NCBI RefSeq assembly: GCF_900109785.1 | Contig: NZ_FOBH01000003.1 | Location: 62,001-126,000 of the forward strand | Direction: 5' to 3' | Length of the DNA: 64,000 bases | Source of the DNA: Nitrosovibrio tenuis | Lineage (GTDB): Bacteria > Pseudomonadota > Gammaproteobacteria > Burkholderiales > Nitrosomonadaceae | Shown here: positions 1-64,000 of the stretch, piece by piece | Layout of the letters: the number at the start of each line of letters is the position of its first letter | Numbering within the stretch: position 1 is the first letter of the stretch | Position numbers and translations under genes: made by a program | Notes under the pieces: generated by a model | The model's input: only the letters and a program-made list of their open reading frames with translations | Told to the model about the DNA's origin: nothing | The model's database searches: none

Positions 1-1459
1 GCTCCGCTGTTGACTTGGCCTTCTTCTGCGCAGCCTCTGCATTCTTGTATAGCGTATCGGCATCGTTGCCATCCTCCGGAAACACTGCCACACCTAATGC
101 CGGCATAACCCGGACTTCCTCGCCTTCGATCAAAAATGGCGTCCGGTGAACTGCGGTGACCGCCTTATTGATCACATACGCCACATTTTCGGCATCGCAA
201 ACTTCGGGAAGAGCAAGCGCACCAGCGAAGCAATCGGCTGAAATCCGCGCAAGATTCGCCGGTTGCGGCCAAACGGTCTTGATGCGCTGCGCCAGTTGGT
301 GTAGCAATGCGTCACCCCCTTGCCGACCGAATGTTTCGTTAATTTGGCGGAAGCGCTTGATATCACCGATCACAATGGCTACCTGGGTCTGGTTGTGCCT
401 GGCTGCGTCCAACAATTGTGTCACTCGTTCCTGAAACAGCGCTCTGTTGGGCAGCCCCGTCAGCGAGTCGTAATGCGTGAGATAAGTAATCTGCTCATCC
501 TTGGCAATATGTTCGAGTGCGAAGGATATATCGCCTGCCAATTCGCTCATCAGGTTCAGTTCATCCTTGTTGAAAAAGTTGGGCTCTTTGCTGTACATCA
601 GCATCACGCCAACACAGACACCCTCAACTATCATCGGCAGAGCAATGCCCGACCGGTATCCGTGCTGGAGCGCCAGTTTCCTGAACCGAATAGCGGGCGG
701 ATTGAGTGCTATGTTATTGTCAAAGCGCGGCTTGTTCTCCGCGATAGCCCGGGATATAAGGTTTGACGCCGCGCCGGGTGTATTAGGCAAAACAACGTAT
801 TCATCGGGCGCATCCATCTCGAATCCGTGATGGGCAACCGCCCGCACCAAGCCATTATTCCGATCGATCATGCCAATCCATACCATGCCGAATCCGCCCT
901 GTTCCACGGCAATTCTGCAGGTGTCACGAAATAGTTCGTGACGATCACGCACCCGTAGGATAGTCGAATTGATCTTACTCAGAACGGCGTGAAGACGGCT
1001 CAGGTGGGCAATTTTTTGTTCCTGCTCGCGCCGCTCGGTGATATCCCGTGAAATGCCGTCCATGCGAACGATCCCGCCGCTTGCGTCGGTGGCAGTATGA
1101 CCACGGCTGTGGATCCAGCGTATCTCCCCGCCCGGGGTCAATGCTCTATATTCGGATTCGAAAATGCCACCCTTGGCCGCCTGAGCCCATGCGCGCAGCA
1201 CCCGTGGGTTGTCATCGGGATGGATGAAATCATCCCAGACAATGGCCTTATCGCAGATCTCCTCTTGAGTGCGCCCGAAAACCGCAGCGACTGCCGGGCT
1301 GACATAGCAAATCTCGCGCGAGGGTATCTCAACTGACCAGACCACATCCGGCAACGTGGACACTACACTACGTATGTGTTGGCGAAACGTCTCGAGCTCG
1401 ACGTTCGACTCCACAGATTGCGCACGCTCAGCCATAAGCTGTTTAAATTGTGTTGGCAT
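1..1459 (-). CDS. PAS-GAF-GGDEF signalling protein, 3' end outside window
   Basis: The reading frame opens with ATG at 1459 (minus strand) and stays open to the window edge, giving 486 residues. In order it shows a PAS fold with a PAC-like tail (about residues 28-145; WSVEIPSREICYVSPAV, then RMDGISRDITERR), a GAF domain (about 160-305) and a GGDEF domain that begins with the typical LTHYDSLTGLPNRALF. The signature loop that should read GG(D/E)EF reads SADCF, so diguanylate cyclase activity is unlikely; the domain may be regulatory. Proteins of this build often end in an EAL phosphodiesterase domain, which would lie left of the window (inference). It is cytoplasmic, with no membrane segment. 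It diverges from the MocR-like gene with about 210 bp between their starts. Confidence 0.85.
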   Translation of the reverse strand, partial: MPTQFKQLMAERAQSVESNVELETFRQHIRSVVSTLPDVVWSVEIPSREICYVSPAVAAVFGRTQEEICDKAIVWDDFIHPDDNPRVLRAWAQAAKGGIFESEYRALTPGGEIRWIHSRGHTATDASGGIVRMDGISRDITERREQEQKIAHLSRLHAVLSKINSTILRVRDRHELFRDTCRIAVEQGGFGMVWIGMIDRNNGLVRAVAHHGFEMDAPDEYVVLPNTPGAASNLISRAIAENKPRFDNNIALNPPAIRFRKLALQHGYRSGIALPMIVEGVCVGVMLMYSKEPNFFNKDELNLMSELAGDISFALEHIAKDEQITYLTHYDSLTGLPNRALFQERVTQLLDAARHNQTQVAIVIGDIKRFRQINETFGRQGGDALLHQLAQRIKTVWPQPANLARISADCFAGALALPEVCDAENVAYVINKAVTAVHRTPFLIEGEEVRVMPALGVAVFPEDGNDADTLYKNAEAAQKKAKSTAE

Positions 1460-1672
1460 GACTCCTCCGGGCAAACATCGGGGTTTGACCCAACTATGCG
1501 AGCGACGTCGTAAACAGAACAGATACAGAAAGTACGGCGTTCGCCTGTCACAGAGGAAGCAGACAGGCACAGTAGACTTATTTAGTGGGTGTCACAGATT
1601 TGAGCTAGTATGAAATGGGATGCGTGCAGCCTCGCCCGCATAACTGCCGACCAACGCATCAGAAAGGCCGTC

Positions 1673-3085
1673 ATGAAGCTGTACGAGCAGTATGCAGACG
1701 AGATTTCACGCAATATCGATCAGGGCATACTGCGCCCCGGAGATCGCCTCCCCTCCGTGCGCGAGGCCTGCCGCAGCCGTCATCTCAGTCCGGCCACGGT
1801 GCTCCAGGCTTACCGTTTGCTTGAGGATCGTGGGCAGATCTACACGCGGGCTCGCTCCGGCTATTATGTCAGCGCCAACTGGAAGGGCTTTCCTCCGGAG
1901 CCTGAACCGTCGCGGCCCCCTGAGACATCCACACCAGTAAATGTTCGTGATCTGATCTTTGAACTGCTCGAGACGACAAAATCAGAGGACTTCGTACAGT
2001 TCGGATCGGCCTTCCCCGCCCCGGATCTTTTTCCCTTTACAAAACTTGCGCGCGCGCTGCATACCGCTGCATGTCGAATGAATCCACTTGGCATCTACGA
2101 AAGCCTGCCTCCCGGCAATCCTGAGTTGAGACGCTTGATCGCGCGGCAGTACGTTGAACTGGGATGCAGCGTACCGACGGAAGAGATAGTGATTACGACC
2201 GGCGCCCTTGAAGGTTTGAACCTATGCCTGCAGGCAGTGACTCGAGCTGGCGATCTCGTGGCAATCGAAAGTCCCGCGTTCTATGCTGCACTTGTGGCCA
2301 TTGAGCGCCTGGGATTAAAGGCGGTTGAAATCGCCACCTCTCCACGAGAAGGGATGAACCTGGCTGCATTGGCGACGGCGCTGGACCGGCATTCGATCAA
2401 GGCCTGCTGGCTCATGACCAATTTCCAGAACCCGCTCGGCTGTCTCATGCCCGAAGAAAAGAAGCAGGAGCTGGTAAAGCTTTTGGCTTTGCATGATGTG
2501 CCCTTGATCGAGGATGACGTCTACGGCGAGCTCTACTATGACCGAGATCGGCCCAAGCCGGCCAAAGCTTTCGACCACAAAGGTCTCGTCATGCATTGTT
2601 CCTCGTTTTCGAAGTGCCTAGCCCCCGGATATCGTGTGGGCTGGACGGCGCCCGGGCGATACGTGAAACAGGTGGAAGAGGCAAAACACATGACCACCAT
2701 CGCGACCAGCGCTCCGATCCAGGCTGCGATTGTGGAATTTCTCAAACATTTCGGCTACAAACATCATCTGCGCAAACTACGGCAGGAATTGCAGGCTCGG
2801 CAAAATCAGATGCTGCAGGCGGTCGGGCAGAAGTTTCCGCAGGGCACCCGCGTAACCCGTCCTGCGGGCGGTTATTTCCTGTGGATTGAAATGCCCGAAT
2901 CGGTGAATGCCCTGGAAGTATATCGGCTCGCGATGGAAAGAAAGATCACCGTGGCACCGGGGCAGATTTTTTCGCCACGGCGGAAATTCGAAAACTGTAT
3001 TCGATTGAACTGTGGGCAAATGTGGTCATCACCGACGGAAGCCGCCGTCACCACGCTCGGTGGAATTGTCACTGCCTTAGCCTGA
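1673..3085 (+). CDS. MocR-type PLP-dependent regulator (GntR helix-turn-helix + aminotransferase fold)
   Basis: The product has an N-terminal GntR-type winged helix (about residues 1-70; RPGDRLPSVREACR, then HLSPATVLQAYRLLEDRG) joined by a linker to a fold-type I aminotransferase domain of about 370 residues. The lysine that binds pyridoxal phosphate lies in SSFSKCLAPGYRVGW, and the upstream NPLG and DDVYGEL segments match the family. MocR proteins use PLP or an amino-compound adduct as effector and commonly control a neighbouring metabolic gene. Here the class III aminotransferase gene follows on the same strand, but I cannot show that it is the target. The ATG at 1673 has AGAAAGG six bases upstream; an earlier in-frame ATG at 1610 lacks a clear ribosome site and would add 21 residues. 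Confidence 0.85.
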   Translation: MKLYEQYADEISRNIDQGILRPGDRLPSVREACRSRHLSPATVLQAYRLLEDRGQIYTRARSGYYVSANWKGFPPEPEPSRPPETSTPVNVRDLIFELLETTKSEDFVQFGSAFPAPDLFPFTKLARALHTAACRMNPLGIYESLPPGNPELRRLIARQYVELGCSVPTEEIVITTGALEGLNLCLQAVTRAGDLVAIESPAFYAALVAIERLGLKAVEIATSPREGMNLAALATALDRHSIKACWLMTNFQNPLGCLMPEEKKQELVKLLALHDVPLIEDDVYGELYYDRDRPKPAKAFDHKGLVMHCSSFSKCLAPGYRVGWTAPGRYVKQVEEAKHMTTIATSAPIQAAIVEFLKHFGYKHHLRKLRQELQARQNQMLQAVGQKFPQGTRVTRPAGGYFLWIEMPESVNALEVYRLAMERKITVAPGQIFSPRRKFENCIRLNCGQMWSSPTEAAVTTLGGIVTALA

Positions 3086-3265
3086 AATCCGGGCTGCTGA
3101 CCTGTCTGTTTGGCGCGACAGCCCAAGCCCATTTGTACAGACTGTGAGTCGACACCGACACGGGGTGGCAACTTCGCTGACACGATATCCCTGTTCAGTA
3201 TCCCCGTTCAGTAACTTGCCGAACTGCTTCTTCCTTAAATGCTGGGTAAAACGCGGCGTCCTCAT
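3077..3265 (-). CDS. possible 62-residue protein of unknown function
   Basis: A short minus-strand frame starts at ATG 3265 behind a strong Shine-Dalgarno (TTAGGAGGAAATCCC then ATG) and a TATGAT-like box about 25 bases before the start codon. The product begins MRTPRFTQHLRKKQFGKLLN, strongly basic, and ends just inside the 3' end of the MocR gene (9-base overlap). I recognise no family. It could be a real small gene, a leader, or the surviving 5' end of a lost gene whose ribosome site is still intact. The quality of the ribosome site is the only positive evidence. Confidence 0.3.
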   Translation of the reverse strand: MRTPRFTQHLRKKQFGKLLNGDTEQGYRVSEVATPCRCRLTVCTNGLGLSRQTDRSAARISG

Positions 3266-3566
3266 GGGATTTCCTCCTAAGCTCAAAATCATAGCCCCGG
3301 TTTGTCCACTAGACCGTCTGAACTGTCTATTTGACGGGGAAGCTTAGGGTTTTCCCAGAGTCAGCCTCGTCATCAATACGCTTGTAATCCTTTTCGGGTT
3401 ATCTATATTGAATTAACCGATGATGGTTGAGTGGCCGCGGCGGGTTTGTCTGCGGAACGATAACCATGCCGGGAGGTTCTCTGTTAGAGACAGCTGGCGT
3501 AATGATTACATCGAGAAAGCGAGAAGGCTCAACATTGGCAGGAAAAATGACAAGACTGAGCATGTG
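3266..3566. other. intergenic region upstream of the class III aminotransferase
   Basis: About 300 bases between the small minus-strand frame and the chosen aminotransferase start. It contains repeated AGACCGTCTGAACTGTCT-like sequence near 3310-3335 with partial dyad symmetry, which could be a regulator site. The aminotransferase frame stays open back to an ATG at 3420, but the residues in between do not resemble the family. Nothing else is recognised. Confidence 0.4.
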
Positions 3567-4736
3567 ATGGCTTCCAGAGAACAACGTTTTTTGGGCAGAA
3601 AAATACCCGGCGCGCTACAAGTAACGAAGGCGGAAGGGAGCTTTATCTTTGATGATCGGGGCAGGAAATATATCGATTTCGTAATGGGCTGGTGTGTCGG
3701 CAACTTCGGTTGGGGCAATGAAGTGCTTATAAACGCCTCCGCGGGGTTCGATGGGCCAGATTATGTGTTTCCTGGGCACTCATATGGGCCTTGGACCGAA
3801 CTTGCTGAATTACTGGCTTCAATATCGCCGGGCAAGCTTATGAAAAGCTTCCGGGCTACCGGGGGCTCAGAAGCCGTGGATATCGCGTTGCAGGCGGCCA
3901 TGGTGCATACGGGCCGTCAGAAATTTCTCTCCCTGGAGGGCAGCTATCATGGAAATGCGATTGGCGGGTTGAGTGTAGCGGATTCGAAGAATAGGCAGCA
4001 ATGCAGGAATCTGCTGCCTCATTGCTACAAGGTCGAACTACCGCTGAATAATGAAGCCCTCGAGCGTATTGACAAGTTTCTGAAAACTGAAGAGTTTGCG
4101 GCATTCATCATGGAGCCGATCAGCGTCAATCTCGGAGTGCTTATTCCCGAGATGGAATTCATGACCGAGCTCGCCAAGTTATGCAGGAGATACGGTACGC
4201 TATTAATTATGGACGAGGTGGCAACTGGCTTCGGAAGGACAGGAACATTATTCGCTTCAGAACGTTATCATCTTGAGCCTGATATCATGTGCATCGCCAA
4301 AGCAGTCACAGGTGGTCTGGGAGGATTGGGGGCGACTATAACTACGGCAGCGGTTGCAAAATCAATGGAAGAAAATGGCAGTTACTACTCTACCTATGGG
4401 TGGCATCCTCGAAGCGTGCATGTTGCGATTGCCACGATTCATTACGTAACGACACATCAGAAACAGCTCCTGGGAAAAGTCGATGAGATGAGCGAATATT
4501 TCCGCTCCCGCTTGTCACAGATGCGCTTTAAAGGCGTCGCAAACCACAGCATTGCTGGTATGGCTATTGGCTTAGAATTGGACACCGACGGTTATGCTTA
4601 TGACATCCAAGCCAAGTGTCAACGAAACGGTCTTTTAATTACAGCCGAAGGCTCAACGCTACTTTTACTTCCTTCATTAAATATCGATCAAGCAATCGCC
4701 AAACAGGGTCTGGACATCCTGGAAAGATGCATTTAA
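3567..4736 (+). CDS. class III PLP-dependent aminotransferase (glutamate-1-semialdehyde aminomutase-like)
   Basis: A fold-type I PLP enzyme of about 389 residues. Family marks are YIDFVMGWCVGNFGWGN near the N-terminus, the phosphate/ring-binding RATGGSEAVDIALQAA, the aspartate motif LIMDEVATGFGRTG, and the Schiff-base lysine in CIAKAVTGGLGG. The C-terminal substrate-binding part is present, so it looks intact. Class III enzymes act on omega-amino groups or isomerise amino acids; the substrate cannot be read from sequence. I chose the ATG at 3567 because homology-like sequence begins there, although the frame opens at 3420 and the ribosome site before 3567 is poor. It follows a MocR-type regulator, a frequent pairing for PLP enzymes. 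Confidence 0.8.
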   Translation: MASREQRFLGRKIPGALQVTKAEGSFIFDDRGRKYIDFVMGWCVGNFGWGNEVLINASAGFDGPDYVFPGHSYGPWTELAELLASISPGKLMKSFRATGGSEAVDIALQAAMVHTGRQKFLSLEGSYHGNAIGGLSVADSKNRQQCRNLLPHCYKVELPLNNEALERIDKFLKTEEFAAFIMEPISVNLGVLIPEMEFMTELAKLCRRYGTLLIMDEVATGFGRTGTLFASERYHLEPDIMCIAKAVTGGLGGLGATITTAAVAKSMEENGSYYSTYGWHPRSVHVAIATIHYVTTHQKQLLGKVDEMSEYFRSRLSQMRFKGVANHSIAGMAIGLELDTDGYAYDIQAKCQRNGLLITAEGSTLLLLPSLNIDQAIAKQGLDILERCI

Positions 4737-4937
4737 TCGGTAGATGATTGGTCGACGTCGGGATCTTGAGTTTGCCGGGACGAACGTCACCACTTTTATG
4801 ATCGTTACACCCCATTTTGTCCATTCCATCCGTTCCGGTTTTGGTTTTACCCGATCTTTTTTTTCATTTTATCAGGTAAATTGCCATTCCCAGAACGGCC
4901 GTTCCAATCGCAACCTTCCGCGTTGCGGCCGCACGGT

Positions 4938-5378
4938 TATAGGGAAGTGGATGATAATGCCACTGACATAAAAGAATGACGAACCGGTTAGGAGCCGACG
5001 TCTGTATCGGTGCTGTTGGGTGTGAAGCTGACGGAAGCTTTGCGCAGAGCCTTACTGGCCGAGCTCTGAAATTACAAGCAGGTTCTGCCACAGCCCTCCA
5101 TTGGGCTATCAATTCGGTACGTAAAGCCGGCGTTGTTTCCATTGTCGGGGTTTACGGGTCCCACGTTTGATGCCGTCCCGATTGGAAATGCCCTCAATAA
5201 GGGCCTGACATTGCGCATGAACTAGGGGAGCGTCAAGCAACATCTCCCCGTTTGATTGAACATATTGAGGCCGGGCGTATAGAACCGAAAAAAATTGTTA
5301 CGCATAGGGTTCCCTTGGAGGAGGTTGCGGATGCTTGTCATATTTTTTCGTCCAAACTGGACAATTGCATCAATTAAA
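4938..5378 (+). pseudogene. remnant of a zinc-dependent alcohol/formaldehyde dehydrogenase
   Basis: Pieces of the C-terminal half of a medium-chain alcohol dehydrogenase can be read across three frames. They are YREVDDNATDI, then from 4976 MTNRLGADVCIGAVGCEADG through VRKAGVVSIVGVYGSHV ending in a stop, then FDAVPIGNALNKGLTLRMN in another frame followed by an in-frame TAG, then LIEHIEAGRIEPKK and HRVPLEEVADACHIFSSKLD. At least two frameshifts and one nonsense codon are needed to join them, and the N-terminal zinc-binding half is absent. A functional relative of the same superfamily lies at the other end of the window (62927-64000), but the two differ in detail, so this is not a simple recent duplicate. 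Confidence 0.75.
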
Positions 5379-5562
5379 GTTGGCATTTTGGGAAAAAGGT
5401 CGAGTTATCGGGAAAGCGGGCCGCCTGAGGATGTGGGGGGAAGGGTCAACAGTTTGGTATGCGCCAGTGGTAGGATAAAGCCTAAAAATGAACTTTGAGT
5501 TCTCCGCCAATGCAACCCATTCATAGGCATATATAAATTTTCCACTCAAAGAGGAGTAAGCG

Positions 5563-5850
5563 ATGTCGAGTGTTGGTTACCACGAGCCCGTTGAGGAGCT
5601 CTCTGATGAAACGCGGGACATGCATAGAGCGATTGTTTCGCTGATGGAAGAGCTGGAGGCTGTCGATTGGTACAACCAGCGTATAAACGCCTGCAAAGAT
5701 GATCAGCTCAAGGTCATTCTTACGCACAACCGTGACGAGGAGAAAGAACACGCCTCAATGTTGCTGGAATGGATCCGGCGAAGGGATGCAACGTTTTCCA
5801 AGGAACTGAAAGAATATCTGTTTAACGAGAACCCGATCGTGCACGAATGA
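5563..5850 (+). CDS. encapsulated ferritin-like protein (EncFtn family), stand-alone
   Basis: This 95-residue two-helix protein matches the EncFtn family, which forms an annular decamer with di-iron ferroxidase sites and normally works inside an encapsulin nanocompartment. Residues corresponding to the metal centre are visible: E30 and E32 in MEELEAVDWY, W36 and Y37, E60 and H63 in HNRDEEKEHA. The gene has a strong ribosome site (GAGGAG seven bases before ATG 5563). The protein ends directly after the second helix (LFNENPIVHE) and has no C-terminal extension or cargo-loading peptide of the kind EncFtn proteins use for encapsulation. No encapsulin shell gene is found in the window. It may act in trans with a shell encoded elsewhere, or without one. 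Confidence 0.85.
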   Translation: MSSVGYHEPVEELSDETRDMHRAIVSLMEELEAVDWYNQRINACKDDQLKVILTHNRDEEKEHASMLLEWIRRRDATFSKELKEYLFNENPIVHE

Positions 5851-6004
5851 GACGCACCCTAAGTGCTGAGCCTTTTCGGTCGTACAACGGTGCGCTCAAA
5901 CAGCTTCATGGCACCTACGGAAGAGGGATTCGTTTCGCATGAAGGCAGAGACGACGCTCGTGCGAAAGTATAATCAGCGACCTGATCGCTATTGGAGAAA
6001 TTAC

Positions 6005-6030
6005 GCCGCCCCTCTTCATTTCGGGGCGGC
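6005..6030 (-). terminator. GC-rich hairpin after the PEP-CTERM gene
   Basis: An 8-bp perfect stem (GCCGCCCC / GGGGCGGC) with a 10-base loop lies nine bases beyond the stop of the minus-strand gene ending at 6039. The tail on that strand is GTAATTTC, only moderately T-rich, so termination strength is uncertain. It could also serve the converging EncFtn gene. Confidence 0.5.
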
Positions 6031-6038
6031 TTAGAAAC

Positions 6039-7259
6039 TCAGGTACGAGCGCGGCGAGCTACGGCGCTTATAAGGCCCAATCCAGCAAGCAGCAAGGCAT
6101 AGGTTTCGGGCTCGGGTATAGGTGCCATTACGGTAAGCGGTGTCTGTGTCATGCTTACATCCCCCGCAGTCACGAATGTTAAACCTGTCACGAATGCCTG
6201 GGTGTTGGAAGGATCCAATCCGGCACCGATATCTATATCGCGTAATTCAAATCTGCTGACGCCAGCCGCGCCGAAACTGAACACGTCACCTCCATGCACA
6301 TGGCCGAGGCTAATGTCATAGGTGTTATTGCTATTATCGAAGCCATAAATATCATATCCATCTGTATCGGCAGCCAGGACCGGAAACAGGGCACTTTCAA
6401 TGTTCGGACCTGAATTCACCACAAAGTCGTAACCGGTTGCGACAAGGGGATCAATAAAGATCGTTTGATGGAGCTGAATATTGAAATTGAAGTGCCAGCC
6501 ATCGGCCTGGACAATATTCGGTAACAGGGGAGCGTCAGCTGACGAGCCGTCGGAGATCTTGCCATTGCGAATTGCCATGGTCCAAAGACCCGGGGTGTCC
6601 TGCCCTACATTGCTGGTGTTGGCAAGTTGAAGGATAGATGAATTGAATGAACCTGGGAGCGCAAAAAAATGGGCATTGTCCCCAGCATCATATCCCGCCT
6701 GTGCCGGTATGCCTCCCAAGCCGCGAACGCCTCCACTGAAGTCGCCCGTAGTCCATTGCAGCTGCCTATAACGGAACTCGATGTCGAAGTTGCCCGCGCC
6801 GGTATCTGGGCGATTGAGCAGCGTCATCTGGAAATCGTTGACTTTGTCATTATGCAGGTCGAAATAACCGACGTTGTTCCATGTTGTAACCAGAGTATTT
6901 GAATTGGGGGATGCAGTGTACACTGCACCTCCGCCTTGTGTATCCACATCCGCCCAAAACGGGGCGATCATCGGCTGACTAGATACCGGAAATCGCTGCG
7001 GAGTATAAGTATCAACTGGTCCCCCAAAAGTGATATTACCGTTATTGTTCGCCCAGAAACTGCTGTAATGGTGTCCAAAAAAGTTCAACGTGAACGGCAG
7101 GTTGAGTTGACTTGAAGACTCATCGTCATTCGGTAATTGGGAGAGATCGCCGTAGCCCGCCGGCCCTCCGAAGCCATTGCGCAACTCTATTGCATATGCC
7201 GCATTGAAAGTAAGCACTCCCGCTAAAAACATGGAGCTTAATAACCATGAGTTTTTCAT
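6039..7259 (-). CDS. secreted PEP-CTERM protein with NIDO-like domain
   Basis: The 406-residue product starts with a signal peptide (MKNSWLLSSMFLAGVLTFNA, cleavage after AYA) and ends with the exosortase sorting signal: PIPEPETYALLLAGLGL, a hydrophobic segment and the basic tail RRART. The body (about residues 40-230) has the character of a nidogen/NIDO-type extracellular domain: FFGHHYSSFWANNNGNITFG, PMIAPFWADVD, and LLNRPDTGAGNFDIEFRY. Such proteins are exported, cut by an exosortase and placed in the extracellular or biofilm matrix. No exosortase gene is in the window. A ribosome site (TTAGGA) precedes the start codon. A similar tail is found on 41877-42596. Confidence 0.85.
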   Translation of the reverse strand: MKNSWLLSSMFLAGVLTFNAAYAIELRNGFGGPAGYGDLSQLPNDDESSSQLNLPFTLNFFGHHYSSFWANNNGNITFGGPVDTYTPQRFPVSSQPMIAPFWADVDTQGGGAVYTASPNSNTLVTTWNNVGYFDLHNDKVNDFQMTLLNRPDTGAGNFDIEFRYRQLQWTTGDFSGGVRGLGGIPAQAGYDAGDNAHFFALPGSFNSSILQLANTSNVGQDTPGLWTMAIRNGKISDGSSADAPLLPNIVQADGWHFNFNIQLHQTIFIDPLVATGYDFVVNSGPNIESALFPVLAADTDGYDIYGFDNSNNTYDISLGHVHGGDVFSFGAAGVSRFELRDIDIGAGLDPSNTQAFVTGLTFVTAGDVSMTQTPLTVMAPIPEPETYALLLAGLGLISAVARRART

Positions 7260-7399
7260 TTTTTTTCCTAAAAGGATGAGGTCATTTGCTTATGAAGGTG
7301 TGAGCAAAGGCAAGGGTTCAATAAGATAAATAGCCGCGAACAGTGCCTCAGCAATATCACCTTAGTTTATAAAAAGCACGTCTGCTGACTTTTATATTC

Positions 7400-7446
7400 T
7401 TCAACCATTGCTGCCGGGCTTCACGCCCTCCGGTAAAGATACGTTC
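7400..7446 (-). pseudogene. 47-bp degenerate copy of the tyrA 3' end
   Basis: This 47-base segment matches 40 of 47 bases without gaps to 13639-13685 inside tyrA, in the same orientation. Its minus-strand frame reads ERIFTGGREARQQWLKN against ERIFAEAREARRQWLKS in TyrA. It lies just downstream of the DegT gene, so the glycan operon plus the lpxA-like gene are bracketed by tyrA-end sequence. It has no start codon and is a remnant, not a gene. Confidence 0.65.
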
Positions 7447-7486
7447 ATAGTCATCCTATGAACTCAGATAACACTTCAACGAAAAT

Positions 7487-8602
7487 CTAGGCTTGAGCCG
7501 GACGGCGCCGTTCGAAGACCTGTATCCAGTTCGCGATGTGTGCGACCGTTTCTTCGAGCAATTCGGGGTAGATAGGCAGAGCTAGCACTTGGGCGGCCAA
7601 ACGCTCGGCCTGTGGTAGCGCCAAGCTCGCATGGAATGCCGAAAAAACGGGCTGCAAATGACAGGGTATGGCATAAAACACGCCAGTCGCAATACCCTGT
7701 TCAGCCAGAAATACCTGTAGCGCATCACGTTGTGGATGGGTAACGACAAACTGGTGGTAGACCGGCACGCTGTTCTCAAGGGGCGTCGGCCAGCGACAGA
7801 CGGTATCGCGTAAGGCAGTTTGGTATTGTGCGGCGATTTGCCGTCGCTGTGCATTCCAACTGTTCAGGTAAGGAAGCTTGACTCGCAAAACGGCTGCCTG
7901 AATTTCGTCGAGGCGGCTGTTGTAACCGATTTCGCCATGCCGATAGCGGCTTTCCCGGCCATGATTTCGCAGGCGGCGCAGCCGTTTGGACAAGGCTGGG
8001 TCATTACAGGAAATCGCACCGGCATCGCCGTAAGCTCCGAGATTTTTAGTCGGGTAGAAGCTGAAAGCTCCGGTGATGCCGAACGATCCAACGCCGCCAC
8101 CGCGATATCGTGCCCCGATGGCCTGCGCCGCGTCTTCGATCAACCACAGGCCGTGCCTCGCACAGAGTTCTTGCAACGGCGCCAGATCAGCCGGTTCTCC
8201 AAAAAGATGAACAGCAATAATTGCTTTCGTTCGCGAAGTCAGGGCGCGTCGAATACTGTCGATATCGATGTTGTAACGCCGGGATGAGCAATCGGCAAAA
8301 CGCGGCTGCGCCCCTGCCAGACAAACTGCCTCCGCGGTGGCGAAAAAAGTAAAGCTGGGTACGATTACCTCATCGCCGACGCCTATTCCCAATGCCTTCA
8401 GCGAGAGTAACAGCGCATCGGTTCCGGAGTTGACGCTGATCACCTCGGCAACGCCTATATAGTCAGCAAGTTCACGTTCCAGCGCCTCGTTCTCGGCGCC
8501 ATCAATGAAATTGCCGCTCGCAAGCACGCCCTGGATTGCCGCGTCGATCTCGCCGCGCAACTGCCGGTACTGACTACCCAAGTCTAACAGCGGCACTGTC
8601 AT
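7487..8602 (-). CDS. DegT/DnrJ/EryC1/StrS-family sugar aminotransferase
   Basis: A 371-residue PLP enzyme of the family that transaminates nucleotide-activated keto-sugars. Visible marks are SVNSGTDALLLSLKALGIG, DEVIVPSFTFFATAEA, the PLP-ring aspartate in LIEDAAQAIGA, and the Schiff-base lysine in FYPTKNLGAYGDAG, followed by RNHG and GYNSRLDEIQAAVL. It is the last gene of the minus-strand glycan operon; its ATG overlaps the stop of the Gfo/Idh gene (ATGA). An oxidoreductase followed by a DegT aminotransferase is the usual pair for making an amino sugar from a UDP-sugar, so the two probably act in sequence. Exact substrate unknown. Confidence 0.9.
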   Translation of the reverse strand: MTVPLLDLGSQYRQLRGEIDAAIQGVLASGNFIDGAENEALERELADYIGVAEVISVNSGTDALLLSLKALGIGVGDEVIVPSFTFFATAEAVCLAGAQPRFADCSSRRYNIDIDSIRRALTSRTKAIIAVHLFGEPADLAPLQELCARHGLWLIEDAAQAIGARYRGGGVGSFGITGAFSFYPTKNLGAYGDAGAISCNDPALSKRLRRLRNHGRESRYRHGEIGYNSRLDEIQAAVLRVKLPYLNSWNAQRRQIAAQYQTALRDTVCRWPTPLENSVPVYHQFVVTHPQRDALQVFLAEQGIATGVFYAIPCHLQPVFSAFHASLALPQAERLAAQVLALPIYPELLEETVAHIANWIQVFERRRPAQA

Positions 8603-9615
8603 TGTGCGCTTTCGAGTATTCGTTGCCGGATCCGCTGCGCCAAGCCAAGTGCCGCATAGCCATCTTCCGATGTAACCCTGGGCGCAGCGCGATGCCGGGA
8701 CGCGTCCAGGAAGGAAGCGAGCTGAAGACTCAGCGTGTCGTGCTCCACGCCTTCCGAAGCCTGCCCGGGAGATGCGGGGGCGGGGTTGCCGACATTGCCA
8801 AGGTTGCGGGACGAGTTGGCGGGTGCCATGTGATAGCTGGCTCGGCGATTAAAATCCATCATCCAGATTTCATTATTGTCCAGTTCCGCAATCATGTGCC
8901 GTTCTTCCTGTGCTGTGGCAGAGCCCCAATATGCGCTCAGGTGCGCGCGGCAGCCATTGGCGAGGACCAATTCAACTTGTGCTTCATCGATCGGGGTCAG
9001 GCCGTGGCTGAGGCCATAGGCGTCAAGTTCAATCAGCGGGCAGGCCACACCGTATAGAATCAAGTCAAGATCGTGGATCATCAAGTCGATTACTACATCC
9101 AGTGCACCGATGCGCGGCGGACGTTGTGTCGTACGTTTCGTCCGAATCGTACGGGCGCGGGGCAGCAATGCCGGGCCGGCCTTGAAAGCCGGATTGAAGC
9201 GCTCGATGTGACCGATCTGCAGAATGCAATTTTTTGCTTTCGCCAGCATTTGTAGTTCCATTGCCTGCGCCACGGTTTCCGCAATGGGCTTTTCAAGTAG
9301 TACGTCCAACCCGCGTTCGAGCAGTGCCTTGGCCAGTTCATAGTGCGAAGCGATGGGTGTTGCGACGGATACGGCGCCTACCGTGGATGGAAGATGGGCA
9401 ACGTGGCTGTACCAGGGTACGCCCAGTTGTTCCGCCAGGGATTGTGTCACCGGATCAGGATCGATCAACGCCTGTAACTGGCTACCGGCCAGCCGGGCGT
9501 AGCATAGCGCATGGCGGCGCCCGAAATACCCCGCGCCCACCACGGCGGTACCAATGGGAAGAATTGGTTCAGCGGCGCAGACCGACAGTGCGAGGTTACC
9601 GGCGATCTGCTTCAT
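8599..9615 (-). CDS. Gfo/Idh/MocA-family NAD(P)-dependent oxidoreductase
   Basis: A Rossmann-fold dehydrogenase of 338 residues. The nucleotide-binding motif is VVGAGYFGRRHA near the N-terminus; the catalytic-type EKPIAETV is present, and IDLMIHDLDLIL falls where family members have substrate-binding residues. I chose ATG 9615 because it overlaps the stop of the upstream gene as ATGA; the frame itself extends 38 residues further back into that gene. Members from glycan clusters oxidise the 3-hydroxyl of UDP-sugars to provide the substrate for a DegT aminotransferase, and that partner follows immediately with another ATGA overlap. Role in amino-sugar synthesis is therefore likely but not proven. 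Confidence 0.85.
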   Translation of the reverse strand: MKQIAGNLALSVCAAEPILPIGTAVVGAGYFGRRHALCYARLAGSQLQALIDPDPVTQSLAEQLGVPWYSHVAHLPSTVGAVSVATPIASHYELAKALLERGLDVLLEKPIAETVAQAMELQMLAKAKNCILQIGHIERFNPAFKAGPALLPRARTIRTKRTTQRPPRIGALDVVIDLMIHDLDLILYGVACPLIELDAYGLSHGLTPIDEAQVELVLANGCRAHLSAYWGSATAQEERHMIAELDNNEIWMMDFNRRASYHMAPANSSRNLGNVGNPAPASPGQASEGVEHDTLSLQLASFLDASRHRAAPRVTSEDGYAALGLAQRIRQRILESAQ

Positions 9616-11480
9616 AGCTCGGCTAGCGACCATACGCCGAGTATTTTTCCGGTTTGCGGATTTTCCACAATGCGTGTTAACGGCACAGGAAGATTGAAAG
9701 GCGCCAGCATGAGATTCACTGAACGCCACTCCCCAGTCGTGATGTCGGTATTGACGCTAATGGTTTCATGGCTGGTCGCCAGCAGATATTTTGCGCCCGA
9801 GCGCCGGATGTTGGACAGAGCGTGCTCGATATCGGCAAGTGACAGGTGGATCAGGGCATCGCGGCAGAGTACGGCATCGCCTGGAGGTAATGGATCATTG
9901 ATCAGATCGGCAACCTCGAACTTCCAGTTTGCGCGCTGGTAGCGCCGGCGGTTCTCCTCGATCAGCGCGGGGACAATATCGACCCCGATATAGGCGTCCA
10001 CATCGATCTCAACATGCTGGCGCCAGTTGCAGTCGCCGCATGGGGCATCGACCAAGGTGCGAACGCCCAGCCGGGTAAGCACGGAGGGCAGTTCGCGGCG
10101 CAGCGCTTCGGTCCGTTCCAGTGTTGAGCCGGGGCCAGACCGGGACTCCGAATTCTGCCATGAATTATTTCGATATATCTGGCCGAATACCTTCGCACGT
10201 CCGCTTGGGGCATCATGATTGCCATGATCGGCACGCTTTGTCTGGTCTGCCCGGTGTCGTCGGTGTGTCCTTGTTTCAGTCAATGGCCGGTTCCATACGG
10301 CATGCTTCAATCGGGAGAGCGCAGTAACCACGGGCCAGACGCGCGAATTGTAAATTCGGGCCAGTGCAAGCTCAGCCTGCTCCGCGCGCAAGCGCTGCGT
10401 CGTGACTTCAGCTCGAGCCCGTTCCCGTTCATGTTCGGCCAAATGTCGGCCTTTGGTAAAGTCCGCAATCTGGCGGAGATAATCGCTCGCGGCGTGAAAG
10501 CGTGGGTCTGGGTGATGTCCGTTTACCGCATTTTTCTCTACAGGTGTGCGGTGCTGCGCATCGATTGCTTCCTGATAAACATGGATGATCTGATCGATCG
10601 CTTGCTCCATTCCGGCTTCTGATCGCGCACGTTGCGCAACTTCGCGCGCTCCGCTCGCGTCGTACCGGTCAAGTTCCGCTGTAACGGTTTCCACGGTAAT
10701 GGGATCACGCAGGGTGCGAATGCCAAAATTCAGCGCACGAAATTTATCGTAGTTGCCAGGTGTAACCATGCCACCGAGGCCAGCGGCGTCACAGGCGATC
10801 AGGCCAGTCCCACAGGCGAGCGCTTCCAGCGCGCAACGTGCTTTCGCAAATACGATGTCATACTGACCGAGAATCCGTTCAGGCCGGGCTTCGCTACGCC
10901 CGACGGAAAGTCCGATTGCATCGAGTTCGATTCCGCGGGTGGCACAAGCCTGGCGCAGGATTCCGAGGCAACCATTCTCACTGACGTAATTGCTGAATAC
11001 CACTGCGCGGCGGGGCGCTGCGGGCAGATCGTCGCGCAGCGTAAATCGTTGCAGATCGACAAAATTGCGGATCATTCGGATGTGCTCGGGTGAAACCCCG
11101 TGCATGCATTGCAAGCGCTCGCGGCAGAGATCATCAACTGCCACATATCGCTGTATGGTCGGAAAATGAGGCGCCATTTCTTCCCAGGGCAGCCAGCCGT
11201 GACAGAAGTAGACCGCCGGCGTTTGGGGAAAATGCAGCATGGCCGTCATTGCATCCATATGATGTTGACCATGAATGATATCCGGCGCCACCGTCAGCAA
11301 TCTGAGGTCGTCGATTACCGGGATAGTGGCCGCGCGTAATTCGTTCGCAACCGTTCCAAGCCGGGTGCTGTAGGCTATGGGTTGATGACCGCGCCGCAAC
11401 AGCGCCAGGGCAATATCCCGGACGTAAAGCTCCGAGCCAGCTCGGGTATCCAGCGTATTGTTGGTTATCAAAATTCTCAT
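9612..11480 (-). CDS. fusion of a GT4-like glycosyltransferase and a SAM methyltransferase
   Basis: The 622-residue product has three parts. Residues about 1-310 resemble a GT-B glycosyltransferase: MRILITNNTLDTRAGSELYV, DIIHGQHH, and the C-terminal-lobe region CALEALACGTGLIACD. Residues about 340-385 form a charged helical stretch, probably a coiled coil (HLAEHERERARAEVTTQRLR). Residues about 430-622 form a class I methyltransferase with the SAM motif LVDAPCGDCNW and the acidic GVDI. Together they could transfer and then methylate a sugar on the same glycan. It is seven bases downstream of the PIG-L-like gene and overlaps the Gfo/Idh start. The acceptor is unknown. Confidence 0.8.
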   Translation of the reverse strand: MRILITNNTLDTRAGSELYVRDIALALLRRGHQPIAYSTRLGTVANELRAATIPVIDDLRLLTVAPDIIHGQHHMDAMTAMLHFPQTPAVYFCHGWLPWEEMAPHFPTIQRYVAVDDLCRERLQCMHGVSPEHIRMIRNFVDLQRFTLRDDLPAAPRRAVVFSNYVSENGCLGILRQACATRGIELDAIGLSVGRSEARPERILGQYDIVFAKARCALEALACGTGLIACDAAGLGGMVTPGNYDKFRALNFGIRTLRDPITVETVTAELDRYDASGAREVAQRARSEAGMEQAIDQIIHVYQEAIDAQHRTPVEKNAVNGHHPDPRFHAASDYLRQIADFTKGRHLAEHERERARAEVTTQRLRAEQAELALARIYNSRVWPVVTALSRLKHAVWNRPLTETRTHRRHRADQTKRADHGNHDAPSGRAKVFGQIYRNNSWQNSESRSGPGSTLERTEALRRELPSVLTRLGVRTLVDAPCGDCNWRQHVEIDVDAYIGVDIVPALIEENRRRYQRANWKFEVADLINDPLPPGDAVLCRDALIHLSLADIEHALSNIRRSGAKYLLATSHETISVNTDITTGEWRSVNLMLAPFNLPVPLTRIVENPQTGKILGVWSLAEL

Positions 11481-11487
11481 AGCGCTC

Positions 11488-12342
11488 TCATTGCTGCTGA
11501 TCCGCGGGTAGGGCGGCCGGTATTCTTGCGTAGAGCCGATTCATCAGTGGCAGGATATGCTCGCGGAAACGGATGACGCACTGGTAGCGGCCGGCTGCAA
11601 CCTGTTTTTCCCCATAAGTTTCGTAAAAGGGTTTTGCTTGCGTGAAGCTCTGTTCCAGCGCTTGCTTCGGCACAGGAGCCCTAAACAGGTACTCGCAGGC
11701 GAACGCATGTTCGCCGTAAGTATGGAACGCATGTTCAATTTCCTGCTGCAGCTTTTCTCCTGCGCTGCTCGCATAGTCCCGTATCGTCTCCAGCTTGTGC
11801 TTGAACTGCAACGGGATCAGTTCGATCGTATGGCGTGCAATTGCACGAGGTGCTGTCTGAGCATTTTCCCCGTCCCGCGCGGCCTGGCGCGGATCACCCA
11901 TCAGGGGAAAAGTGTAGTGCCGGGTTATGGGATGTTTTTTTTTGTTGGCGATGGCGACCGCCGCCTGGACCAATACTTCGCACAAATCATGAGTCGGGTT
12001 GTAGCCCTCCATGGCATCGCTGACAACGATATCGATGTCATAAGTGACGATGAGTCTTGCCAGACGCTTGCACAACCTGTCGAACAGATAATATTTATGG
12101 TGCAGTATTTTTTCGTAAATCCGGCGATCGCTGAGTTCGCCGCAGATGGGTCCGATCTCTGCTCCCAACGCGCGCAGGACGTCAAGGGTTTTGTCCAGCC
12201 TGGGCACGCCTTCGCCGCCAGACCCATCGGTAAGAATGCAGATCACAGGTTGTACCTGGTCAATCCAGCCGTAGAGGCGCAGCTCATGTCCAGGATGGCT
12301 GATTACGAGCAAACTGCGTTTGTCCGGCATAAGGTTTATCAC
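11488..12342 (-). CDS. PIG-L/LmbE-like protein with an altered metal motif
   Basis: The 284-residue protein has the layout of PIG-L deacetylases, zinc enzymes that remove acetyl groups from N-acetylglucosamine residues. The N-terminal motif, normally (A/S)HPDDE, reads SHPGHE (H16-P-G-H19-E), so the residue used as catalytic base is glycine and the usual aspartate ligand is histidine. The second histidine region is EGYNPTHDLCEVLVQAA, which looks normal. It may belong to a subfamily with a different metal site, or be inactive. It starts inside the stop of the preceding small gene (ATGA overlap) and is seven bases from the glycosyltransferase gene, so it belongs to the glycan operon. Confidence 0.7.
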   Translation of the reverse strand: MINLMPDKRSLLVISHPGHELRLYGWIDQVQPVICILTDGSGGEGVPRLDKTLDVLRALGAEIGPICGELSDRRIYEKILHHKYYLFDRLCKRLARLIVTYDIDIVVSDAMEGYNPTHDLCEVLVQAAVAIANKKKHPITRHYTFPLMGDPRQAARDGENAQTAPRAIARHTIELIPLQFKHKLETIRDYASSAGEKLQQEIEHAFHTYGEHAFACEYLFRAPVPKQALEQSFTQAKPFYETYGEKQVAAGRYQCVIRFREHILPLMNRLYARIPAALPADQQQ

Positions 12343-12611
12343 GAAACCTTTATATTCAGAGTATGTGGAAGATAGACCCGGGTCCGGAATTTTGCCGTCG
12401 CGTTGGGTAGCACCTCGAATACATGCGCAGTCTCCACAATATCGAAAAACAGCGCCTGCTGATGTGCATTGATCGGGTGCGTCAATGAGATTCTCAGGCT
12501 ATATTTGCCAGCAGTTAGCGGAAGCGAGGTTCGGTAGATGATCCCGGCCTGTTGTTTCGAAGCCAATGTCAGTAACTCCTGACCTTGCATCGGAAAGTCA
12601 GCGCCCATCAC
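12339..12611 (-). CDS. Wzt C-terminal-domain-like fragment
   Basis: This 90-residue frame (GTG 12611, second start ATG 12608) reads like the C-terminal sugar-recognition domain of Wzt, the ATPase of O-antigen ABC exporters: IIYRTSLPLTAGKYSLRISL, then ALFFDIVETAHVFEVLP. There is no ATPase domain and the frame is blocked by TAA a few codons upstream, so it is either a stand-alone glycan-binding module or the remains of a deleted wzt gene. In favour of expression is the ATGA overlap with the PIG-L-like gene, which suggests coupled translation. No wzm permease is present nearby. No clear ribosome site is seen. Confidence 0.55.
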   Translation of the reverse strand: MMGADFPMQGQELLTLASKQQAGIIYRTSLPLTAGKYSLRISLTHPINAHQQALFFDIVETAHVFEVLPNATAKFRTRVYLPHTLNIKVS

Positions 12612-12756
12612 CGAGGTTCGATTTTATCGCAAAATCTTATAGTTAACTGAAAATGTACACGTGCGGACGGTTTCGCTGATCCATATAGTTACCTGTTGCC
12701 CGAATTCCGCTGAACAGACCGGGTGACAATTATCATCCACCATTTCGGCATATTCC

Positions 12757-13539
12757 ATGAATGAAAACAGGATTCATCAAACGGCAATTATTCATCCCGG
12801 AGCCCGGTTGGGCATGGGAGTCACTATCGGTGCGTATTCCGTCGTAGGAGAATACGTCGACATCGGGGACGGCACCCGGATAGGGTCGCAGGTTATCATA
12901 ACCGGCCATACCCGTATCGGGCGCGAAAATCGTATTTTCCCGTTCTGCTCGCTGGGAGATGAACCTCAGGACAAGAAATACGGCAATGAGCCGACGAAAC
13001 TGGAAATCGGCGATCGCAATACCATTCGAGAGTTTTGCACCTTTAACCGCGGCACCGCTCAGGGCGCCGGGATAACCCGGTTGGGAAATGATAACTTCAT
13101 GATGGCCTACGTTCATTTGGCGCACGATTGCCGGGTTGGTAATTACACCACCTTCACAAACAATGCTTCGTTGGCCGGCCATGTGCAAGTTGGAGACTAT
13201 GCGGGTCTGGGTGGATTCACTGCCGTTCATCAATTCGTTCGCGTGGGCGCCTATAGCTTTACCGCTATGGGCACCGTGCTAACTCAGGATCTGCCACCGT
13301 ATGTTCTCGCAGCGGGTAACACAGCTAAACCTCATGGTCTCAATCTAAGGGAACTCAAGCGCAGAGGTTTTTCGGAAGAAACCGTCATTGCATTGAAACG
13401 CGCATATAAGTTGGTTTATCGATCCGGACTTGCTTTAAAGGAAGCAGAATCCCGGATTATGCCGTTAGCGGCTGATGTACCGGAAGTCCGACATTTTCTT
13501 GATTTTATTCATGTACGCGGTCGAGGCATTATTCGTTGA
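12757..13539 (+). CDS. lpxA: acyl-[ACP]-UDP-N-acetylglucosamine O-acyltransferase (LpxA-type)
   Basis: The 260-residue product is a left-handed beta-helix protein with hexapeptide repeats (PGARLG, GAYSVV, GSQVII) and the LpxA signature: LGDEPQDKKYGNEPTKLEIG, REFCTFNRGT, and the catalytic-type histidine in MAYVHLAHDC. LpxA performs the first step of lipid A synthesis in the cytoplasm. The gene stands alone: lpxD, fabZ and lpxB, its usual partners, are not adjacent. It is transcribed away from the glycan operon and converges on tyrA. It could be the only lpxA of the genome or a second copy that acylates another amino sugar made by the neighbouring DegT pathway. Ribosome site weak. Confidence 0.85.
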   Translation: MNENRIHQTAIIHPGARLGMGVTIGAYSVVGEYVDIGDGTRIGSQVIITGHTRIGRENRIFPFCSLGDEPQDKKYGNEPTKLEIGDRNTIREFCTFNRGTAQGAGITRLGNDNFMMAYVHLAHDCRVGNYTTFTNNASLAGHVQVGDYAGLGGFTAVHQFVRVGAYSFTAMGTVLTQDLPPYVLAAGNTAKPHGLNLRELKRRGFSEETVIALKRAYKLVYRSGLALKEAESRIMPLAADVPEVRHFLDFIHVRGRGIIR

Positions 13540-13583
13540 AACTCGTGCCGATGCGATGCAATTTTGGCTTACATACCGAAGAA

Positions 13584-14531
13584 CTAGTCGGTGGACCGGT
13601 CTGTGCCACTCGCCTCAGGCATACTGGCAAGACTGCTTTTCAACCATTGCCGTCGGGCTTCGCGCGCTTCGGCAAAGATGCGTTCGAGCGCATTGCCGTC
13701 ACCCTGCGCCACCAGTTCTCGCAGTTCTGCAAGTTCCCGTTGATAAGCGTCGATCTGGCGGGATAGCGTTTCACGATTGCCCAGGCAGATGTCGCGCCAC
13801 ATTTCCGGAGAACTGCCCGCGATGCGGGTAAAATCCCGAAATCCGCTGCCGGCAAAGCGCAGCAGATCGCTTGGAGACGGCGTATCCTCTACAGGTCGCA
13901 TGTCATCCGGATTGTCTCGGGAACTGGCGACATGATGCATGAGCGCGAATGCCAGCACATGGGGAAGATGGCTTACTGTGGCAAGGATTTTATCGTGCCG
14001 GGCGGCGCTCATTAGCGAGACGCGTGCACCGCAGGCCTGCCACAGTTCGGTCACGCGCCTGGTCGCCTGGGCGCCGGTCTCGTCCAGAGGCGTCAGCACG
14101 ATATTCTTATCGCGGAACAAGTTCGCATGAGCTGCGCTTGCACCGCTGCGTTCGGCTCCTGCGATTGGGTGCCCTGGGACAAAATTTTTCAGATGTTCAG
14201 CCAAATGGCTGCGCGCTGCGGCGATGACGTCCTGCTTGGTGCTGCCCGCGTCGGTCACGATTGTGTCGGGTTCGAGGCAGGATGCCAGTTGTCTCATGAT
14301 CACGCCGGTTTGCCCAACGGGAATAGAGAGGAAGACAATCTCCGCGTTTTTCAACGCTGATGGAACATCGATGGCTATTTCATCGATCGCTCCCAGCTTC
14401 AGTGCTCGCTGCAGGTTTTCCCGGCTGCGCCCCACCCCTGTGATATGCCGAACGAGACCGGCTTTGCGGAGCGCAAGCGCAAATGAGCCGCCGATCAGCC
14501 CGACACCGATAATCACCAGTTTGTTGATCAT
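13584..14531 (-). CDS. tyrA: prephenate dehydrogenase
   Basis: The 315-residue enzyme oxidises prephenate to 4-hydroxyphenylpyruvate in tyrosine synthesis. It has the N-terminal Rossmann motif GVGLIGGSFALALRKAG, DAGSTKQDVI, the conserved PGHPIAGAERSG and the helical dimerisation half containing HDKILATVSHLPHVLAFAL. It is the last gene of the minus-strand serine/aromatic cluster. In related genomes aroA, cmk and rpsA commonly follow; here the next gene is the converging lpxA-like gene. Its 3' end is partly duplicated at 7400-7446. Between the DAHP synthase stop and this start there are 235 bases with a short direct repeat (GGATGACAATC twice at 14640-14661), so it may have its own promoter. Confidence 0.95.
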   Translation of the reverse strand: MINKLVIIGVGLIGGSFALALRKAGLVRHITGVGRSRENLQRALKLGAIDEIAIDVPSALKNAEIVFLSIPVGQTGVIMRQLASCLEPDTIVTDAGSTKQDVIAAARSHLAEHLKNFVPGHPIAGAERSGASAAHANLFRDKNIVLTPLDETGAQATRRVTELWQACGARVSLMSAARHDKILATVSHLPHVLAFALMHHVASSRDNPDDMRPVEDTPSPSDLLRFAGSGFRDFTRIAGSSPEMWRDICLGNRETLSRQIDAYQRELAELRELVAQGDGNALERIFAEAREARRQWLKSSLASMPEASGTDRSTD

Positions 14532-14766
14532 GCGCCTGCCATTATAGGCCAGTTCCGTTCATGCTCGATAGATAAAAGCTCTGCATGAGTTTTAATGGAA
14601 CGCATTCGCGTTTAATGATCGCATTTATTAATGGCAACCGGATGACAATCGGATGACAATCGGATTGTCAACGGACAGGCAAAAACAGGCCATTCTACCG
14701 GCATGGCAGAGGCCATGGTACGGGGGCAGCGATAAAGTTGCTCCTGTGAGCTGCAGGCCTGCGACC

Positions 14767-15783
14767 CTACAAACTTCGTCCGATAACTTCCGCTATTCCT
14801 CTCAGCGATCCCATCAGGGAGGCGAATTCCTGGGGATTTAGCGCCTGGTCTGCGTCACACCAGGCTTCGCATGGATTTGGGTGCATTTCTACCAATAAGC
14901 CATCGGCGCCAGCGGCAATTGCCGCGCGCGCCAGTGCGGGAACCATCCACGTCTTGCCCCCGGCATGAGAAGGATCGACGATAACCGGCATATGCGTTTC
15001 TTTTTTCAGCACGGGGATACAGGTCACATCCATTACATTCCGGTAGGCTGTTTCAAACGTCCGTATTCCGCGCTCGCAGAAGATGATGTTGTGATTGCCG
15101 CCCGCGGCAATATATTCCGCCGCCATCAACCACTCGGAAATGGTCGCGGACATGCCTCGTTTGAGTATCACCGGCTTGTTGATGCGTCCCACTTCTTTCA
15201 GCAGTTCGAAGTTCTGCATGCTGCGGGTACCAATCTGGATCACATCCACGTCATATTTCATAAATGTGTCCAGCATGCGCGCATCCATCAGTTCGGTAAC
15301 GATGCGGAGATTATATTTATCCGCAGCCTTGCGGAACATTCGCAGGCCTTCTTCGCCATTACCCTGAAAGGTATAAGGACTTGTACGAGGCTTGAAAGCC
15401 CCGCCGCGCATCAGTTTGCAGCCTGTATCGGATACATGTTGCGCCGCCACATCCATTTGCTCCTGAGTTTCAACCGAGCACGGGCCGCCGATAACCTGCA
15501 CCTTAGCGCCGCCAAGAAGAGTTCCCCCTATGTTGATTATCGAATCGTGCTTGTGTGATTCGCGCGACACGATCTTATATTGCTTGACGACGTGCATGGA
15601 ATATTCGACGCCGCCCAGGGAATTGAACATTTCCGGATCGAGTGTGCGCTCGTCGCCCAAGGCACCGATGACCGTGCGTTCCATGCCGCGCGAAACGTTG
15701 GCGTCGAGGCCGAAGCTTTGTATTTTTGATACTACTCCACCGATTTGTTCGTCGGTGGCACCGCTGTTCATGACGATGATCAA
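14767..15783 (-). CDS. aroF: 3-deoxy-7-phosphoheptulonate (DAHP) synthase, type I-beta
   Basis: The 338-residue enzyme condenses phosphoenolpyruvate and erythrose 4-phosphate, the first step of the shikimate pathway. An N-terminal ferredoxin-like regulatory domain (residues about 1-70; [20 protein letters not shown]) precedes the TIM barrel with [36 protein letters not shown], and the metal-site segment [12 protein letters not shown]. The fused N-terminal domain is the usual feedback-control element of this subtype. Its ATG overlaps the stop of hisC (4 bases), so the two are co-translated. Confidence 0.93.
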
Positions 15784-16961
15784 GCTGATTCTCCAGTTAC
15801 TATTTCGGGATCTATTGCAGTGATTTGTTCCGGCTGCGCCTCAGAAGTCGTTTCAGGAGACAACCCGAGGGCTATTTCAAGCGATTTCAAGAATTTTCTA
15901 TTCTCCGATTCGAGCCCGACAGTGACTCGAAGATGCTGAGGCATTTCGTAAATACCGATGGGGCGCACAATAACGCCTTGTTTCAGGAGGCTTTGGTTGA
16001 TTGCCTTGACATCGCCCGGAACGTGGAAGCTCAGAAAATTACCATAGGATGGAATGTATTCGATGCCGAGTTGACGCAAGCCAGTGGTGATCTGCAGCAT
16101 TCCCGCCTGGTTGAGTGCATACGAGCGTTTCACGAATTCCACATCTTCCAGTGCGGCAGCAGCGCCGGCAAGGCCTATGCTGTTTACATTGAAGGGCTGG
16201 CGCACGCGATTCATCAGGCCGCTCACTTCCTCATGCGCAAGTCCGAAGCCTACGCGCACGCCTGCCATGCCGTACGCTTTGGAAAAAGTTCGGGTGATCA
16301 AAAGATTCGGGAAACGCTTCAGCCAGCCAATGCTGTCCGCCTTGACCGTGTTTGGCAAATATTCGTTATACGCTTCGTCCAGCACGACCAATACATCGGG
16401 CGATACGCGCTCCAGAAAGCGCAACACGGCAGAGGCGGCCAGCAGCGTGCCAGTAGGGTTGTTTGGGTTGGCGATAAATACAATACGCGTTTCGGGTGTG
16501 ACAGCATCCAGCATGGCATCGAGGTCGTGACCATAATTTCTGGCAGGGACTGAAATGCCGCTCGCGCCGACCGCCTGCGTCACAAGAGGATAAACCGCAA
16601 AGGCGTGTTGCGAATAAACCGCTGAAGCACCCGGCTTCAAGAACACGCGGGCTGCCAGTTCCAGAACATCATTGGAACCGTTGCCCAGCACAATCTGGCT
16701 GCTGGTCACCCCGTAACGGCGCGACAGCGCAGCTTTCAACTCGAAGCCACTTCCATCCGGATATAACGCGACTTCATCAAGCGCCTTGCTCATCGCCTCA
16801 AGCGCAAGCGGGCTCGTCCCCAAGGGGTTCTCATTCGATGCAAGCTTGATAATGAAACGCTCGTCCATACCCATCTCGCGAGCCAATTCCGAAATCGGCT
16901 TGCCGGGCTGGTAGGGACTGATAGCGCGGATGTACTCGGGAGCAAGTTCGCAAAGATTCAT
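15780..16961 (-). CDS. hisC: histidinol-phosphate / aromatic aminotransferase
   Basis: A fold-type I aminotransferase of 393 residues. Family marks are [12 protein letters not shown] near the N-terminus, [32 protein letters not shown], and the PLP lysine in [18 protein letters not shown]. Placed between pheA and DAHP synthase, it probably transaminates phenylpyruvate or 4-hydroxyphenylpyruvate as well as, or instead of, imidazole-acetol phosphate. The C-terminus carries about 25 extra residues rich in E, T and P ([20 protein letters not shown]) that are not part of the fold and look disordered. The stop overlaps the DAHP synthase start. Confidence 0.92.
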
Positions 16962-17022
16962 AATAAAGGCCCTGAAATGCAGAGATACAGAACAAGTAAG
17001 GGAAAGCAGGCAAACTTATACG

Positions 17023-18090
17023 TTATATGACAGGATATGAACCCAGCACTTTGAGGAATGCCGCCACCTCTCGTAATTTTTGCAGCGCTTGGGCAATTTT
17101 TGGATCCTGCTGATGCCCCTCGATATCCACGAAGAACACATATTCCCACAGACCCGCTCGAGAAGGGCGGGACTCCAGGCGGCTCATGCTTACTCCGTGT
17201 TCCGCCAAGGGAGCCAGTAATTCATGTATTGCACCGGGGCGGTTCCTGGCTGATATAACCAGAGACGTTTTATCCCTGCCTGAGGCGGCGACCTCCTGCG
17301 CGCCGATCACCAGAAAGCGCGTAGTGTTGTTGGGATCATCCTCGATGTTTTCCGCGCATACGGTGAGTCCGAATACTTCCCCCGCTTTCCTGCCGGCTAC
17401 GGCGGCGGCATTTTCATCCTCGGCGGCCAATCTAGCCGCATCCGCATTGCTTGCTGCGTTAATCCGTGCCTCACCGGTCAGATGGGGCAGATGAACGTTA
17501 AGCCACTCATGACATTGAGAGAAGGATTGAGGATGAGAGTAAATTTTTCTGATACGTGTAAGGTCGCGATGGTGCGCGAGCAAGAGTTGATGTATGGGCA
17601 GCGCAATTTCACCACATACTTTCAATGGCGTTTGCAGCAACAGGTCGAGCGTCCTGCCGACCGCGCCTTCAGTGGAATTCTCGACCGGCACTACGCCATA
17701 GCCCGCCCCCCCGGACTCCACTTTACGAAACACATCATCTATAGAGGTGCATGGCAGGGTCGTTACCACGGTGCCAAAACGCTTCAGCGCAGCTTCTTCA
17801 GAAAAGGTTCCTTGCGGTCCCAGGTATGCAACGGTCAGAGGTTCTTCCATGGATCGGCACAGTGACATGATTTCAGTGAATAACCGTACAATATGTTCAT
17901 TTGCCAGTGGTCCCGGATTCAATTTGCATAACCGCGCCAACACCTGAGCTTCGCGCTCGGGCCGATATGCCATGCCGTTTTTGATTTGCCCGATTTCACG
18001 CGCAAGACTGGCGCGCGCGCTCATTAATCGGAGCAGCTCACTGTCAATTACATCTATTCTATCGCGCAGATGTTTGAGTTGATCGATCAT
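17023..18090 (-). CDS. pheA: bifunctional chorismate mutase / prephenate dehydratase
   Basis: The 355-residue protein catalyses chorismate to prephenate to phenylpyruvate. Residues about 1-85 are an AroQ-type helical chorismate mutase (LRDRIDVIDSELLRLMSAR). Residues about 90-270 are the dehydratase (VAYLGPQGTFSEEAA, VVPVENSTEGAVGRTLDLL, and the catalytic NTTRFLVIG). The C-terminal ACT domain has the phenylalanine-binding elements RNRPGAIHELL and SRLESRPSR, so allosteric feedback inhibition is expected. It sits between serA and hisC, about 50 bp from serA and 60 bp from hisC. Confidence 0.95.
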   Translation of the reverse strand: MIDQLKHLRDRIDVIDSELLRLMSARASLAREIGQIKNGMAYRPEREAQVLARLCKLNPGPLANEHIVRLFTEIMSLCRSMEEPLTVAYLGPQGTFSEEAALKRFGTVVTTLPCTSIDDVFRKVESGGAGYGVVPVENSTEGAVGRTLDLLLQTPLKVCGEIALPIHQLLLAHHRDLTRIRKIYSHPQSFSQCHEWLNVHLPHLTGEARINAASNADAARLAAEDENAAAVAGRKAGEVFGLTVCAENIEDDPNNTTRFLVIGAQEVAASGRDKTSLVISARNRPGAIHELLAPLAEHGVSMSRLESRPSRAGLWEYVFFVDIEGHQQDPKIAQALQKLREVAAFLKVLGSYPVI

Positions 18091-18137
18091 CTAGGGATTC
18101 CTAGGATGAATTCATTCTGCTTATCGCTAGCAGAGCG

Positions 18138-19337
18138 CTACCCAGCCGGTACGGGCAGGTAACGCACCATTAGTACACCCTTGATCGCAGCAATCTCATC
18201 CAGTGCTTCTTGCGGCACCGGACTGTCCACGTCGACCAGGGTGTAGGCCATTTCGCCGCGAGATTTATTCCCCATGTTATGGATATTGAGGCCGGCCTTG
18301 GCCATGCTAGTGGAGATTTGCCCCAGCATGTTGGGCACATTGGCATTGGCAACCGCCAGCCGATAAGGGGATTCGCGTTCCATTGTTATATTGGGGAAAT
18401 TCACCGCATTGACGATGTTGCCGTTTTCCAGGTGATCTATCATCTGGTTGACCACCATTACCGCACAATTCTCTTCCGCTTCCAGCGTGGAAGCACCCAG
18501 GTGCGGCAGCGTAATCACCCCGGGGTGATGCTGTAATCTCTGGCTGGGAAAGTCGCAGACGTAGTATTTTATTTTGCCGGATTCGATTCCTTCGAGTACC
18601 GCATTCTCGTCAATGATGCCGTCACGGGAGAAATTGAGCAGGATCGCGTCCTTTTTCATATGCTGCACGCGTTCGTGATTAATCAGGCGGCGCGTTGTGT
18701 CCAGCAAAGGCACGTGCAATGTTACAAACTCGCTGTTGCGGAGCAGATCCTCGAGGCTTTCGGCCCGTTTTACCTCGGACGAGAGATTCCACGCTGCATC
18801 CACGGTTATATTCGGGTCATAACCCATGACTTTCATGCCGAGCCTGATTGCCGCATCGGCAACGAGCCGGCCTATCGCACCCAAGCCTATGATACCCAGG
18901 GTACGCCTGGGCAACTCAATACCGGCGAACTGCTTCTTGCCGTCTTCCGCCAGCTTGTTGAGGGCTGCGTCATCACCCTTTAAATTTTCAGTAAAGCGGA
19001 TTGCCGGGATCAGATTGCGCGATGCCATCAGCAAGCCGGCCAGCACCAGCTCCTTCACCGCATTGGCATTTGCACCCGGTGCATTGAATACCGGGACGCC
19101 GCGCAGATTCATATCTTTCACCGGGACATTATTGGTACCGGCGCCCGCCCGGCCTATCGCCTTGACGCTGGAAGGAATATCCATTTGGAGCATATTGTGC
19201 GAACGCACCAGGATCGCATCGGGCTCGGTAACATCGTTGCCCACGATGTAGCGATTCGGTGCGAAAAGCTTCAGGCCCAATGGCGAAATCTGATTGAGCG
19301 TCTGTATCCTGAAGATTTTATGTGCGCGTTCAGGCAT
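18138..19337 (-). CDS. serA: D-3-phosphoglycerate dehydrogenase with ACT domain
   Basis: The 399-residue enzyme oxidises 3-phosphoglycerate in the first step of serine synthesis. It shows GRAGAGTNNVPV, the NAD-binding LGIIGLGAIGRLVADAA, FSRDGIIDENAV, and the catalytic-type histidine in TLPHLGASTLEAEENCA. The C-terminal ACT domain (MLGQISTSMAKAGLNIHNM through the end) is the regulatory serine-binding part. The length matches the short ACT-bearing form of about 400 residues. Its start lies inside serC (8-base overlap), so the two serine genes are translationally coupled within the aromatic cluster. Confidence 0.94.
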   Translation of the reverse strand: MPERAHKIFRIQTLNQISPLGLKLFAPNRYIVGNDVTEPDAILVRSHNMLQMDIPSSVKAIGRAGAGTNNVPVKDMNLRGVPVFNAPGANANAVKELVLAGLLMASRNLIPAIRFTENLKGDDAALNKLAEDGKKQFAGIELPRRTLGIIGLGAIGRLVADAAIRLGMKVMGYDPNITVDAAWNLSSEVKRAESLEDLLRNSEFVTLHVPLLDTTRRLINHERVQHMKKDAILLNFSRDGIIDENAVLEGIESGKIKYYVCDFPSQRLQHHPGVITLPHLGASTLEAEENCAVMVVNQMIDHLENGNIVNAVNFPNITMERESPYRLAVANANVPNMLGQISTSMAKAGLNIHNMGNKSRGEMAYTLVDVDSPVPQEALDEIAAIKGVLMVRYLPVPAG

Positions 19338-20424
19338 GGGTTCTCGCGAACTCTTTCATGAATTCCACCAGGACCTTTACCCCTTCGGGCGGCATGGCGT
19401 TATATATCGAGGCGCGCATTCCGCCCACCGAACGATGTCCTTTCAATTGAACCAGGCCCTGCTCTTTTGCCTGCTTCAAAAATTCTTCATCCAAACCGGT
19501 ATCTTTTAGCGTGAAAGGTACATTCATGCGGGAGCGGTCTGCTTTGCCTACCGGACAATGATAAAAATCGGTTTTGTCCAGGAAGTCGTATAACAGATTG
19601 GCTTTGGCAATGTTGATGCGCTCCATCTCCGCCAACCCGCCCTTTTTTTTCAACCACTCGAGTACCAAACCGCAAATATACATCGGATAGGTCGGCGGTG
19701 TGTTATACATTGAGTCGTTATCAGCATGGGTCTTATAGTCAAACATGGTCGGGGTGCCGGGGACGGTTGTTCCCAGCAAGTCTTCCCTTACGATGACAAT
19801 GCATAATCCCGCCGGGCCGACATTTTTTTGCGCTCCTGCATAAATCATCCCGAACCGGGCCACATCCAGCGGGCGCGACATGAAGCTGGAGGACATGTCC
19901 GCGACCAATGGCATTTCAACGCCCAGATGCGCCAAATCCGGCGTCCAGTTGAACTCTACCCCTCCAATCGTCTCATTGGGCGTGTAATGCAAATAGGCTG
20001 CTTCGCGATCGATATTCCAGACGTTCTGTGGGGGTACGTACGTGAAATTCGCGTCCTCGGATGAGGCCGCGATATGTACGGCGCAATATCTCTTGGCTTC
20101 TTTGATGGCTTTTTTGGACCATTCCCCAGTATTGATATAGTTCGCACTTTTTTTCCCGCGCAGCAGGTTCATCGGCACCATGGCAAACTGGCTGGAGGCA
20201 CCACCCGATAGAAAAAGAACCTTATAATTATCCGGGATGCCCGCCAGTTCTCGCAGATCAGCTTCGGTCTTCGCCGCGATCGACATGAACTCCTTGCCGC
20301 GATGGCTCATTTCCATAACCGACATGCCGCTTCCATGCCAGTCGACCATCTCATCCCGCGCTTGTTGCAAAACCTCTGCCGGCAATACCGCTGGGCCCGC
20401 ACTGAAGTTATAGATATGTTTCAT
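19330..20424 (-). CDS. serC: phosphoserine aminotransferase
   Basis: The 364-residue PLP enzyme converts 3-phosphohydroxypyruvate to phosphoserine; SerC also serves pyridoxine synthesis. Marks are YNFSAGPAVLP at the N-terminus, GKEFMSIAAKTEADLREL, LFLSGGASSQFAMVPMNLL, and the PLP lysine in YAGAQKNVGPAGLCIVIV. The C-terminal FLKQAKEQGLVQLKGHRSVGG region and GGMRASIYNAMP are complete. It lies 123 bp downstream of gyrA and overlaps serA. In that gap short repeats of the form CAAATGGTTC / CAAATGGCCC are seen near 20490-20520; no function is assigned. Confidence 0.95.
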   Translation of the reverse strand: MKHIYNFSAGPAVLPAEVLQQARDEMVDWHGSGMSVMEMSHRGKEFMSIAAKTEADLRELAGIPDNYKVLFLSGGASSQFAMVPMNLLRGKKSANYINTGEWSKKAIKEAKRYCAVHIAASSEDANFTYVPPQNVWNIDREAAYLHYTPNETIGGVEFNWTPDLAHLGVEMPLVADMSSSFMSRPLDVARFGMIYAGAQKNVGPAGLCIVIVREDLLGTTVPGTPTMFDYKTHADNDSMYNTPPTYPMYICGLVLEWLKKKGGLAEMERINIAKANLLYDFLDKTDFYHCPVGKADRSRMNVPFTLKDTGLDEEFLKQAKEQGLVQLKGHRSVGGMRASIYNAMPPEGVKVLVEFMKEFARTHA

Positions 20425-20547
20425 GGAATTCCTTTATCTCACCCACCGCTTACCATCGTAATACTTCCGGCTTCAAAATGGGTTCCGACGGTTGCAAATG
20501 GTTCAAATGGCCCAAATGGTCCGGTAAGATATATTTATGAGAAACCC

Positions 20548-23121
20548 TTATTCGTTGGTCTCTGCCACCCGTTCCAGTCCATCGTCGGTCTCAACCACCC
20601 GTTCCAGTCCGGCAAGTTTCTCCCCCTCGTCCAGGTTGATCAGGATCACGCCCTGGGTGGCACGGCTCATTTCGCGAACTTCGTTGACGCGGGTGCGGAT
20701 CAATACGCCTCCGGTAGTGATTAGCATGATTTCGTCATCCTCTCTCACCAGCTTCGCCGCCACGACCTTGCCGTTACGCTGGCTGGTCTTGATGGCGGTC
20801 ATTCCCTGGCTGCCGCGGCCATGCCGCGTGTATTCGCCTATCGGAGTGCGCTTGCCATAGCCGTTTTCCGTCGCGGTTAAAACCGCTACTTCCTCCCGCT
20901 CAGCCACCAGCAGGGATATAACCTTTTGCCCTTTGCCCAGTTTCATTCCACGTACGCCGCGTGCGCCGCGCCCCATGGGACGCACATCATTTTCATCGAA
21001 ACGGACTGCTTTTCCGCCATCGGAAAAAAGCATCACGTCGTGCTTGCCTTCGGTCAGCGCGACGCCGATCAGATAATCATCCTCATCAAGGCCTACGGCG
21101 ATGATGCCAGTGGCGCGCGGACGGGAAAATTCCGACAAAGGGGTTTTTTTCACCGTGCCGAATGAGGTTGCCATAAATATATAGCGGTTTTCGTCGAATG
21201 CCTTGACTGGAAGTATGGCATTGATTTTTTCGCCTTGTTCCAGTTGAACCAGGTTGACGATCGGCTTGCCGCGCGAAGCGCGGCCTCCTTGCGGTATGGA
21301 ATAAACCTTGATCCAGTACACCCGTCCGCGGCTTGAAAAGCACAGGATGTAGTCATGCGTATTAGCGATAAAGAGATTGTCGATGAAGTCGTCATCTTTG
21401 GTGCCGGTTGCCTGCTTGCCGCGTCCGCCGCGTTTTTGCGCTCGATAGTCATCCAGCGGTTGCGACTTGATATAGCCACCATGCGACAGTGTCACGACCA
21501 CATCTTCCGGTGCGATCAAATCTTCCATACTCAAGTCCTGAGTATTGACGACGATTTCGCTGCGGCGTTTATCACCGAACTGTTGCTTCATGGCAACAAG
21601 TTCCTCGTTGATAATGACCGTGATACGTTCCGGCTTGGCCAGTATATCGAGAAGATCGGCTATCTTTTCCATGATCTCCTTATACTCGCCGACAATCTTG
21701 TCCTGCTCGAGCCCGGTCAGCCGTTGCAGGCGCAACTCCAGAATTGCCTGGGCTTGCGCGTCGGACAGATGATAACCATCTTTTGACAAACCGAACTCGG
21801 GCGCCAATCCCTCAGGACGGAACGCCTGTGTGTCAACCGAGGCGCGGACGAGCATTTCCTCCACCAGCTGGGAACGCCAAACCTTTGCCATCAAGGATTC
21901 TTTCGCTACCGCGGGCGTAGGCGCCGCCTTGATAAGCGCAATCACTTCATCCACGTTTGACAGCGCCACCGCCAAGCCTTCCAATACATGGCCGCGTTCC
22001 CGGGATTTTTTCAGCTCGAACACAGTTCGCCGGGTCACGACCTCGCGACGATGGCGCAGGAACGCGTCCAGCATTTGCTTCAGGTTCAACAGACGCGGCT
22101 GTCCGTCGAGCAGGGCCACCATATTCATGCCAAAGGTGTCCTGCATTTGCGTCTCTTTATATAAATTGTTCAGCACCACTTCAGCAACTTCGCCGCGCCG
22201 CAATTCGATTACCACGCGCATTCCGGATTTATCCGACTCATCGCGCAAGTCGGAAATGCCCTCGATTTTCTTGTCGCGTACCAATTCGCCGATACGGATC
22301 AAGAGGTTGGCCTTGTTCACCTGGTAGGGAAGCTCGTCAATGATGATGCTTTGGCGGCTGCCTTTCTCCATGTCCTCAAAGTGAGTGCGTGCGCGCATCA
22401 CAACACGGCCGCGTCCGCTCCGATAACCCTCTCTTACTCCAGCGACGCCGTAGATAATGCCGGCGGTTGGAAAATCGGGCGCAGGAATGATCTCGATCAA
22501 TTCTTCCACGCCGATTTCCGGGTTCTTCAGTATTGCCAGGCAGGCGTCCACCACTTCATTCAGATTATGTGGCGGTATATTGGTCGCCATGCCGACCGCG
22601 ATGCCGGAAGAGCCATTAATGAGCAGGTTGGGAATTTTTGCGGGCAGAATCAATGGCTCTTTTTCTGAACCATCGTAATTCGGCCCGAAATCCACCGTTT
22701 CCTTATCAAGATCCGCCAACAGCTCATGCGAAATGCGCGACATGCGGATTTCGGTATAACGCATCGCTGCCGCGTTATCGCCGTCCACCGAGCCGAAATT
22801 GCCCTGGCCGTCCACCAGCATGTAGCGCAGCGAAAAGTTTTGCGCCATGCGTACGATGGTGTCATACACGGCATTGTCGCCGTGGGGATGATATTTGCCG
22901 ATCACATCGCCAACGATACGCGCGGATTTCTTGTAGGGACGGTTCCAGTCGTTGGAAAGCTCATGCATGGCGAAAAGCACCCGGCGGTGTACCGGCTTCA
23001 AGCCATCGCGTACATCCGGTAGTGCCCGCCCTACAATTACGCTCATGGCGTAGTCGAGATAGGAACGGCGCATCTCCTCTTCGAGGCTGATGGGCAGGGT
23101 TTCTTTCGCGAATTGATCCAT
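20548..23121 (-). CDS. gyrA: DNA gyrase subunit A
   Basis: The 857-residue subunit breaks and rejoins DNA in the gyrase heterotetramer. The N-terminal catalytic domain shows [40 protein letters not shown] and the active-site tyrosine in [12 protein letters not shown]. The C-terminal beta-pinwheel has the gyrase box [12 protein letters not shown], which distinguishes it from topoisomerase IV. The quinolone-region sequence is [17 protein letters not shown], where position 83 (E. coli numbering) is asparagine rather than serine. The protein ends in a duplicated acidic decapeptide. It diverges from ompA and heads the serine/aromatic cluster. Confidence 0.97.
20557..20616 (-). repeat. 30-bp tandem duplication in the gyrA 3' end
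   Basis: Two copies of a 30-base unit (starting GGTCTC(T/A)(G/A)CCACCCGTTCC on the plus strand) with period 30 encode the tail [19 protein letters not shown], a doubled DDGLERV(A/V)ET decapeptide. The copies differ at a few bases. Copy-number change here would lengthen or shorten the GyrA tail in steps of ten residues without a frameshift. Confidence 0.75.
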
Positions 23122-23335
23122 TATTTATTTTTCAATCTGGGACAAAGACTTATAGCCAAAATCCCGCCTCAGATGCCGGCACAGATGACAATATGTAAAA
23201 CCGATGATTTTACCATGCCGGCTGTATTCAAGCCACTCTGGATATTCCAGTATTCATGCCGTCTGCAACAACATGATTTGACAAGGACAGCTATATAAAT
23301 ACATAATCGAAACGTGGGTGTGTAATAAATTGCCA

Positions 23336-23365
23336 TTGACAAATAAAATGGTGCTTTTGTTATTT
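23336..23365 (+). promoter_or_regulatory. candidate sigma-70 promoter for ompA
   Basis: A perfect -35 box TTGACA (23336-23341) is followed after 18 bases by TTATTT (23360-23365), about 70 bases before the ompA start. The surrounding region is AT-rich. The 312-bp divergent spacer should also contain the gyrA promoter, for which I see no convincing boxes. Confidence 0.45.
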
Positions 23366-23433
23366 GCATGAATTTTCGCACGACTAGGGATGATTCAATC
23401 TGAATTGAAGTTTTTCTGAAAAAGGGGCATAGC

Positions 23434-24108
23434 ATGAAAAATACGGTAATGAAAAAACTCTTGCTTGGAGCGGTTGTTTTGCCAGTGCTGTTTTCAGGGG
23501 TGGCAATGGCGGAGGAACAACCTGAAGGTTACGCAAGCGATGGCCGCGGCGGAGTGGCCAAAGATTCATCCGGTGACTGTTGGCGCACGGGCTATTGGAC
23601 GCCTGCAATGGCAATATACGAATGCGATCCCGACCTGCTGCCCAAGCCCGAGAAAAAAGTCGAAGCTCCCGCTCCCGCTCCTGCTCCCGCTCCTGCTCCC
23701 GCTCCTACTGCGGAGCCTGAAAAAGTTTCGTTATCCGCTGATGAGCTGTTCGATTTCAATAAAGCCGACCTGAAGCCCGCCGGCAAGCAAGCGCTGGATG
23801 ACCTTGTATCCCAGCTTAAGGGAGTCAAATACGACACGATCGTCGCCATCGGATATACCGATCGTATTGGCTCTGACGCCTACAACAAGAAGCTCTCCCT
23901 GCGCCGTGCTGAGTCTGTCAAGAACTACCTGGTGAAGGAGAAAGGCATAGATCCCGACCGCATCTTTACAGATGGTAAAGGTAAGGCCAATCCGGTAACG
24001 GGCGACACATGCAAAGGCACCAAGAAAACCAAGGCATTGATTGCATGCCTGGCGCCTGACCGTCGCGTTGAAGTGGAAGTATCCGGCACTCGGGAATCTT
24101 CATACTAA
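23434..24108 (+). CDS. ompA: OmpA-family outer membrane / peptidoglycan-associated protein
   Basis: The 224-residue protein has a signal peptide (MKKLLLGAVVLPVLFSGVAM, cleavage near AMA-EE), a short cysteine-containing segment (GDCWRTGYWTPAMAIYECDP), a proline-alanine linker, and a C-terminal OmpA domain that binds peptidoglycan: DELFDFNKADLKPAGKQALD, IGYTDRIGSDAYNKKLSLRR, and DRRVEVEV. There is no transmembrane beta-barrel, so it is probably a small periplasmic or outer-membrane-bound linker protein of the type common in betaproteobacteria beside ubiG and gph. The ATG at 23434 has AAGGGG upstream. A strong terminator follows. Confidence 0.93.
   Translation: MKNTVMKKLLLGAVVLPVLFSGVAMAEEQPEGYASDGRGGVAKDSSGDCWRTGYWTPAMAIYECDPDLLPKPEKKVEAPAPAPAPAPAPAPTAEPEKVSLSADELFDFNKADLKPAGKQALDDLVSQLKGVKYDTIVAIGYTDRIGSDAYNKKLSLRRAESVKNYLVKEKGIDPDRIFTDGKGKANPVTGDTCKGTKKTKALIACLAPDRRVEVEVSGTRESSY
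23665..23706 (+). repeat. hexanucleotide repeat encoding the Pro-Ala linker of OmpA
   Basis: Seven tandem copies of GCTCC(C/T) encode APAPAPAPAPAPAP. Slippage would change linker length by two residues per unit, keeping frame. The linker presumably spaces the peptidoglycan-binding domain from the membrane. Confidence 0.8.
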
Positions 24109-24130
24109 TTCTGTTCAAGCAAAAAATTAA

Positions 24131-24159
24131 AACCCTGCCGTCGCGCAGGGTTTTTTTTT
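24131..24159 (+). terminator. Rho-independent terminator after ompA
   Basis: The hairpin AACCCTGC with GCAGGGTT is closed by a short loop and followed by nine T residues, 23 bases beyond the ompA stop. It separates ompA from the deaminase gene, whose start at 24176 follows the T run by 16 bases, so the deaminase either has a promoter overlapping this region or depends on readthrough. Confidence 0.9.
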
Positions 24160-24175
24160 GCTAAGCTTTCGATAC

Positions 24176-25528
24176 ATGAACGATCCTGTAAAAATTGATA
24201 CGTTACTGGAAGCGCGCTGGATCATTCCCGTCGAACCTGCTGGTCTGGTGTTGCGCAATCATGCCATCGCGATCGATCAAGGAATGATCCGGGCAATTAT
24301 GCCCAGTACTGAAGCCCATGCGCGATTCTCGGCAAATGAACGGATCGTGCTGGGCAATCATGTCCTGATTCCGGGTCTCGTCAATCTGCACATTCACGCG
24401 GCCATGTCGCTGATGCGCGGTCTGGCAGACGATCTGCCCCTGATGGATTGGCTGAATAAATATATTTGGCCTGCTGAAACCAGGCACGTCGATTCAGGCT
24501 TTGTTTTTGATGGGACCCGGTTAGCGTGCGCAGAGATGCTCAAGGGTGGCATTACCACCTTTAACGACATGTATTTCTTTCCCGAGGCATCCGTCCGCGC
24601 AGTGCTGGAATCGGGCATGCGCGCCGCCATAGGCATGATCGCTATTGATCTCCCTACCGCTTACGCCAGCGATGCCGATGATTATTTGGCAAAAGGTCTG
24701 GCCCTGCGTGATGAATTCAATCCTCATTCCCTGCTGTCGTTCTGCTTCGCGCCACACGCTCCTTATACAGTCAGCGATAAATCATTAGCCAATGTACTTA
24801 CATACGCCGAGCAGCTTGACCTGCCTATCCACATTCATCTGCACGAAACGGGCGATGAAATTGCAGATAGCCTGAAAGCAAGCGGCATGCGCCCGATAGA
24901 GCGTTTGCATAAGCTCGGGCTGCTCAGCCCCAATCTGATCGCGGTACATATGGCTCACCTGACCGGCGGTGAAATCGAACTGATGGCGCAGCAAGGTTGT
25001 TCGGTAGCACATTGTCCTTCGTCCAACCTGAAACTTGCGAGCGGACTGGCACCGGTGGTTTCCCTGCTGAGTGCAGGCGTTAATGTCGGCTTGGGTACGG
25101 ATGGGGCCGCCAGCAATAATCGCCTTGATATGTTCGAGGAAATGCGTTTTGCCGCGTTGCTCGCAAAAGGCCAGAGTGGCAGAGCGCATGCATTGCCGGC
25201 ATGGCAGGCACTGCAAATGGCAACGCTCAACGGCGCCAGAGCGCTGGGTCTGGGCGCGCTCACCGGCTCCCTGGTTCCGGGCAAGACGGCCGACATCACC
25301 GCTGTGGATTTTTCCAGCCTTGAACTGGCGCCTTGCTACGATCCGATTTCCCACCTCGTCTATGTCGCCGGACGCGAACACGTGAGCCACGTTTGGGTAA
25401 ATGGTAGAATGCTTCTGGATAACGGGGAACTCACCACCCTGGATGAGCGGGAGCTATTGCACGGGGCGCAACGCTGGCAGGAAAGGATGACGCCGAATGA
25501 AGGACAAGAAACGAAGGTAATTGAGTAA
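24176..25528 (+). CDS. mtaD: TRZ/ATZ-family amidohydrolase (5'-methylthioadenosine / S-adenosylhomocysteine deaminase type)
   Basis: The 450-residue metal-dependent hydrolase shows the metal site [20 protein letters not shown], the further histidines in [10 protein letters not shown] and [10 protein letters not shown], and the aspartate in [14 protein letters not shown]. The family deaminates adenosine-type compounds such as methylthioadenosine and S-adenosylhomocysteine; atrazine-type hydrolases are distant relatives. Placed directly before ubiG, a methyltransferase that releases S-adenosylhomocysteine, a role in clearing that product is plausible (inference). ATG 24176 is chosen; the TTG at 24158 lies in the terminator. 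Its stop lies a few bases before the ubiG ATG. Confidence 0.85.
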
Positions 25529-25532
25529 TAAA

Positions 25533-26237
25533 ATGGAAAAAAAGAGCGTGAATGTCGATCTGCTGGAATTGGATAAGTTCAATCAGTTGGCTCACCGCTG
25601 GTGGGACCCCAGCAGTGAATTCAAGCCCTTGCATGAAATCAATCCGTTGCGTCTGGACTATATTGACCGGTTTGCCAGCCTGGCGGGAAAGGCGGTGCTG
25701 GACGTGGGCTGTGGCGGCGGCATTTTATCGGAAAGCATGGCGGGGCGCGGCGCGCATGTCACGGGGATCGACCTTGGCGACAAGGCCTTGAAGGTGGCGA
25801 AACTGCATCTCCTGGAAAGCGGCAAGCGGGTAACGTATCGCAAGATTGCGGTGGAAGATCTGGCCAAGGAACAACCCCATCATTATGATGTCGTGACTTG
25901 CATGGAAATGTTGGAGCACGTACCCGATCCGTCGAGTACCGTCAGGGCTTGCGCTAAACTCGCCAAGCCCGGCGGCTGGGTATTTTTCTCGACCATCAAT
26001 CGCAACCCGAAATCGTATTTGTTCGCGGTGATAGGCGCCGAGTATGTGCTGGGTCTTCTGCCGAAAGGCACCCATGACTATGCGAAGTTCATCAAGCCCT
26101 CCGAACTCGCGCGCATGGCGCGGGACGCCGATCTTGCCGTGCATGAGATCATCGGCATGACTTACAACCCCATCACCAAGGTTTATGCGCTAGAGCCTGA
26201 CTCGGACGTGAACTACATCATGGCCTTCCGTGCTTGA
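25533..26237 (+). CDS. ubiG: ubiquinone biosynthesis O-methyltransferase
   Basis: The 234-residue SAM methyltransferase performs both O-methylations of ubiquinone synthesis. It shows [20 protein letters not shown] at the N-terminus, which is typical of UbiG, the SAM motif [25 protein letters not shown], and [16 protein letters not shown] at 25521 with GAAGG just upstream could be an alternative start adding four residues and overlapping the preceding gene; the ATG at 25533 is the conservative choice. It is followed after 141 bp by gph, an arrangement common in betaproteobacteria. Confidence 0.94.
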
Positions 26238-26378
26238 GCCATTGCCGGGCGCCGCAGGCCCGGTCGTTGCTCAGTCATGACCTGGTTTTCGACTCGGTCG
26301 CGACTCAGTCTCAGTCTCAGCTCGGTTTCTATTATTTAGCACTTCCAACCGATTCAGATTCCCCTCAGTTACCTTGCC

Positions 26379-27026
26379 ATGATAAAGGCAGTTCTTTTCG
26401 ATCTCGACGGAACACTCGCCAATACAGCTCCCGATCTCGGTCACGCCCTCAACCGGCAGCGCATTGCGCGCGGACTCGCTGCCTTGCCGATCGAGCTTAT
26501 CCGCACCGAAGCATCGGCCGGCGCGCGCGGCCTGCTCGGCCTCGGGTTCAACATCAAACCGGGCGATGCCGGGTATGACGCAATGCGCGTTGAATTCCTC
26601 GATTTCTATGCGGAACACCTATGCCGCGAGACATGCCTTTTTTCAGGCGTGGCGGAATTGCTCGATCAGCTTGATGCTCGCGGCCTTCCCTGGGGGATCG
26701 TTACCAATAAACCCGCCCGTTTTACCATACCCCTGATGCAGGAGCTGGGCCTGAGCCGCCGTGCCGCGTGCATTGTCAGCGGTGGCGACACAGCCCATTC
26801 CAAGCCTCATCCCGAGCCACTGCTGGCCGCGACCGGCGCGATGGCTGTCGCGCCCGCAGAGTGCATCTACCTGGGCGATGACATACGCGACGTCCAGGCC
26901 AGTCTGGCTGCCGGTATGGAACCAGTCATCGCCAGATATGGCTACCTGGGAAGCGCAAGCCCCCCCGAATCCTGGGGTGCCAGATATCTCATAGACCAGC
27001 CGCAAGAACTGCTCGGCTACCTCTAG
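26379..27026 (+). CDS. gph: phosphoglycolate phosphatase (HAD family)
   Basis: The 215-residue HAD hydrolase dephosphorylates 2-phosphoglycolate, a product of Rubisco oxygenation and DNA repair. Motif I is LFDLDGTLANTAPDL with the nucleophile aspartate, motif II is WGIVTNKPA, and motifs III/IV are SKPHPEPLL and YLGDDIRDVQASLAAG. It is the last gene of the ubiG-gph pair. About 225 bases separate it from ssrA, in which I see no further gene. Confidence 0.9.
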   Translation: MIKAVLFDLDGTLANTAPDLGHALNRQRIARGLAALPIELIRTEASAGARGLLGLGFNIKPGDAGYDAMRVEFLDFYAEHLCRETCLFSGVAELLDQLDARGLPWGIVTNKPARFTIPLMQELGLSRRAACIVSGGDTAHSKPHPEPLLAATGAMAVAPAECIYLGDDIRDVQASLAAGMEPVIARYGYLGSASPPESWGARYLIDQPQELLGYL

Positions 27027-27252
27027 TTTCTGTTATAGTGGGCTGGGTACTGGCTGGAGCGGGTAGGTGGGTGGAGTGGAGCGCAACCCACCGATATGTC
27101 ATTGATGCTGAGCGAAGATCGTGACAATATCCGCGCTTGCCGGCCTTTTATCCATGTGCTGTGAAAGAGCGAAAAGAGGCTTTACCAAGCTCTTACAGGG
27201 AATTGAACTCTTCCGATTCAATACCATCTAAATAGCTGTAATACAGAATGCC

Positions 27253-27614
27253 GGGGGCGACCTGGCTTCGACGTGGGTTGCAAAGCAGAGCAGGGCATAC
27301 CGAGGACCAGTTACCTCGTAAATACATCTGGAAAACCATAGTCGCAAACGACGAACGTTACGCTCTAGCCGCTTAAATCCGGCTGGACTCCGCACCGGTG
27401 GGCCTCAACGCCGGGTTTGGCAACAGACAGCGGAGCCATTAACGAGGATCGCGCTCCATAGGGTTACTTTATAGAGCGTTAAACAATAGGTGACTCGCCT
27501 GTCATCAGCCCGCCGGTTGGCGGATGCCGGGTTAAATCAAATAACATGGCTAAGTATGTAGAACTGCCTGTAGAGGACTTGCGGACGCGGGTTCGATTCC
27601 CGCCGCCTCCACCA
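27253..27614 (+). ncRNA. ssrA: transfer-messenger RNA (tmRNA)
   Basis: The 362-base RNA rescues stalled ribosomes. The 5' end GGGGGCG pairs with CGCCTCC of the 3' end, which finishes in ACCA. The start contains the conserved GGCGACCTGGCTTCGACG, and the 3' T-arm is GCGGGTTCGATTCCCGC. The tag frame runs from the resume codon GCA at 27344 to TAA at 27376 and encodes ANDERYALAA. The 3' end is the insertion point of the adjacent integrase-bearing island; the CCA and acceptor stem are intact, so the integration preserved function. Confidence 0.96.
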
Positions 27615-27648
27615 ATTAAACGTTTAACAACGTCCTAAGAAATCCAAG

Positions 27649-27681
27649 AAACCCGCATGAATAAACGCTTGCGGGTTTTTT
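27649..27681 (+). terminator. Rho-independent terminator after ssrA
   Basis: The stem AAACCCGCA / TGCGGGTTT with a 12-base loop is followed by a T run, 35 bases beyond the tmRNA 3' end. Because the island starts at the ssrA end, this terminator was probably brought by the island and replaces the original one. Confidence 0.85.
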
Positions 27682-27721
27682 GTTGTCCAAACACGTCCAA
27701 ACTCGGCTGTTGCAATCCGAC

Positions 27722-27774
27722 GGTAACTGACGGTAAACTTGACGGTAATCGACTTACCGGCAAATGGAGTTACC
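27722..27774. repeat. GGTAA repeats between ssrA and the integrase gene
   Basis: Three spaced copies of (G)ACGGTAA lie in tandem at 27720-27750 (periods of about 10-13 bases), and an inverted GTTACCGTC copy lies at 27769-27777, overlapping the integrase ribosome site. Tyrosine integrases bind short direct repeats near their att cores, so these are candidate integrase arm sites and also possible autoregulatory sites for the integrase promoter. The same motif returns at 31810-32203 and 37331-37348. Confidence 0.6.
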
Positions 27775-27777
27775 GTC

Positions 27778-28989
27778 ATGGCCCTCACCGACACAGCCAT
27801 TCGCAGTACCAAGCCCTCGGAAAAACCCATCAAGCTAACTGACGAGCGCGGGCTTTATCTGTTGCTCAAGCCGAACGGCTCGCGCTGGTGGCGGTTTGAT
27901 TACCGCTATGGCGGCAAACGCAAAACCCTCTCGATGGGCGTCTATCCAGATGTAGGCTTGAAGGAAGCCCGCAACCGGCGTGATGAAGCACGCAAGCTGC
28001 TTGCGTCAGGCGCCGATCCTGGCGCAAATCGTAAAGCGGTCAGAGCCGCCAAGATGGAACAAGCAGCAAACAGTTTCGAAGTTATCACGCGGGAGTGGTA
28101 CGCCAAGTATTCCGTAACGTGGAATGCCAGCCATGGAGAACGCATTATTCGCCGTTTTGAGCGCGACATATTCCCTTGGATAGGCAGCAAACCCATTGCA
28201 GAGTTAGCTGCACCCGAATTGCTGGCAGCGGTACGCCGGATAGAGAGTCGGGGTGCATTGGAAACTGCGCACCGCGCACTCGGTAACTGTGGGCAAGTAT
28301 TCCGCTATGCAATCGCAACCGGGCGTGCCACAAGGGATATTTCCGCTGATCTAAGGGGCGCTCTTCCTCCTGTGAAAGGCGAGCATTTTGCGGCGATTAC
28401 CGAACCCAAGCTGGTAGGGGCATTACTTCGGGCAATGGATGGCTATACAGGCTCGCAGATCGTGCGGTGCGCATTGCGCCTTGCCCCGCTCGTATTCGTG
28501 CGCCCTGGCGAGTTACGCAAAGCCGAATGGAAAGACATAGACATGGATGGGGCGGAGTGGCGTTATACGGTCACCAAGACCAATACGCCCCACATTGTTC
28601 CGCTTTCACGGCAAGCAGTGGAAATACTCACGGAACTGCAAGCACTCACCGGTAGAGGGCGCTTCGTCTTTCCCGGTGCGCGTACCAATGGCCGACCCAT
28701 GAGCGACAATGCAATCCTCGCCGCTATGCGGCGCATGGGCATAGACAAGGAAGAAATGAGCGGTCACGGCTTCCGCGCGATGGCGCGAACCATCCTGGAT
28801 GAAGTGCTGGGTTTTCGTCCCGATTTTATCGAACACCAATTAGCCCATGCTGTAAAAGACCCTAATGGACGTGCCTATAATCGCACGGCCCACCTTGGAG
28901 AACGCCGCAAGATGATGCAACAATGGGCTGATTATCTGGATAAGCTGAAAGCCGGTGCGGAGATCATTCCCTTGAGTAACGTGGCTTAA
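27778..28989 (+). CDS. int: P4-type tyrosine integrase
   Basis: The 403-residue site-specific recombinase has the N-terminal arm-binding domain typical of P4-type integrases (LTDTAIRSTKPSEKPIKLTD, WWRFDYRYGGKRKTLSMGVY), a central core-binding helical domain (ADPGANRKAVRAAKMEQ onward) and a catalytic domain. Catalytic residues visible are the arginine in FVRPGELRKAEW, the histidine and arginine in GHGFRAMARTIL, the histidine in EHQLAHAV, and the nucleophile tyrosine in RAYNRT. Start ATG 27778 has GGAG eight bases upstream. It would drive excision and insertion at the ssrA 3' end. The gene appears intact. Confidence 0.93.
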   Translation: MALTDTAIRSTKPSEKPIKLTDERGLYLLLKPNGSRWWRFDYRYGGKRKTLSMGVYPDVGLKEARNRRDEARKLLASGADPGANRKAVRAAKMEQAANSFEVITREWYAKYSVTWNASHGERIIRRFERDIFPWIGSKPIAELAAPELLAAVRRIESRGALETAHRALGNCGQVFRYAIATGRATRDISADLRGALPPVKGEHFAAITEPKLVGALLRAMDGYTGSQIVRCALRLAPLVFVRPGELRKAEWKDIDMDGAEWRYTVTKTNTPHIVPLSRQAVEILTELQALTGRGRFVFPGARTNGRPMSDNAILAAMRRMGIDKEEMSGHGFRAMARTILDEVLGFRPDFIEHQLAHAVKDPNGRAYNRTAHLGERRKMMQQWADYLDKLKAGAEIIPLSNVA

Positions 28990-28997
28990 AGCAAACC

Positions 28998-29615
28998 ATG
29001 AGCGACGATAACGCCCCTAATCTTTTTTCAGCCGAACAAGACCCTTGGGCGCTGCGCAAGCCTAATTGGGACATGTGGAAATCGGTTAAACAAGCAAGAC
29101 TTTGGCACGCTGTTGCACTGGCTTGCGATCTTGATCCGGGCAACTTCCAGCTTTTCCATAATCCTCAGCTCGCGAAGCTGTTAAAGGAACCTCCAAGGCA
29201 ATTTGACGACTTGCTTGTCATGGCTAAAGGCAGCATTGGAGCAAACGGTATTTTGAAACTAATTTCTCGAAGCAATGAAGGGTTGGAAGAAAGCGAGGTC
29301 AAGCTTTCGAACTTTGCCACTTGGCTTAAAAGCGTACAGCACAAACCTCCTGCACAATTCTCCTGGCTGCCCGAACCCGTCACTCTCAGTAACATGGATT
29401 GGCCGTGGGGCAGGCATGAAACCGATCTACTGCGGAAGCTCGCCGCTGCCGCACAGCGTTTCTGGAGTAACTACGATCCCACCGAGCCAAGTACAGCTCC
29501 TACTAATCAGCACGTCATTGACTGGTTAAAAGAGCAAGAGGTATCTGCACGCACAGCTGAAGTCATGGCAACCATTCTTCGTGCTGACCGTTTGCCGCCC
29601 GGCCCGCGTAAATAG
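28998..29615 (+). CDS. hypothetical island protein
   Basis: A 205-residue, probably cytoplasmic protein that starts eight bases after the integrase stop, so it is likely co-transcribed. The N-terminal part has a tryptophan-rich segment (WALRKPNWDMWKSVKQARLW followed by HAVALACDLDP) and the C-terminus ends in WLKEQEVSARTAEVMATILR and DRLPPGPRK. This C-terminal pattern looks like one I associate with small proteins in other integrative elements, but I cannot name a function. No signal peptide, membrane segment or enzyme motif is visible. Confidence 0.75.
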   Translation: MSDDNAPNLFSAEQDPWALRKPNWDMWKSVKQARLWHAVALACDLDPGNFQLFHNPQLAKLLKEPPRQFDDLLVMAKGSIGANGILKLISRSNEGLEESEVKLSNFATWLKSVQHKPPAQFSWLPEPVTLSNMDWPWGRHETDLLRKLAAAAQRFWSNYDPTEPSTAPTNQHVIDWLKEQEVSARTAEVMATILRADRLPPGPRK

Positions 29616-29759
29616 TTCACCGCACCCATCTGCGCCAATACTGGCGCGAGATTCCACGTAATCCGCACCTAATCCCCGCGCCCCTCCGCGCGTATTAACG
29701 TACTTCCTTATGCTATTTAATTGCCAACCATGCTCAACAACATTTAAAGAGGTACAAAC

Positions 29760-30011
29760 ATGGTTCAAGCAATCCTACGGCTTCCCGCCGTCAAGGCCGA
29801 ATCTGGCGCTTCGCGCTCAACAATTTATCTTCGCATCCAGCAAGGACTTTGGCCCAAGCCTGTAAGACTTGGCCCACGCTCGGTGGGTTGGCCCGCTAGC
29901 GAAGTTGCCGCTATCAATACTGCCCGTATTGCAGGGATGACTGATCAGGAAATCCGCACCTTGGTAATCAAGCTGGAAGCTGCTCGCAAAGCTGCTGCTA
30001 GTGCGTTTTGA
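29760..30011 (+). CDS. AlpA-family transcriptional regulator
   Basis: This 83-residue DNA-binding protein contains an excisionase/MerR-like helix-turn-helix: LPAVKAESGASRSTIYLRIQ, followed by GLWPKPVRLGPRSVGWPASE and the recognition-wing-like VAAINTARIAGM. AlpA proteins are regulators or excision factors of P4-like elements. Start ATG 29760 has AGAGG upstream. The 144 bases before it are free of genes and probably contain its promoter. It is followed after 10 bases by the DUF927 gene. Confidence 0.88.
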   Translation: MVQAILRLPAVKAESGASRSTIYLRIQQGLWPKPVRLGPRSVGWPASEVAAINTARIAGMTDQEIRTLVIKLEAARKAAASAF

Positions 30012-30021
30012 GGGGATAACA

Positions 30022-31788
30022 ATGCAAAACACCAGTAGAGCGCAAGTCACTGTGCTAACACCCCGGCAGAACTCAGCTAATCCGCCCATAGCCTCATGCC
30101 GCTATGGTGGCGGGCGGTTCGAACTGTCGGAAATGGGTGTGTACTTCCTTGGTAAGGACAAGGACGGCAACGAGCAATCGCCACAATGGGTTTGCACACC
30201 TTTACACGTCATCGCCAAAACCAGGGACGAGAAGAACGGGGAATGGGGGCGGCTACTGGAATGGCAGGATGATGACAATCACATCCATCAATGGCCGATG
30301 CCGCTTGAACTCTTGGAAGGAGATGGCTCTGAGGTGAGGCGCGAGCTTGCCCGTCTTGGGCTGCATATCTCGCCTAATCAGTCAGCACGTGGCCTGCTGG
30401 CTGCATACATCAAGCTATGGTCAGTAGAGGCCAGAGCGCGTTGTGTAGATCGTTTGGGCTGGCACGGCAATATTTTTGTTACTCCTAGCGGTTCGATTGG
30501 CGACGCTGAAGAACTTGTCGTGTTTCAAAACTCACATGCGATTGAGCCCGCTTATATCGAGTCAGGCACGGCAGATGAATGGCGAGATTCTGTCGCAGCT
30601 TTGGCGGCAGGAAACACGCGGCTGGTATTTGCTCTTTCTGTAGCTTTTGCTGGCGCATTGGCTGAAGTTGCAGGTGAAGACTCCGGCGGTTTTCATTTGC
30701 GCGGCGCTTCATCTTGTGGCAAATCCACTGCATTGAAGCTGGCTGCTTCCGTATGGGGCAATCCCTCAACTTATGTGCGCCTATGGCGCGGGACAGTCAA
30801 TGGATTAGAAGCATTAGCAACGCTGCACAACGACAGTTTGCTGATTCTGGATGAGATCGGGCAGATAGACCCGAATGATGCCGGAGAGGCGGCATACCTT
30901 CTGGCAAATGGTCAAGGCAAGGCAAGGGCGTCACGCAATGGACTTGCCCGTTCAGCCCAACGCTGGCGGCTGCTGTTCCTGAGCGCAGGCGAAGCATCCC
31001 TTTCCGCTGTCATGGCGCAAGCAGGCAAGCAATCAACTGCCGGACAGGAAATCCGCCTTGCCGACGTAGAAGCCGATGCTGGCGCGGGTATGGGAATATT
31101 TGAGACGTTGCATGGACATCCCAACGCCGCTTCACTGGCGTTAGCAATCAAGGAAGCTTCTGCTAAGTATCATGGCGCTACGGGCAAGGAATGGTTGCGT
31201 TACCTCGTAGCGAATCATGCGAGCCTTGTAAGCCTCCTCGAAGAGGAAATCAAGCGATTCGTAACTGCGGTAGTACCGGCGAATGCGGCAGGGCAAGTAG
31301 GGCGGGTGGCCCGGCGCTTTGCACTGGTTGCCATAGCAGGTGAACTTGCGACTCACTCTAACTTGACCGGCTGGCTGGAAGGTGAGGCTACTCAGGCGGC
31401 CCGCAAGTGCTTTACCGCCTGGATGGAAGCCTTTGGCGGGTGTGGCAACCGCGAAGAACGCGCGATACTTGCCCAGGTTCGCGGTTTCTTCGAGATACAC
31501 GGCGCAAGCCGCTTTGAAGATATAGGCGCGACAATCGACCTGCGTATTCATAAACGAGCAGGCTTTTACCGGAACGGGACAAATGAGGGGCGCGAATTTT
31601 TGGTATTGCCTGAAACATTTTGCAATGAAATATGCCAAGGCTTTGACGAAAAGACCGTCAAGAAAACTCTGATACAAGCGGGATTGTTGCTTCCCGGTAA
31701 GGACAAGAAGCCCTCACAGGTTGTACGACTCCCCGGATTGGGTTCATCCAGAGTCTATGTTATCCGGTACCGGGATGGGGAGGAGTAA
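30022..31788 (+). CDS. DUF927-domain ATPase, helicase-like replication protein of the island
   Basis: The 588-residue protein contains a P-loop ATPase core with Walker A RGASSCGKSTALKLAASVWG (about residues 231-250) and a Walker B-like LLILDEIGQIDP. This is the DUF927 arrangement, described as related to superfamily helicases and found on phages, plasmids and satellites. The start ATG 30022 has AGGGG seven bases upstream; the frame itself opens at GTG 30001 inside alpA. Because it is followed directly by an origin-like repeat region (31810-32203), a role as initiator or helicase of episomal replication is a reasonable inference. No primase domain is recognised. Confidence 0.85.
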   Translation: MQNTSRAQVTVLTPRQNSANPPIASCRYGGGRFELSEMGVYFLGKDKDGNEQSPQWVCTPLHVIAKTRDEKNGEWGRLLEWQDDDNHIHQWPMPLELLEGDGSEVRRELARLGLHISPNQSARGLLAAYIKLWSVEARARCVDRLGWHGNIFVTPSGSIGDAEELVVFQNSHAIEPAYIESGTADEWRDSVAALAAGNTRLVFALSVAFAGALAEVAGEDSGGFHLRGASSCGKSTALKLAASVWGNPSTYVRLWRGTVNGLEALATLHNDSLLILDEIGQIDPNDAGEAAYLLANGQGKARASRNGLARSAQRWRLLFLSAGEASLSAVMAQAGKQSTAGQEIRLADVEADAGAGMGIFETLHGHPNAASLALAIKEASAKYHGATGKEWLRYLVANHASLVSLLEEEIKRFVTAVVPANAAGQVGRVARRFALVAIAGELATHSNLTGWLEGEATQAARKCFTAWMEAFGGCGNREERAILAQVRGFFEIHGASRFEDIGATIDLRIHKRAGFYRNGTNEGREFLVLPETFCNEICQGFDEKTVKKTLIQAGLLLPGKDKKPSQVVRLPGLGSSRVYVIRYRDGEE

Positions 31789-31890
31789 GCGCATTATCGA
31801 TGTAACGACGGTAACACGGTAACATCCAATATGGGTTAAGTTCTTCGCGTAACTCCGATGTTACCGGGCTGTGCCCGCCGGTAACACATC

Positions 31891-32015
31891 TACCGTTACA
31901 GGAAATCTCCGCTGCATCGTATTCCCGTTACCGTTACAGGAAGTCGCCGCTGTATCGTATTCCTGTTACCGTTACAGAGAATCGTGACGCATTGCGACCC
32001 TGTTACTGTTACTCT
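31891..32015 (+). repeat. 38-bp tandem repeat, three full copies and part of a fourth
   Basis: Units start at 31891, 31929 and 31967, with the beginning of a fourth at 32004. Each begins TACCGTTACAG(G/A) and continues with a variable GC-rich middle, then TCGTATTC(C) in copies one and two. Copies one and two differ at a few positions; copy three has diverged in the middle. The conserved part of each unit is TTACCGTTACAG, spaced by about 3.6 helical turns. Confidence 0.85.
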
Positions 32016-32029
32016 TACAGTAACAGTAA
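32003..32029. repeat. 10-bp perfect inverted repeat at the end of the tandem array
   Basis: TTACTGTTAC (32003-32012) and GTAACAGTAA (32020-32029) are perfect complements separated by seven bases. The arms contain the same GTTAC element as the tandem units. It could be a protein-binding dyad or a hairpin at an origin. Confidence 0.75.
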
Positions 32030-32458
32030 ACCTTCCGCAACAGCCTATGCAGTTCAACTCTGTCTACTGCACGAGCACAGTCAAGCTAATATTGTTACCG
32101 CCATTACCGAGAATACTTCATATCGGTAACACTTAGCGGTAACGCGAAGGGCCGCATGGATTGAGCGATCCCCGCAAGCACATCAACTGTAACCGCTGTT
32201 ACCGATCAATCGGGGACTACTGGAGGTCAGTCAGCTTTCGTCACATTTTTGCATATGGTGACGGTCTACTCCCGACACATTTCTGCCTGTAGCGACAATC
32301 CCAAATCGACATATTCTGTTGACCCCCCGCTCTAGTTTGAAGGCGAATTTGCATCAATACAGCCATGTTGATTGAGGGCGATTACAATACACGTAAACCG
32401 TAACATTACGGGGGCAATCGCAAATGGAAATAATGGAGCTAATCTCGTAACCGAAATC

Positions 32459-34453
32459 ATGACCGATCCGACAAACAACACCAAAGAAACTGTTCTATCG
32501 CCAAACCCAGTGTTTGATCGCCGCGCACAACTGGCTGCGCTTATTCCCGAAGCATTTTCTGAGGGGACGCTGGATATTGCCGCGCTCAAACGTGCATTGG
32601 GCGGGGAAGCCATCATCGAAGGTGGCGAGCGTTACGCGCTCACTTGGGCGGGTAAGGCCAACGCCTATAAGGTGCTGCAATCCCCATCAACGGCTACGCT
32701 CCGACCGCAACGTGACTTGTCAGTGAATTTTGACGATGCACCGCATGTCTTCATTGAGGGCGAAAATCTGGAAGTACTCAAAGTGTTGCAGAAAGCCTAT
32801 TTCGGCAAGGTTAAGCTGATCTATATCGATCCACCGTATAACACCGGCTCAGATAGTTTCATCTACCCCGACCGTTTTCTCGAAAGCAAAGAAGACTACC
32901 TGCGCCGCATTAATGACTTGGCGGACGACGGTACGCTGATGCGCGAAGGATTCTTCCGCAAGAACAGCAAGGAAAACGGCCATTATCATAGCAACTGGTT
33001 GTCGATGATGCTACCTCGCCTGTACATCGCGCGTAACCTGCTGAGCGCGGATGGGGTGATCTTCGTGTCCTGTGATGACAACGAGATGCACAATCTGCGG
33101 TTGTTGATGAACGAGGTGTTCGGCGAAGAACATTTTGTTTCCCAGCTCGTTATTATCAACAATCTCAAGGGTAGAAACGACAAGAAAAACGTTGCAACTT
33201 GCCACGAGTACATGCTTGTCTTTTCGCGCAATGGATTCGAATCGTACGGGCTGCCGCTCACTCAAGAGCAACTCAAGAACTACAAGTACACAGACGCACG
33301 CGGTAAGAAATACGCCTTGCGCGACCTTCGGAAGCGCGGTTCTCAGGACCAGCGGAAGGATAGGCCGAAGATGTTCTTCCCGATCTTGTACAACGAAAGC
33401 ACGAAAAAACTCTCATTGACGCGGCAGTCTCCAGATGATGTAGAGATTCTGCCGAAGCGCGGGGATGGTAGTGATGGTCGTTGGCGTTGGGGTAAGGACT
33501 CGGTTCTAAAAAACCTGGGTATCTTAGAGGCGAGATATTCGGAATCAAAACGCCGGTGGGATGTGGACTATCGGATCTATCTTGAACCAGATGCAGCTGA
33601 GACAGAAATCGATGAAGAAGAAGACGATGATGACGAACTCTATGAGCGTACATCAAAGTCCAAGTCCTTTTGGAGAGGCGGTGAGATTTCCACAGACGTA
33701 GGTAAGCGCGAATTCAAGGAACTATTTCAAGGTGGATTCTTTGACTATCCGAAGTCTCCGTTTTTGATGCGGCGCATTATCCAGATGACCACACGTGGAA
33801 ACGATTTGATCCTGGACTTCTTTGCGGGAACTGGAACTATGGCACAAGCGGTCTTGGATATAAATCAGACAGAAGGGACTGCCCGTCGATTTGTTTGCGT
33901 CCAATTGCCAGAACTAATTGAACCCGAGAGTGACGCGGGGAAAGCCGGTTTTGGCACCCTCGCAGAAGTATGCCGGGAGCGGATTAAGCGGAGCATTAGG
34001 CACGTAGAGACTGCTGCTGACCTTGCCACCCCCTCTACGGCGAACCTCGGTTTCAAGTCCTTCCTTCTTACTCCCTCTAATTTCAAACAATGGCGTGGTG
34101 ACGGAATCGACTCAGCCGAGCAACTGGCCGAGCAGATGCAGGTGTTCGTCCAGACCGAGAAAGATGGCGCAGCGGTGGAGCACCTGCTCTACGAGCTGCT
34201 GCTGAAGTGCGGCCAGGAGCTAACCACGCCTGTAGAAACGCTAGATATGGCCGGTGGGCAGGTGTTCGCCATCCGTCAGCGCAATATGCTGTTCGTGTTG
34301 GCATCCTTCACTGAGGCCATGATCCAGCCGCTGGTGGATTTGAAGCCGCGTGAGATCATTGCTATCGACGGTGTGTTCCAGGATTCGGACTCGTTGAAGA
34401 GCAATCTGGACTTACAGTGCCGCGACATGGGTATCAAGTTCACTTGCCTATAG
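32459..34453 (+). CDS. mod: type III restriction-modification methyltransferase (Mod)
   Basis: The 664-residue protein is a beta-class DNA adenine methyltransferase. The catalytic motif LIYIDPPYNTGSD (motif IV) comes first and the SAM-binding motif DFFAGTGTMAQAVLDIN (motif I) later, with the variable target-recognition region between them. That region includes a very acidic stretch (EIDEEEDDDDEL). Mod gives sequence specificity and methylates one strand of the recognition site; with Res it forms the restriction complex. The ATG at 32459 is chosen by sequence character; the frame opens at 32372 and no strong ribosome site decides between them. The gene appears complete and is followed eight bases later by res. 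Confidence 0.92.
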   Translation: MTDPTNNTKETVLSPNPVFDRRAQLAALIPEAFSEGTLDIAALKRALGGEAIIEGGERYALTWAGKANAYKVLQSPSTATLRPQRDLSVNFDDAPHVFIEGENLEVLKVLQKAYFGKVKLIYIDPPYNTGSDSFIYPDRFLESKEDYLRRINDLADDGTLMREGFFRKNSKENGHYHSNWLSMMLPRLYIARNLLSADGVIFVSCDDNEMHNLRLLMNEVFGEEHFVSQLVIINNLKGRNDKKNVATCHEYMLVFSRNGFESYGLPLTQEQLKNYKYTDARGKKYALRDLRKRGSQDQRKDRPKMFFPILYNESTKKLSLTRQSPDDVEILPKRGDGSDGRWRWGKDSVLKNLGILEARYSESKRRWDVDYRIYLEPDAAETEIDEEEDDDDELYERTSKSKSFWRGGEISTDVGKREFKELFQGGFFDYPKSPFLMRRIIQMTTRGNDLILDFFAGTGTMAQAVLDINQTEGTARRFVCVQLPELIEPESDAGKAGFGTLAEVCRERIKRSIRHVETAADLATPSTANLGFKSFLLTPSNFKQWRGDGIDSAEQLAEQMQVFVQTEKDGAAVEHLLYELLLKCGQELTTPVETLDMAGGQVFAIRQRNMLFVLASFTEAMIQPLVDLKPREIIAIDGVFQDSDSLKSNLDLQCRDMGIKFTCL

Positions 34454-34461
34454 GGGTGCAG

Positions 34462-37251
34462 ATGAAGCTGCAATTCGATGCGAACCAGGACTACCAACTT
34501 GAAGCCATTCGGGCCGTGATTGCGCTGTTCGTGGGCCAGCCTGATGCCTCGCAGAACGACGTGCCAATGGTCGACGAGGGGCTGTCGAGCCTGAAGCTAT
34601 CTGAGGCCGGCGTGGCGAATCAGCGCGTAATTACCGACGAACAGTGGTTAATCAACCTTCAAGCGGTGCAGAGGGCGCACGGCATCGATCAATCGGACGC
34701 GCTAGAGCAAATGGAGTTGGACGACGGCACACCGGTCGGCACCTTCCCCAACTTCACAATTGAAATGGAAACAGGCACCGGCAAGACGTACGTTTACCTG
34801 CGCACCATCCATGAGCTTTCTAAGACTTATGGCTTCAAAAAATTTGTGATCGTGGTGCCCTCGGTTGCTATCCGCGAGGGCGTCGTCAAAAGCCTCAAAA
34901 TCACCAGAGAGCACTTCCAGACGCTCTACAACTATGAGCGTGTTGAGTTCACAGTATATGACTCGTCAAGGGTCAATCAACTACGCAACTTCGCGCTGTC
35001 GGACGCGATCCAGATTCTGGTGATCAACATCGATGCCTTTGCGAAAGATTCAACCGAGGTGAAGGGCAGCATGGATTTGGGGAAGGCAAAGAAAAAGGGC
35101 AAGGGCAACGTCATCAATCAGGTACGCGAGACAGGCGTGAAGCCCATCGAGTTCATCCAGGCGGCGCACCCCATCGTAATCTTGGATGAGCCGCAGAATC
35201 TGGAGACGGATAACCGCAAACAGGCCATCGCCCGGCTGATTCCCACGTGCACGCTACGCTATTCAGCCACGCACCGCAACGCCTACAACCTAATCTATTC
35301 TCTGGACCCGGTGCGGGCCTATGAGATGGGACTGGTGAAGCAGATCGGCGTGGATTCAGTAATCGAGCTGAAGGATGCTAACCAAGCTTTTGTCGAGGTG
35401 CAAGAGTTCAGAACGGCGGCACGTTCCGTGAAGGCAAAGTTGTCCATCTGGGTCAATCAGGCGCAAGGCCCAGCAAAGAAAAGCGTGACGGTAAAGAACG
35501 GGGATGACCTCTACGTCCTGTCGAACCGACGCGAGATTTACCGGGATAGCTTTATTGTCAACGAGATCGACGCAGGTGAAGGCTTCGTGACTTTTGCCAA
35601 TGATGTTCGGGTACGGGTGGGTAGCCCGCACGGCACACTGACAGATGCGATCTTGCGCTTGCAGATCGAGGCTACGGTCCGGCGCCACTTCGAGAAGGCA
35701 CAAAAATTACACCCGCTAGGCGTCAAGGTGTTGTCAGTGTTCTTCATCGACCGGGTTGCGAATTACCGCGTGTATGGCGAGGACGGCAGCGCTGGCAAAG
35801 GTAAGTTTGGTCAGTGGTTCGAGGAAATCTACGAACAGTACCGCACTAAGGACGATTTCGACGGCCTGTTCACGTTTGATGCTGCGAAGGTTCACAACGG
35901 CTACTTCTCGCAGGATAGGCGAGCCGTGTCGCCCTTCGAAACCGTCACAGGTAAGACCAATGCCGATGCCGAGGCCAGCACCTTCGAGTTGATTATGCGC
36001 GATAAAGAGCGACTATTGGACCTTGCCGAGCCGTTGGCTTTCATCTTCAGCCATTCCGCACTACGCGAGGGCTGGGATAATCCGAACGTATTCCAGATTT
36101 GCACGCTAGCCGAGTCCAGCTCAGATATCAAAAAGCGGCAGGAGATTGGCCGCGGCCTGCGCCTGTGCGTGAACAAGAACGGCGAGCGCGTGCGCGGTCG
36201 GGCTATCAACCGCCTGACGGTGATTGCGAATGAGAGCTACGAGGACTTTGCGAACCAGTTACAGACCGAGATGGTAGAGGCCGGGGTGAAGTTCAAGCGG
36301 GAGATGGTGCAGAACGAGCGTGATAAAGTGACGGTACGACTGAAGAAGGGATACGACGCCGACCATCCCGATAACCATTTCTTATCGCTATGGGAAAATA
36401 TTCGAGCGCGTACACGCTACCGCGTCGAGTACAAGACGAGCGACCTGATTGCCAAGGCCGTCAGCCGGATTAAGGACACGATGCCGCCCATGGAGCGGCC
36501 CAAGGTGGCGCTGACACGAGCCGACATTGTCATCGGCCCGTCCGGTGTGGTGAGCAAGCAGACGGGATTCCGCACTCAGAACGTGGAAAACAAGTATGTT
36601 ATGCCCGATTTCGTCGGGCAAGTACAGGGTAAGACGGGGCTAGCGAAGTCGACAGTCGCGCGTATTCTGCTCGATTCTGGACGACTGGAAGACGCGGTAA
36701 AAAACCCCCAAGCATTTGTGGATCGCGTGGCGGAACTGGTAAATGCCGTAAAGCGCGAATTTCTGGTGTACGGGGACGGTTCGGAGGGTAGTGGCGTCAA
36801 GTACGTAAAGCTGGCCAATGCGTTCTACGAGATGCGACACTTCGAGAACGACGACTTGATGGACGTGTTTGCATCCAACGTGCTGGCTGTCCAAAAGCAA
36901 GAGAAAACGCTGTTCTCCCACATTATCATCGACTCGAACTCTAGCCCGGAACGTCTGTTTGCGCAGGCCTGCGAGGACAACGACGACGTGCTGTTCTATA
37001 TCAAGCTGCCGCGTTGGTTCCAAATTGAAACACCAGTAGGCTCATATAACCCTGATTGGGCGCTTACCTACCGCAATGACAAGACACTGTACTTCGTGGC
37101 TGAAACAAAGAAAACAAACGGTGACCACGTTCGGCTAGACCTGCTTCGCCCTATCGAAGATTTGCGGATAGAATGCGGCAAGCGTCACTTCAAAAATTTC
37201 GAAGAGGTACAGTTCAGGGTAGTCAGTTCTCTAATAGAACTGGTTAGTTGA
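34462..37251 (+). CDS. res: type III restriction endonuclease (Res)
   Basis: The 929-residue ATP-dependent restriction subunit has a superfamily 2 helicase core: Walker A METGTGKTYVYLRTI, the DExx-type box VILDEPQNLE, and late helicase motifs including QEIGRGLRLCVN. A C-terminal PD-(D/E)xK-type nuclease is visible as NPDWALTYRNDKTLYFVAETKK split around the metal site (D in NPDW, E and K in AETKK). It cleaves DNA after translocation between two unmethylated sites. The start ATG 34462 has AGGGG five bases upstream and follows the mod stop closely, so they form one operon. No frameshift is seen, so the system looks functional. Confidence 0.93.
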   Translation: MKLQFDANQDYQLEAIRAVIALFVGQPDASQNDVPMVDEGLSSLKLSEAGVANQRVITDEQWLINLQAVQRAHGIDQSDALEQMELDDGTPVGTFPNFTIEMETGTGKTYVYLRTIHELSKTYGFKKFVIVVPSVAIREGVVKSLKITREHFQTLYNYERVEFTVYDSSRVNQLRNFALSDAIQILVINIDAFAKDSTEVKGSMDLGKAKKKGKGNVINQVRETGVKPIEFIQAAHPIVILDEPQNLETDNRKQAIARLIPTCTLRYSATHRNAYNLIYSLDPVRAYEMGLVKQIGVDSVIELKDANQAFVEVQEFRTAARSVKAKLSIWVNQAQGPAKKSVTVKNGDDLYVLSNRREIYRDSFIVNEIDAGEGFVTFANDVRVRVGSPHGTLTDAILRLQIEATVRRHFEKAQKLHPLGVKVLSVFFIDRVANYRVYGEDGSAGKGKFGQWFEEIYEQYRTKDDFDGLFTFDAAKVHNGYFSQDRRAVSPFETVTGKTNADAEASTFELIMRDKERLLDLAEPLAFIFSHSALREGWDNPNVFQICTLAESSSDIKKRQEIGRGLRLCVNKNGERVRGRAINRLTVIANESYEDFANQLQTEMVEAGVKFKREMVQNERDKVTVRLKKGYDADHPDNHFLSLWENIRARTRYRVEYKTSDLIAKAVSRIKDTMPPMERPKVALTRADIVIGPSGVVSKQTGFRTQNVENKYVMPDFVGQVQGKTGLAKSTVARILLDSGRLEDAVKNPQAFVDRVAELVNAVKREFLVYGDGSEGSGVKYVKLANAFYEMRHFENDDLMDVFASNVLAVQKQEKTLFSHIIIDSNSSPERLFAQACEDNDDVLFYIKLPRWFQIETPVGSYNPDWALTYRNDKTLYFVAETKKTNGDHVRLDLLRPIEDLRIECGKRHFKNFEEVQFRVVSSLIELVS

Positions 37252-37330
37252 CGGCTATCACGAACACTCAATTTGGAGTGACTAGGCTCGCGGCTTCGGA
37301 CTCGAACCCGAGCAACGCCTATAATGTGTC

Positions 37331-37348
37331 GGTAACTTTGACGGTAAC
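37331..37348 (+). repeat. GGTAAC pair at the right island end
   Basis: GGTAACTTTGACGGTAAC contains two copies of GGTAAC 12 bases apart and shares TGACGGTAA with the left-end repeats at 27720-27750. This is what integrase arm sites at the two ends of an element would look like. Confidence 0.55.
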
Positions 37349-37372
37349 TGAATATTCTCCAACTACAGTAAT

Positions 37373-37386
37373 CCCGTATATACGGG
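37373..37386. repeat. 14-bp perfect palindrome CCCGTATATACGGG
   Basis: A perfect 14-bp dyad lies between the right-end GGTAAC repeats and the weak att-like string. It could be a regulator site or part of the recombination region; nothing decides between these. Confidence 0.6.
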
Positions 37387-37425
37387 CATTGCAGGGCATT
37401 ATTCAATTGACGCCGCCCAATAAGA

Positions 37426-37443
37426 AACCACCTCAAGGTGGTT
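37426..37443. terminator. hairpin AACCACC-TCAA-GGTGGTT
   Basis: A 7-bp stem with a TCAA loop, flanked by AAG and CTT that can extend pairing. It lies 175 bases after the res stop, just after the weak att-like string. It could be the terminator that originally followed ssrA before the island inserted, now displaced to the right end. The T run is poor. Confidence 0.45.
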
Positions 37444-37705
37444 CTTGATTAGCAGTAGAAGGGATGATAACGTGTCATCTCAACCAAATCATACTGCTCC
37501 CTTGGGTTCACTCCGGTTTAGGATGACCCCAACATTCATATAAACAGTTGCCGCCACATATCCCTCGGCTTTTCTTGAAAGCTGCGGAGGATTTTTCAAT
37601 TCGCGAGCCAAATCCTGCTGATGACAACCAAGCGCAATCTCCACTTAAATCGGCTGAGCTTTCGCTATCGGGATAAAGAGGAACAGGCGCAAGAGTGGGC
37701 GGGAA

Positions 37706-39934
37706 ATGATGGATAAAAGTCGTGAAGAGGCATCGATGCGCTCCACTGCCATGCAGACTTCCAGCACCATCCTCGCGGCGGGGGAGCGTGCTGAAGGCGA
37801 ACTCAACCAGGCAAAAAAGACGCTGGAGGAAAAAACGGCAGAGCTCGATCGTTCTTTGTCATTATTGCGGGCAACTATAGAGTCTACGGCCGACGGGCTT
37901 CTGGTTACGGACGAGAATGGCAAAGTACTTTGCTACAACCAGCTTTATCTGGACATGTGGCCAATCCCGGCCGAGCTCTTGGACCCAGCAAGCCATGAAG
38001 TACTCATGCAGTATTGTTCTACCCATTTAAAAAATGCTCAGCAGTACGTGTGGACAACGAAAAAAATTTATTCGGAATGGCCACCAGAGAGCTTTGATGT
38101 GCTCCAGTTTAATGATGGCCGCATTTTTGAACGATACACCAAGGCCAGTACTATAGGCAGCCGAAAGGTGGGCCGCGTCTGGAGCTTTAGAGATGTCACC
38201 GGGCGCAGGCAGGCGGAAACCTATAAGGCCAGGTTGGCGTCAATCGTGGAGTATTCGAACGATGCAATTATCAGCAAGGATCTCAACGGTATCATTACCG
38301 ATTGGAATGCTGGCGCCGAAAGGCTTTTCGGGTATCGTGCAAGCGAAATCGTGGGTTGCTCCATATTCGGGTTGATTCCACCGGACCGGCTGGAAGAAGA
38401 AAGCAAAATCATGAGTCTTATCAAGCGTGGAATGCTCACAGAACATTTTGAGACCGTACGCTTGGGTAAGGGCAATAAGCCTATTGATGTTTCTCTTACA
38501 ATTTCGCCAATAAAGGATGGTGCAGGCAATGTTATTGGCGCATCCAAAATAGCGCGCGACATTACGGAAGCCAAGGAGTCGCAAGCGCGCATGCAGCATC
38601 TGGCGCATTACGATTCACTCACCGGGCTGCCAAACCGCATCTTGCTTGCTGACCGTCTGAAAAGTGCAATCGCGGATGCTGCCCGGTATTCCCACCGTTT
38701 GGCATTGCTGTTCGTGGACCTGGATCGTTTCAAGCTGGTCAACGATTCACTCGGTCATGAAATTGGGGACCAGCTCCTTAAAAATGTCGCGAAGCGCATG
38801 CAATCCACTGTGCGTGCCACCGATACGATTAGCCGGGTGGGAGGTGACGAGTTTATTGTCTTGCTGAGCCAGGTCCCATCCGCAGAGGTTCCGGCGCGTA
38901 TCGCCGAGAAGCTTATTAACGTGGTATCAAAGCCTTATAGAATAGAGGGGCATGAGCTGACGGTGACTGCAAGTGTCGGGATCAGTGTATACCCGGACGA
39001 CGGGCGGGATGAAGGCAGCTTGATGCGCAATGCGGATGCGTCCATGTATTCCGCCAAAGAGGCCGGCCGCAACCGGTATCAGTTCCATTCCGAAGATATG
39101 ACCTCTTCGGCAACCGATCGGCTTTCCCTGGAACGCGAACTGCGGGGTGCTATTGAGCGTGAGGAAATTTTTACCGTCTACCAGCCACAGATAGAGCTCA
39201 CAACCGGGCAGGTTATCGGCGTGGAAGCGCTTATGCGTTGGCAACATCCCAGGCTCGGGCTGGTTTCTCCGGCAGATTTTATTCCTGTAGCCGAGGACAA
39301 CGGGTTAATCCTATCTCTCGGGGAACGCATCATGCGCGATTCCTGCTTACAGGCGCGTCGGTGGTGTGACGACCATGGGGTTGGGAGCGTGGCGGTAAAT
39401 GTCTCAGCCGTACAATTCCGTCAAAAAAACTTTACAGATGTTGTACTGAGCGTGGTCGCCGAGACCGGGCTTCGTCCCGAATGCCTGGAGCTCGAGGTGA
39501 CAGAAAGCGTTGTAATGCGAGGGGTTGAATCAGCGGTGCACAAATTGCGAACACTTGGTGCACAGGGGATAAAAATAGCGATTGACGACTTCGGTACCGG
39601 CTATTCCAGCTTATCCTATTTGCGGCAATTTTCTGTTAACAGGTTGAAAATAGATAAGTCTTTTATCCATGACCTTCCGGATAAAGACGCCGAAGCTATC
39701 GTTTGCGCCATTGTAACGATGGGCCGCAGCCTCAGCTTGCGCGTGATTGCTGAAGGTGTGGAGACGGAAGCACAGGAAAAATTTCTTCAAAATGTCGAGT
39801 GCAATGAAAGCCAAGGTTATCTGTACGCAAAACCCATGGTGGCAAGTGAGCTTGAAGCATGGTTAACGCGCTGGAGTTCGCGCAAACAAAATGGAGGGTT
39901 ATCTATTGTTCAGGACGGGAATAAAAAAACATGA
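37706..39934 (+). CDS. PAS-PAS-GGDEF-EAL cyclic-di-GMP protein
   Basis: The 742-residue cytoplasmic protein has an N-terminal helical segment, two PAS domains (ESTADGLLVTDENGKVLCYN and SIVEYSNDAIISKDLNGIIT), then GGDEF and EAL. The cyclase loop is intact (VGGDEF) and is preceded by an RxxD product-inhibition site (RATD, five residues before GGDEF). The EAL domain keeps its signature residues: EALMRW, NVSAVQFRQ, ELEVTES, IDDFGTGYSS, KIDKSFI and EGVETEAQ. Both activities are therefore possible. ATG 37706 or 37709 may be used. It contrasts with the window-edge protein at 1-1459, whose GGDEF loop is degenerate. It lies just outside the island end. Confidence 0.9.
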   Translation: MMDKSREEASMRSTAMQTSSTILAAGERAEGELNQAKKTLEEKTAELDRSLSLLRATIESTADGLLVTDENGKVLCYNQLYLDMWPIPAELLDPASHEVLMQYCSTHLKNAQQYVWTTKKIYSEWPPESFDVLQFNDGRIFERYTKASTIGSRKVGRVWSFRDVTGRRQAETYKARLASIVEYSNDAIISKDLNGIITDWNAGAERLFGYRASEIVGCSIFGLIPPDRLEEESKIMSLIKRGMLTEHFETVRLGKGNKPIDVSLTISPIKDGAGNVIGASKIARDITEAKESQARMQHLAHYDSLTGLPNRILLADRLKSAIADAARYSHRLALLFVDLDRFKLVNDSLGHEIGDQLLKNVAKRMQSTVRATDTISRVGGDEFIVLLSQVPSAEVPARIAEKLINVVSKPYRIEGHELTVTASVGISVYPDDGRDEGSLMRNADASMYSAKEAGRNRYQFHSEDMTSSATDRLSLERELRGAIEREEIFTVYQPQIELTTGQVIGVEALMRWQHPRLGLVSPADFIPVAEDNGLILSLGERIMRDSCLQARRWCDDHGVGSVAVNVSAVQFRQKNFTDVVLSVVAETGLRPECLELEVTESVVMRGVESAVHKLRTLGAQGIKIAIDDFGTGYSSLSYLRQFSVNRLKIDKSFIHDLPDKDAEAIVCAIVTMGRSLSLRVIAEGVETEAQEKFLQNVECNESQGYLYAKPMVASELEAWLTRWSSRKQNGGLSIVQDGNKKT

Positions 39935-40137
39935 TCCTGTCACTGAATCTCGTCTGTCGCGCATGTTAATCTCGTGCTCCAGCCTTTGTTGATTGCCGGA
40001 GCAATTCCAGCTCAATCAATAGGGTCAGACTGGAATCAATCATGTTTGGCCTCATGTATAACCCGCGCCTAACCCATCATACCCTCCTAGGAAATCTCCA
40101 CCGCATCGTGTGCGATTGTGTGGTAGATGCGCTAACT

Positions 40138-41562
40138 TCACCGCGCTTGAGCGAACTGCTCGCGCAGGCCCTTCACGACGGTGGGCTCGCCTCGGACTCG
40201 AAAGAAAGCCCCCTCACCATCTGCCCGCTCCTCCAGTACCTTACAGCTCTCGTATATCTTACTGCGAAGTTGCTGTGCCGACCAAGGAAGGAAAAGCTCG
40301 TCCTCGACGAGATCCTGCTGGAAAAATGCGACTATCGCCTTGTGCAGCTTCGCGATGTCTTCAGCGCGGCGCGCGCTCATCACAATGCAGGAAGGATACT
40401 TTGCGCGTAGCGCAGCTTCGCATTCAGCTTGCGCCACGGAGTCCCCGACGTGGTCGATCTTGTTAAAGATGCGGATGCGCGGAACGTCCTGCGCACCGAT
40501 CTCGTCAAGCACTTCATTGGTTACCTCGAGCTGGCGTTCAAATCCGGGATCGCTCGCATCGATGACATGAAGCAACAGCGATGCATCAAGCGCCTCGTCG
40601 AGCGTTGATTTGAACGATGCGACGAGCCCGTGCGGCAGGTTCTTGATGAATCCGACCGTGTCGCTGACGAGCACGCGTGGCACGCTCTCGGGGTGGAGGG
40701 CACGCACAGTGGTGTCGAGCGTAGCGAAGAGTTTGTTGGCAACGAGCACCTCGCTTCCTGTGAGTGCTCGCATCAAGGTGGACTTGCCTGCGTTAGTGTA
40801 GCCGACGAGCGTCACGCAAGCGAGCCCTCGGCGCTCTTGCCGCCGCGCGCGCTGTGTCTGGCGTTCGGCATCCATCGCGACGATCTCCAGCTGCAGCTCA
40901 GCGATCCGATCACGGATCTTGCGTCGGTCCAGCTCAGTGTGCGACTCGCCAGCGCCCCGGCCACCGACGCCGCTGCGCTGCCGACCTTGCGGCCCCGCGA
41001 GCTTTGCCATCTCGCGCAGACGAGGCGCCATGTAGCCGAGGCGCGCGATCTCCACCTGTGCACGCGCGGCGGGAGAGCGCGCGTTGCGATGAAATATTTC
41101 GAGGATGACCATCGTGCGGTCCATTACCTCGCAGCCAATCTCCTTTTCGAGATTGCGTGCCTGTGTAGGTGAGATCTCGTGGTCGACCAGGATGACGTCG
41201 ATATGGCCTGCTTCAGGCGCGGCAGTATGCTCTGTTTCCATCCACTTGGCGGCCCCAAATTCGTTGTTCACGAACTGGTGTATTTCCTCCCGCTTTCCAG
41301 CACCTAAATATCCCGTTGAGTCGAAGCCAGAGCGCTTCTGCGTGAACGTACGCATGACCTCGAACCCCAGTGTTTTCGCCAGTTCGCGTAGCTCGGTCAG
41401 CGACGCTTCAAACTCGATGTCGGTCACATTTGGCAATTGAACGGCTGCGACGACTGCTCGCCTGGGCTTCTCTTGGGTTTCTCTTCGTATTCGCAGATTG
41501 TTCTCTTCGGTGAGTAAAGTCGGATAGCCATTATCATCGATAAAGGCCCCTAGAAGAAACAA
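40138..41562 (-). CDS. hflX: GTPase HflX
   Basis: The 474-residue ribosome-associated GTPase has the N-terminal HflX domain (ASLTELRELAKTLGFEVMRT, QKRSGFDSTGYLGAGKREEI), a coiled linker with the glycine-rich RQRSGVGGRGAGESHTELDR, and a G domain: G1 GYTNAGKSTLM, G2/G3 FATLDTT and SDTVGF, G4 FNKID. HflX helps split or rescue stalled ribosomes. The frame begins at TTG 41562, with a stop just upstream, so either TTG is used or the original start was lost; no ATG occurs before residue 90. It is not beside hfq, its usual neighbour, and its bases look richer in GC than nearby genes, so it may be an acquired copy. Confidence 0.88.
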   Translation of the reverse strand: MFLLGAFIDDNGYPTLLTEENNLRIRRETQEKPRRAVVAAVQLPNVTDIEFEASLTELRELAKTLGFEVMRTFTQKRSGFDSTGYLGAGKREEIHQFVNNEFGAAKWMETEHTAAPEAGHIDVILVDHEISPTQARNLEKEIGCEVMDRTMVILEIFHRNARSPAARAQVEIARLGYMAPRLREMAKLAGPQGRQRSGVGGRGAGESHTELDRRKIRDRIAELQLEIVAMDAERQTQRARRQERRGLACVTLVGYTNAGKSTLMRALTGSEVLVANKLFATLDTTVRALHPESVPRVLVSDTVGFIKNLPHGLVASFKSTLDEALDASLLLHVIDASDPGFERQLEVTNEVLDEIGAQDVPRIRIFNKIDHVGDSVAQAECEAALRAKYPSCIVMSARRAEDIAKLHKAIVAFFQQDLVEDELFLPWSAQQLRSKIYESCKVLEERADGEGAFFRVRGEPTVVKGLREQFAQAR

Positions 41563-41876
41563 ACATCAGTTCTGAAAATATTTTGCATTACGCTCCCTTC
41601 AGCGCTTCGGAAAGGCGGTAGCAGATCGTCGCTGTTGGACACATACCTGAAGATCGTACGCTGGCTTGTCGAATTTCGCCCCGCGTTCGCTTGATCCGCT
41701 CGATCCACTTGAAGCGTTTCTGCGCAGCAAGCCAGAGGCATACCTCGTTCTCACCGCCCCAGTTCCTATTCCTCATGGTTTAAATAGTCCGCTTGGTCTA
41801 TTGCATGGTCCGGGCCTAAAGCCTATGTTGAAAAGATGGGTATTACGATGACTAAATATAAACGGAGGGCTCGGCG
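41563..41876. other. gap between hflX and the PEP-CTERM gene
   Basis: About 310 bases with short open frames on both strands but no recognisable protein or RNA. The right end carries the ribosome site GGAGG for the PEP-CTERM gene. The divergent promoters of both neighbours must lie here, but I see no convincing boxes. Confidence 0.5.
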
Positions 41877-42596
41877 ATGAGTATCAATCCCGCACGCATG
41901 CTATTCAGCTTGTTCCTAGCAACCTCATCCGCTGCCTTTGCAGTGCCTGCCGCGGCATTTACGTTCCAGGATGACCCCTCCTCGACTTGGGGCGGCGACT
42001 CATCGATTCCTCACACTTTTGTGGGAAATACCATCACTTACCAAAACCTTTATGCCCAGAACCTGACTGCCAACTCTCTGCCGGGGTTGAGCTTTGCCAT
42101 TCCTTTCATATGGCCGCTCGCGGAATCGGGTGCGATACCCATGCAATGGCGCAACGACCTGAATGGCTGGTATACCAACGATTTCAACAATATGGGGACT
42201 AGCCTGACCGTTAGCTTGACTGCCCCAGCCTCAAGCTCGGTTGCCATGAGTGAAATTGCCGATTTAACCGGCAGCCAACAACTTCCATTAACCGAGCCGT
42301 GTCAAAGCGGGTCGCCCAGTTGTACCCCGGCGCCTTATCCTTCGGAAACTCGTAATTTGGACGACCGTATTCCTGTGATTGCGTTAGGAGCGTTCGCGCC
42401 GAACGAAACGAAAAATTTCGATGTGTCGTTTACCTATACTTTCGGCGATCAAAGAACTGGAGCCCTTCGAACAGCATTCATCGCCAACACTGTCTCGGCT
42501 ATAGCGCCCATACCCGAGCCGGAAACATATGCCCTGTTTTTGGCTGGCCTTGGTCTGCTGAGTCTTATGATAGGCCGTCACAGACTGGCTTCCTGA
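41877..42596 (+). CDS. secreted PEP-CTERM protein
   Basis: The 239-residue product has a signal peptide (MLFSLFLATSSAAFAVPAAA, cleavage near AAA-FT) and the exosortase signal PIPEPETYALFLAGLGLLSL with the basic tail GRHRLAS. The body is rich in T, S and N, with a cysteine pair (EPCQSGSPSCTP), and resembles no domain I can name. It should be exported and processed by an exosortase like the protein at 6039-7259; the tails are nearly identical (PIPEPETYAL(L/F)LAGLGL). Strong ribosome site GGAGG six to ten bases before the ATG. A terminator-like hairpin follows. Confidence 0.85.
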   Translation: MSINPARMLFSLFLATSSAAFAVPAAAFTFQDDPSSTWGGDSSIPHTFVGNTITYQNLYAQNLTANSLPGLSFAIPFIWPLAESGAIPMQWRNDLNGWYTNDFNNMGTSLTVSLTAPASSSVAMSEIADLTGSQQLPLTEPCQSGSPSCTPAPYPSETRNLDDRIPVIALGAFAPNETKNFDVSFTYTFGDQRTGALRTAFIANTVSAIAPIPEPETYALFLAGLGLLSLMIGRHRLAS

Positions 42597-42901
42597 TAAA
42601 CAAACGTGCGTTGATTAGGAGTCTCCTCTCCACGATGAGCAGGGGCCAGCACCGTTTGTGCCCATGAGCCTGTGCCATAGCAGGGGTTTATTCACCGTTA
42701 GAACCTCATAACCAATAACCTTAATAATAAACCGACCATCGATTACCTCATGAGTCGGCTTTTTACGTTCGGTTGGTGAGAGTATCGAACGATTTTCACC
42801 TTAACTCCACTCTCGGTATGTTCCGATCTGATGCATACTTCTAATCGTGCTGACTGGCAGGAGGTGATCCCATCGTTTGATCTCTAAAAGGAACATGACC
42901 C
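42597..42901. other. gap between the PEP-CTERM gene and the VOC pseudogene
   Basis: About 305 bases with no reading frame of note. It holds the hairpin at 42730-42764 and, at its right end, the ribosome site AAAAGGAAC of the next gene. No RNA gene is recognised. Confidence 0.5.
42730..42764 (+). terminator. probable terminator after the PEP-CTERM gene
   Basis: AACCGAC and GTCGGCTT pair across a 17-base loop and are followed by TTTTT. It lies 135 bases after the PEP-CTERM stop, so it may end a long 3' untranslated region. Confidence 0.55.
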
Positions 42902-43387
42902 ATGCAGTTTGAGCAAAAAATCTCGCCAGCTTTATGGTTTGATAACAATGCTGAAGAAGCGGTCAACTTCTACATATCGGTCTTTCAGAATTCAAGGATT
43001 AATAGAGTCCTCCGCTATGGCAAGGCTGGGCCCGGTCCGGAAGGAACAGTAATGACGATATCCTTTGAACTCGATGGGGAGGAATTCACGGCAATCAATG
43101 GTGGTCCGCACTTTACTTTCTCGCCTGCCATTTAATTTGTCGTGAAGTGTGGAGCTCAAGATGAAGTGGACTATTATTGGGAAAAGCTCTCCTCTGGAGG
43201 ACACCAGCATCAATGCGGATGGCTTACAGACAGATTCGGTGTTTCATGGCAAATCGTTCCGGCCGTGCTGATCGACCTGTTAAGTGATCCTGATCCTGTG
43301 AGATCCCAGCGCGTTATGGAAGCAATGCTTCAGATGGGTAAAATCGATATTGAACAATTGCAGCGCGCGAGCGTGCAAGAAATATAG
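42902..43387 (+). pseudogene. VOC/PhnB-like protein gene interrupted by one TAA codon
   Basis: The first half (MQFEQKISPALWFDNNAEEA to FTFSPAI) and the second half (FVVKCGAQDEVDYYWEKLSS to the end) are in the same frame and together make a complete family protein of about 160 residues. The family is the glyoxalase-fold group often annotated as PhnB or 3-demethylubiquinone-9 3-methyltransferase-like. They are separated only by TAA at 43133-43135, where relatives have serine; TCA to TAA is one base change. Everything else, including the ribosome site, is intact. It is therefore a very young pseudogene, a sequencing error, or a gene read through. Confidence 0.8.
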
Positions 43388-43468
43388 TCAAAAGTGATTG
43401 TCGGCCAAGCCCCGCCTTTCCAGAGCTTCTTCAATAACGGTTGGTTCTCAGGAACCGGCGTTTGGTAA

Positions 43469-44320
43469 ATGATCCGTTCAGACACAATCCAGATTACCCC
43501 GGAGATTCTGGCGCTGATTGCCAGGCTCAACGAATTCAAGGGGGCGTGGCGAGCCATGGGCACACTTGCGCCCGAGCGGCTGAGGGGTCTGCGCAGAGTC
43601 GCCCTGATTGAGAGTATCGGCTCGTCTATCCGGATCGAGGGCAGCAAGCTTACCGACCGGGAAGTCGAGCGGCTTTTGAGCAACGCCCAAATAAGGACGT
43701 TCGCTGCCGGTGACGAGCAGGAGGTCGCCGGCTACGCGGAGCTGATGGAGCGAATATTTTCATTCTGGCAACACATCCCGTTTACCGTGAACCACATCAA
43801 GCAGTTGCATCGGGACCTGCTCGCTTATAGCGAAAAGGATGCCTGGCACCGCGGGCATTACAAAACCACATCCAACAGTGCCGCGGCTTTCGAAGAGAAT
43901 GGTGTGCAGACCGGCGTCGTTCCTCAAACCGCTACGCCCTTCGATACGCCACGCCTGATGTCCGAATTGGTGAGCTGGGTTCAGGAGGAACGCACTGCGG
44001 GACGCTTGCATCCGTTGCTCATCATTGCCCTGTCGATAGCGGTATTCCTGGAAATTCATCCGTTCCAGCACGGCAATGGCCGGCTCTCCCGGGTGCTTAC
44101 CACCCTGTTGCTTTTACAGTCGGGTTATACCTACGTGCAATACGGTTCTCTGGAAAACGTAATCGAGCAAAATAAGGAAGCCTACTACTTGGCGCTGCAA
44201 CAAACCTTGGGAACGATCCGCACCGATACGCCGAACTGGCAGCCTTGGCTGGTGTTTTTCCTGCGGTCACTGGCGGAACAAGTTACCGGGCTGGAGAGGA
44301 AAGTCGAGCGTGAAAACTGA
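43469..44320 (+). CDS. Fic-family protein (probable AMP transferase) with lost C-terminal domain
   Basis: The 283-residue product carries the Fic active-site motif HPFQHGNGRLSR (residues 197-208), whose histidine transfers a nucleotide to target proteins. The inhibitory helix motif (S/T)xxxE(G/N) is present near the N-terminus as SIRIEG, so it belongs to the class where the glutamate blocks the site from the N-terminal side. The N-terminal Fic-associated region and the flap (EENGVQTGVVP) are normal. The stop at 44318-44320 falls where longer relatives continue into a winged-helix DNA-binding domain; that domain is still readable downstream in other frames. The Fic core itself is complete and may still be active. 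Confidence 0.85.
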   Translation: MIRSDTIQITPEILALIARLNEFKGAWRAMGTLAPERLRGLRRVALIESIGSSIRIEGSKLTDREVERLLSNAQIRTFAAGDEQEVAGYAELMERIFSFWQHIPFTVNHIKQLHRDLLAYSEKDAWHRGHYKTTSNSAAAFEENGVQTGVVPQTATPFDTPRLMSELVSWVQEERTAGRLHPLLIIALSIAVFLEIHPFQHGNGRLSRVLTTLLLLQSGYTYVQYGSLENVIEQNKEAYYLALQQTLGTIRTDTPNWQPWLVFFLRSLAEQVTGLERKVEREN

Positions 44321-44513
44321 TTTTGGCCTCTCTACCCGATCTCTCGCTCAAAATCGTCGAATTTGCCCATGAGCATGGCCGCATCCCATCGGCGAAGCCT
44401 AAAGCTGACCGGGGAAGCCGCAATACGCTAAAGCGGCATTTCTGTGTACTGTCGAACATGGGCACTTGAATCAGCACGGTAGCGGACGCGGTATCTGGTA
44501 TGAACCGCGCTGA
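44321..44513 (+). pseudogene. decayed winged-helix C-terminal domain of the Fic protein
   Basis: Directly after the Fic stop, a shifted frame reads LPDLSLKIVEFAHEHGRIPS and RGSRNTLKRHFCVLSNMGT, then after another shift NQHGSGRGIWYEPR and a stop. This is the winged helix commonly found at the end of such Fic proteins. At least two frameshifts separate it from the intact part. Confidence 0.7.
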
Positions 44514-44561
44514 GCCGAAGACAAGACGGCAGCTCAGGCCGGGAAGAGGAGGGCCACCAAA

Positions 44562-45034
44562 TTAAACCTGATTGCGATGGAAACAATGGATGAATATTTC
44601 ATCCAGAACTTCATCCACGAATTGTTCAATGTTCGCCGCGCCTGAGAGGCGCGGTCCCGCTACATTCAAGACCCGGATCGGGTGTGTTTCGGTAAAGGTG
44701 CGGAGCCAGGCGCGCCACTCATTACAAGGATAGACGTGCAGACGTGGCCGGTTCATCTTGTTTGCCCATTCCTGAGTGGCCAGCGATCCCCCGGCCAACT
44801 CCGCCGATAACGAGATAATCAGCGTGGCATCGCTGTCGCGCACGTTCCATTGTGTGCGCTGCGCGTAGCGGCGGGCGGGCGTCTCCCGCAAAGAATAACG
44901 CTCTGGTATTACTCCATCTTCCGCGCGCCGCCCGGCGGGGCACCATCCGCCATGTTCAACATCATGCGTATGGCCCAGTCCAATGCCGCGCGGTCGGCGC
45001 CAGTCTGTCCGCCTGATATGATTTTCTGAATCAT
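44562..45034 (-). pseudogene. frameshifted molybdenum-carrier-like gene
   Basis: From ATG 45034 the frame reads MIQKIISGGQTGADRAALDW then AIR, the N-terminal nucleotide-binding motif of the putative molybdenum carrier family (Rossmann-like, YpsA-related). After one missing base near 44967 the continuation lies in the next frame: HDVEHGGWCPAGRRAEDGVI, PERYSLRETPARRYAQRTQW, RDSDATLIISLS, RVLNVAGPRLSG, then VDEVLDEIF. Adding one base restores a protein of about 157 residues. It could be a real inactivation or a sequencing error. Confidence 0.75.
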
Positions 45035-45216
45035 TACGCTTCAGGTTCCGAGTCGGCAATAGATAATGTTCCCGTTGAATTCAAGCGACTACGGGTGGGG
45101 CAGCTCGTTAGTCAGCGTGCAAGCATAGCAACAAGCGGCTTCTGCGCCGTTGCCTCCAAACAAGGAACAGGATGCAAAACGCCGGACAGTTTAATGTTTG
45201 GAACAGTTCTACGTTT

Positions 45217-45540
45217 TCAGACGTCCCGGTTGCGCAGATAATCGGGACTATGCTCGAAGGGGGGCAGATCGGTACGATCTGCCGTGACGTGGCATTGGGC
45301 GTTCTGGTTGGCAATATCATAACTATTGCGGTGGTTGAACGGCCGGAGGTTCTCCAGGATATCCGGTCCGCCGGGTGAAACATTGAGGATCAACCAGCCA
45401 AAGTTCGAACTTGTGTCGCGATAATGCTCGCGTGCGATCCAGGCACCGCATTCATCCTCGCGCCACTGAGCCATCTCGACGTCGGCATTTACGCGGGCTT
45501 TCTCCCACACTTGCTGAATCAGTTGCTCACTGTATTCCAT
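45217..45540 (-). CDS. HNH-endonuclease-like small protein without the catalytic histidine
   Basis: The 107-residue protein starts at ATG 45540 behind a strong ribosome site (AAGGAGGATGAG). Its layout is that of a small HNH family: WREDECGAWIAREHYRDTSS, then a segment that in relatives reads like GWEIDHI but here reads FGWLILNVSPGG, then DILENLRPFNHRN. The aspartate-histidine core of the nuclease is missing, so it may keep the fold without cutting activity. It lies beside the molybdenum-carrier pseudogene on the same strand, 180 bases upstream. Function unknown. Confidence 0.65.
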   Translation of the reverse strand: MEYSEQLIQQVWEKARVNADVEMAQWREDECGAWIAREHYRDTSSNFGWLILNVSPGGPDILENLRPFNHRNSYDIANQNAQCHVTADRTDLPPFEHSPDYLRNRDV

Positions 45541-45654
45541 CTCATCCTCCTTGTGTGTCACACGTTCACCAGCCGTAACTATCCTACCAGTATCGGTGTA
45601 TGAGCGATGTAAATTTGCGGTTCGGTCACGATCGTCTCCAGGGTGGGCAATCTT

Positions 45655-46224
45655 TCAGTGCGGCAGCACGAACGGAAAGCGTTCCCTAAAGGTGCGGTCG
45701 AGCAGGGCGATGCCGCACCGGGTACCTATCGTTTCCACTGCCACGACGTAGTCGGCATGTGCGAAAGAGACCTGCAGCCTTTTCCCTGCTGCTTCCGCCA
45801 ATGCTTGTAAGTGTTCACCCACCTGGCGTTCAACTTCCTGGCTCATCACTTGGCCGGGCAGACCGCGCCGCTCCAGCCGCACGTGGAAAGTTCCCTCCGT
45901 CATGCGGGCGACCAAAGGTATCATCGCCTGCTTGAGCTGCCCGGTCAGGGTTTCCGGAGTAAAGGAAAAGGTTTGCTCGACGGGAATTACACGTCCCAGG
46001 TCGGACAACCACGGCTCCTGGTTTTCGCGCGCGGCCCGCAGTCCCTCCAGGAACTGGGCTGTATCCTCGACATGCCCCGAACACACATTCTTGAATTCGG
46101 TAGGCTTAAAATAACCCAGGCGGCGCAGTTGTCGCAGCAGCCGGGATTCGCGGCCCGGCCCGGGCGCTACGGTCACGATCACGTTCCAGCTTCCCACTTT
46201 TTTCTCCTGCGCGTAAAGCGACAT
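45655..46224 (-). CDS. THUMP-domain protein
   Basis: The 189-residue product matches a stand-alone THUMP domain, an RNA-binding fold usually attached to tRNA-modifying enzymes. Marks are IVTVAPGPGRESRLLRQLRR at the N-terminus, GTFHVRLERRGLPGQVMSQE, and DYVVAVETIGTRCGIALLDR. There is no methyltransferase or thiouridylase domain. It may supply tRNA binding to a separate catalytic partner, which is not visible nearby. It diverges from the M28 peptidase gene. Confidence 0.75.
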   Translation of the reverse strand: MSLYAQEKKVGSWNVIVTVAPGPGRESRLLRQLRRLGYFKPTEFKNVCSGHVEDTAQFLEGLRAARENQEPWLSDLGRVIPVEQTFSFTPETLTGQLKQAMIPLVARMTEGTFHVRLERRGLPGQVMSQEVERQVGEHLQALAEAAGKRLQVSFAHADYVVAVETIGTRCGIALLDRTFRERFPFVLPH

Positions 46225-46439
46225 GGATAGACGGAGAGATTTCTTCTATATTAGTTGTTTGGGAGGGAGCCGTTGCATTTTCTGCTGCTCAGCTTTTATC
46301 CTTCACCTGAATGAGGCGGCCACGGAAGCTTGGTGGAGTTAGCGCAGCCTGTTTGCACTGATCCGGCAGCGCCATTCTCGCATCGAAAGGGGCCTGTGGG
46401 CGCTATTCTTCCGCCGCGAAGCACCTCATTGAGAAATTC

Positions 46440-47345
46440 ATGCCTGCGAACCACGTAGACGCGGTCATCATCCCTGTTTCGGCCTCGGCCTTGGAGGGCC
46501 ATGTACGCGAACTGGCGGAGGACATCGGTGAGCGCCATGTGGGACGTCCCCAATCCTTGGCGGCCGCCCGCGACTATATCAGCAGTCAGTGGCAGACTGA
46601 AGGGCATGCCGTCGAGTTCCAGGAATATGACGCCCTGGGTGTCCCCTGCGCCAACCTGAGTGTTGCCTTGCCCGGCATCCGTTGGCCTGGACAGGTGGTG
46701 CTGATGGGCGCCCATTACGACACAGTGCCCCGTTCCCCTGGCGCCGACGACAATGCCAGCGGGGTGGCCGCCCTGCTGCAGTTGAGCCGGCGCCTGTCCG
46801 GATGCAGGCCTAGCCGGACGATCCGTCTGGTGGCCTCCGTGAATGAGGAGCCCCCGTTCTTCTTCTGGGAACAGATGGGCAGCGCGATCTACGCCCGTGC
46901 GGCCAGGCAGCGCGGGGTGGACATCCGCGCCATGTTCTCGCTGGAGATGCTGGGTTGTTACAGAGACGAACCCCGAAGCCAGCAATACCCGCCCTTCTTG
47001 GGTCGCGGCCGCCCGGACCGGGGAAACTTTATCGCCTTTGTGACAAATATCCGCTCACGTCGGCTGCTCAAGTATGCTTTAGCCGCGTTCAAGGTGGGCA
47101 CCGATTTCCCGGTAGAGGGCACGGCCACGTTCGGCTGGCTGCCCGGAGTGAGCTGGAGCGATCACATAAATTTTTGGCGCCAGGGCTACCCCGCCCTCAT
47201 GATTACTGATACTGCCTTCTTCCGTTATCCCCACTACCACTCGCTTCAGGATACCCCGGAAAAACTGGATTACCGCCGCATGGCGGCGGTGGTGGAAGGG
47301 CTGGCGCGAATGCTGATCAGGCTGGCCGATGACGAGTGTCTATAA
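46440..47345 (+). CDS. M28-family zinc metallopeptidase
   Basis: The 301-residue protein shows the M28 aminopeptidase di-zinc site: GAHYDTVPRSPGADDNASGV (histidine and bridging aspartate), VNEEPPFF (catalytic and binding glutamates), SLEMLG and the final histidine in HYHSLQDTPEKLDYRRMAAV. There is no signal peptide, so it is probably cytoplasmic, unlike many secreted M28 enzymes. The substrate is unknown. The 215 bases before it hold no gene. Confidence 0.87.
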   Translation: MPANHVDAVIIPVSASALEGHVRELAEDIGERHVGRPQSLAAARDYISSQWQTEGHAVEFQEYDALGVPCANLSVALPGIRWPGQVVLMGAHYDTVPRSPGADDNASGVAALLQLSRRLSGCRPSRTIRLVASVNEEPPFFFWEQMGSAIYARAARQRGVDIRAMFSLEMLGCYRDEPRSQQYPPFLGRGRPDRGNFIAFVTNIRSRRLLKYALAAFKVGTDFPVEGTATFGWLPGVSWSDHINFWRQGYPALMITDTAFFRYPHYHSLQDTPEKLDYRRMAAVVEGLARMLIRLADDECL

Positions 47346-47404
47346 AATTCATATCATCCGGGCAGCCGTCGGGCTAACCTTTCGAACGCGACGGGACGAG
47401 CTTA

Positions 47405-48151
47405 TCACCCGTTACTCGGCGGGGGATCTAAACTGTACAAACGAGGCTTGCCGGAGGCCAGCCTGTGGGCTTCGCGCGTGGTCTCCGGCAGCCGGTAACG
47501 CGTCGTGCAGGCTAGGACCAGCCGGACGGCGGTCTGTAGAGCGATCCGATGGCCGATCGATACATAGACCGGCTTCACCCCGGTCTGGGTTCGAAGTACC
47601 GCCCCGATTACTTCATTGCCGTCATCCAAAGAAACCCAACTTCCTTTTTCGCGCGGCAACTCGATGTGGTGCCCAACGAGAAGGGTCTTGCCCACGCCGA
47701 TGGTGGGCTGACCCAGCAGCACTCCCAGATGGCTGGCAATGCCGAAACGGCGCGGATGAGCAATTCCGTGACCGTCACAAATAATGATATCGGGTGATTT
47801 GTGCAACCGCCCCAGCGCGTCGAGCACGGCGGGCAACTCTCGGAAGGCAAACAAGCCTGAAACATAGGGAAATTTCACAGCACGCTGCGCCACGGCGTGA
47901 TCCATGAGCTTGAGATCGGGGAAAGAAAGCACAATCGCCGCCGCGCGCACGATTTGACTGTCCGCGTCAAAACACGCATCAACCCCTGCAACGCGATAAA
48001 TCTGCGGCAGACGATCAGCCGTTTCCACCAGGTGGCGCATGCGTTCCTGTATAGCGACCGCCTCCTGCGGCGTCACGTTCCAGTCATGCGGATGCAACGC
48101 AGGCATCATGGCAGAGCCAGGCGGCTGGATAACCACTGCTGACTGGTCCAA
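47405..48151 (-). CDS. nfi: endonuclease V (deoxyinosine 3'-endonuclease)
   Basis: The 248-residue repair nuclease nicks DNA near deoxyinosine. Catalytic residues appear in [20 protein letters not shown] (glutamate) and [20 protein letters not shown] (aspartate); the wedge/recognition PYVSG is present, and SIGHRIAL near the C-terminus is typical. Several start codons are possible; the listed one gives about 20 residues more than the core needs. It converges on the M28 peptidase gene (60-bp gap). Confidence 0.92.
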
Positions 48152-48311
48152 CAGCCAATATCCCGTCGGGTACTAACAACGCCCAGCGGCATGCCGGCAT
48201 ATAGGGGGTGGTGGGATATATATACGAATGGCTCCATCTGACCAAAGGCGCCAGAATCCAGTGGTAGACTGACAAGGTTTTCGGTTTACTTTTATGAAGG
48301 AAGAAGGAAGG

Positions 48312-48878
48312 ATGATGTATGACATTCAATTGAAAAAGAGTTTTCTTGCGGAATTATCAATACTTTTTTTGTTCCCGCTTTCCGCATTGGCTGACATCGA
48401 TTGCGCGACCCTACCTCACTGGGTTACGCTCAAAAATGGCTTACAAATGAACCAGAAGCATGTTTTTTGTGGGGAGTGGAAAGATAATCGCCCAAAAGGT
48501 TTCCACTCGCGTCCCGGAGGAGTCAACCCGATAACCGTAAAGGCTTTCACGGTACAAGACTTCCCCGATACAACGGGAGTATATTCCGGCAAATGGTCAT
48601 ATACAAATGCTGCCGGCAGACGCAAATTTTCTTCGATGTTTCCCGACAACTGCTCAACCGAGCAGGTACTCAATTCAATTTCCCATGCATCGGCGTATCC
48701 CGAGCGCAATTGCCCCGAAGGCTCGCCACGCTGGGTGAAATGCGGCAAAAATAGGCCTGGTTCCGATACAAAAGAAAAACTGTCGGGTTACTGCACTTAC
48801 AACGAAGAGTTTTTCCTGATTGGTTTTGCTGCGCCCAAAGACAATAAAATCAACACAGCATTTCCAATACGTCAATGA
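48312..48878 (+). CDS. secreted EndoU-type nuclease
   Basis: The protein starts with a signal peptide (KKSFLAELSILFLFPLSALA, cleavage before DIDC) and then consists of a bacterial EndoU nuclease domain. Marks are HVFCGEWKDNRPKGFHSRPG, KFSSMFPDNCSTEQVLNSIS and RWVKCGKNRPGSD. EndoU enzymes cut RNA and are known as C-terminal toxin modules of contact-dependent and polymorphic toxin systems. Here the module is a stand-alone exported protein. The purine-rich run GAAGGAAGAAGGAAGG precedes the chosen ATG; starts at 48294 and 48315 are alternatives. Its stop overlaps the start of the next gene (ATGA), as expected for a toxin and its immunity protein. Confidence 0.85.
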   Translation: MMYDIQLKKSFLAELSILFLFPLSALADIDCATLPHWVTLKNGLQMNQKHVFCGEWKDNRPKGFHSRPGGVNPITVKAFTVQDFPDTTGVYSGKWSYTNAAGRRKFSSMFPDNCSTEQVLNSISHASAYPERNCPEGSPRWVKCGKNRPGSDTKEKLSGYCTYNEEFFLIGFAAPKDNKINTAFPIRQ

Positions 48879-49195
48879 ACGCAACTAGCTTTACCTGGCC
48901 AGGGCGCCGTCATGACAATCCGGCCCACGACCTCATAGCAGCTTACCTTGCCATTGACATACAAAAAAACCCAAACTGGGCGAACGAATTGCTTCAGAAA
49001 ACCAGGGAAGTTAAATCAGGACAAATTTCTTCATGGGAACGGATCGGAAACGCGTATTGGCTTCGCTTATTTCCGGATCATGTTGAAATCGAGGAGGACT
49101 ATGCAGAGGAACCAGGGGAAGCAGCCATAATTTCAATCGACGATTTTGAAGCGGCGGCCACGGCGTGGCGAGAGTTTGTAGGCCAAGAGGCTTAA
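48875..49195 (+). CDS. YacL/UPF0231-like protein, putative immunity protein for EndoU
   Basis: The 106-residue acidic protein resembles the YacL (UPF0231) family: TREVKSGQISSWERIGNAYW, followed by an acidic stretch, then SIDDFEAAATAWREFV. It has no signal peptide, so it should act in the cytoplasm. It overlaps the EndoU gene by four bases and must be co-translated with it. Small acidic proteins encoded this way beside a nuclease are usually its inhibitor; that role is inferred from position and family resemblance, not shown. Confidence 0.75.
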   Translation: MNATSFTWPGRRHDNPAHDLIAAYLAIDIQKNPNWANELLQKTREVKSGQISSWERIGNAYWLRLFPDHVEIEEDYAEEPGEAAIISIDDFEAAATAWREFVGQEA

Positions 49196-49302
49196 ATTGC
49201 CGTCCAGCATCGCAAATTTGTTATCGGCGTGATACGCACCAGCCGCGTACATCGGCCGCAATCGCATACATGCGTCGCAGCCGCATCGCGGTCCAGAGGC
49301 TC

Positions 49303-49557
49303 CTAATGCTCCCTATGCCAGATCAACTTCCCGTTCTTGTAGACCTGCTTGACACGGTGAAAAGGAATTTCATGAATTGCCCCATCCGGACCGACGGTGC
49401 TGAAGAAAAAATGGTCGCCTGGCATAATATGAATATCGCTTAACGGGATACGGTTAATTGCCCCGTCCACCCGGTCATAATACCCAATCTCGAAATCGCC
49501 CTTTCCGAACGATTCATCCCAGCGAATTCGATTGAGCAGTTCCTGTATGGGGATCAT
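49303..49557 (-). CDS. MJ1316-domain (DUF504/UPF0248) RNA-end-recognition protein
   Basis: The 84-residue protein (MIPIQELLNRIRWDESFGKG onward) matches the MJ1316 domain, proposed to recognise cyclic-phosphate RNA ends. Conserved parts are FEIGYYDRVDGAINRIPLSD and IPFHRVKQVYKNGKLIWHR. The frame opens earlier, at 49596, but the family begins at ATG 49557. It is divergent from the RNA 3'-phosphate cyclase gene 220 bp away, so the two may share RNA-repair biology. Confidence 0.85.
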   Translation of the reverse strand: MIPIQELLNRIRWDESFGKGDFEIGYYDRVDGAINRIPLSDIHIMPGDHFFFSTVGPDGAIHEIPFHRVKQVYKNGKLIWHREH

Positions 49558-49775
49558 CGAAGTTTCCGAAGTTTCCTTTAGGCATGGAGCCGCCATTCGA
49601 TTATCCGGCAGACCCGATCAGTATATCGATTATTGGATCAGGCTGAATTCCGGACCATGTCCGGAGTGACGCTTTTGCACCGCACGCCGGGTCGGGCCCC
49701 GGAATGACAAGATGAGGATGCTTTCACATGATTGTAGTTCAAGCGTCATCGTATTCAGTCGAATAAGAGGCAGGC

Positions 49776-50825
49776 ATGCGCGAAATCGACGGTTCCTACG
49801 GGGAGGGCGGCGGGCAGTTGGTGCGGACTTCAGTGGCGCTTGCAGCGATAACCGGGCAATCCGTCCATCTGTACAATATTCGCGCTAAACGAAACAACCC
49901 TGGTCTTGCGCCCCAGCATCTCACTGCGGTCAAGGCAGTCGCGGCGCTTTGCGGCGCGGTGGTCGAGGGGCTGGAAGTTAAAAGCAGGGAAATCGTATTT
50001 CTACCGGGTTCATTGCGAGGCGGCCAGTTCAATTTTCACATAGGCACGGCGGGCAGTATCACGCTGGTGCTTCAGGCGGTGCTGCCTGTTGCCGCCACGT
50101 GCGGTGAGCGCGTGCTGATGAATATCACCGGAGGCACAGACGTCCGCGCCGCCCCACCGCTTGATTATTTTCGTTGCATCCTGCTGCCATTGCTTTTGCA
50201 TATGGGCATCAAGGCGAAAATTGACGTGCTGTGTCGGGGTTATTATCCACGCGGGGGAGGGAGTATTGCCGTGGAAGTGGAACCCTCGCCCGCTCTCAAG
50301 TCCCTGGTCCTGGATAAGTCAGGGGCGCTTGCTGGAATTCGGGGGTTCGCGCATATATCCAATCTTCCCAGCCATATTATCCATCGAATGACCGTTTCGG
50401 CACTGGAGGAACTTTCCGGTTTCCCTGCTCCAGCGATCGATCGTGCTGAACTCGGCAAGGACAAGGCGATCGGCTGTGGTGGGGCAATCTTACTCGCGGC
50501 GGATATGACCAATGCCAGCCTCGGCGCGTCGGCCATAGCGCAGAGAGGGATTCCCGCCGAACGGCTTGGGTCTTTGGCGGGCCAACTCCTGCGCGAGGAA
50601 ATTTTAGCCGGCGCGACCCTTGACATTCATGCCTCCGATCAGGTTCTGATTTATCTCGCGCTCGGTGCGATGAAAGGGGGCGCCTCCATCTTCCTTGCAA
50701 GAAGCCTTTCATCCCATGCAGCTACCGCGATCTGGTTATTAGAGCAGTTCCTGCCAATCTGCTTCTACATTAGCGAGCAGGAAAATTTGATTCGTATCAG
50801 GGTTGAGCCGAACAGACGCAGTTAA
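49776..50825 (+). CDS. rtcA: RNA 3'-terminal phosphate cyclase
   Basis: The 349-residue enzyme converts RNA 3'-phosphates to 2',3'-cyclic phosphates with ATP. Marks are IDGSYGEGGGQLVRTSVALA, RNNPGLAPQHLTAVKAV, GTAGSITLVLQAVLPVA and the nucleotide-accepting histidine at about residue 314 in LSSHAATAIWLLEQFLP. RtcB, its usual operon partner, is not in the window. It is divergent from the MJ1316-domain gene. Confidence 0.93.
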   Translation: MREIDGSYGEGGGQLVRTSVALAAITGQSVHLYNIRAKRNNPGLAPQHLTAVKAVAALCGAVVEGLEVKSREIVFLPGSLRGGQFNFHIGTAGSITLVLQAVLPVAATCGERVLMNITGGTDVRAAPPLDYFRCILLPLLLHMGIKAKIDVLCRGYYPRGGGSIAVEVEPSPALKSLVLDKSGALAGIRGFAHISNLPSHIIHRMTVSALEELSGFPAPAIDRAELGKDKAIGCGGAILLAADMTNASLGASAIAQRGIPAERLGSLAGQLLREEILAGATLDIHASDQVLIYLALGAMKGGASIFLARSLSSHAATAIWLLEQFLPICFYISEQENLIRIRVEPNRRS

Positions 50826-51053
50826 TCCTTATCGCCTTCCTTCCGCTTCCTGGAAGAGTCAGGTGACCTGGCTTGGGGTGATCCGACGCGAATGTGGTTG
50901 GGCTTATGGTTCTTGGTGAGCTGATGATGCGGGCGTGGGCTCTCTGGCACTTTTGATAAAACGGGCTATATTCAAAACAGGAAGACAGAAAAACAGCATA
51001 TTCCGATTTGAGATTTCTGACTGGCTAAAACAAAACCCACATGCGAGGAAAAA

Positions 51054-51317
51054 ATGGCGGAACAGCGCGAAACTTATAAGGGTAGGGAAATTATCCTTCG
51101 AACCGGGGCAGAAGCTTCCGCCGCAAAAGCTGCGGCAGGAATTCCGGCAGAGGAGGCAGGAGCGGAAGACGTTGAGCTATATATCGATGGGGAGCGAATC
51201 TTCACCGTACGCGACGCCGGCGGGGCATATATTGCGTCCGGCTTTGCCTTTGACCCGCAGCCCTCACCCATTGATTTAGCCAAGAAGATTATCGACTACA
51301 GGCAGACGGGGGAATAA
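51054..51317 (+). CDS. small protein coupled to tyrosinase, unknown function
   Basis: An 87-residue protein (MAEQRETYKGREIILRTGAE to IIDYRQTGE) with a good ribosome site (GAGGA). It contains no histidine and no cysteine and only the initiator methionine, so it is unlikely to be a copper-carrying helper of the Streptomyces MelC1 type. The tyrosinase start follows its stop by one base, so translation must be coupled. No family is recognised. It could be a folding or maturation partner of the tyrosinase. Confidence 0.75.
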   Translation: MAEQRETYKGREIILRTGAEASAAKAAAGIPAEEAGAEDVELYIDGERIFTVRDAGGAYIASGFAFDPQPSPIDLAKKIIDYRQTGE

Positions 51318-51318
51318 C

Positions 51319-52803
51319 ATGGGCATCCGAAAGAATCAGTCCAGCCTGACGGCCTCCGAGAAAGCAGCATTCGTTGCCGCAGTAAAAACCCTAAAGGCAA
51401 ACGGTGCCTACGACGTATTCGTTGCTCAACACCGAGCTGCTTTTATGGCTAGCCCCAATGACCCTGCACACCGGGGGCCAGCCTTTTTGCCGTGGCACCG
51501 GGAATATCTTCGCCGGTTCGAACGCGCTCTCCAGGAAATCGATGCCACTGTTTCCATCCCTTATTGGGATTGGACAGTCGACAGGACGACTGGAGCCTCA
51601 CTGTGGAGTCCTGACTTCATGGGTGGCAATGGAACGGGTGCCAGCCGGCAGGTTACTACGGGCCCTTTTGCCTTTTCTACCGGTGAATGGACCCTTACGG
51701 TCAGGGATCCTGGCGATACGACCACTTTTCTTACCCGGGCGTTTGGTGCGATGGGATCCTTGCCGACTCAACAGGGCGTCAGTGCCGCCCTCAATGTGGT
51801 CCCGTATGATTCCGCACCTTGGAACTCCACTACCAGCACAAACACAAGTTTCCGGAGCCGACTGGAGGTGGTGATCCACAATCCGGGACACATGTGGGTC
51901 GGCGGATCGATGATGGCCATGTCGTCCCCGAATGATCCCGTTTTCTGGCTGCACCATTGCAATATTGACCGGCTATGGGCGGAGTGGCAAAGGGAAAACC
52001 CCACAGCAATTTATCTGCCGCCCAGCGGTACGCCCAATGTAGTGGCGGGCCACGGCCGGGATGATCCGATGCCGCCGTGGAACAACGAAGCGTCGCCGCC
52101 GACGCCTCAAAGCGTTCTCGATCACCATGCGCTCGGGTATACATATGACGATGAGCCTGTGTCCCCCGGAGTTGTACAAATTACCATTGATGCGCCTCCG
52201 CTTTCCGCTTCAATAGCCCAGGCAGGGGAAGTTGATATGTACAGCTTCGTTGTCACTATGCCCGGGAACCATATCATCGAGACTCAGGGTTCGACCGATG
52301 TGGTGACGGCCCTGTATGGCCCAAACGACCTGGCGACCCTCATTACTGAAGATGATGACAGCGGACCAGGCGCAAATTCGCGAATTGAACGCAATCTGGC
52401 GGCAGGGAACTACTACGTACGCGTTCGGCACTACAGCGGCTCATCAACCGGAAATTACGGTATCTCGGTGAGAAGATCGGCACCACAACCGGGTGTTCAA
52501 ACCATTCAGGTGAACGGCCCGGCAGTGCAGGGAACGATCAGTGCCGCGAACGAGAGGGATATGTACACATTTGCAGTTACCACGGCCGGTACGTACACGA
52601 TCGAGACAGGGGGCAGCACGGATTGCTTTATTACATTATTCGGTCCGGACAGCCCGGCTACCTTCATCGCACAGGATGACGATAGCGGTCCCGGTGCTAA
52701 CTCGAGGCTCGTGCGCAACCTTGGCCTTGGTACATATTTTGTCCAAGTCAGGCATTACAGTCCGACCGGAACCGGTCCCTACAGCATTTCGGTCAGAAGC
52801 TGA
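51319..52803 (+). CDS. tyrosinase with two C-terminal PPC domains
   Basis: The 494-residue protein has a tyrosinase di-copper core (residues about 1-290): FVAQHRAAFM and GPAFLPWHREYLRRFERAL for copper A, VIHNPGHMWVGG and PNDPVFWLHHCNIDRLWAEW for copper B. It oxidises phenols to quinones. Two similar pre-peptidase C-terminal (PPC) domains follow, about residues 295-393 and 397-494, each containing EDDDSGPGANSR or QDDDSGPGANSR and (V/I)RHYS. PPC domains normally occur on secreted enzymes, but no signal peptide is present at this start. The PPC pair probably arose by duplication within the gene. Confidence 0.92.
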   Translation: MGIRKNQSSLTASEKAAFVAAVKTLKANGAYDVFVAQHRAAFMASPNDPAHRGPAFLPWHREYLRRFERALQEIDATVSIPYWDWTVDRTTGASLWSPDFMGGNGTGASRQVTTGPFAFSTGEWTLTVRDPGDTTTFLTRAFGAMGSLPTQQGVSAALNVVPYDSAPWNSTTSTNTSFRSRLEVVIHNPGHMWVGGSMMAMSSPNDPVFWLHHCNIDRLWAEWQRENPTAIYLPPSGTPNVVAGHGRDDPMPPWNNEASPPTPQSVLDHHALGYTYDDEPVSPGVVQITIDAPPLSASIAQAGEVDMYSFVVTMPGNHIIETQGSTDVVTALYGPNDLATLITEDDDSGPGANSRIERNLAAGNYYVRVRHYSGSSTGNYGISVRRSAPQPGVQTIQVNGPAVQGTISAANERDMYTFAVTTAGTYTIETGGSTDCFITLFGPDSPATFIAQDDDSGPGANSRLVRNLGLGTYFVQVRHYSPTGTGPYSISVRS

Positions 52804-53000
52804 GAAAAAATTCATGGTGGAGCTTCACCCTGACCAATCATCCTGATACTGCATACGCTGTCCTCACGTGTGGATGGAAGGAATGGGGGACAAATGCAGA
52901 TAAATGCCTAGGCCTGACTCGTCCTCGCTCGTGCCGCTTTGTCGAAAACGCAGAAAGAGATACATATTTTCGTGAATTTATCCATTGAAAGGAAATCCTC

Positions 53001-53609
53001 ATGGCTAAGTTTTCCGTTAACTGGGACAAATTCACGGTAATCAAAAAGCACGATATTGATAGGGATGCGCCGTACTTGTGGGTAATCGGTGTTCTTGTCG
53101 ATGCGAATACCTTATCCTCCAAAAACTTCGTCATACGCAAACCCAGCGGTCACGACAATCTCGGGGGCAAGTTCAAGAAGGGCGAATCGACCGCCGTGCC
53201 CAAGAAATTGAACATTGATGAAGAGGTGAAACCGATTCTGGGTTTTGCGGTATGCGGTGTGATAGTCATTGCCTGGGAAAACGCGATGACTACTGATCGC
53301 GTAATCGCTGACGCCTATGATGCCGCGGCGGACGCCATTAATGAGTTCATTAGAAAACGCGTGGAGTCTGCAAATTTGCAACCTCCGACAGGGGGCGAAC
53401 TTGACGCGCTCGCTGCGCAGATCGAGGAGGATGTTCGGGATACGATCCGCGATGGCTGGACAATTTTTCAGCTCGTTGCCGATCACAACATCGGCTCCGC
53501 CAATTGTCTTCTCTTTCTTCAGGAGCATGATACAAAAGAGCTGAATTTTCGCTTCACGAAGAAAACGACAGATTATCGATTGGAGGGTGAGTTGAAGTAC
53601 ACGTTGTGA
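53001..53609 (+). CDS. hypothetical protein
   Basis: A 202-residue protein (MAKFSVNWDKFTVIKKHDID) with AAGGA before the start. One hydrophobic stretch (ILGFAVCGVIVIAWENAM, about residues 78-95) might be a membrane or buried helix; the C-terminal third is alternating and beta-like (LNFRFTKKTTDYRLEGELKY). No known domain. It overlaps the frame of the next gene by four bases. Confidence 0.7.
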   Translation: MAKFSVNWDKFTVIKKHDIDRDAPYLWVIGVLVDANTLSSKNFVIRKPSGHDNLGGKFKKGESTAVPKKLNIDEEVKPILGFAVCGVIVIAWENAMTTDRVIADAYDAAADAINEFIRKRVESANLQPPTGGELDALAAQIEEDVRDTIRDGWTIFQLVADHNIGSANCLLFLQEHDTKELNFRFTKKTTDYRLEGELKYTL

Positions 53610-53665
53610 GCGCAGCACGGACGTTTGCCTTCATCGCTGAAAGTTATCCTCCGGACTTAAAAAAT

Positions 53666-53986
53666 ATGAGAGGCATCCTGTTCACTGCTTTTGTACTTGC
53701 GGGTTGTGCTTCGGTACTGGTCGATAACAAACAGGGACAAGGAAAAGATAGCGCGGCGGCCTCAGGTACGTACTCCATCACAACTTTGTATGACGGGGAC
53801 ACGGGATCAAGGGAGCGGGCCGCCAAATGGCTGGATACCGAGGCCAGAAATATATGCGCCTCGGACTATACGCTCATATCCGAAGAAACAGTTCCAATCA
53901 TGAATTACCTGGGAGAAGTGACGGATTCGCGGCTTATATGGAAAATCAAGTGTTTACAACAAACCGAGAGAGCGAATGCTCCATAG
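53666..53986 (+). CDS. putative lipoprotein
   Basis: From ATG 53666 the product is 106 residues with a lipoprotein signal (MRGILFTAFVLAGCASVLVD; lipobox LAGC), so the cysteine at position 14 would carry the lipid anchor. The rest is a small domain with two further cysteines (NICASDYTLI and WKIKCLQQ). The frame opens 20 residues earlier, at 53606, but that start lies inside the preceding gene and would bury the signal. No function is recognised. Confidence 0.65.
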   Translation: MRGILFTAFVLAGCASVLVDNKQGQGKDSAAASGTYSITTLYDGDTGSRERAAKWLDTEARNICASDYTLISEETVPIMNYLGEVTDSRLIWKIKCLQQTERANAP

Positions 53987-54138
53987 CGGGAGAACTCGCG
54001 GATTGCACAACAGCTGATCCGTTCCTTTTTTTGCTGCCCGACTTCCGGTCTCGTGCGGTAGCGCACCGATAAAGCCGAAGGGCATGACGTATCGTTTCCA
54101 AATAGCGGTGTTGTTGGACCGATTAAGGAGAGCCATTT

Positions 54139-54504
54139 ATGAACCATCCTTCAATATCCGGAAAGGCAACGCCACATCCCCTGCCACTTACCGTTGGGCT
54201 GACATTCAGTGTGGCAGCTTTAATAGTGGCCTTCTCCGCGTCCAACACAGTTCATGCTCAGGGAACATCAATCCAGCGCAGCGCCACATCCGGGCAGCCT
54301 GCGGGCATGCAAGCCAGGTCCGCGGTAACCTCAACGGGGCGGGACCGCATCAGGGAGGGCCAGTCTCATAAAAGCGGTGTCAAGAAAAATCTGCAGCGCT
54401 CGAACATCAAGCAGGAAATAGAACAAGGGGAAAAGGCCAGGGCCGCGCCCTTTATTGACCGGGATCAGGAAATCCCACGGAAAGTCCGGCGGGCACTAGC
54501 CTGA
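54139..54504 (+). CDS. small secreted basic protein, unknown function
   Basis: A 121-residue protein with a signal-like segment (LTVGLTFSVAALIVAFSASN, possible cleavage after VHA) and a highly basic, disordered mature part (GRDRIREGQSHKSGVKKNLQ). The ribosome site AAGGAGAGCCATTT resembles that of the next gene, and the pair may form an operon. No family known. Confidence 0.6.
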   Translation: MNHPSISGKATPHPLPLTVGLTFSVAALIVAFSASNTVHAQGTSIQRSATSGQPAGMQARSAVTSTGRDRIREGQSHKSGVKKNLQRSNIKQEIEQGEKARAAPFIDRDQEIPRKVRRALA

Positions 54505-54540
54505 TAACAAACTCATCACCACTTAACAAGGAGCCATCAA

Positions 54541-54846
54541 ATGTTCAAATTCATCTCAACCGGTATCATTGCAGCTTCGATGGCTGTTTGCAGCTTCGGA
54601 GCTGCTGCCGCTGGATCGGATGTTTCGGAAAAGGATAAGGAAACAATGCGCAAAGAGTCCCTTAGGAACCCTAGTGATCCGCAGAACGTAAGCAAGGAGG
54701 AAGGACATAAATACGATACCAAAGGCGGCCCCGTCTCTGAAAAGGATCGCGAAATGATGCGTAAGGAAACGATGGGTAAGCCTGACAAGGGAGACAAGAG
54801 TACGGACCATCAGGAGAAAATGAACAAAAAACCGTACAAACAATAG
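54541..54846 (+). CDS. small periplasmic repeat protein, unknown function
   Basis: A 101-residue protein with a clear signal peptide (MFKFISTGIIAASMAVCSFG, cleavage near AAA-GS) and a charged mature part containing a duplicated motif, VSEKDKETMRKESL and VSEKDREMMRKETM, about 38 residues apart. It is lysine/glutamate-rich and probably disordered. It follows the previous secreted protein by 36 bases with the same type of ribosome site (AAGGAG). Function unknown. Confidence 0.7.
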   Translation: MFKFISTGIIAASMAVCSFGAAAAGSDVSEKDKETMRKESLRNPSDPQNVSKEEGHKYDTKGGPVSEKDREMMRKETMGKPDKGDKSTDHQEKMNKKPYKQ

Positions 54847-55618
54847 TGTCCCCGGTCTTTTAGCTGTCTTTTAGCTTAGGGTTTGCAGTCTCTTGCGCGC
54901 GAGCGGCAGCGGCTGCGCGGGAAACTTACAAGCAGGAACTTAGCAGTTAGTGCCAAGGTTATCGGAAAGATCGCCGGGTTCGGGCATGCTAGGGCTCGCG
55001 CGGTCATGCCGAGATTGGGAAGCGGAAGAGATGCTGTCGAACAATGGCTGGTTCTCATCCCGGTCATTCCATGGCTGTCCTGAAAAGTAGTGGGATGGCT
55101 TTTTAATTTTTTACTTCAAGGTATTCCGATCCGTTGAAAAGGACGTTATTCTGTTGACCTGCATACGAGTTTTTTCTCGATGGACGAGAGGGGTTGCGCT
55201 TCCGTATACCCATCCCTGATTCCTCTATATATTCCCGAACCCTTCGAGTTATTGCCCGGTTCGCCCAACCCTTCCAACACATATTCAAAGCCAAGGCATA
55301 GCCTGAGAAAAGGTTGCATCGTTGACCTAAGACCCCTCTGTAGACTCCCACTGTTGACTTCCACAGTTTCGGGCTTGGAGCCGGGCACCCAACACAGGCG
55401 AAAGGGATAATAGCCGAAGAAAAACCGTCCCCATCTAATCCATCGATGAAATCGTTGATTTCGTGCTGGGAGAGGTTAGTACTTTGGGTTAGTGCTTTGC
55501 CGTACATACCGACGCAACCACTTCCTCTATGGTACGTACTTCGAGTTTTCGTTTTAGACTTCCATTTCCTGCGCAAGAGCTCCAATGCTGCTTCCGCCGG
55601 ATAGCGAAGGAGGGCCAT
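54847..55618. other. 770-bp region without a convincing gene
   Basis: A minus-strand frame of 171 codons covers 55103-55618, but it has no ribosome site or recognisable motif, and its start lies over the yihY ribosome site, so I do not call it. Short plus-strand frames are also unconvincing. The region may be decayed sequence. The yihY promoter should lie at the right end. Confidence 0.5.
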
Positions 55619-56593
55619 ATGGAAATCAAGCAGATATGGGCTCTGATCAAAGCCACTTTTTCGTCGTGGCTCGACGATTATGCACCGAGCATGGGTGCGG
55701 CGTTGGCTTATTATACGCTGTTTTCAATAGCGCCGCTTTTGCTGATCGTCATTTCGACCGCCGGGCTCGTCTTCGGCGAGCAAGCGGTGCGCGGGGAAAT
55801 TTTTGGTCAATTGCGCGACTTAATGGGTGATCAGGGAGCCCAGGCGGTACAAAGCCTGCTTGAGAGTGTCAGCGAGCCAAAAAAGGGGGCCGCAGGAACA
55901 GCCATCGGAACAGTTTTACTGGTGATCGGCGCAACGACCGTACTGGGCGAGTTGCAGGATGCATTCGATCGCATCTGGCGTGTCCCCGCCAGAGATAAAA
56001 GCGGGGGTATATGGAGCCTGATCCGGACACGGCTATTATCGCTCGGGATCATTCTTGGCATCGGTTTCCTGTTAATCGTGTCGCTCGTGTTCAGCGCCGT
56101 AATGGCGGCGCTGGGTAAGTGGTGGGGACCCGCCTTTTCAGAGCTCGAGATGCTGGCTACAGTGGTGAATTTCTTCTTCAGCTTGCTGTTTATGTCCGTG
56201 CTATTCGCGATGCTTTACAAATTCATGCCGAAGGTCGAGCTTAAGTGGCGGGATGTCTGGGCTGGGGCGACCGTAACTGCGCTGCTGTTTATGGTGGGCA
56301 AGCTTCTGATCGGGATCTACATCGGTAAAAGCGCTATCAGTTCAGGGTTTGGCGCCGCCGGTTCGCTGGTTGTCGTGCTGGTGTGGGTCTACTATTCTGC
56401 CCAGATTTTTCTGCTTGGAGCTGAGTTTACGCGGGTGTATTCCCATGCTCGTGGTTCACGGAAAGACCAGTTTGTCTCCGAAACAGAAGCCGCAACGGTC
56501 CCTGTCAAAGGCCACAGTGCGGATGCGGATGGCGGAGCAATGCAGGAAAGAGCAATGAAAGACATGGGTACGCCTGTTTCGGTAAAACATTAG
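55619..56593 (+). CDS. yihY: YihY/UPF0761-family inner membrane protein
   Basis: The 324-residue protein belongs to the YihY (BrkB-like) family. It has about six membrane helices (YYTLFSIAPLLLIVISTAGL, LLSLGIILGIGFLLIVSLVF, WAGATVTALLFMVGKLLIGI, and AAGSLVVVLVWVYYSAQIFL are visible), and the typical MGAALAYYTLFSIAP and LGAEFTRVY. ATG 55619 follows GAAGGAGGGCC; the frame opens earlier at 55529, but the extra residues are not family-like. It converges with the glycosyltransferase gene and overlaps it by four bases at the 3' ends. Function of the family is not settled. Confidence 0.88.
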   Translation: MEIKQIWALIKATFSSWLDDYAPSMGAALAYYTLFSIAPLLLIVISTAGLVFGEQAVRGEIFGQLRDLMGDQGAQAVQSLLESVSEPKKGAAGTAIGTVLLVIGATTVLGELQDAFDRIWRVPARDKSGGIWSLIRTRLLSLGIILGIGFLLIVSLVFSAVMAALGKWWGPAFSELEMLATVVNFFFSLLFMSVLFAMLYKFMPKVELKWRDVWAGATVTALLFMVGKLLIGIYIGKSAISSGFGAAGSLVVVLVWVYYSAQIFLLGAEFTRVYSHARGSRKDQFVSETEAATVPVKGHSADADGGAMQERAMKDMGTPVSVKH

Positions 56594-57732
56594 CGTTGCT
56601 CAATACCTCGCTCGCTACGAAATCCAGTCTGCGTGAGAGATTTCAATAAATCTATCGTCTGGTTGACGCTACTGCTGAGTTCAAAATTTTTCTCGGCTCG
56701 CTTCCGGGCAGCGCTTCCCATGGCTTGGCGCATGGATCGGTCTGACATCAGGGTTACAACGTTATCGGCAATACCGTTCAGGTCATTCAAATTGTTCAGG
56801 AATCCGGTTCGTCCCACCTCGACAATATCGATGACGCCGCCAACATTCGTTGAGATCACTGGCAAGCCCGACGCCATTCCTTCGATTATTGCGAGGGGCA
56901 TTGCTTCGGAATATGAAGTCGACACCACAAGGTCAAGAGAAGCATAAACCTGAGGCATATCGCTTTGAAGGCCAACCATATGAACATATTTATTCAGGCC
57001 GAGATTATCGATGTCGTCCTTCAGCTTTTCCCGCAGGGGTCCGTCGCCCACCAAAACGAAGTGACAGTTTTTTAATGTCTTAAGTACGATGCTGGCAACT
57101 TTTATAAACACGTCCGGGCCTTTTTCCGGTGCAAGGCGTCCAATGAAGCCCACCAGTTGGGCATCCGGCGAACCCTTGATAATCGAGTGGAGATAGGCAC
57201 TCTTGTCTGTTGGCCGGAAAATTCCGGTGTCCACTCCATTTGCGATGAAGCGCAATTTGCTGGCGGGGATGCCCAGGCTTAATGCTTGAAAATAAGCTGA
57301 TTTGGCGACCACGCTGATATGGGTCTGCATCAGTTTATGAACTTCAAGATCGCGTATGCTAAGGTAACGGCCATGAATAGTGGCTAACGCCGGTGTTTCG
57401 GTCAACCTGCTCAGCATACCTGCCAATAAGTGCGCGTTGGGAAGATGCGCATGAATTACATCAATCGCATCCGCGCGAATAAGGCCGACCCCAAGCTGGA
57501 TAGATTGCCAGTCAGTTTCATCAGTCATTGGCGCCAGATGGACGCTGCAACCCATTTCTCGTAATTGTGATGTGAAGTGGCTCTCGGATATACACAAGCA
57601 TGTGACATGAAAGAGGTCCCGCGGCAGATGCTCAAGCAGGCGCAACACGTAGATTTCCATACCGCCAACGATAGAACCCCCAATGATTTGCAACAGATTA
57701 ATCGGACGTTCGGCAGTCGAAATTATTTTCAT
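56590..57732 (-). CDS. GT4-family glycosyltransferase
   Basis: The 380-residue GT-B enzyme shows NLLQIIGGSIVGGMEIYVLR at the N-terminus, DVIHAHLPNAHLLAGML, the nucleotide-sugar region FIGRLAPEKGPDVFIKVA and the acidic motif SEAMPLAIIEGMASGLPVIS with NVGGV. It would transfer a sugar from a nucleotide donor in extracellular glycan synthesis. Its ATG follows the amidohydrolase stop by one base, so it is the last gene of a three-gene minus-strand operon. Confidence 0.9.
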   Translation of the reverse strand: MKIISTAERPINLLQIIGGSIVGGMEIYVLRLLEHLPRDLFHVTCLCISESHFTSQLREMGCSVHLAPMTDETDWQSIQLGVGLIRADAIDVIHAHLPNAHLLAGMLSRLTETPALATIHGRYLSIRDLEVHKLMQTHISVVAKSAYFQALSLGIPASKLRFIANGVDTGIFRPTDKSAYLHSIIKGSPDAQLVGFIGRLAPEKGPDVFIKVASIVLKTLKNCHFVLVGDGPLREKLKDDIDNLGLNKYVHMVGLQSDMPQVYASLDLVVSTSYSEAMPLAIIEGMASGLPVISTNVGGVIDIVEVGRTGFLNNLNDLNGIADNVVTLMSDRSMRQAMGSAARKRAEKNFELSSSVNQTIDLLKSLTQTGFRSERGIEQR

Positions 57733-57733
57733 G

Positions 57734-58540
57734 TCAATTAATTCCTAGCCAGGCGGCGGCTGTTCCTCCCATAATCCGTTCGCGGCTGCGTGTATCGATA
57801 TCTAGACGCTCCAGGAGCGCTAAAACATCATCAATCCGGCTTTTGATCAGTTCACCGGGGCAAGGCAAAAATACGTCGCTGCCGAACTGCAATAATTCAG
57901 GTGTCAGGACAGCGATAGCTTTTCTCAAAACGTCCAGGCGATACGCGGGAGGCGCTCCGAAGGAAATGTCAAACCGGAACTGGCTGTTGTCCGAGGGAAC
58001 CCCATTGATAAGGTCAATCAGACCGACGGCATTTGCCTCATCAGTCCATGGCCATCCCAAGTGAGCCAGGGTGACCCGCAAGCCGGGATGTTCCCGTATC
58101 GCTTCAAAAAACGTGGGACGGCAGAAGCGGCCGGATTTTCCGTCTATGAAAATACCGCTGTGAAACAGTATCGGCATGCCGAGATGAGATGCCGTGTCAT
58201 AAAGTCGGTGTGCGCAGTCATCATAGGGATACCATCCGGCAGGCACCATCTTAAGACCGGAAAGACCCAGGTCATGCGCATGAGTTAAATCTTCACTTGC
58301 ATTGTCGAGCGATGGATTGATTACCGCAAAACCGATCAGCCGATCCTTATCGTGGGCAATCAGCCGGGCCAGATACTGATTTGCCGACCGCAAGGATTCT
58401 CTATCATGCAGGGAATAGCTCCCGCTCAAAAACGGCGCAAGGACGATCGCCTTGTCTACCCCCGCCCAATCCAGTGCCTGTAGAACATCGGCAGCGTTTT
58501 CTTCGCCGGAACAGTGGATGTGGGCGTCTATTATCATCAT
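57734..58540 (-). CDS. amidohydrolase-2-type metal-dependent hydrolase
   Basis: The 268-residue TIM-barrel protein shows the metal motif DAHIHC at the N-terminus, LFHSGIF, VTLAHLGWP (histidine) and QFGSDVFLPCPGELI with the catalytic-type aspartate near the C-terminus. The family hydrolyses or decarboxylates small organic substrates. It sits between a glycosyltransferase and the large fusion gene, with gaps of 1 and 15 bases, so it is part of the same operon. A role in glycan remodelling is possible, but the substrate is unknown. Confidence 0.82.
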   Translation of the reverse strand: MMIIDAHIHCSGEENAADVLQALDWAGVDKAIVLAPFLSGSYSLHDRESLRSANQYLARLIAHDKDRLIGFAVINPSLDNASEDLTHAHDLGLSGLKMVPAGWYPYDDCAHRLYDTASHLGMPILFHSGIFIDGKSGRFCRPTFFEAIREHPGLRVTLAHLGWPWTDEANAVGLIDLINGVPSDNSQFRFDISFGAPPAYRLDVLRKAIAVLTPELLQFGSDVFLPCPGELIKSRIDDVLALLERLDIDTRSRERIMGGTAAAWLGIN

Positions 58541-58555
58541 GGGGTGAAATGCGGT

Positions 58556-61500
58556 TCACTCCGCTGCCGAGATTTTCTGTCTGGGCATCAATTGCTTGAT
58601 GACATCCGCCGCTTTTTTTCCGGCTAAAAATGCATGATCTGAGTTGTAATATTCCCATTCGCTGTAGCGGCCCGACAAGATGATGTCGCGTTCAGCAAGC
58701 CACTTTTTGGCTTTTTCGACGTTATGCGCCCGTGCATGGTCGTATATGACATAAGCATAGGGCATATCTACGAGGTTGGCGGTAATTACTTTATCGTCCT
58801 GTTTCAGTAGACCCACTCTGATGGAGTCTTCAACGCACCGGTCGATCAATTTTTGACCATCGAAAGGAAGCGGCTTTGCGGGTGAATAGGATATCTCGCA
58901 TGTCAGGCCGAATCCACCCGGCGGGTTGCAGCCGGGACTGGCGTTGCCCTGGAGAAAAATGCGATGGAAAATTGTATCTTCCGGGTAGTAAATCCAGTGC
59001 TTGTCCGAAATATTTTCTCGGCCAATACCGAGATTCACGCAGCGCACCGAAACATGGCGTAGCGCAGCCGCAACGTCCTTAATCGATTGAGGCGCTTCGT
59101 CGCCTATACGGCGGATCAACTCCGGCAAGGGCATCGTGCTGATCATATTTTCATAATGAAAGCGCCGCCCATCCGCCAGCGTAATTAAATGCTGATCCGG
59201 CGATATGTTCACCACTTCGGCGTTAAGTTCAACGGTGCCCTTGATATGGGGAAGAAACCCCGACATCATCGCCTGGAAACCGCCGCGTAAAGGATAGCCA
59301 AAGCGTGCGTTGGGACCCATCGGTTTAGCCACGGGCTGGAGCGCGCCCTCGATGATTTCGTCTAGGTCAGGTAAGGGGACGCGTCCTCCAAGCCAGGAAG
59401 TTTCCATTTCGGACAAGGGAACCGTCCAGAGTTTTTGATTGTAGGGTATCGCAAAATGCTTGGCGATACCGGCACCCCACATTCTATAAATGAACTTTTC
59501 AAAATTTTCCGATTTACTCGCGGCATGCCCGGATTCCTGATGTACAACGGTTTTTCCAGTATCCGGCACTGTTCCGTCAGCGCAGCAGTCCGATAAGGGG
59601 GTCGCCGCGCCGTCTATGACCGGGCAGGCTGCAGACGCAGACCTGGAGTCCGGCTTTTTCAACGCGCCATAACGCGATTCCATGGCGCCGATTATGCACT
59701 CCTTGATTACGTTTGGCGGCAGCCCGTACAGAGCACCTTGGAATGGATAACGGGTATGGACGCCCTTGCTGTATACCCAAGCCTCACGATTTTGCCAGTG
59801 GACATTGTTGCCGAGCAGGGTCTTGTACAACTTCTGGACATACTCGTCATTCGAAAACATGATGTGTCCGGCATGATCGAAGGTAAAACCCTTATCCTCA
59901 ATTGAGCGGCACCATCCTCCGACGGTGGAATTTTTTTCCAGTAAAAGCGTATCTTCGTCAAGATGATAAGCTGCGCTCAACCCCGTAGGTCCAGCACCAA
60001 TTATGATGCACTGTTTGTTTTCCACCGGTGCCGGCGCCGGCAATGTTTGAGGTTCGCAATGGGTGAGTGCGCCGGGCTTCAATTGTGATTGTGCCAGATT
60101 CATTGTTTCTTCCTTTTGTGCGGTTGTCAGCTGCATCAGCTCCTGCATCTTTTCCGCTGTCGTGTTCCAGGAGGTTTCCAGCACCATTTCCCTCATCTTT
60201 ACCACAGTTCGCTTATGCTCCTCGGGCGTGGTCAATAACGCATCCTCGCAGGCTCTAATAAAAGCTTGCGGCGAGGCAGCGATCGCTACCACCTTCCCAT
60301 AGAGATCCACAACGTCATTAATAGCAGTACTTACAATAGGGAGTTCAGCGGCCATGTACTCGAGGGTTTTGGTGGGGCTGATGAAGCGGGTTGATTCGTT
60401 CAACGCGAATGGCAGCAAGCATACGTTCCATCCGGCCAGAAAATGCGGAAGTGCCTTGTACGGCTGCTGACCCAGGTAGTGAATGTTGTGCCGGCGTGGC
60501 AATGTGGCTGGATCTATTTTGACCACCGGACCTACTAGAACGATCTGCCATTGTGGATGGGCATCGGCAATCCGGGCGATAAGTTCTGTATCGATCCGCT
60601 CATCTATGACACCGTAATAACCGAGGCGGGGTCCCGGGATGTCTTCGTGCGCGGGGTGACCATTGTTGCGGTCGCGTGCTTGTTCGAAATGCACCACATC
60701 GACACTGCTTGGGAAGCAGTGAACGTTCGGGTGGCGTTCGCGCTTTGCGCGATAGAGGCTTGGGCCTCCGGTAAAAACGAGGTCTGCTACTTTCAGTAAT
60801 GCATTCTCACGTTGAAGCATTTGTTTCGGCGAGTTCTTGAAATTTGCAAGTTCGTCCATGCAATCATAGATCACTAGGGAAGGATTCAACTCCTGCAATA
60901 GTGGTAATGCCATTGGCGTGTAAAACCAGGCCATATGCTCTTCCTCGATACCCACGAATTGGCGCATCAGCTTGATCAAATGAGGTAATTGCTCATCATG
61001 AAACCCCACCACGTTTACGGGTGTGTGAGGCTTGAGCACGGTTATGTTGGGTCCGGGCACGGATATTTCCAGAAAGCTGTCATGCTCGTGGAATATCGGT
61101 TCCTCGATGAAAACAATTTTATGGTTTTCAGCCAGTCTCGACAGAAGATGTTGTGGGCGCTGATACACAAAGTCCCAGCGGAGGTGGGAAAAAACAATAA
61201 TTGTTGTCATTGCAGCTCCTTCAATGATGGGTGGGGCTTGATTTGGAAAAGGATGTGAGGACAGCTGTCTTGTCAGCCGTTGAGCGTCACGTAATCCACC
61301 GGCATACGGCTCGGATAAAACCCGCTGATAATGTTTTTCTTCTTTGCCGTTAATATCTATTTCCCATAAGCCGCTCTTATGCCACCGATGAGGGTCGTCC
61401 CAATCAGGTCGATCCAGTATCGGATACACGCATATGCCATGCAGGTCCACGCCGAATTGTTGAGCCATGACGGCTTGCTGAGCTACGTCTTTGATCCATG

Positions 61501-62455
61501 CGCCCCGGCCGCTCCCAACATGGCTGGTTTCGGACAGTAAAACGGGCCGGCCGTAGCGGTGATAAGCTTCGGTTAACAGACTGTACAGAGGGATTCGATG
61601 GGGATGATCCAGATGCCACCAGAGGCTTTCGCCTTCGAGCTGCAGTTGATCTTCAATTTGCCATTGATTACTGTGGTAATAGTTGACTCCAATCACATCC
61701 AGAAAGCGGGGAGCTCCGCCCAGTTCCGGCTCCTTGTTTCCGCATAGCATATCCCACGCATCGAATTGGCATTCGCGGTATGCCGTTGCGTGATCCTCAA
61801 GATCAGGCCGGTCATGATGCGCTGCGACGTGTATCAGAGGATCACAGTGCAGGATGCGGGCAGAAGGATTGATTTCCCAGATTACTTCACAGCTCTTCAG
61901 GGCGGCACGCACCAATTGGCGTTTCAGTTCTGTGCCGCCATCCTCCTTAAGATTGCCGCACATAAATTGATTTTTTGCAAGGGCCCAACTTGCGAAGGAA
62001 ATCTCGTTAATGGGTGAATAAACGGAAACGCATCCGGCATGGGAGAGTGACTCCAAATAAGCTACTGCATGTCGGCAATACAGCGAAAACCGGTCAATAA
62101 AGGCGGGGGAATAGACGTCAACGTCGTCAGGCCACCCGTAATGGCACAGTGTCCATATCACCTGTAACCCAAGCTCCCTTGCTGCGCGTGCGCGCGATTC
62201 AACCGAAGAAAAATCAAAGCGCCCATTCTTTTCGACCGATCGCCAGCCAACGCTTTCCCTCACCGTTTTGATTTCGAAATCTCTTAACAGAAGATAGTCG
62301 TCATATGCGCGATCGGCGTGTTGCGTAATTTTATTCATGGATAAGGGCAGGCCGAGGCTATTGATGTGATCCGCCCCTTCGTAGCCTGCCTGCCAGTAGG
62401 ACAAAAATAATTCCTTGCGATTGCTCATGGGGATTTTTGCAGTAAGGTCCATCAT
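58556..62455 (-). CDS. three-part fusion: glycoside hydrolase + glycosyltransferase + FAD-dependent UDP-galactopyranose-mutase-like domain
   Basis: One uninterrupted frame of 1299 residues. Residues about 1-390 resemble a clan-A TIM-barrel glycoside hydrolase, with putative acid/base E151 (YSPINEISFASW) and nucleophile E309 (VLLSETSHVGSG). Residues about 416-780 are a GT-B glycosyltransferase (MTTIIVFSHLRWDFVYQRPQ, NESTRFISPTKTLEYMAAEL). Residues about 785-1299 form an FAD/NAD-binding oxidoreductase of the amine-oxidase or mutase type (IIIGAGPTGLSAAYHL, LEKNSTVGGWCRS, FDHAGHIMFSN). The methionines at 416 and 785 each follow a clear Shine-Dalgarno (GAAGGAGCTGCA; AAAGGAAGAAACA), so three separate proteins may also be made. 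It heads the minus-strand glycan operon. Confidence 0.85.
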   Translation of the reverse strand: MMDLTAKIPMSNRKELFLSYWQAGYEGADHINSLGLPLSMNKITQHADRAYDDYLLLRDFEIKTVRESVGWRSVEKNGRFDFSSVESRARAARELGLQVIWTLCHYGWPDDVDVYSPAFIDRFSLYCRHAVAYLESLSHAGCVSVYSPINEISFASWALAKNQFMCGNLKEDGGTELKRQLVRAALKSCEVIWEINPSARILHCDPLIHVAAHHDRPDLEDHATAYRECQFDAWDMLCGNKEPELGGAPRFLDVIGVNYYHSNQWQIEDQLQLEGESLWWHLDHPHRIPLYSLLTEAYHRYGRPVLLSETSHVGSGRGAWIKDVAQQAVMAQQFGVDLHGICVYPILDRPDWDDPHRWHKSGLWEIDINGKEEKHYQRVLSEPYAGGLRDAQRLTRQLSSHPFPNQAPPIIEGAAMTTIIVFSHLRWDFVYQRPQHLLSRLAENHKIVFIEEPIFHEHDSFLEISVPGPNITVLKPHTPVNVVGFHDEQLPHLIKLMRQFVGIEEEHMAWFYTPMALPLLQELNPSLVIYDCMDELANFKNSPKQMLQRENALLKVADLVFTGGPSLYRAKRERHPNVHCFPSSVDVVHFEQARDRNNGHPAHEDIPGPRLGYYGVIDERIDTELIARIADAHPQWQIVLVGPVVKIDPATLPRRHNIHYLGQQPYKALPHFLAGWNVCLLPFALNESTRFISPTKTLEYMAAELPIVSTAINDVVDLYGKVVAIAASPQAFIRACEDALLTTPEEHKRTVVKMREMVLETSWNTTAEKMQELMQLTTAQKEETMNLAQSQLKPGALTHCEPQTLPAPAPVENKQCIIIGAGPTGLSAAYHLDEDTLLLEKNSTVGGWCRSIEDKGFTFDHAGHIMFSNDEYVQKLYKTLLGNNVHWQNREAWVYSKGVHTRYPFQGALYGLPPNVIKECIIGAMESRYGALKKPDSRSASAACPVIDGAATPLSDCCADGTVPDTGKTVVHQESGHAASKSENFEKFIYRMWGAGIAKHFAIPYNQKLWTVPLSEMETSWLGGRVPLPDLDEIIEGALQPVAKPMGPNARFGYPLRGGFQAMMSGFLPHIKGTVELNAEVVNISPDQHLITLADGRRFHYENMISTMPLPELIRRIGDEAPQSIKDVAAALRHVSVRCVNLGIGRENISDKHWIYYPEDTIFHRIFLQGNASPGCNPPGGFGLTCEISYSPAKPLPFDGQKLIDRCVEDSIRVGLLKQDDKVITANLVDMPYAYVIYDHARAHNVEKAKKWLAERDIILSGRYSEWEYYNSDHAFLAGKKAADVIKQLMPRQKISAAE

Positions 62456-62926
62456 TTATTTGTGCTCGTCATAATCGTTGTTTTTGCAGAGGGCGACTGT
62501 GCGATAACGTACATTCAGCTTTTTGGTTCAGCTGTATAGGAGCCACGCATTAGAGGAAGGGATTTCGGCTCACCGACATACGGGGCGTGTAAGAAACTGA
62601 CGACTCCTCGTTTCCCGTGTGACGAGCTGCGAGACAATTGGCCTGCCCAGTTTGGGATTACCAAGGCAAAAAGGCTAAAAAGGGATAAAAGGGCTGATAC
62701 GCACCGGGAACCTGGACAAGTCCGGAGATATGACAACTTTATATACGGTCAACCGGACATTGATAACCCGCCCACTAGCCCGCTTACCTGCGCGATGTGA
62801 ATGCCGGGTGGTTCGAGAAAAGCAACGCCGTCGGAACCTGTTTCAACGGAATACCGCCCGCTTGCCGCGAACTCAAAAACTGAGCAATCGAACTTTGGCC
62901 GGTACAGAAACAGGGGTCCACAACCC
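62456..62926. other. 470-bp gap before the glycan operon
   Basis: The region between the alcohol dehydrogenase end and the fusion gene start holds no convincing gene. The promoter of the operon must lie here, but no clear boxes are seen. Near 62912-62926 AGGGG TCCACA ACCCCT forms a small hairpin just after the dehydrogenase stop, a possible weak terminator for that minus-strand gene. Confidence 0.5.
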
Positions 62927-64000
62927 CTATGGAGTCAGGACAACTTTACGGCAGCCATCTTCTTTCTTTTCGAAAATCTTGTATCCGTTGGCGGCTTCAG
63001 CGAGCGGCAAACGATGGCTGATGATGACGTCGGGATGCAGTTTGCCTGATTCGATATATCCCAGCAGTTCCGGCAGGAAGCGTTGCACATGAGTCTGGCC
63101 CATTTTGAATACCAGACCTTTATCGAACGCATCCCCAAAAAGGAACCCGTGGATGAACCCGGCATAAACGCCGGGGACGCTGACCGTGCCGCCGCGGCGC
63201 ACCGCCGCGATACATTGGCGCAAGGCCGTGCCACTGCTGCCTTCAAGCTTGAGGTTGGTCAATACGGTTTCGAGCGCACTGCCTTTGGCTTCAAACCCTA
63301 TGGCATCGATCGTTGCGTCCACCCCTCTGAAGGCTGTATTTTCGATAATGACTTCAGCGGGGTCGACTTCGTCGAAATTGATAGGTATCACATCATACGT
63401 ATGGCGTGCAAATTCGAGCCGATATGAATGATGATCGACCATGAAAATTTTTTCTACACCCAACATGCGAGCGCAGGCGGCTGTCATTAAACCGACCGGA
63501 CCTGCACCAAAGATAGCGATACTCGACCCGGGCCCCACCTCGGCGTTCACAACCGCCTGATATCCTGTCGGTAAAATATCGCTCAGGAAAAGTACACGCT
63601 CATCGGCAAGTGTATCGGGAACTTTTATCGGCCCGACGTTCGCCCTGGGCACTCGCACATATTCGGCCTGGCCCCCCGGGACGCCGCCATACAGATGGGT
63701 ATAGCCAAAAAGCGCCGCACCCGGCCGGATTTCCTTTTTGTTCATTATTGCGCCACGGTCCGGGTTGGTGGTTTCACACGCGGCAAATAGCTGTTTCTCA
63801 CAAAAGAAACAGTGCCCGCATGCAATGACGAACGGAACAACCACTTTATCGCCTTTCTTGAGCTGCGCTATCTCTGATCCGCTGTCGACAACCACTCCCA
63901 TGAACTCATGACCCAGAATATCCCCATCCTTGAGTTCCGGCATTTTTCCGCGATACAGGTGCAGGTCTGAACCGCAAATCGCAGTGGCCGTAATTTTTAG
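62927..64000 (-). CDS. zinc-dependent alcohol dehydrogenase, 5' end outside window
   Basis: The frame is open to the right edge, so the N-terminus is missing; 357 residues are visible. Zinc ligands of the catalytic site are in [11 protein letters not shown] and GHEFMG. The structural zinc loop is [17 protein letters not shown], and the NAD motif is [20 protein letters not shown]. It resembles the glutathione-independent formaldehyde dehydrogenase / threonine dehydrogenase branch of medium-chain dehydrogenases. The substrate is not determinable. It transcribes toward the glycan operon, with the 470-bp gap between. A broken relative lies at 4938-5378. Confidence 0.9.

Follow-up and report, generated by a model that had tools for sequence, protein, structure and literature searches.

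A GGTAAC repeat array behind a DUF927 helicase gene as the probable replication origin of an integrative island at ssrA

The cluster of GGTAAC repeats that lies directly behind the DUF927 gene of an integrative island at ssrA is very probably an iteron-type replication origin of that island, loaded by the DUF927 helicase. It seems to be one case of a widespread helicase-linked origin in which the layout is kept while the words change. The initial annotation of this DNA had proposed an origin of an integrative element bound by the DUF927 protein, a proposal that gains from the conservation of the cluster in six ssrA loci and from the arrays found behind DUF927 genes elsewhere.

If this reading is correct, islands with a DUF927 gene and such an array are replicons, which bears on their upkeep, multiplication, and movement, as well as on the reason for their cargo of restriction systems and other defence genes; the helicase together with the 0.4 kb behind it would be the expected minimal replicon. 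DUF927 genes are common in integrative islands, and the many lineages with the same layout and different words provide material on how a self-loading helicase picks its DNA, and on whether the number and orientation of the sites set one or two helicases. The result is made less surprising by the fact that SaPIs and PICIs already provide examples of an origin directly behind the initiator helicase.

The ssrA island and its repeat array

The window, that is, the whole 64-kb stretch of DNA analysed here, corresponds to C13:62001-126000 of the 3.1-Mb genome of a soil ammonia-oxidising bacterium, the ssrA gene of which is the site of an integrative island of ~9.8 kb. A tyrosine integrase beside ssrA and an ssrA-end repeat on the opposite side mark it as an ssrA-targeted integrative island, with the order ssrA 3' end, integrase, ORF205, AlpA, DUF927, GGTAAC cluster, type III methyltransferase and restriction genes, and right end. 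Loci compared with the window are numbered with the prefix L, the seven from the same genus being L039–L045. The features of the island, in window coordinates, are as follows.

27253–27614, plus strand: ssrA (tmRNA), target gene of the island (ARAGORN)
27592–27607, plus strand: attL core TTCGATTCCCGCCGCC, within the ssrA 3' end; 13 of 16 bases equal the attR core, by eye
27719–27749, plus strand: putative left arm sites, three GACGGTAA direct repeats 10–12 bp apart, conserved in L039–L043
27739–28989, plus strand: tyrosine integrase (Pfam Arm-DNA-bind_3, Phage_int_M, Phage_integrase)
27769–27777, minus strand: further GACGGTAAC copy (GTTACCGTC on the plus strand), just before the likely int ATG
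28998–29615, plus strand: ORF205, kept in the same-genus relatives (L039–L043), L086, and L087, by alignment
29760–30011, plus strand: AlpA-family regulator or possible excisionase (PF05930, E=2.5e-13)
30001–31788, plus strand: DUF927 helicase, 595 aa, without a primase domain, proposed replication initiator (PF06048, E=3.6e-100)
31802–32203, no strand assigned: proposed origin, iteron array with the word CGGTAACA in both orientations
32372–34453, plus strand: cargo, type III methyltransferase (PADLOC MTase_III, E=1.3e-158; PF01555)
34417–37251, plus strand: cargo, type III restriction subunit (PADLOC REase_III, E=1.8e-265)
37328–37350, plus strand: putative right arm sites GTCGGTAAC...GACGGTAACTG
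37402–37417, plus strand: attR core TTCAATTGACGCCGCC, which matches TTCGATTCCCGCCGCC of the ssrA end at 13 of 16 bases

The integrase reading frame is listed from a TTG, the ATG at 27778 being the likelier start, and the repeats at the left end are putative arm sites of this enzyme, judging by their position and by its Arm-DNA-bind_3 domain. ORF205 has no match in Pfam, PHROGs, or NCBIfam, and its structure model is useless (pLDDT 45); it is conserved between integrase and AlpA in islands of this kind. Pfam identified no phage-interference, capsid, terminase, or packaging gene on the six ORFs of the island, and neither a P4 alpha primase-helicase nor sid/psu-type genes were found among the island ORFs by Pfam, PHROGs, or NCBIfam. 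No primase was recognised in the island. Megablast returned no plasmid relatives of the island as a whole, and the 19 phage records with a DUF927 match are, every one, below 60% identity.

Ten GGTAAC/GTTACC hexamers within about 400 bp directly after the DUF927 gene, as reported in the initial annotation, are indeed present; they span 394 bp (31810–32203), five on each strand, and the gene (30001–31788) ends 21 bp before the first of them. The 10-bp inverted repeat reported with them was read directly (TTACTGTTAC at 32003–32012 and GTAACAGTAA at 32020–32029), and is absent from the output of the repeat search, for which the minimum is 12 bp. The 38-bp tandem is also present, at 31891–31984 with 87% matches, but it consists of 2.5 units rather than of three full ones: the second unit matches the first at 89% identity, and of the third copy only 17 bp are recognised. 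The elements of the array are the following.

31802–31823, plus strand: left outer group, three GTAAC cores 9 and 8 bp apart, the second and third being full GGTAAC; both full hexamers kept in 6/6 same-genus relatives
31860–31865, minus strand: single inverted iteron, kept in 5/6 relatives
31880–31885, plus strand: inner left iteron, kept in 6/6 relatives
31891–31984, minus strand: 38-bp tandem expansion with minus-oriented iterons, the variable middle of the array
32003–32029, no strand assigned: 10-bp inverted repeat
32094–32108, minus strand: inner right pair GTTACC and ATTACC, 9 bp apart, both GTTACC in relatives
32138–32143, plus strand: single inverted iteron of the right half, kept in 5/6 relatives
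32189–32203, minus strand: right outer pair, the second GTTACC, the first degenerate here and GTTACC in relatives

The cluster is the densest repeat of the 64-kb window and ranks first among its 500-bp stretches, with 11 CGGTAA words in the 500 bp from 31801 versus six copies of any word in the best unrelated 500 bp. GGTAAC/GTTACC occurs 37 times in the whole window, compared with 15.8 expected (sd 3.9), and the maximum outside the cluster is two hexamers in any 400-bp stretch starting at a hexamer. The shorter core GTAAC is present in 19 copies from 31789 to 32371, and the pair CGGTAACNCGGTAACA has a single occurrence in the genome. Left and right groups embrace a variable middle with no AT-rich stretch between them: no 30-bp window of the array falls below 37% GC. 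No DnaA-box-like site (with at most one mismatch) lies between 28943 and 33153; such boxes are common in iteron origins but not universal. An RNA element, promoter, or terminator was rejected as an identity of the region, with no Rfam match in 31700–32460 and no promoter- or terminator-like site in 31700–32500 (sigma-70-like promoters: none found versus 1.1 in shuffles). Short repeats that are clustered, oriented, and conserved beside an initiator gene, as expected of an iteron origin, are found here.

A homologous cluster is located directly behind DUF927 in six of the seven same-genus loci (L039–L044), that of L044 behind a C-terminal remnant of the gene, while the seventh, L045, includes a DUF927 fragment of ~65 residues and no cluster. 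Absence of the repeats beside DUF927 in related islands had been named beforehand as an outcome that would count against an origin, and the cluster is kept in these six ssrA loci. Their alignment shows hexamers conserved on both sides and a middle rich in indels. All six relatives agree with the window at 53 of the 60 hexamer positions, compared with 108 of the 355 others (p=5e-16). Of the ten hexamers, eight are retained in five or six relatives, the copy at 31927 in four, and the copy at 32125 in none. The cargo that follows is variable: the type III systems of the window and L041 belong to different families, and L039 has other genes. In L041 (7595–12910), the ssrA island carries its different type III system and a PD-T4-2_A-like gene behind the array. 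L044 (G096) has lost integrase, AlpA, and most of DUF927, and keeps the DUF927 end, the whole array, the cargo, and the right end; it would be a stranded origin. In L042 and L043, the DUF927 reading frames are broken by in-frame stops or shifts and the arrays are still present, so that some islands look like decaying copies with arrays.

The DUF927 protein and its known counterparts

An AlphaFold model of the DUF927 protein, based on 31 sequences, has a pLDDT of 84.9 and a pTM of 0.75. Its best Foldseek match is SCCmec Cch (5dgk; E=6e-22, TM 0.62/0.70), followed by SaPIBov1 Rep (8tch; E=1.3e-20), with MCM, RuvB, and SaPI5 PriRep1 next at ~1e-4. A sequence search picks the same two chains (8tch with a phmmer E=6e-13). 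The initial annotation had drawn a parallel with the helicase of P4-type satellites; the closest relatives are instead SaPIBov1 Rep and SCCmec Cch, and P4 alpha is not among the matches found. Model and Foldseek matches agree with the overall fold of a self-loading AAA+ helicase with a C-terminal winged helix, the latter being assigned from the order of secondary-structure elements in the predicted model. The NCBIfam Cch1 model (NF047345) is matched with E=4e-16 at 58.6 bits, under its cut-off of 700; judged from sequence, the DUF927 protein is homologous to Cch1 and is not the same protein.

When the window protein is compared with those of L088, L089, and L081, which have GGGACA-type words, conservation is lowest or close to lowest in the C-terminal part (50–56%, versus 70–80% in the ATPase part). 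In L086 and L087, where the word is GGTAACA as in the window, 61–66% of the C-terminal part is kept. This pattern fits a reading domain located there and is confounded by ancestry.

SaPIBov1 resembles the present island in having a homologous helicase with iterons directly behind its gene; the C-terminal domain of SaPI Rep is described as recognising the iteron origin directly downstream of rep, and Cch as containing DUF927 and being related to SaPIBov1 Rep (PMC7581432). The sequence similarity is only distant, however, and the host phylum is different. Unlike in SaPIs, no primase, phage-interference, or packaging gene is recognised here and the cargo is restriction-modification; words and layout also seem to differ from those of SaPIs. 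SCCmec Cch shares the same Pfam domain and provides the closest solved fold, but its family score is far under the cut-off, as given above. By the account of the 2020 paper, the SCC origin had not previously been identified, and the one that it tests is for Cch2, not for Cch (PMC7581432).

Gram-negative PICIs (EcCICFT073 type) have int, alpA, rep, and then ori, which in PICIs is described as lying immediately 3' of rep with two iteron sets around an AT-rich region; a rep-ori segment of a Gram-negative PICI supported plasmid replication (PMC6092414). The same succession of int, alpA, and rep followed directly by ori is found in the island, with the array as the proposed ori. In turn, the initiator of a Gram-negative PICI is fused to a primase (pri-rep), whereas here it is unfused, no phage-related cargo is recognised, and the AT-rich stretch between iteron sets is absent. 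The P4 iteron word GGTGAACA looks similar to the word found here. In the P4 satellite, too, an element-coded helicase acts at its cognate ori (PMC6092414), but the capsid-size, cos, and lysogeny genes of P4 are not recognised in the island, and P4 alpha is not among the matches. With none of their characteristic genes found in the searches given above, the island is, on its sequence, assigned neither to PICIs nor to P4-type satellites. Islands of the MGIVchHai6 and MGIVflInd1 type similarly include an HTH gene and a DUF927 gene, and differ in being mobilised by conjugative helpers; their DUF927 gene is reported as conserved and as not needed for mobilisation, and what cds8 of MGIVflInd1 does is described as elusive (PMC7449626). 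Iterons behind DUF927 in Proteobacteria are not described among the matches listed from the full-text literature outside subscription journals and preprints, as far as the text of those matches goes.

The proposed sequence of events would start with the integrase, probably together with AlpA, excising the island from ssrA in circular form. The DUF927 protein, as an AAA+ initiator helicase of the SaPIBov1 Rep or SCCmec Cch type, would bind the repeats with its C-terminal winged-helix domain at about residues 484–595, assemble into one or two hexamers, open the DNA, and start replication. Since it has no primase domain and no primase is recognised in the island, primase and polymerase would be supplied by the host. 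The halves of the array, opposite in orientation outside the variable middle, may load two helicases facing opposite ways.

Arrays behind DUF927 genes in other genomes

Searches for DUF927 relatives covered 125 genomes at family level, where 41 had a match, and, counting matches at E<=1e-80, 399 at order level (45 matching) and 369 at class level (11 matching); plasmid records were a further source. For 71 loci, the commonest hexamer in the 500 bp behind DUF927 was compared with 200 dinucleotide shuffles. This number leaves out the duplicates of longer loci (L001, L002, L007–L011, L036, L037, L046–L051, L059, and L076), the integrase-site loci L004–L006, the DUF927 fragment without a cluster (L045), and L091 and L092, which have no DNA behind the gene. 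Enrichment at p<=0.01 was found behind DUF927 in 43 of the 71, upstream in one, and inside the gene in none; at p<=0.05, the corresponding counts are 48, 9, and 3. With proteins clustered at 65% identity, 21 of 37 clusters include a member with p<=0.01 behind DUF927. L043 is counted among the misses because its broken frame misplaced the gene end, its cluster being real. A held-out set consisted of 25 new loci (L094–L118), from 398 genomes of the phylum with 39 matches, to which the frozen procedure was applied because the order rule given below had been formed on the first loci. Here, p<=0.01 was reached behind DUF927 in 10 of 25, upstream in two, and inside in none.

The 500 bp behind the gene stay below significance (p<=0.01) in 28 of the 71 loci and, held out, in 15 of the 25; some of these have displaced arrays, and none was found in L090 and L093. 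Of 20 long loci, 16 have their richest 400-bp stretch 0–2.3 kb behind DUF927 or overlapping the gene end, the exceptions being L085, L087, L090, and L093. L085 has six GTGACA words directly behind DUF927 (p=0.035), and L087 only four GGTAAC sites, as two facing 9-bp pairs (p=0.36). In L112, GGGAAC shows enrichment on both the upstream and the downstream side of DUF927 (p=0.005 each), which may point to a second array.

The unit itself changes from island to island. The repeated words include GGTAACA, GGGACA, GGGGACAA, GTGACA, GTGTGACA, GGAACA, and others, and the form GG..ACA fits many of them, not all. The initial annotation had centred on the GGTAAC unit; it is the repeat array behind DUF927 that recurs, whereas GGTAAC is not a general signature and other islands use other words.

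The layout was analysed in the 43 enriched loci. The commonest distance between same-orientation neighbours is 9 bp, with 105 of 227 cases among the neighbours listed, and 32 of 53 held out. All 12 sites of L088 form the mirror pattern +++ - ++ | -- + ---. Exact mirror symmetry was rejected as a universal rule, with p<=0.01 in only six of 43 loci, and these six are spread over quite different DUF927 proteins. An order rule, in which one inverted site stands between two tandem groups of like orientation, is satisfied by 18 of 43 loci, compared with 3.1 expected, and by 11 of 21 clusters versus 1.7, where the 65% cluster of the window is represented by L039, which passes, and L044 forms its own cluster. 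Among the held-out arrays, eight of 10 satisfy the rule, with 1.1 expected and none of 20,000 simulations as high. The window array itself misses both exact mirror symmetry (6/17, p=0.57) and the strict order rule, the latter because the 38-bp tandem fills the middle and the extra site at 32125 breaks the right half; L039, L040, and L041 satisfy the rule, and L042 and L044 fail it. In L088, the mirrored 12-site GTGGGACA array (3309–3520, oriented) lies inside a 200-codon ORF downstream of TOPRIM-DUF927, so that the array and a possible coding sequence overlap.

We can speculate that the DUF927 elements of Proteobacteria have one origin grammar that outlives its words, a joint claim that is tentative and, taken as a whole, somewhat doubtful. 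Its unit would be a module of six iterons spaced by one helical turn, mostly 9 bp, and ordered as three, one inverted, and two; the module would stand alone or be mirrored to twelve sites, with layout rather than sequence as the conserved signal. There would be one site per helicase subunit, a half module loading one hexamer and the mirrored form two head-to-head hexamers, and changes of the word together with the C-terminal reading domain would keep related elements compatible in each cell.

A second DUF927 gene of the host genome (locus L003, G000:C28:1-14000), 37% identical and accompanied by an integrase, is located near tRNA-Arg (8363–8438). No array lies directly behind it, and seven GGGACA words are found at 7433–7613, 2.2 kb behind DUF927 and beyond a cargo gene. 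None of 500 shuffles is as high, for a stretch that was preselected as the richest of the element, and two inner pairs mirror each other by eye. With GGGACA in this element and GGTAACA in the window, two elements of one cell appear to use two words. The cargo of L003 (5268–7082) resembles the PADLOC NsnA and PD-T4-2_A families, and GGTTGCAC repeats are present at both of its ends (913–945 and 8276–8294).

Circular relatives are also known. The 14.6-kb plasmid III of Legionella fallonii has a DUF927 protein 60% identical to that of the window, an integrase, a helix-turn-helix gene, and a TGGGACA array. Among its ten further annotated proteins, Pfam recognised none as a known plasmid initiator; three of these ten are without any Pfam match and the record is typed rep_cluster_113, so that another initiator on this plasmid is possible. 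At 9435–12799 of the circular L. fallonii plasmid (L081), an OLD-TOPRIM ATPase and a UvrD helicase lie side by side, as in Gabija-type defence. The circular plasmid pHS87b carries integrase, toprim, DUF927, and P2-type capsid genes; directly behind its DUF927 p=0.085, and six GGGAAC words, counted without shuffles, are found ~690 bp further on.

Alternative readings of the array

Binding of the array by AlpA, which as an excisionase or regulator would control cargo or element genes rather than replication, is unlikely, even though the AlpA gene overlaps the start of the DUF927 gene and AlpA is described as regulating a Gram-negative PICI (PMC6092414). The identity of AlpA tracks the word, being 84% in L086 and 75% in L087, both with GGTAACA, and 33% in L088 with GTGGGACA. 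It covaries with the word as that of DUF927 does, so that the reader protein may be either of the two. The array, however, sits behind DUF927 and not before the AlpA and DUF927 genes, and no sigma-70-like promoter is present in 31700–32500. An excisionase does not usually have from six to 12 or more sites with helical spacing and orientation. In SaPIs, the origin that the helicase recognises is described as occupying this same place (PMC7581432).

GGTAAC also occurs in arm-like arrays at both ends of the island (27719–27777 and 37328–37350), which were absent from the initial annotation, and GACGGTAACTG has three copies in the 3.1-Mb genome, two of them at the island ends. The shared word might suggest one binding protein, with the array serving as integrase arm sites or as a recombination enhancer, or being left over from a former end of the island, but L088 and L087 argue otherwise. 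L088, whose integrase remnant of 37 residues is 81% identical and whose right end has the same attR core and GGTAACT sites, has the internal GTGGGACA x12 array, whereas L087, with a 44% identical integrase at tRNA-Ser and other end repeats (by eye), has GGTAACA behind DUF927. Because the end and array words change independently in these two loci, integrase sites were rejected as a general explanation; the array, moreover, follows DUF927 in loci with quite different integrases, and for the window this origin of the repeats is highly improbable.

Iterons commonly have second roles such as copy control, and the middle of the array is expanded and variable, but a maintenance or copy-control site (partition-like, incompatibility, or handcuffing) beside an origin located elsewhere has very little probability: none of the island's six recognised genes is a partition gene, and the window contains no second repeat cluster that compares with the array. 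ORF205 was likewise rejected as a general reader of the word, since tblastn, over the loci for which all window proteins were compared, found it only in L039–L043, L086, and L087.

The attR-like core is present also at the right end of L040, L041, L042, L044, and L088, with none at the place read in L039. In the latter, the region 9860–10010 near the right end resembles a second left-end arm region rather than attR, which hints at a tandem or remnant element.
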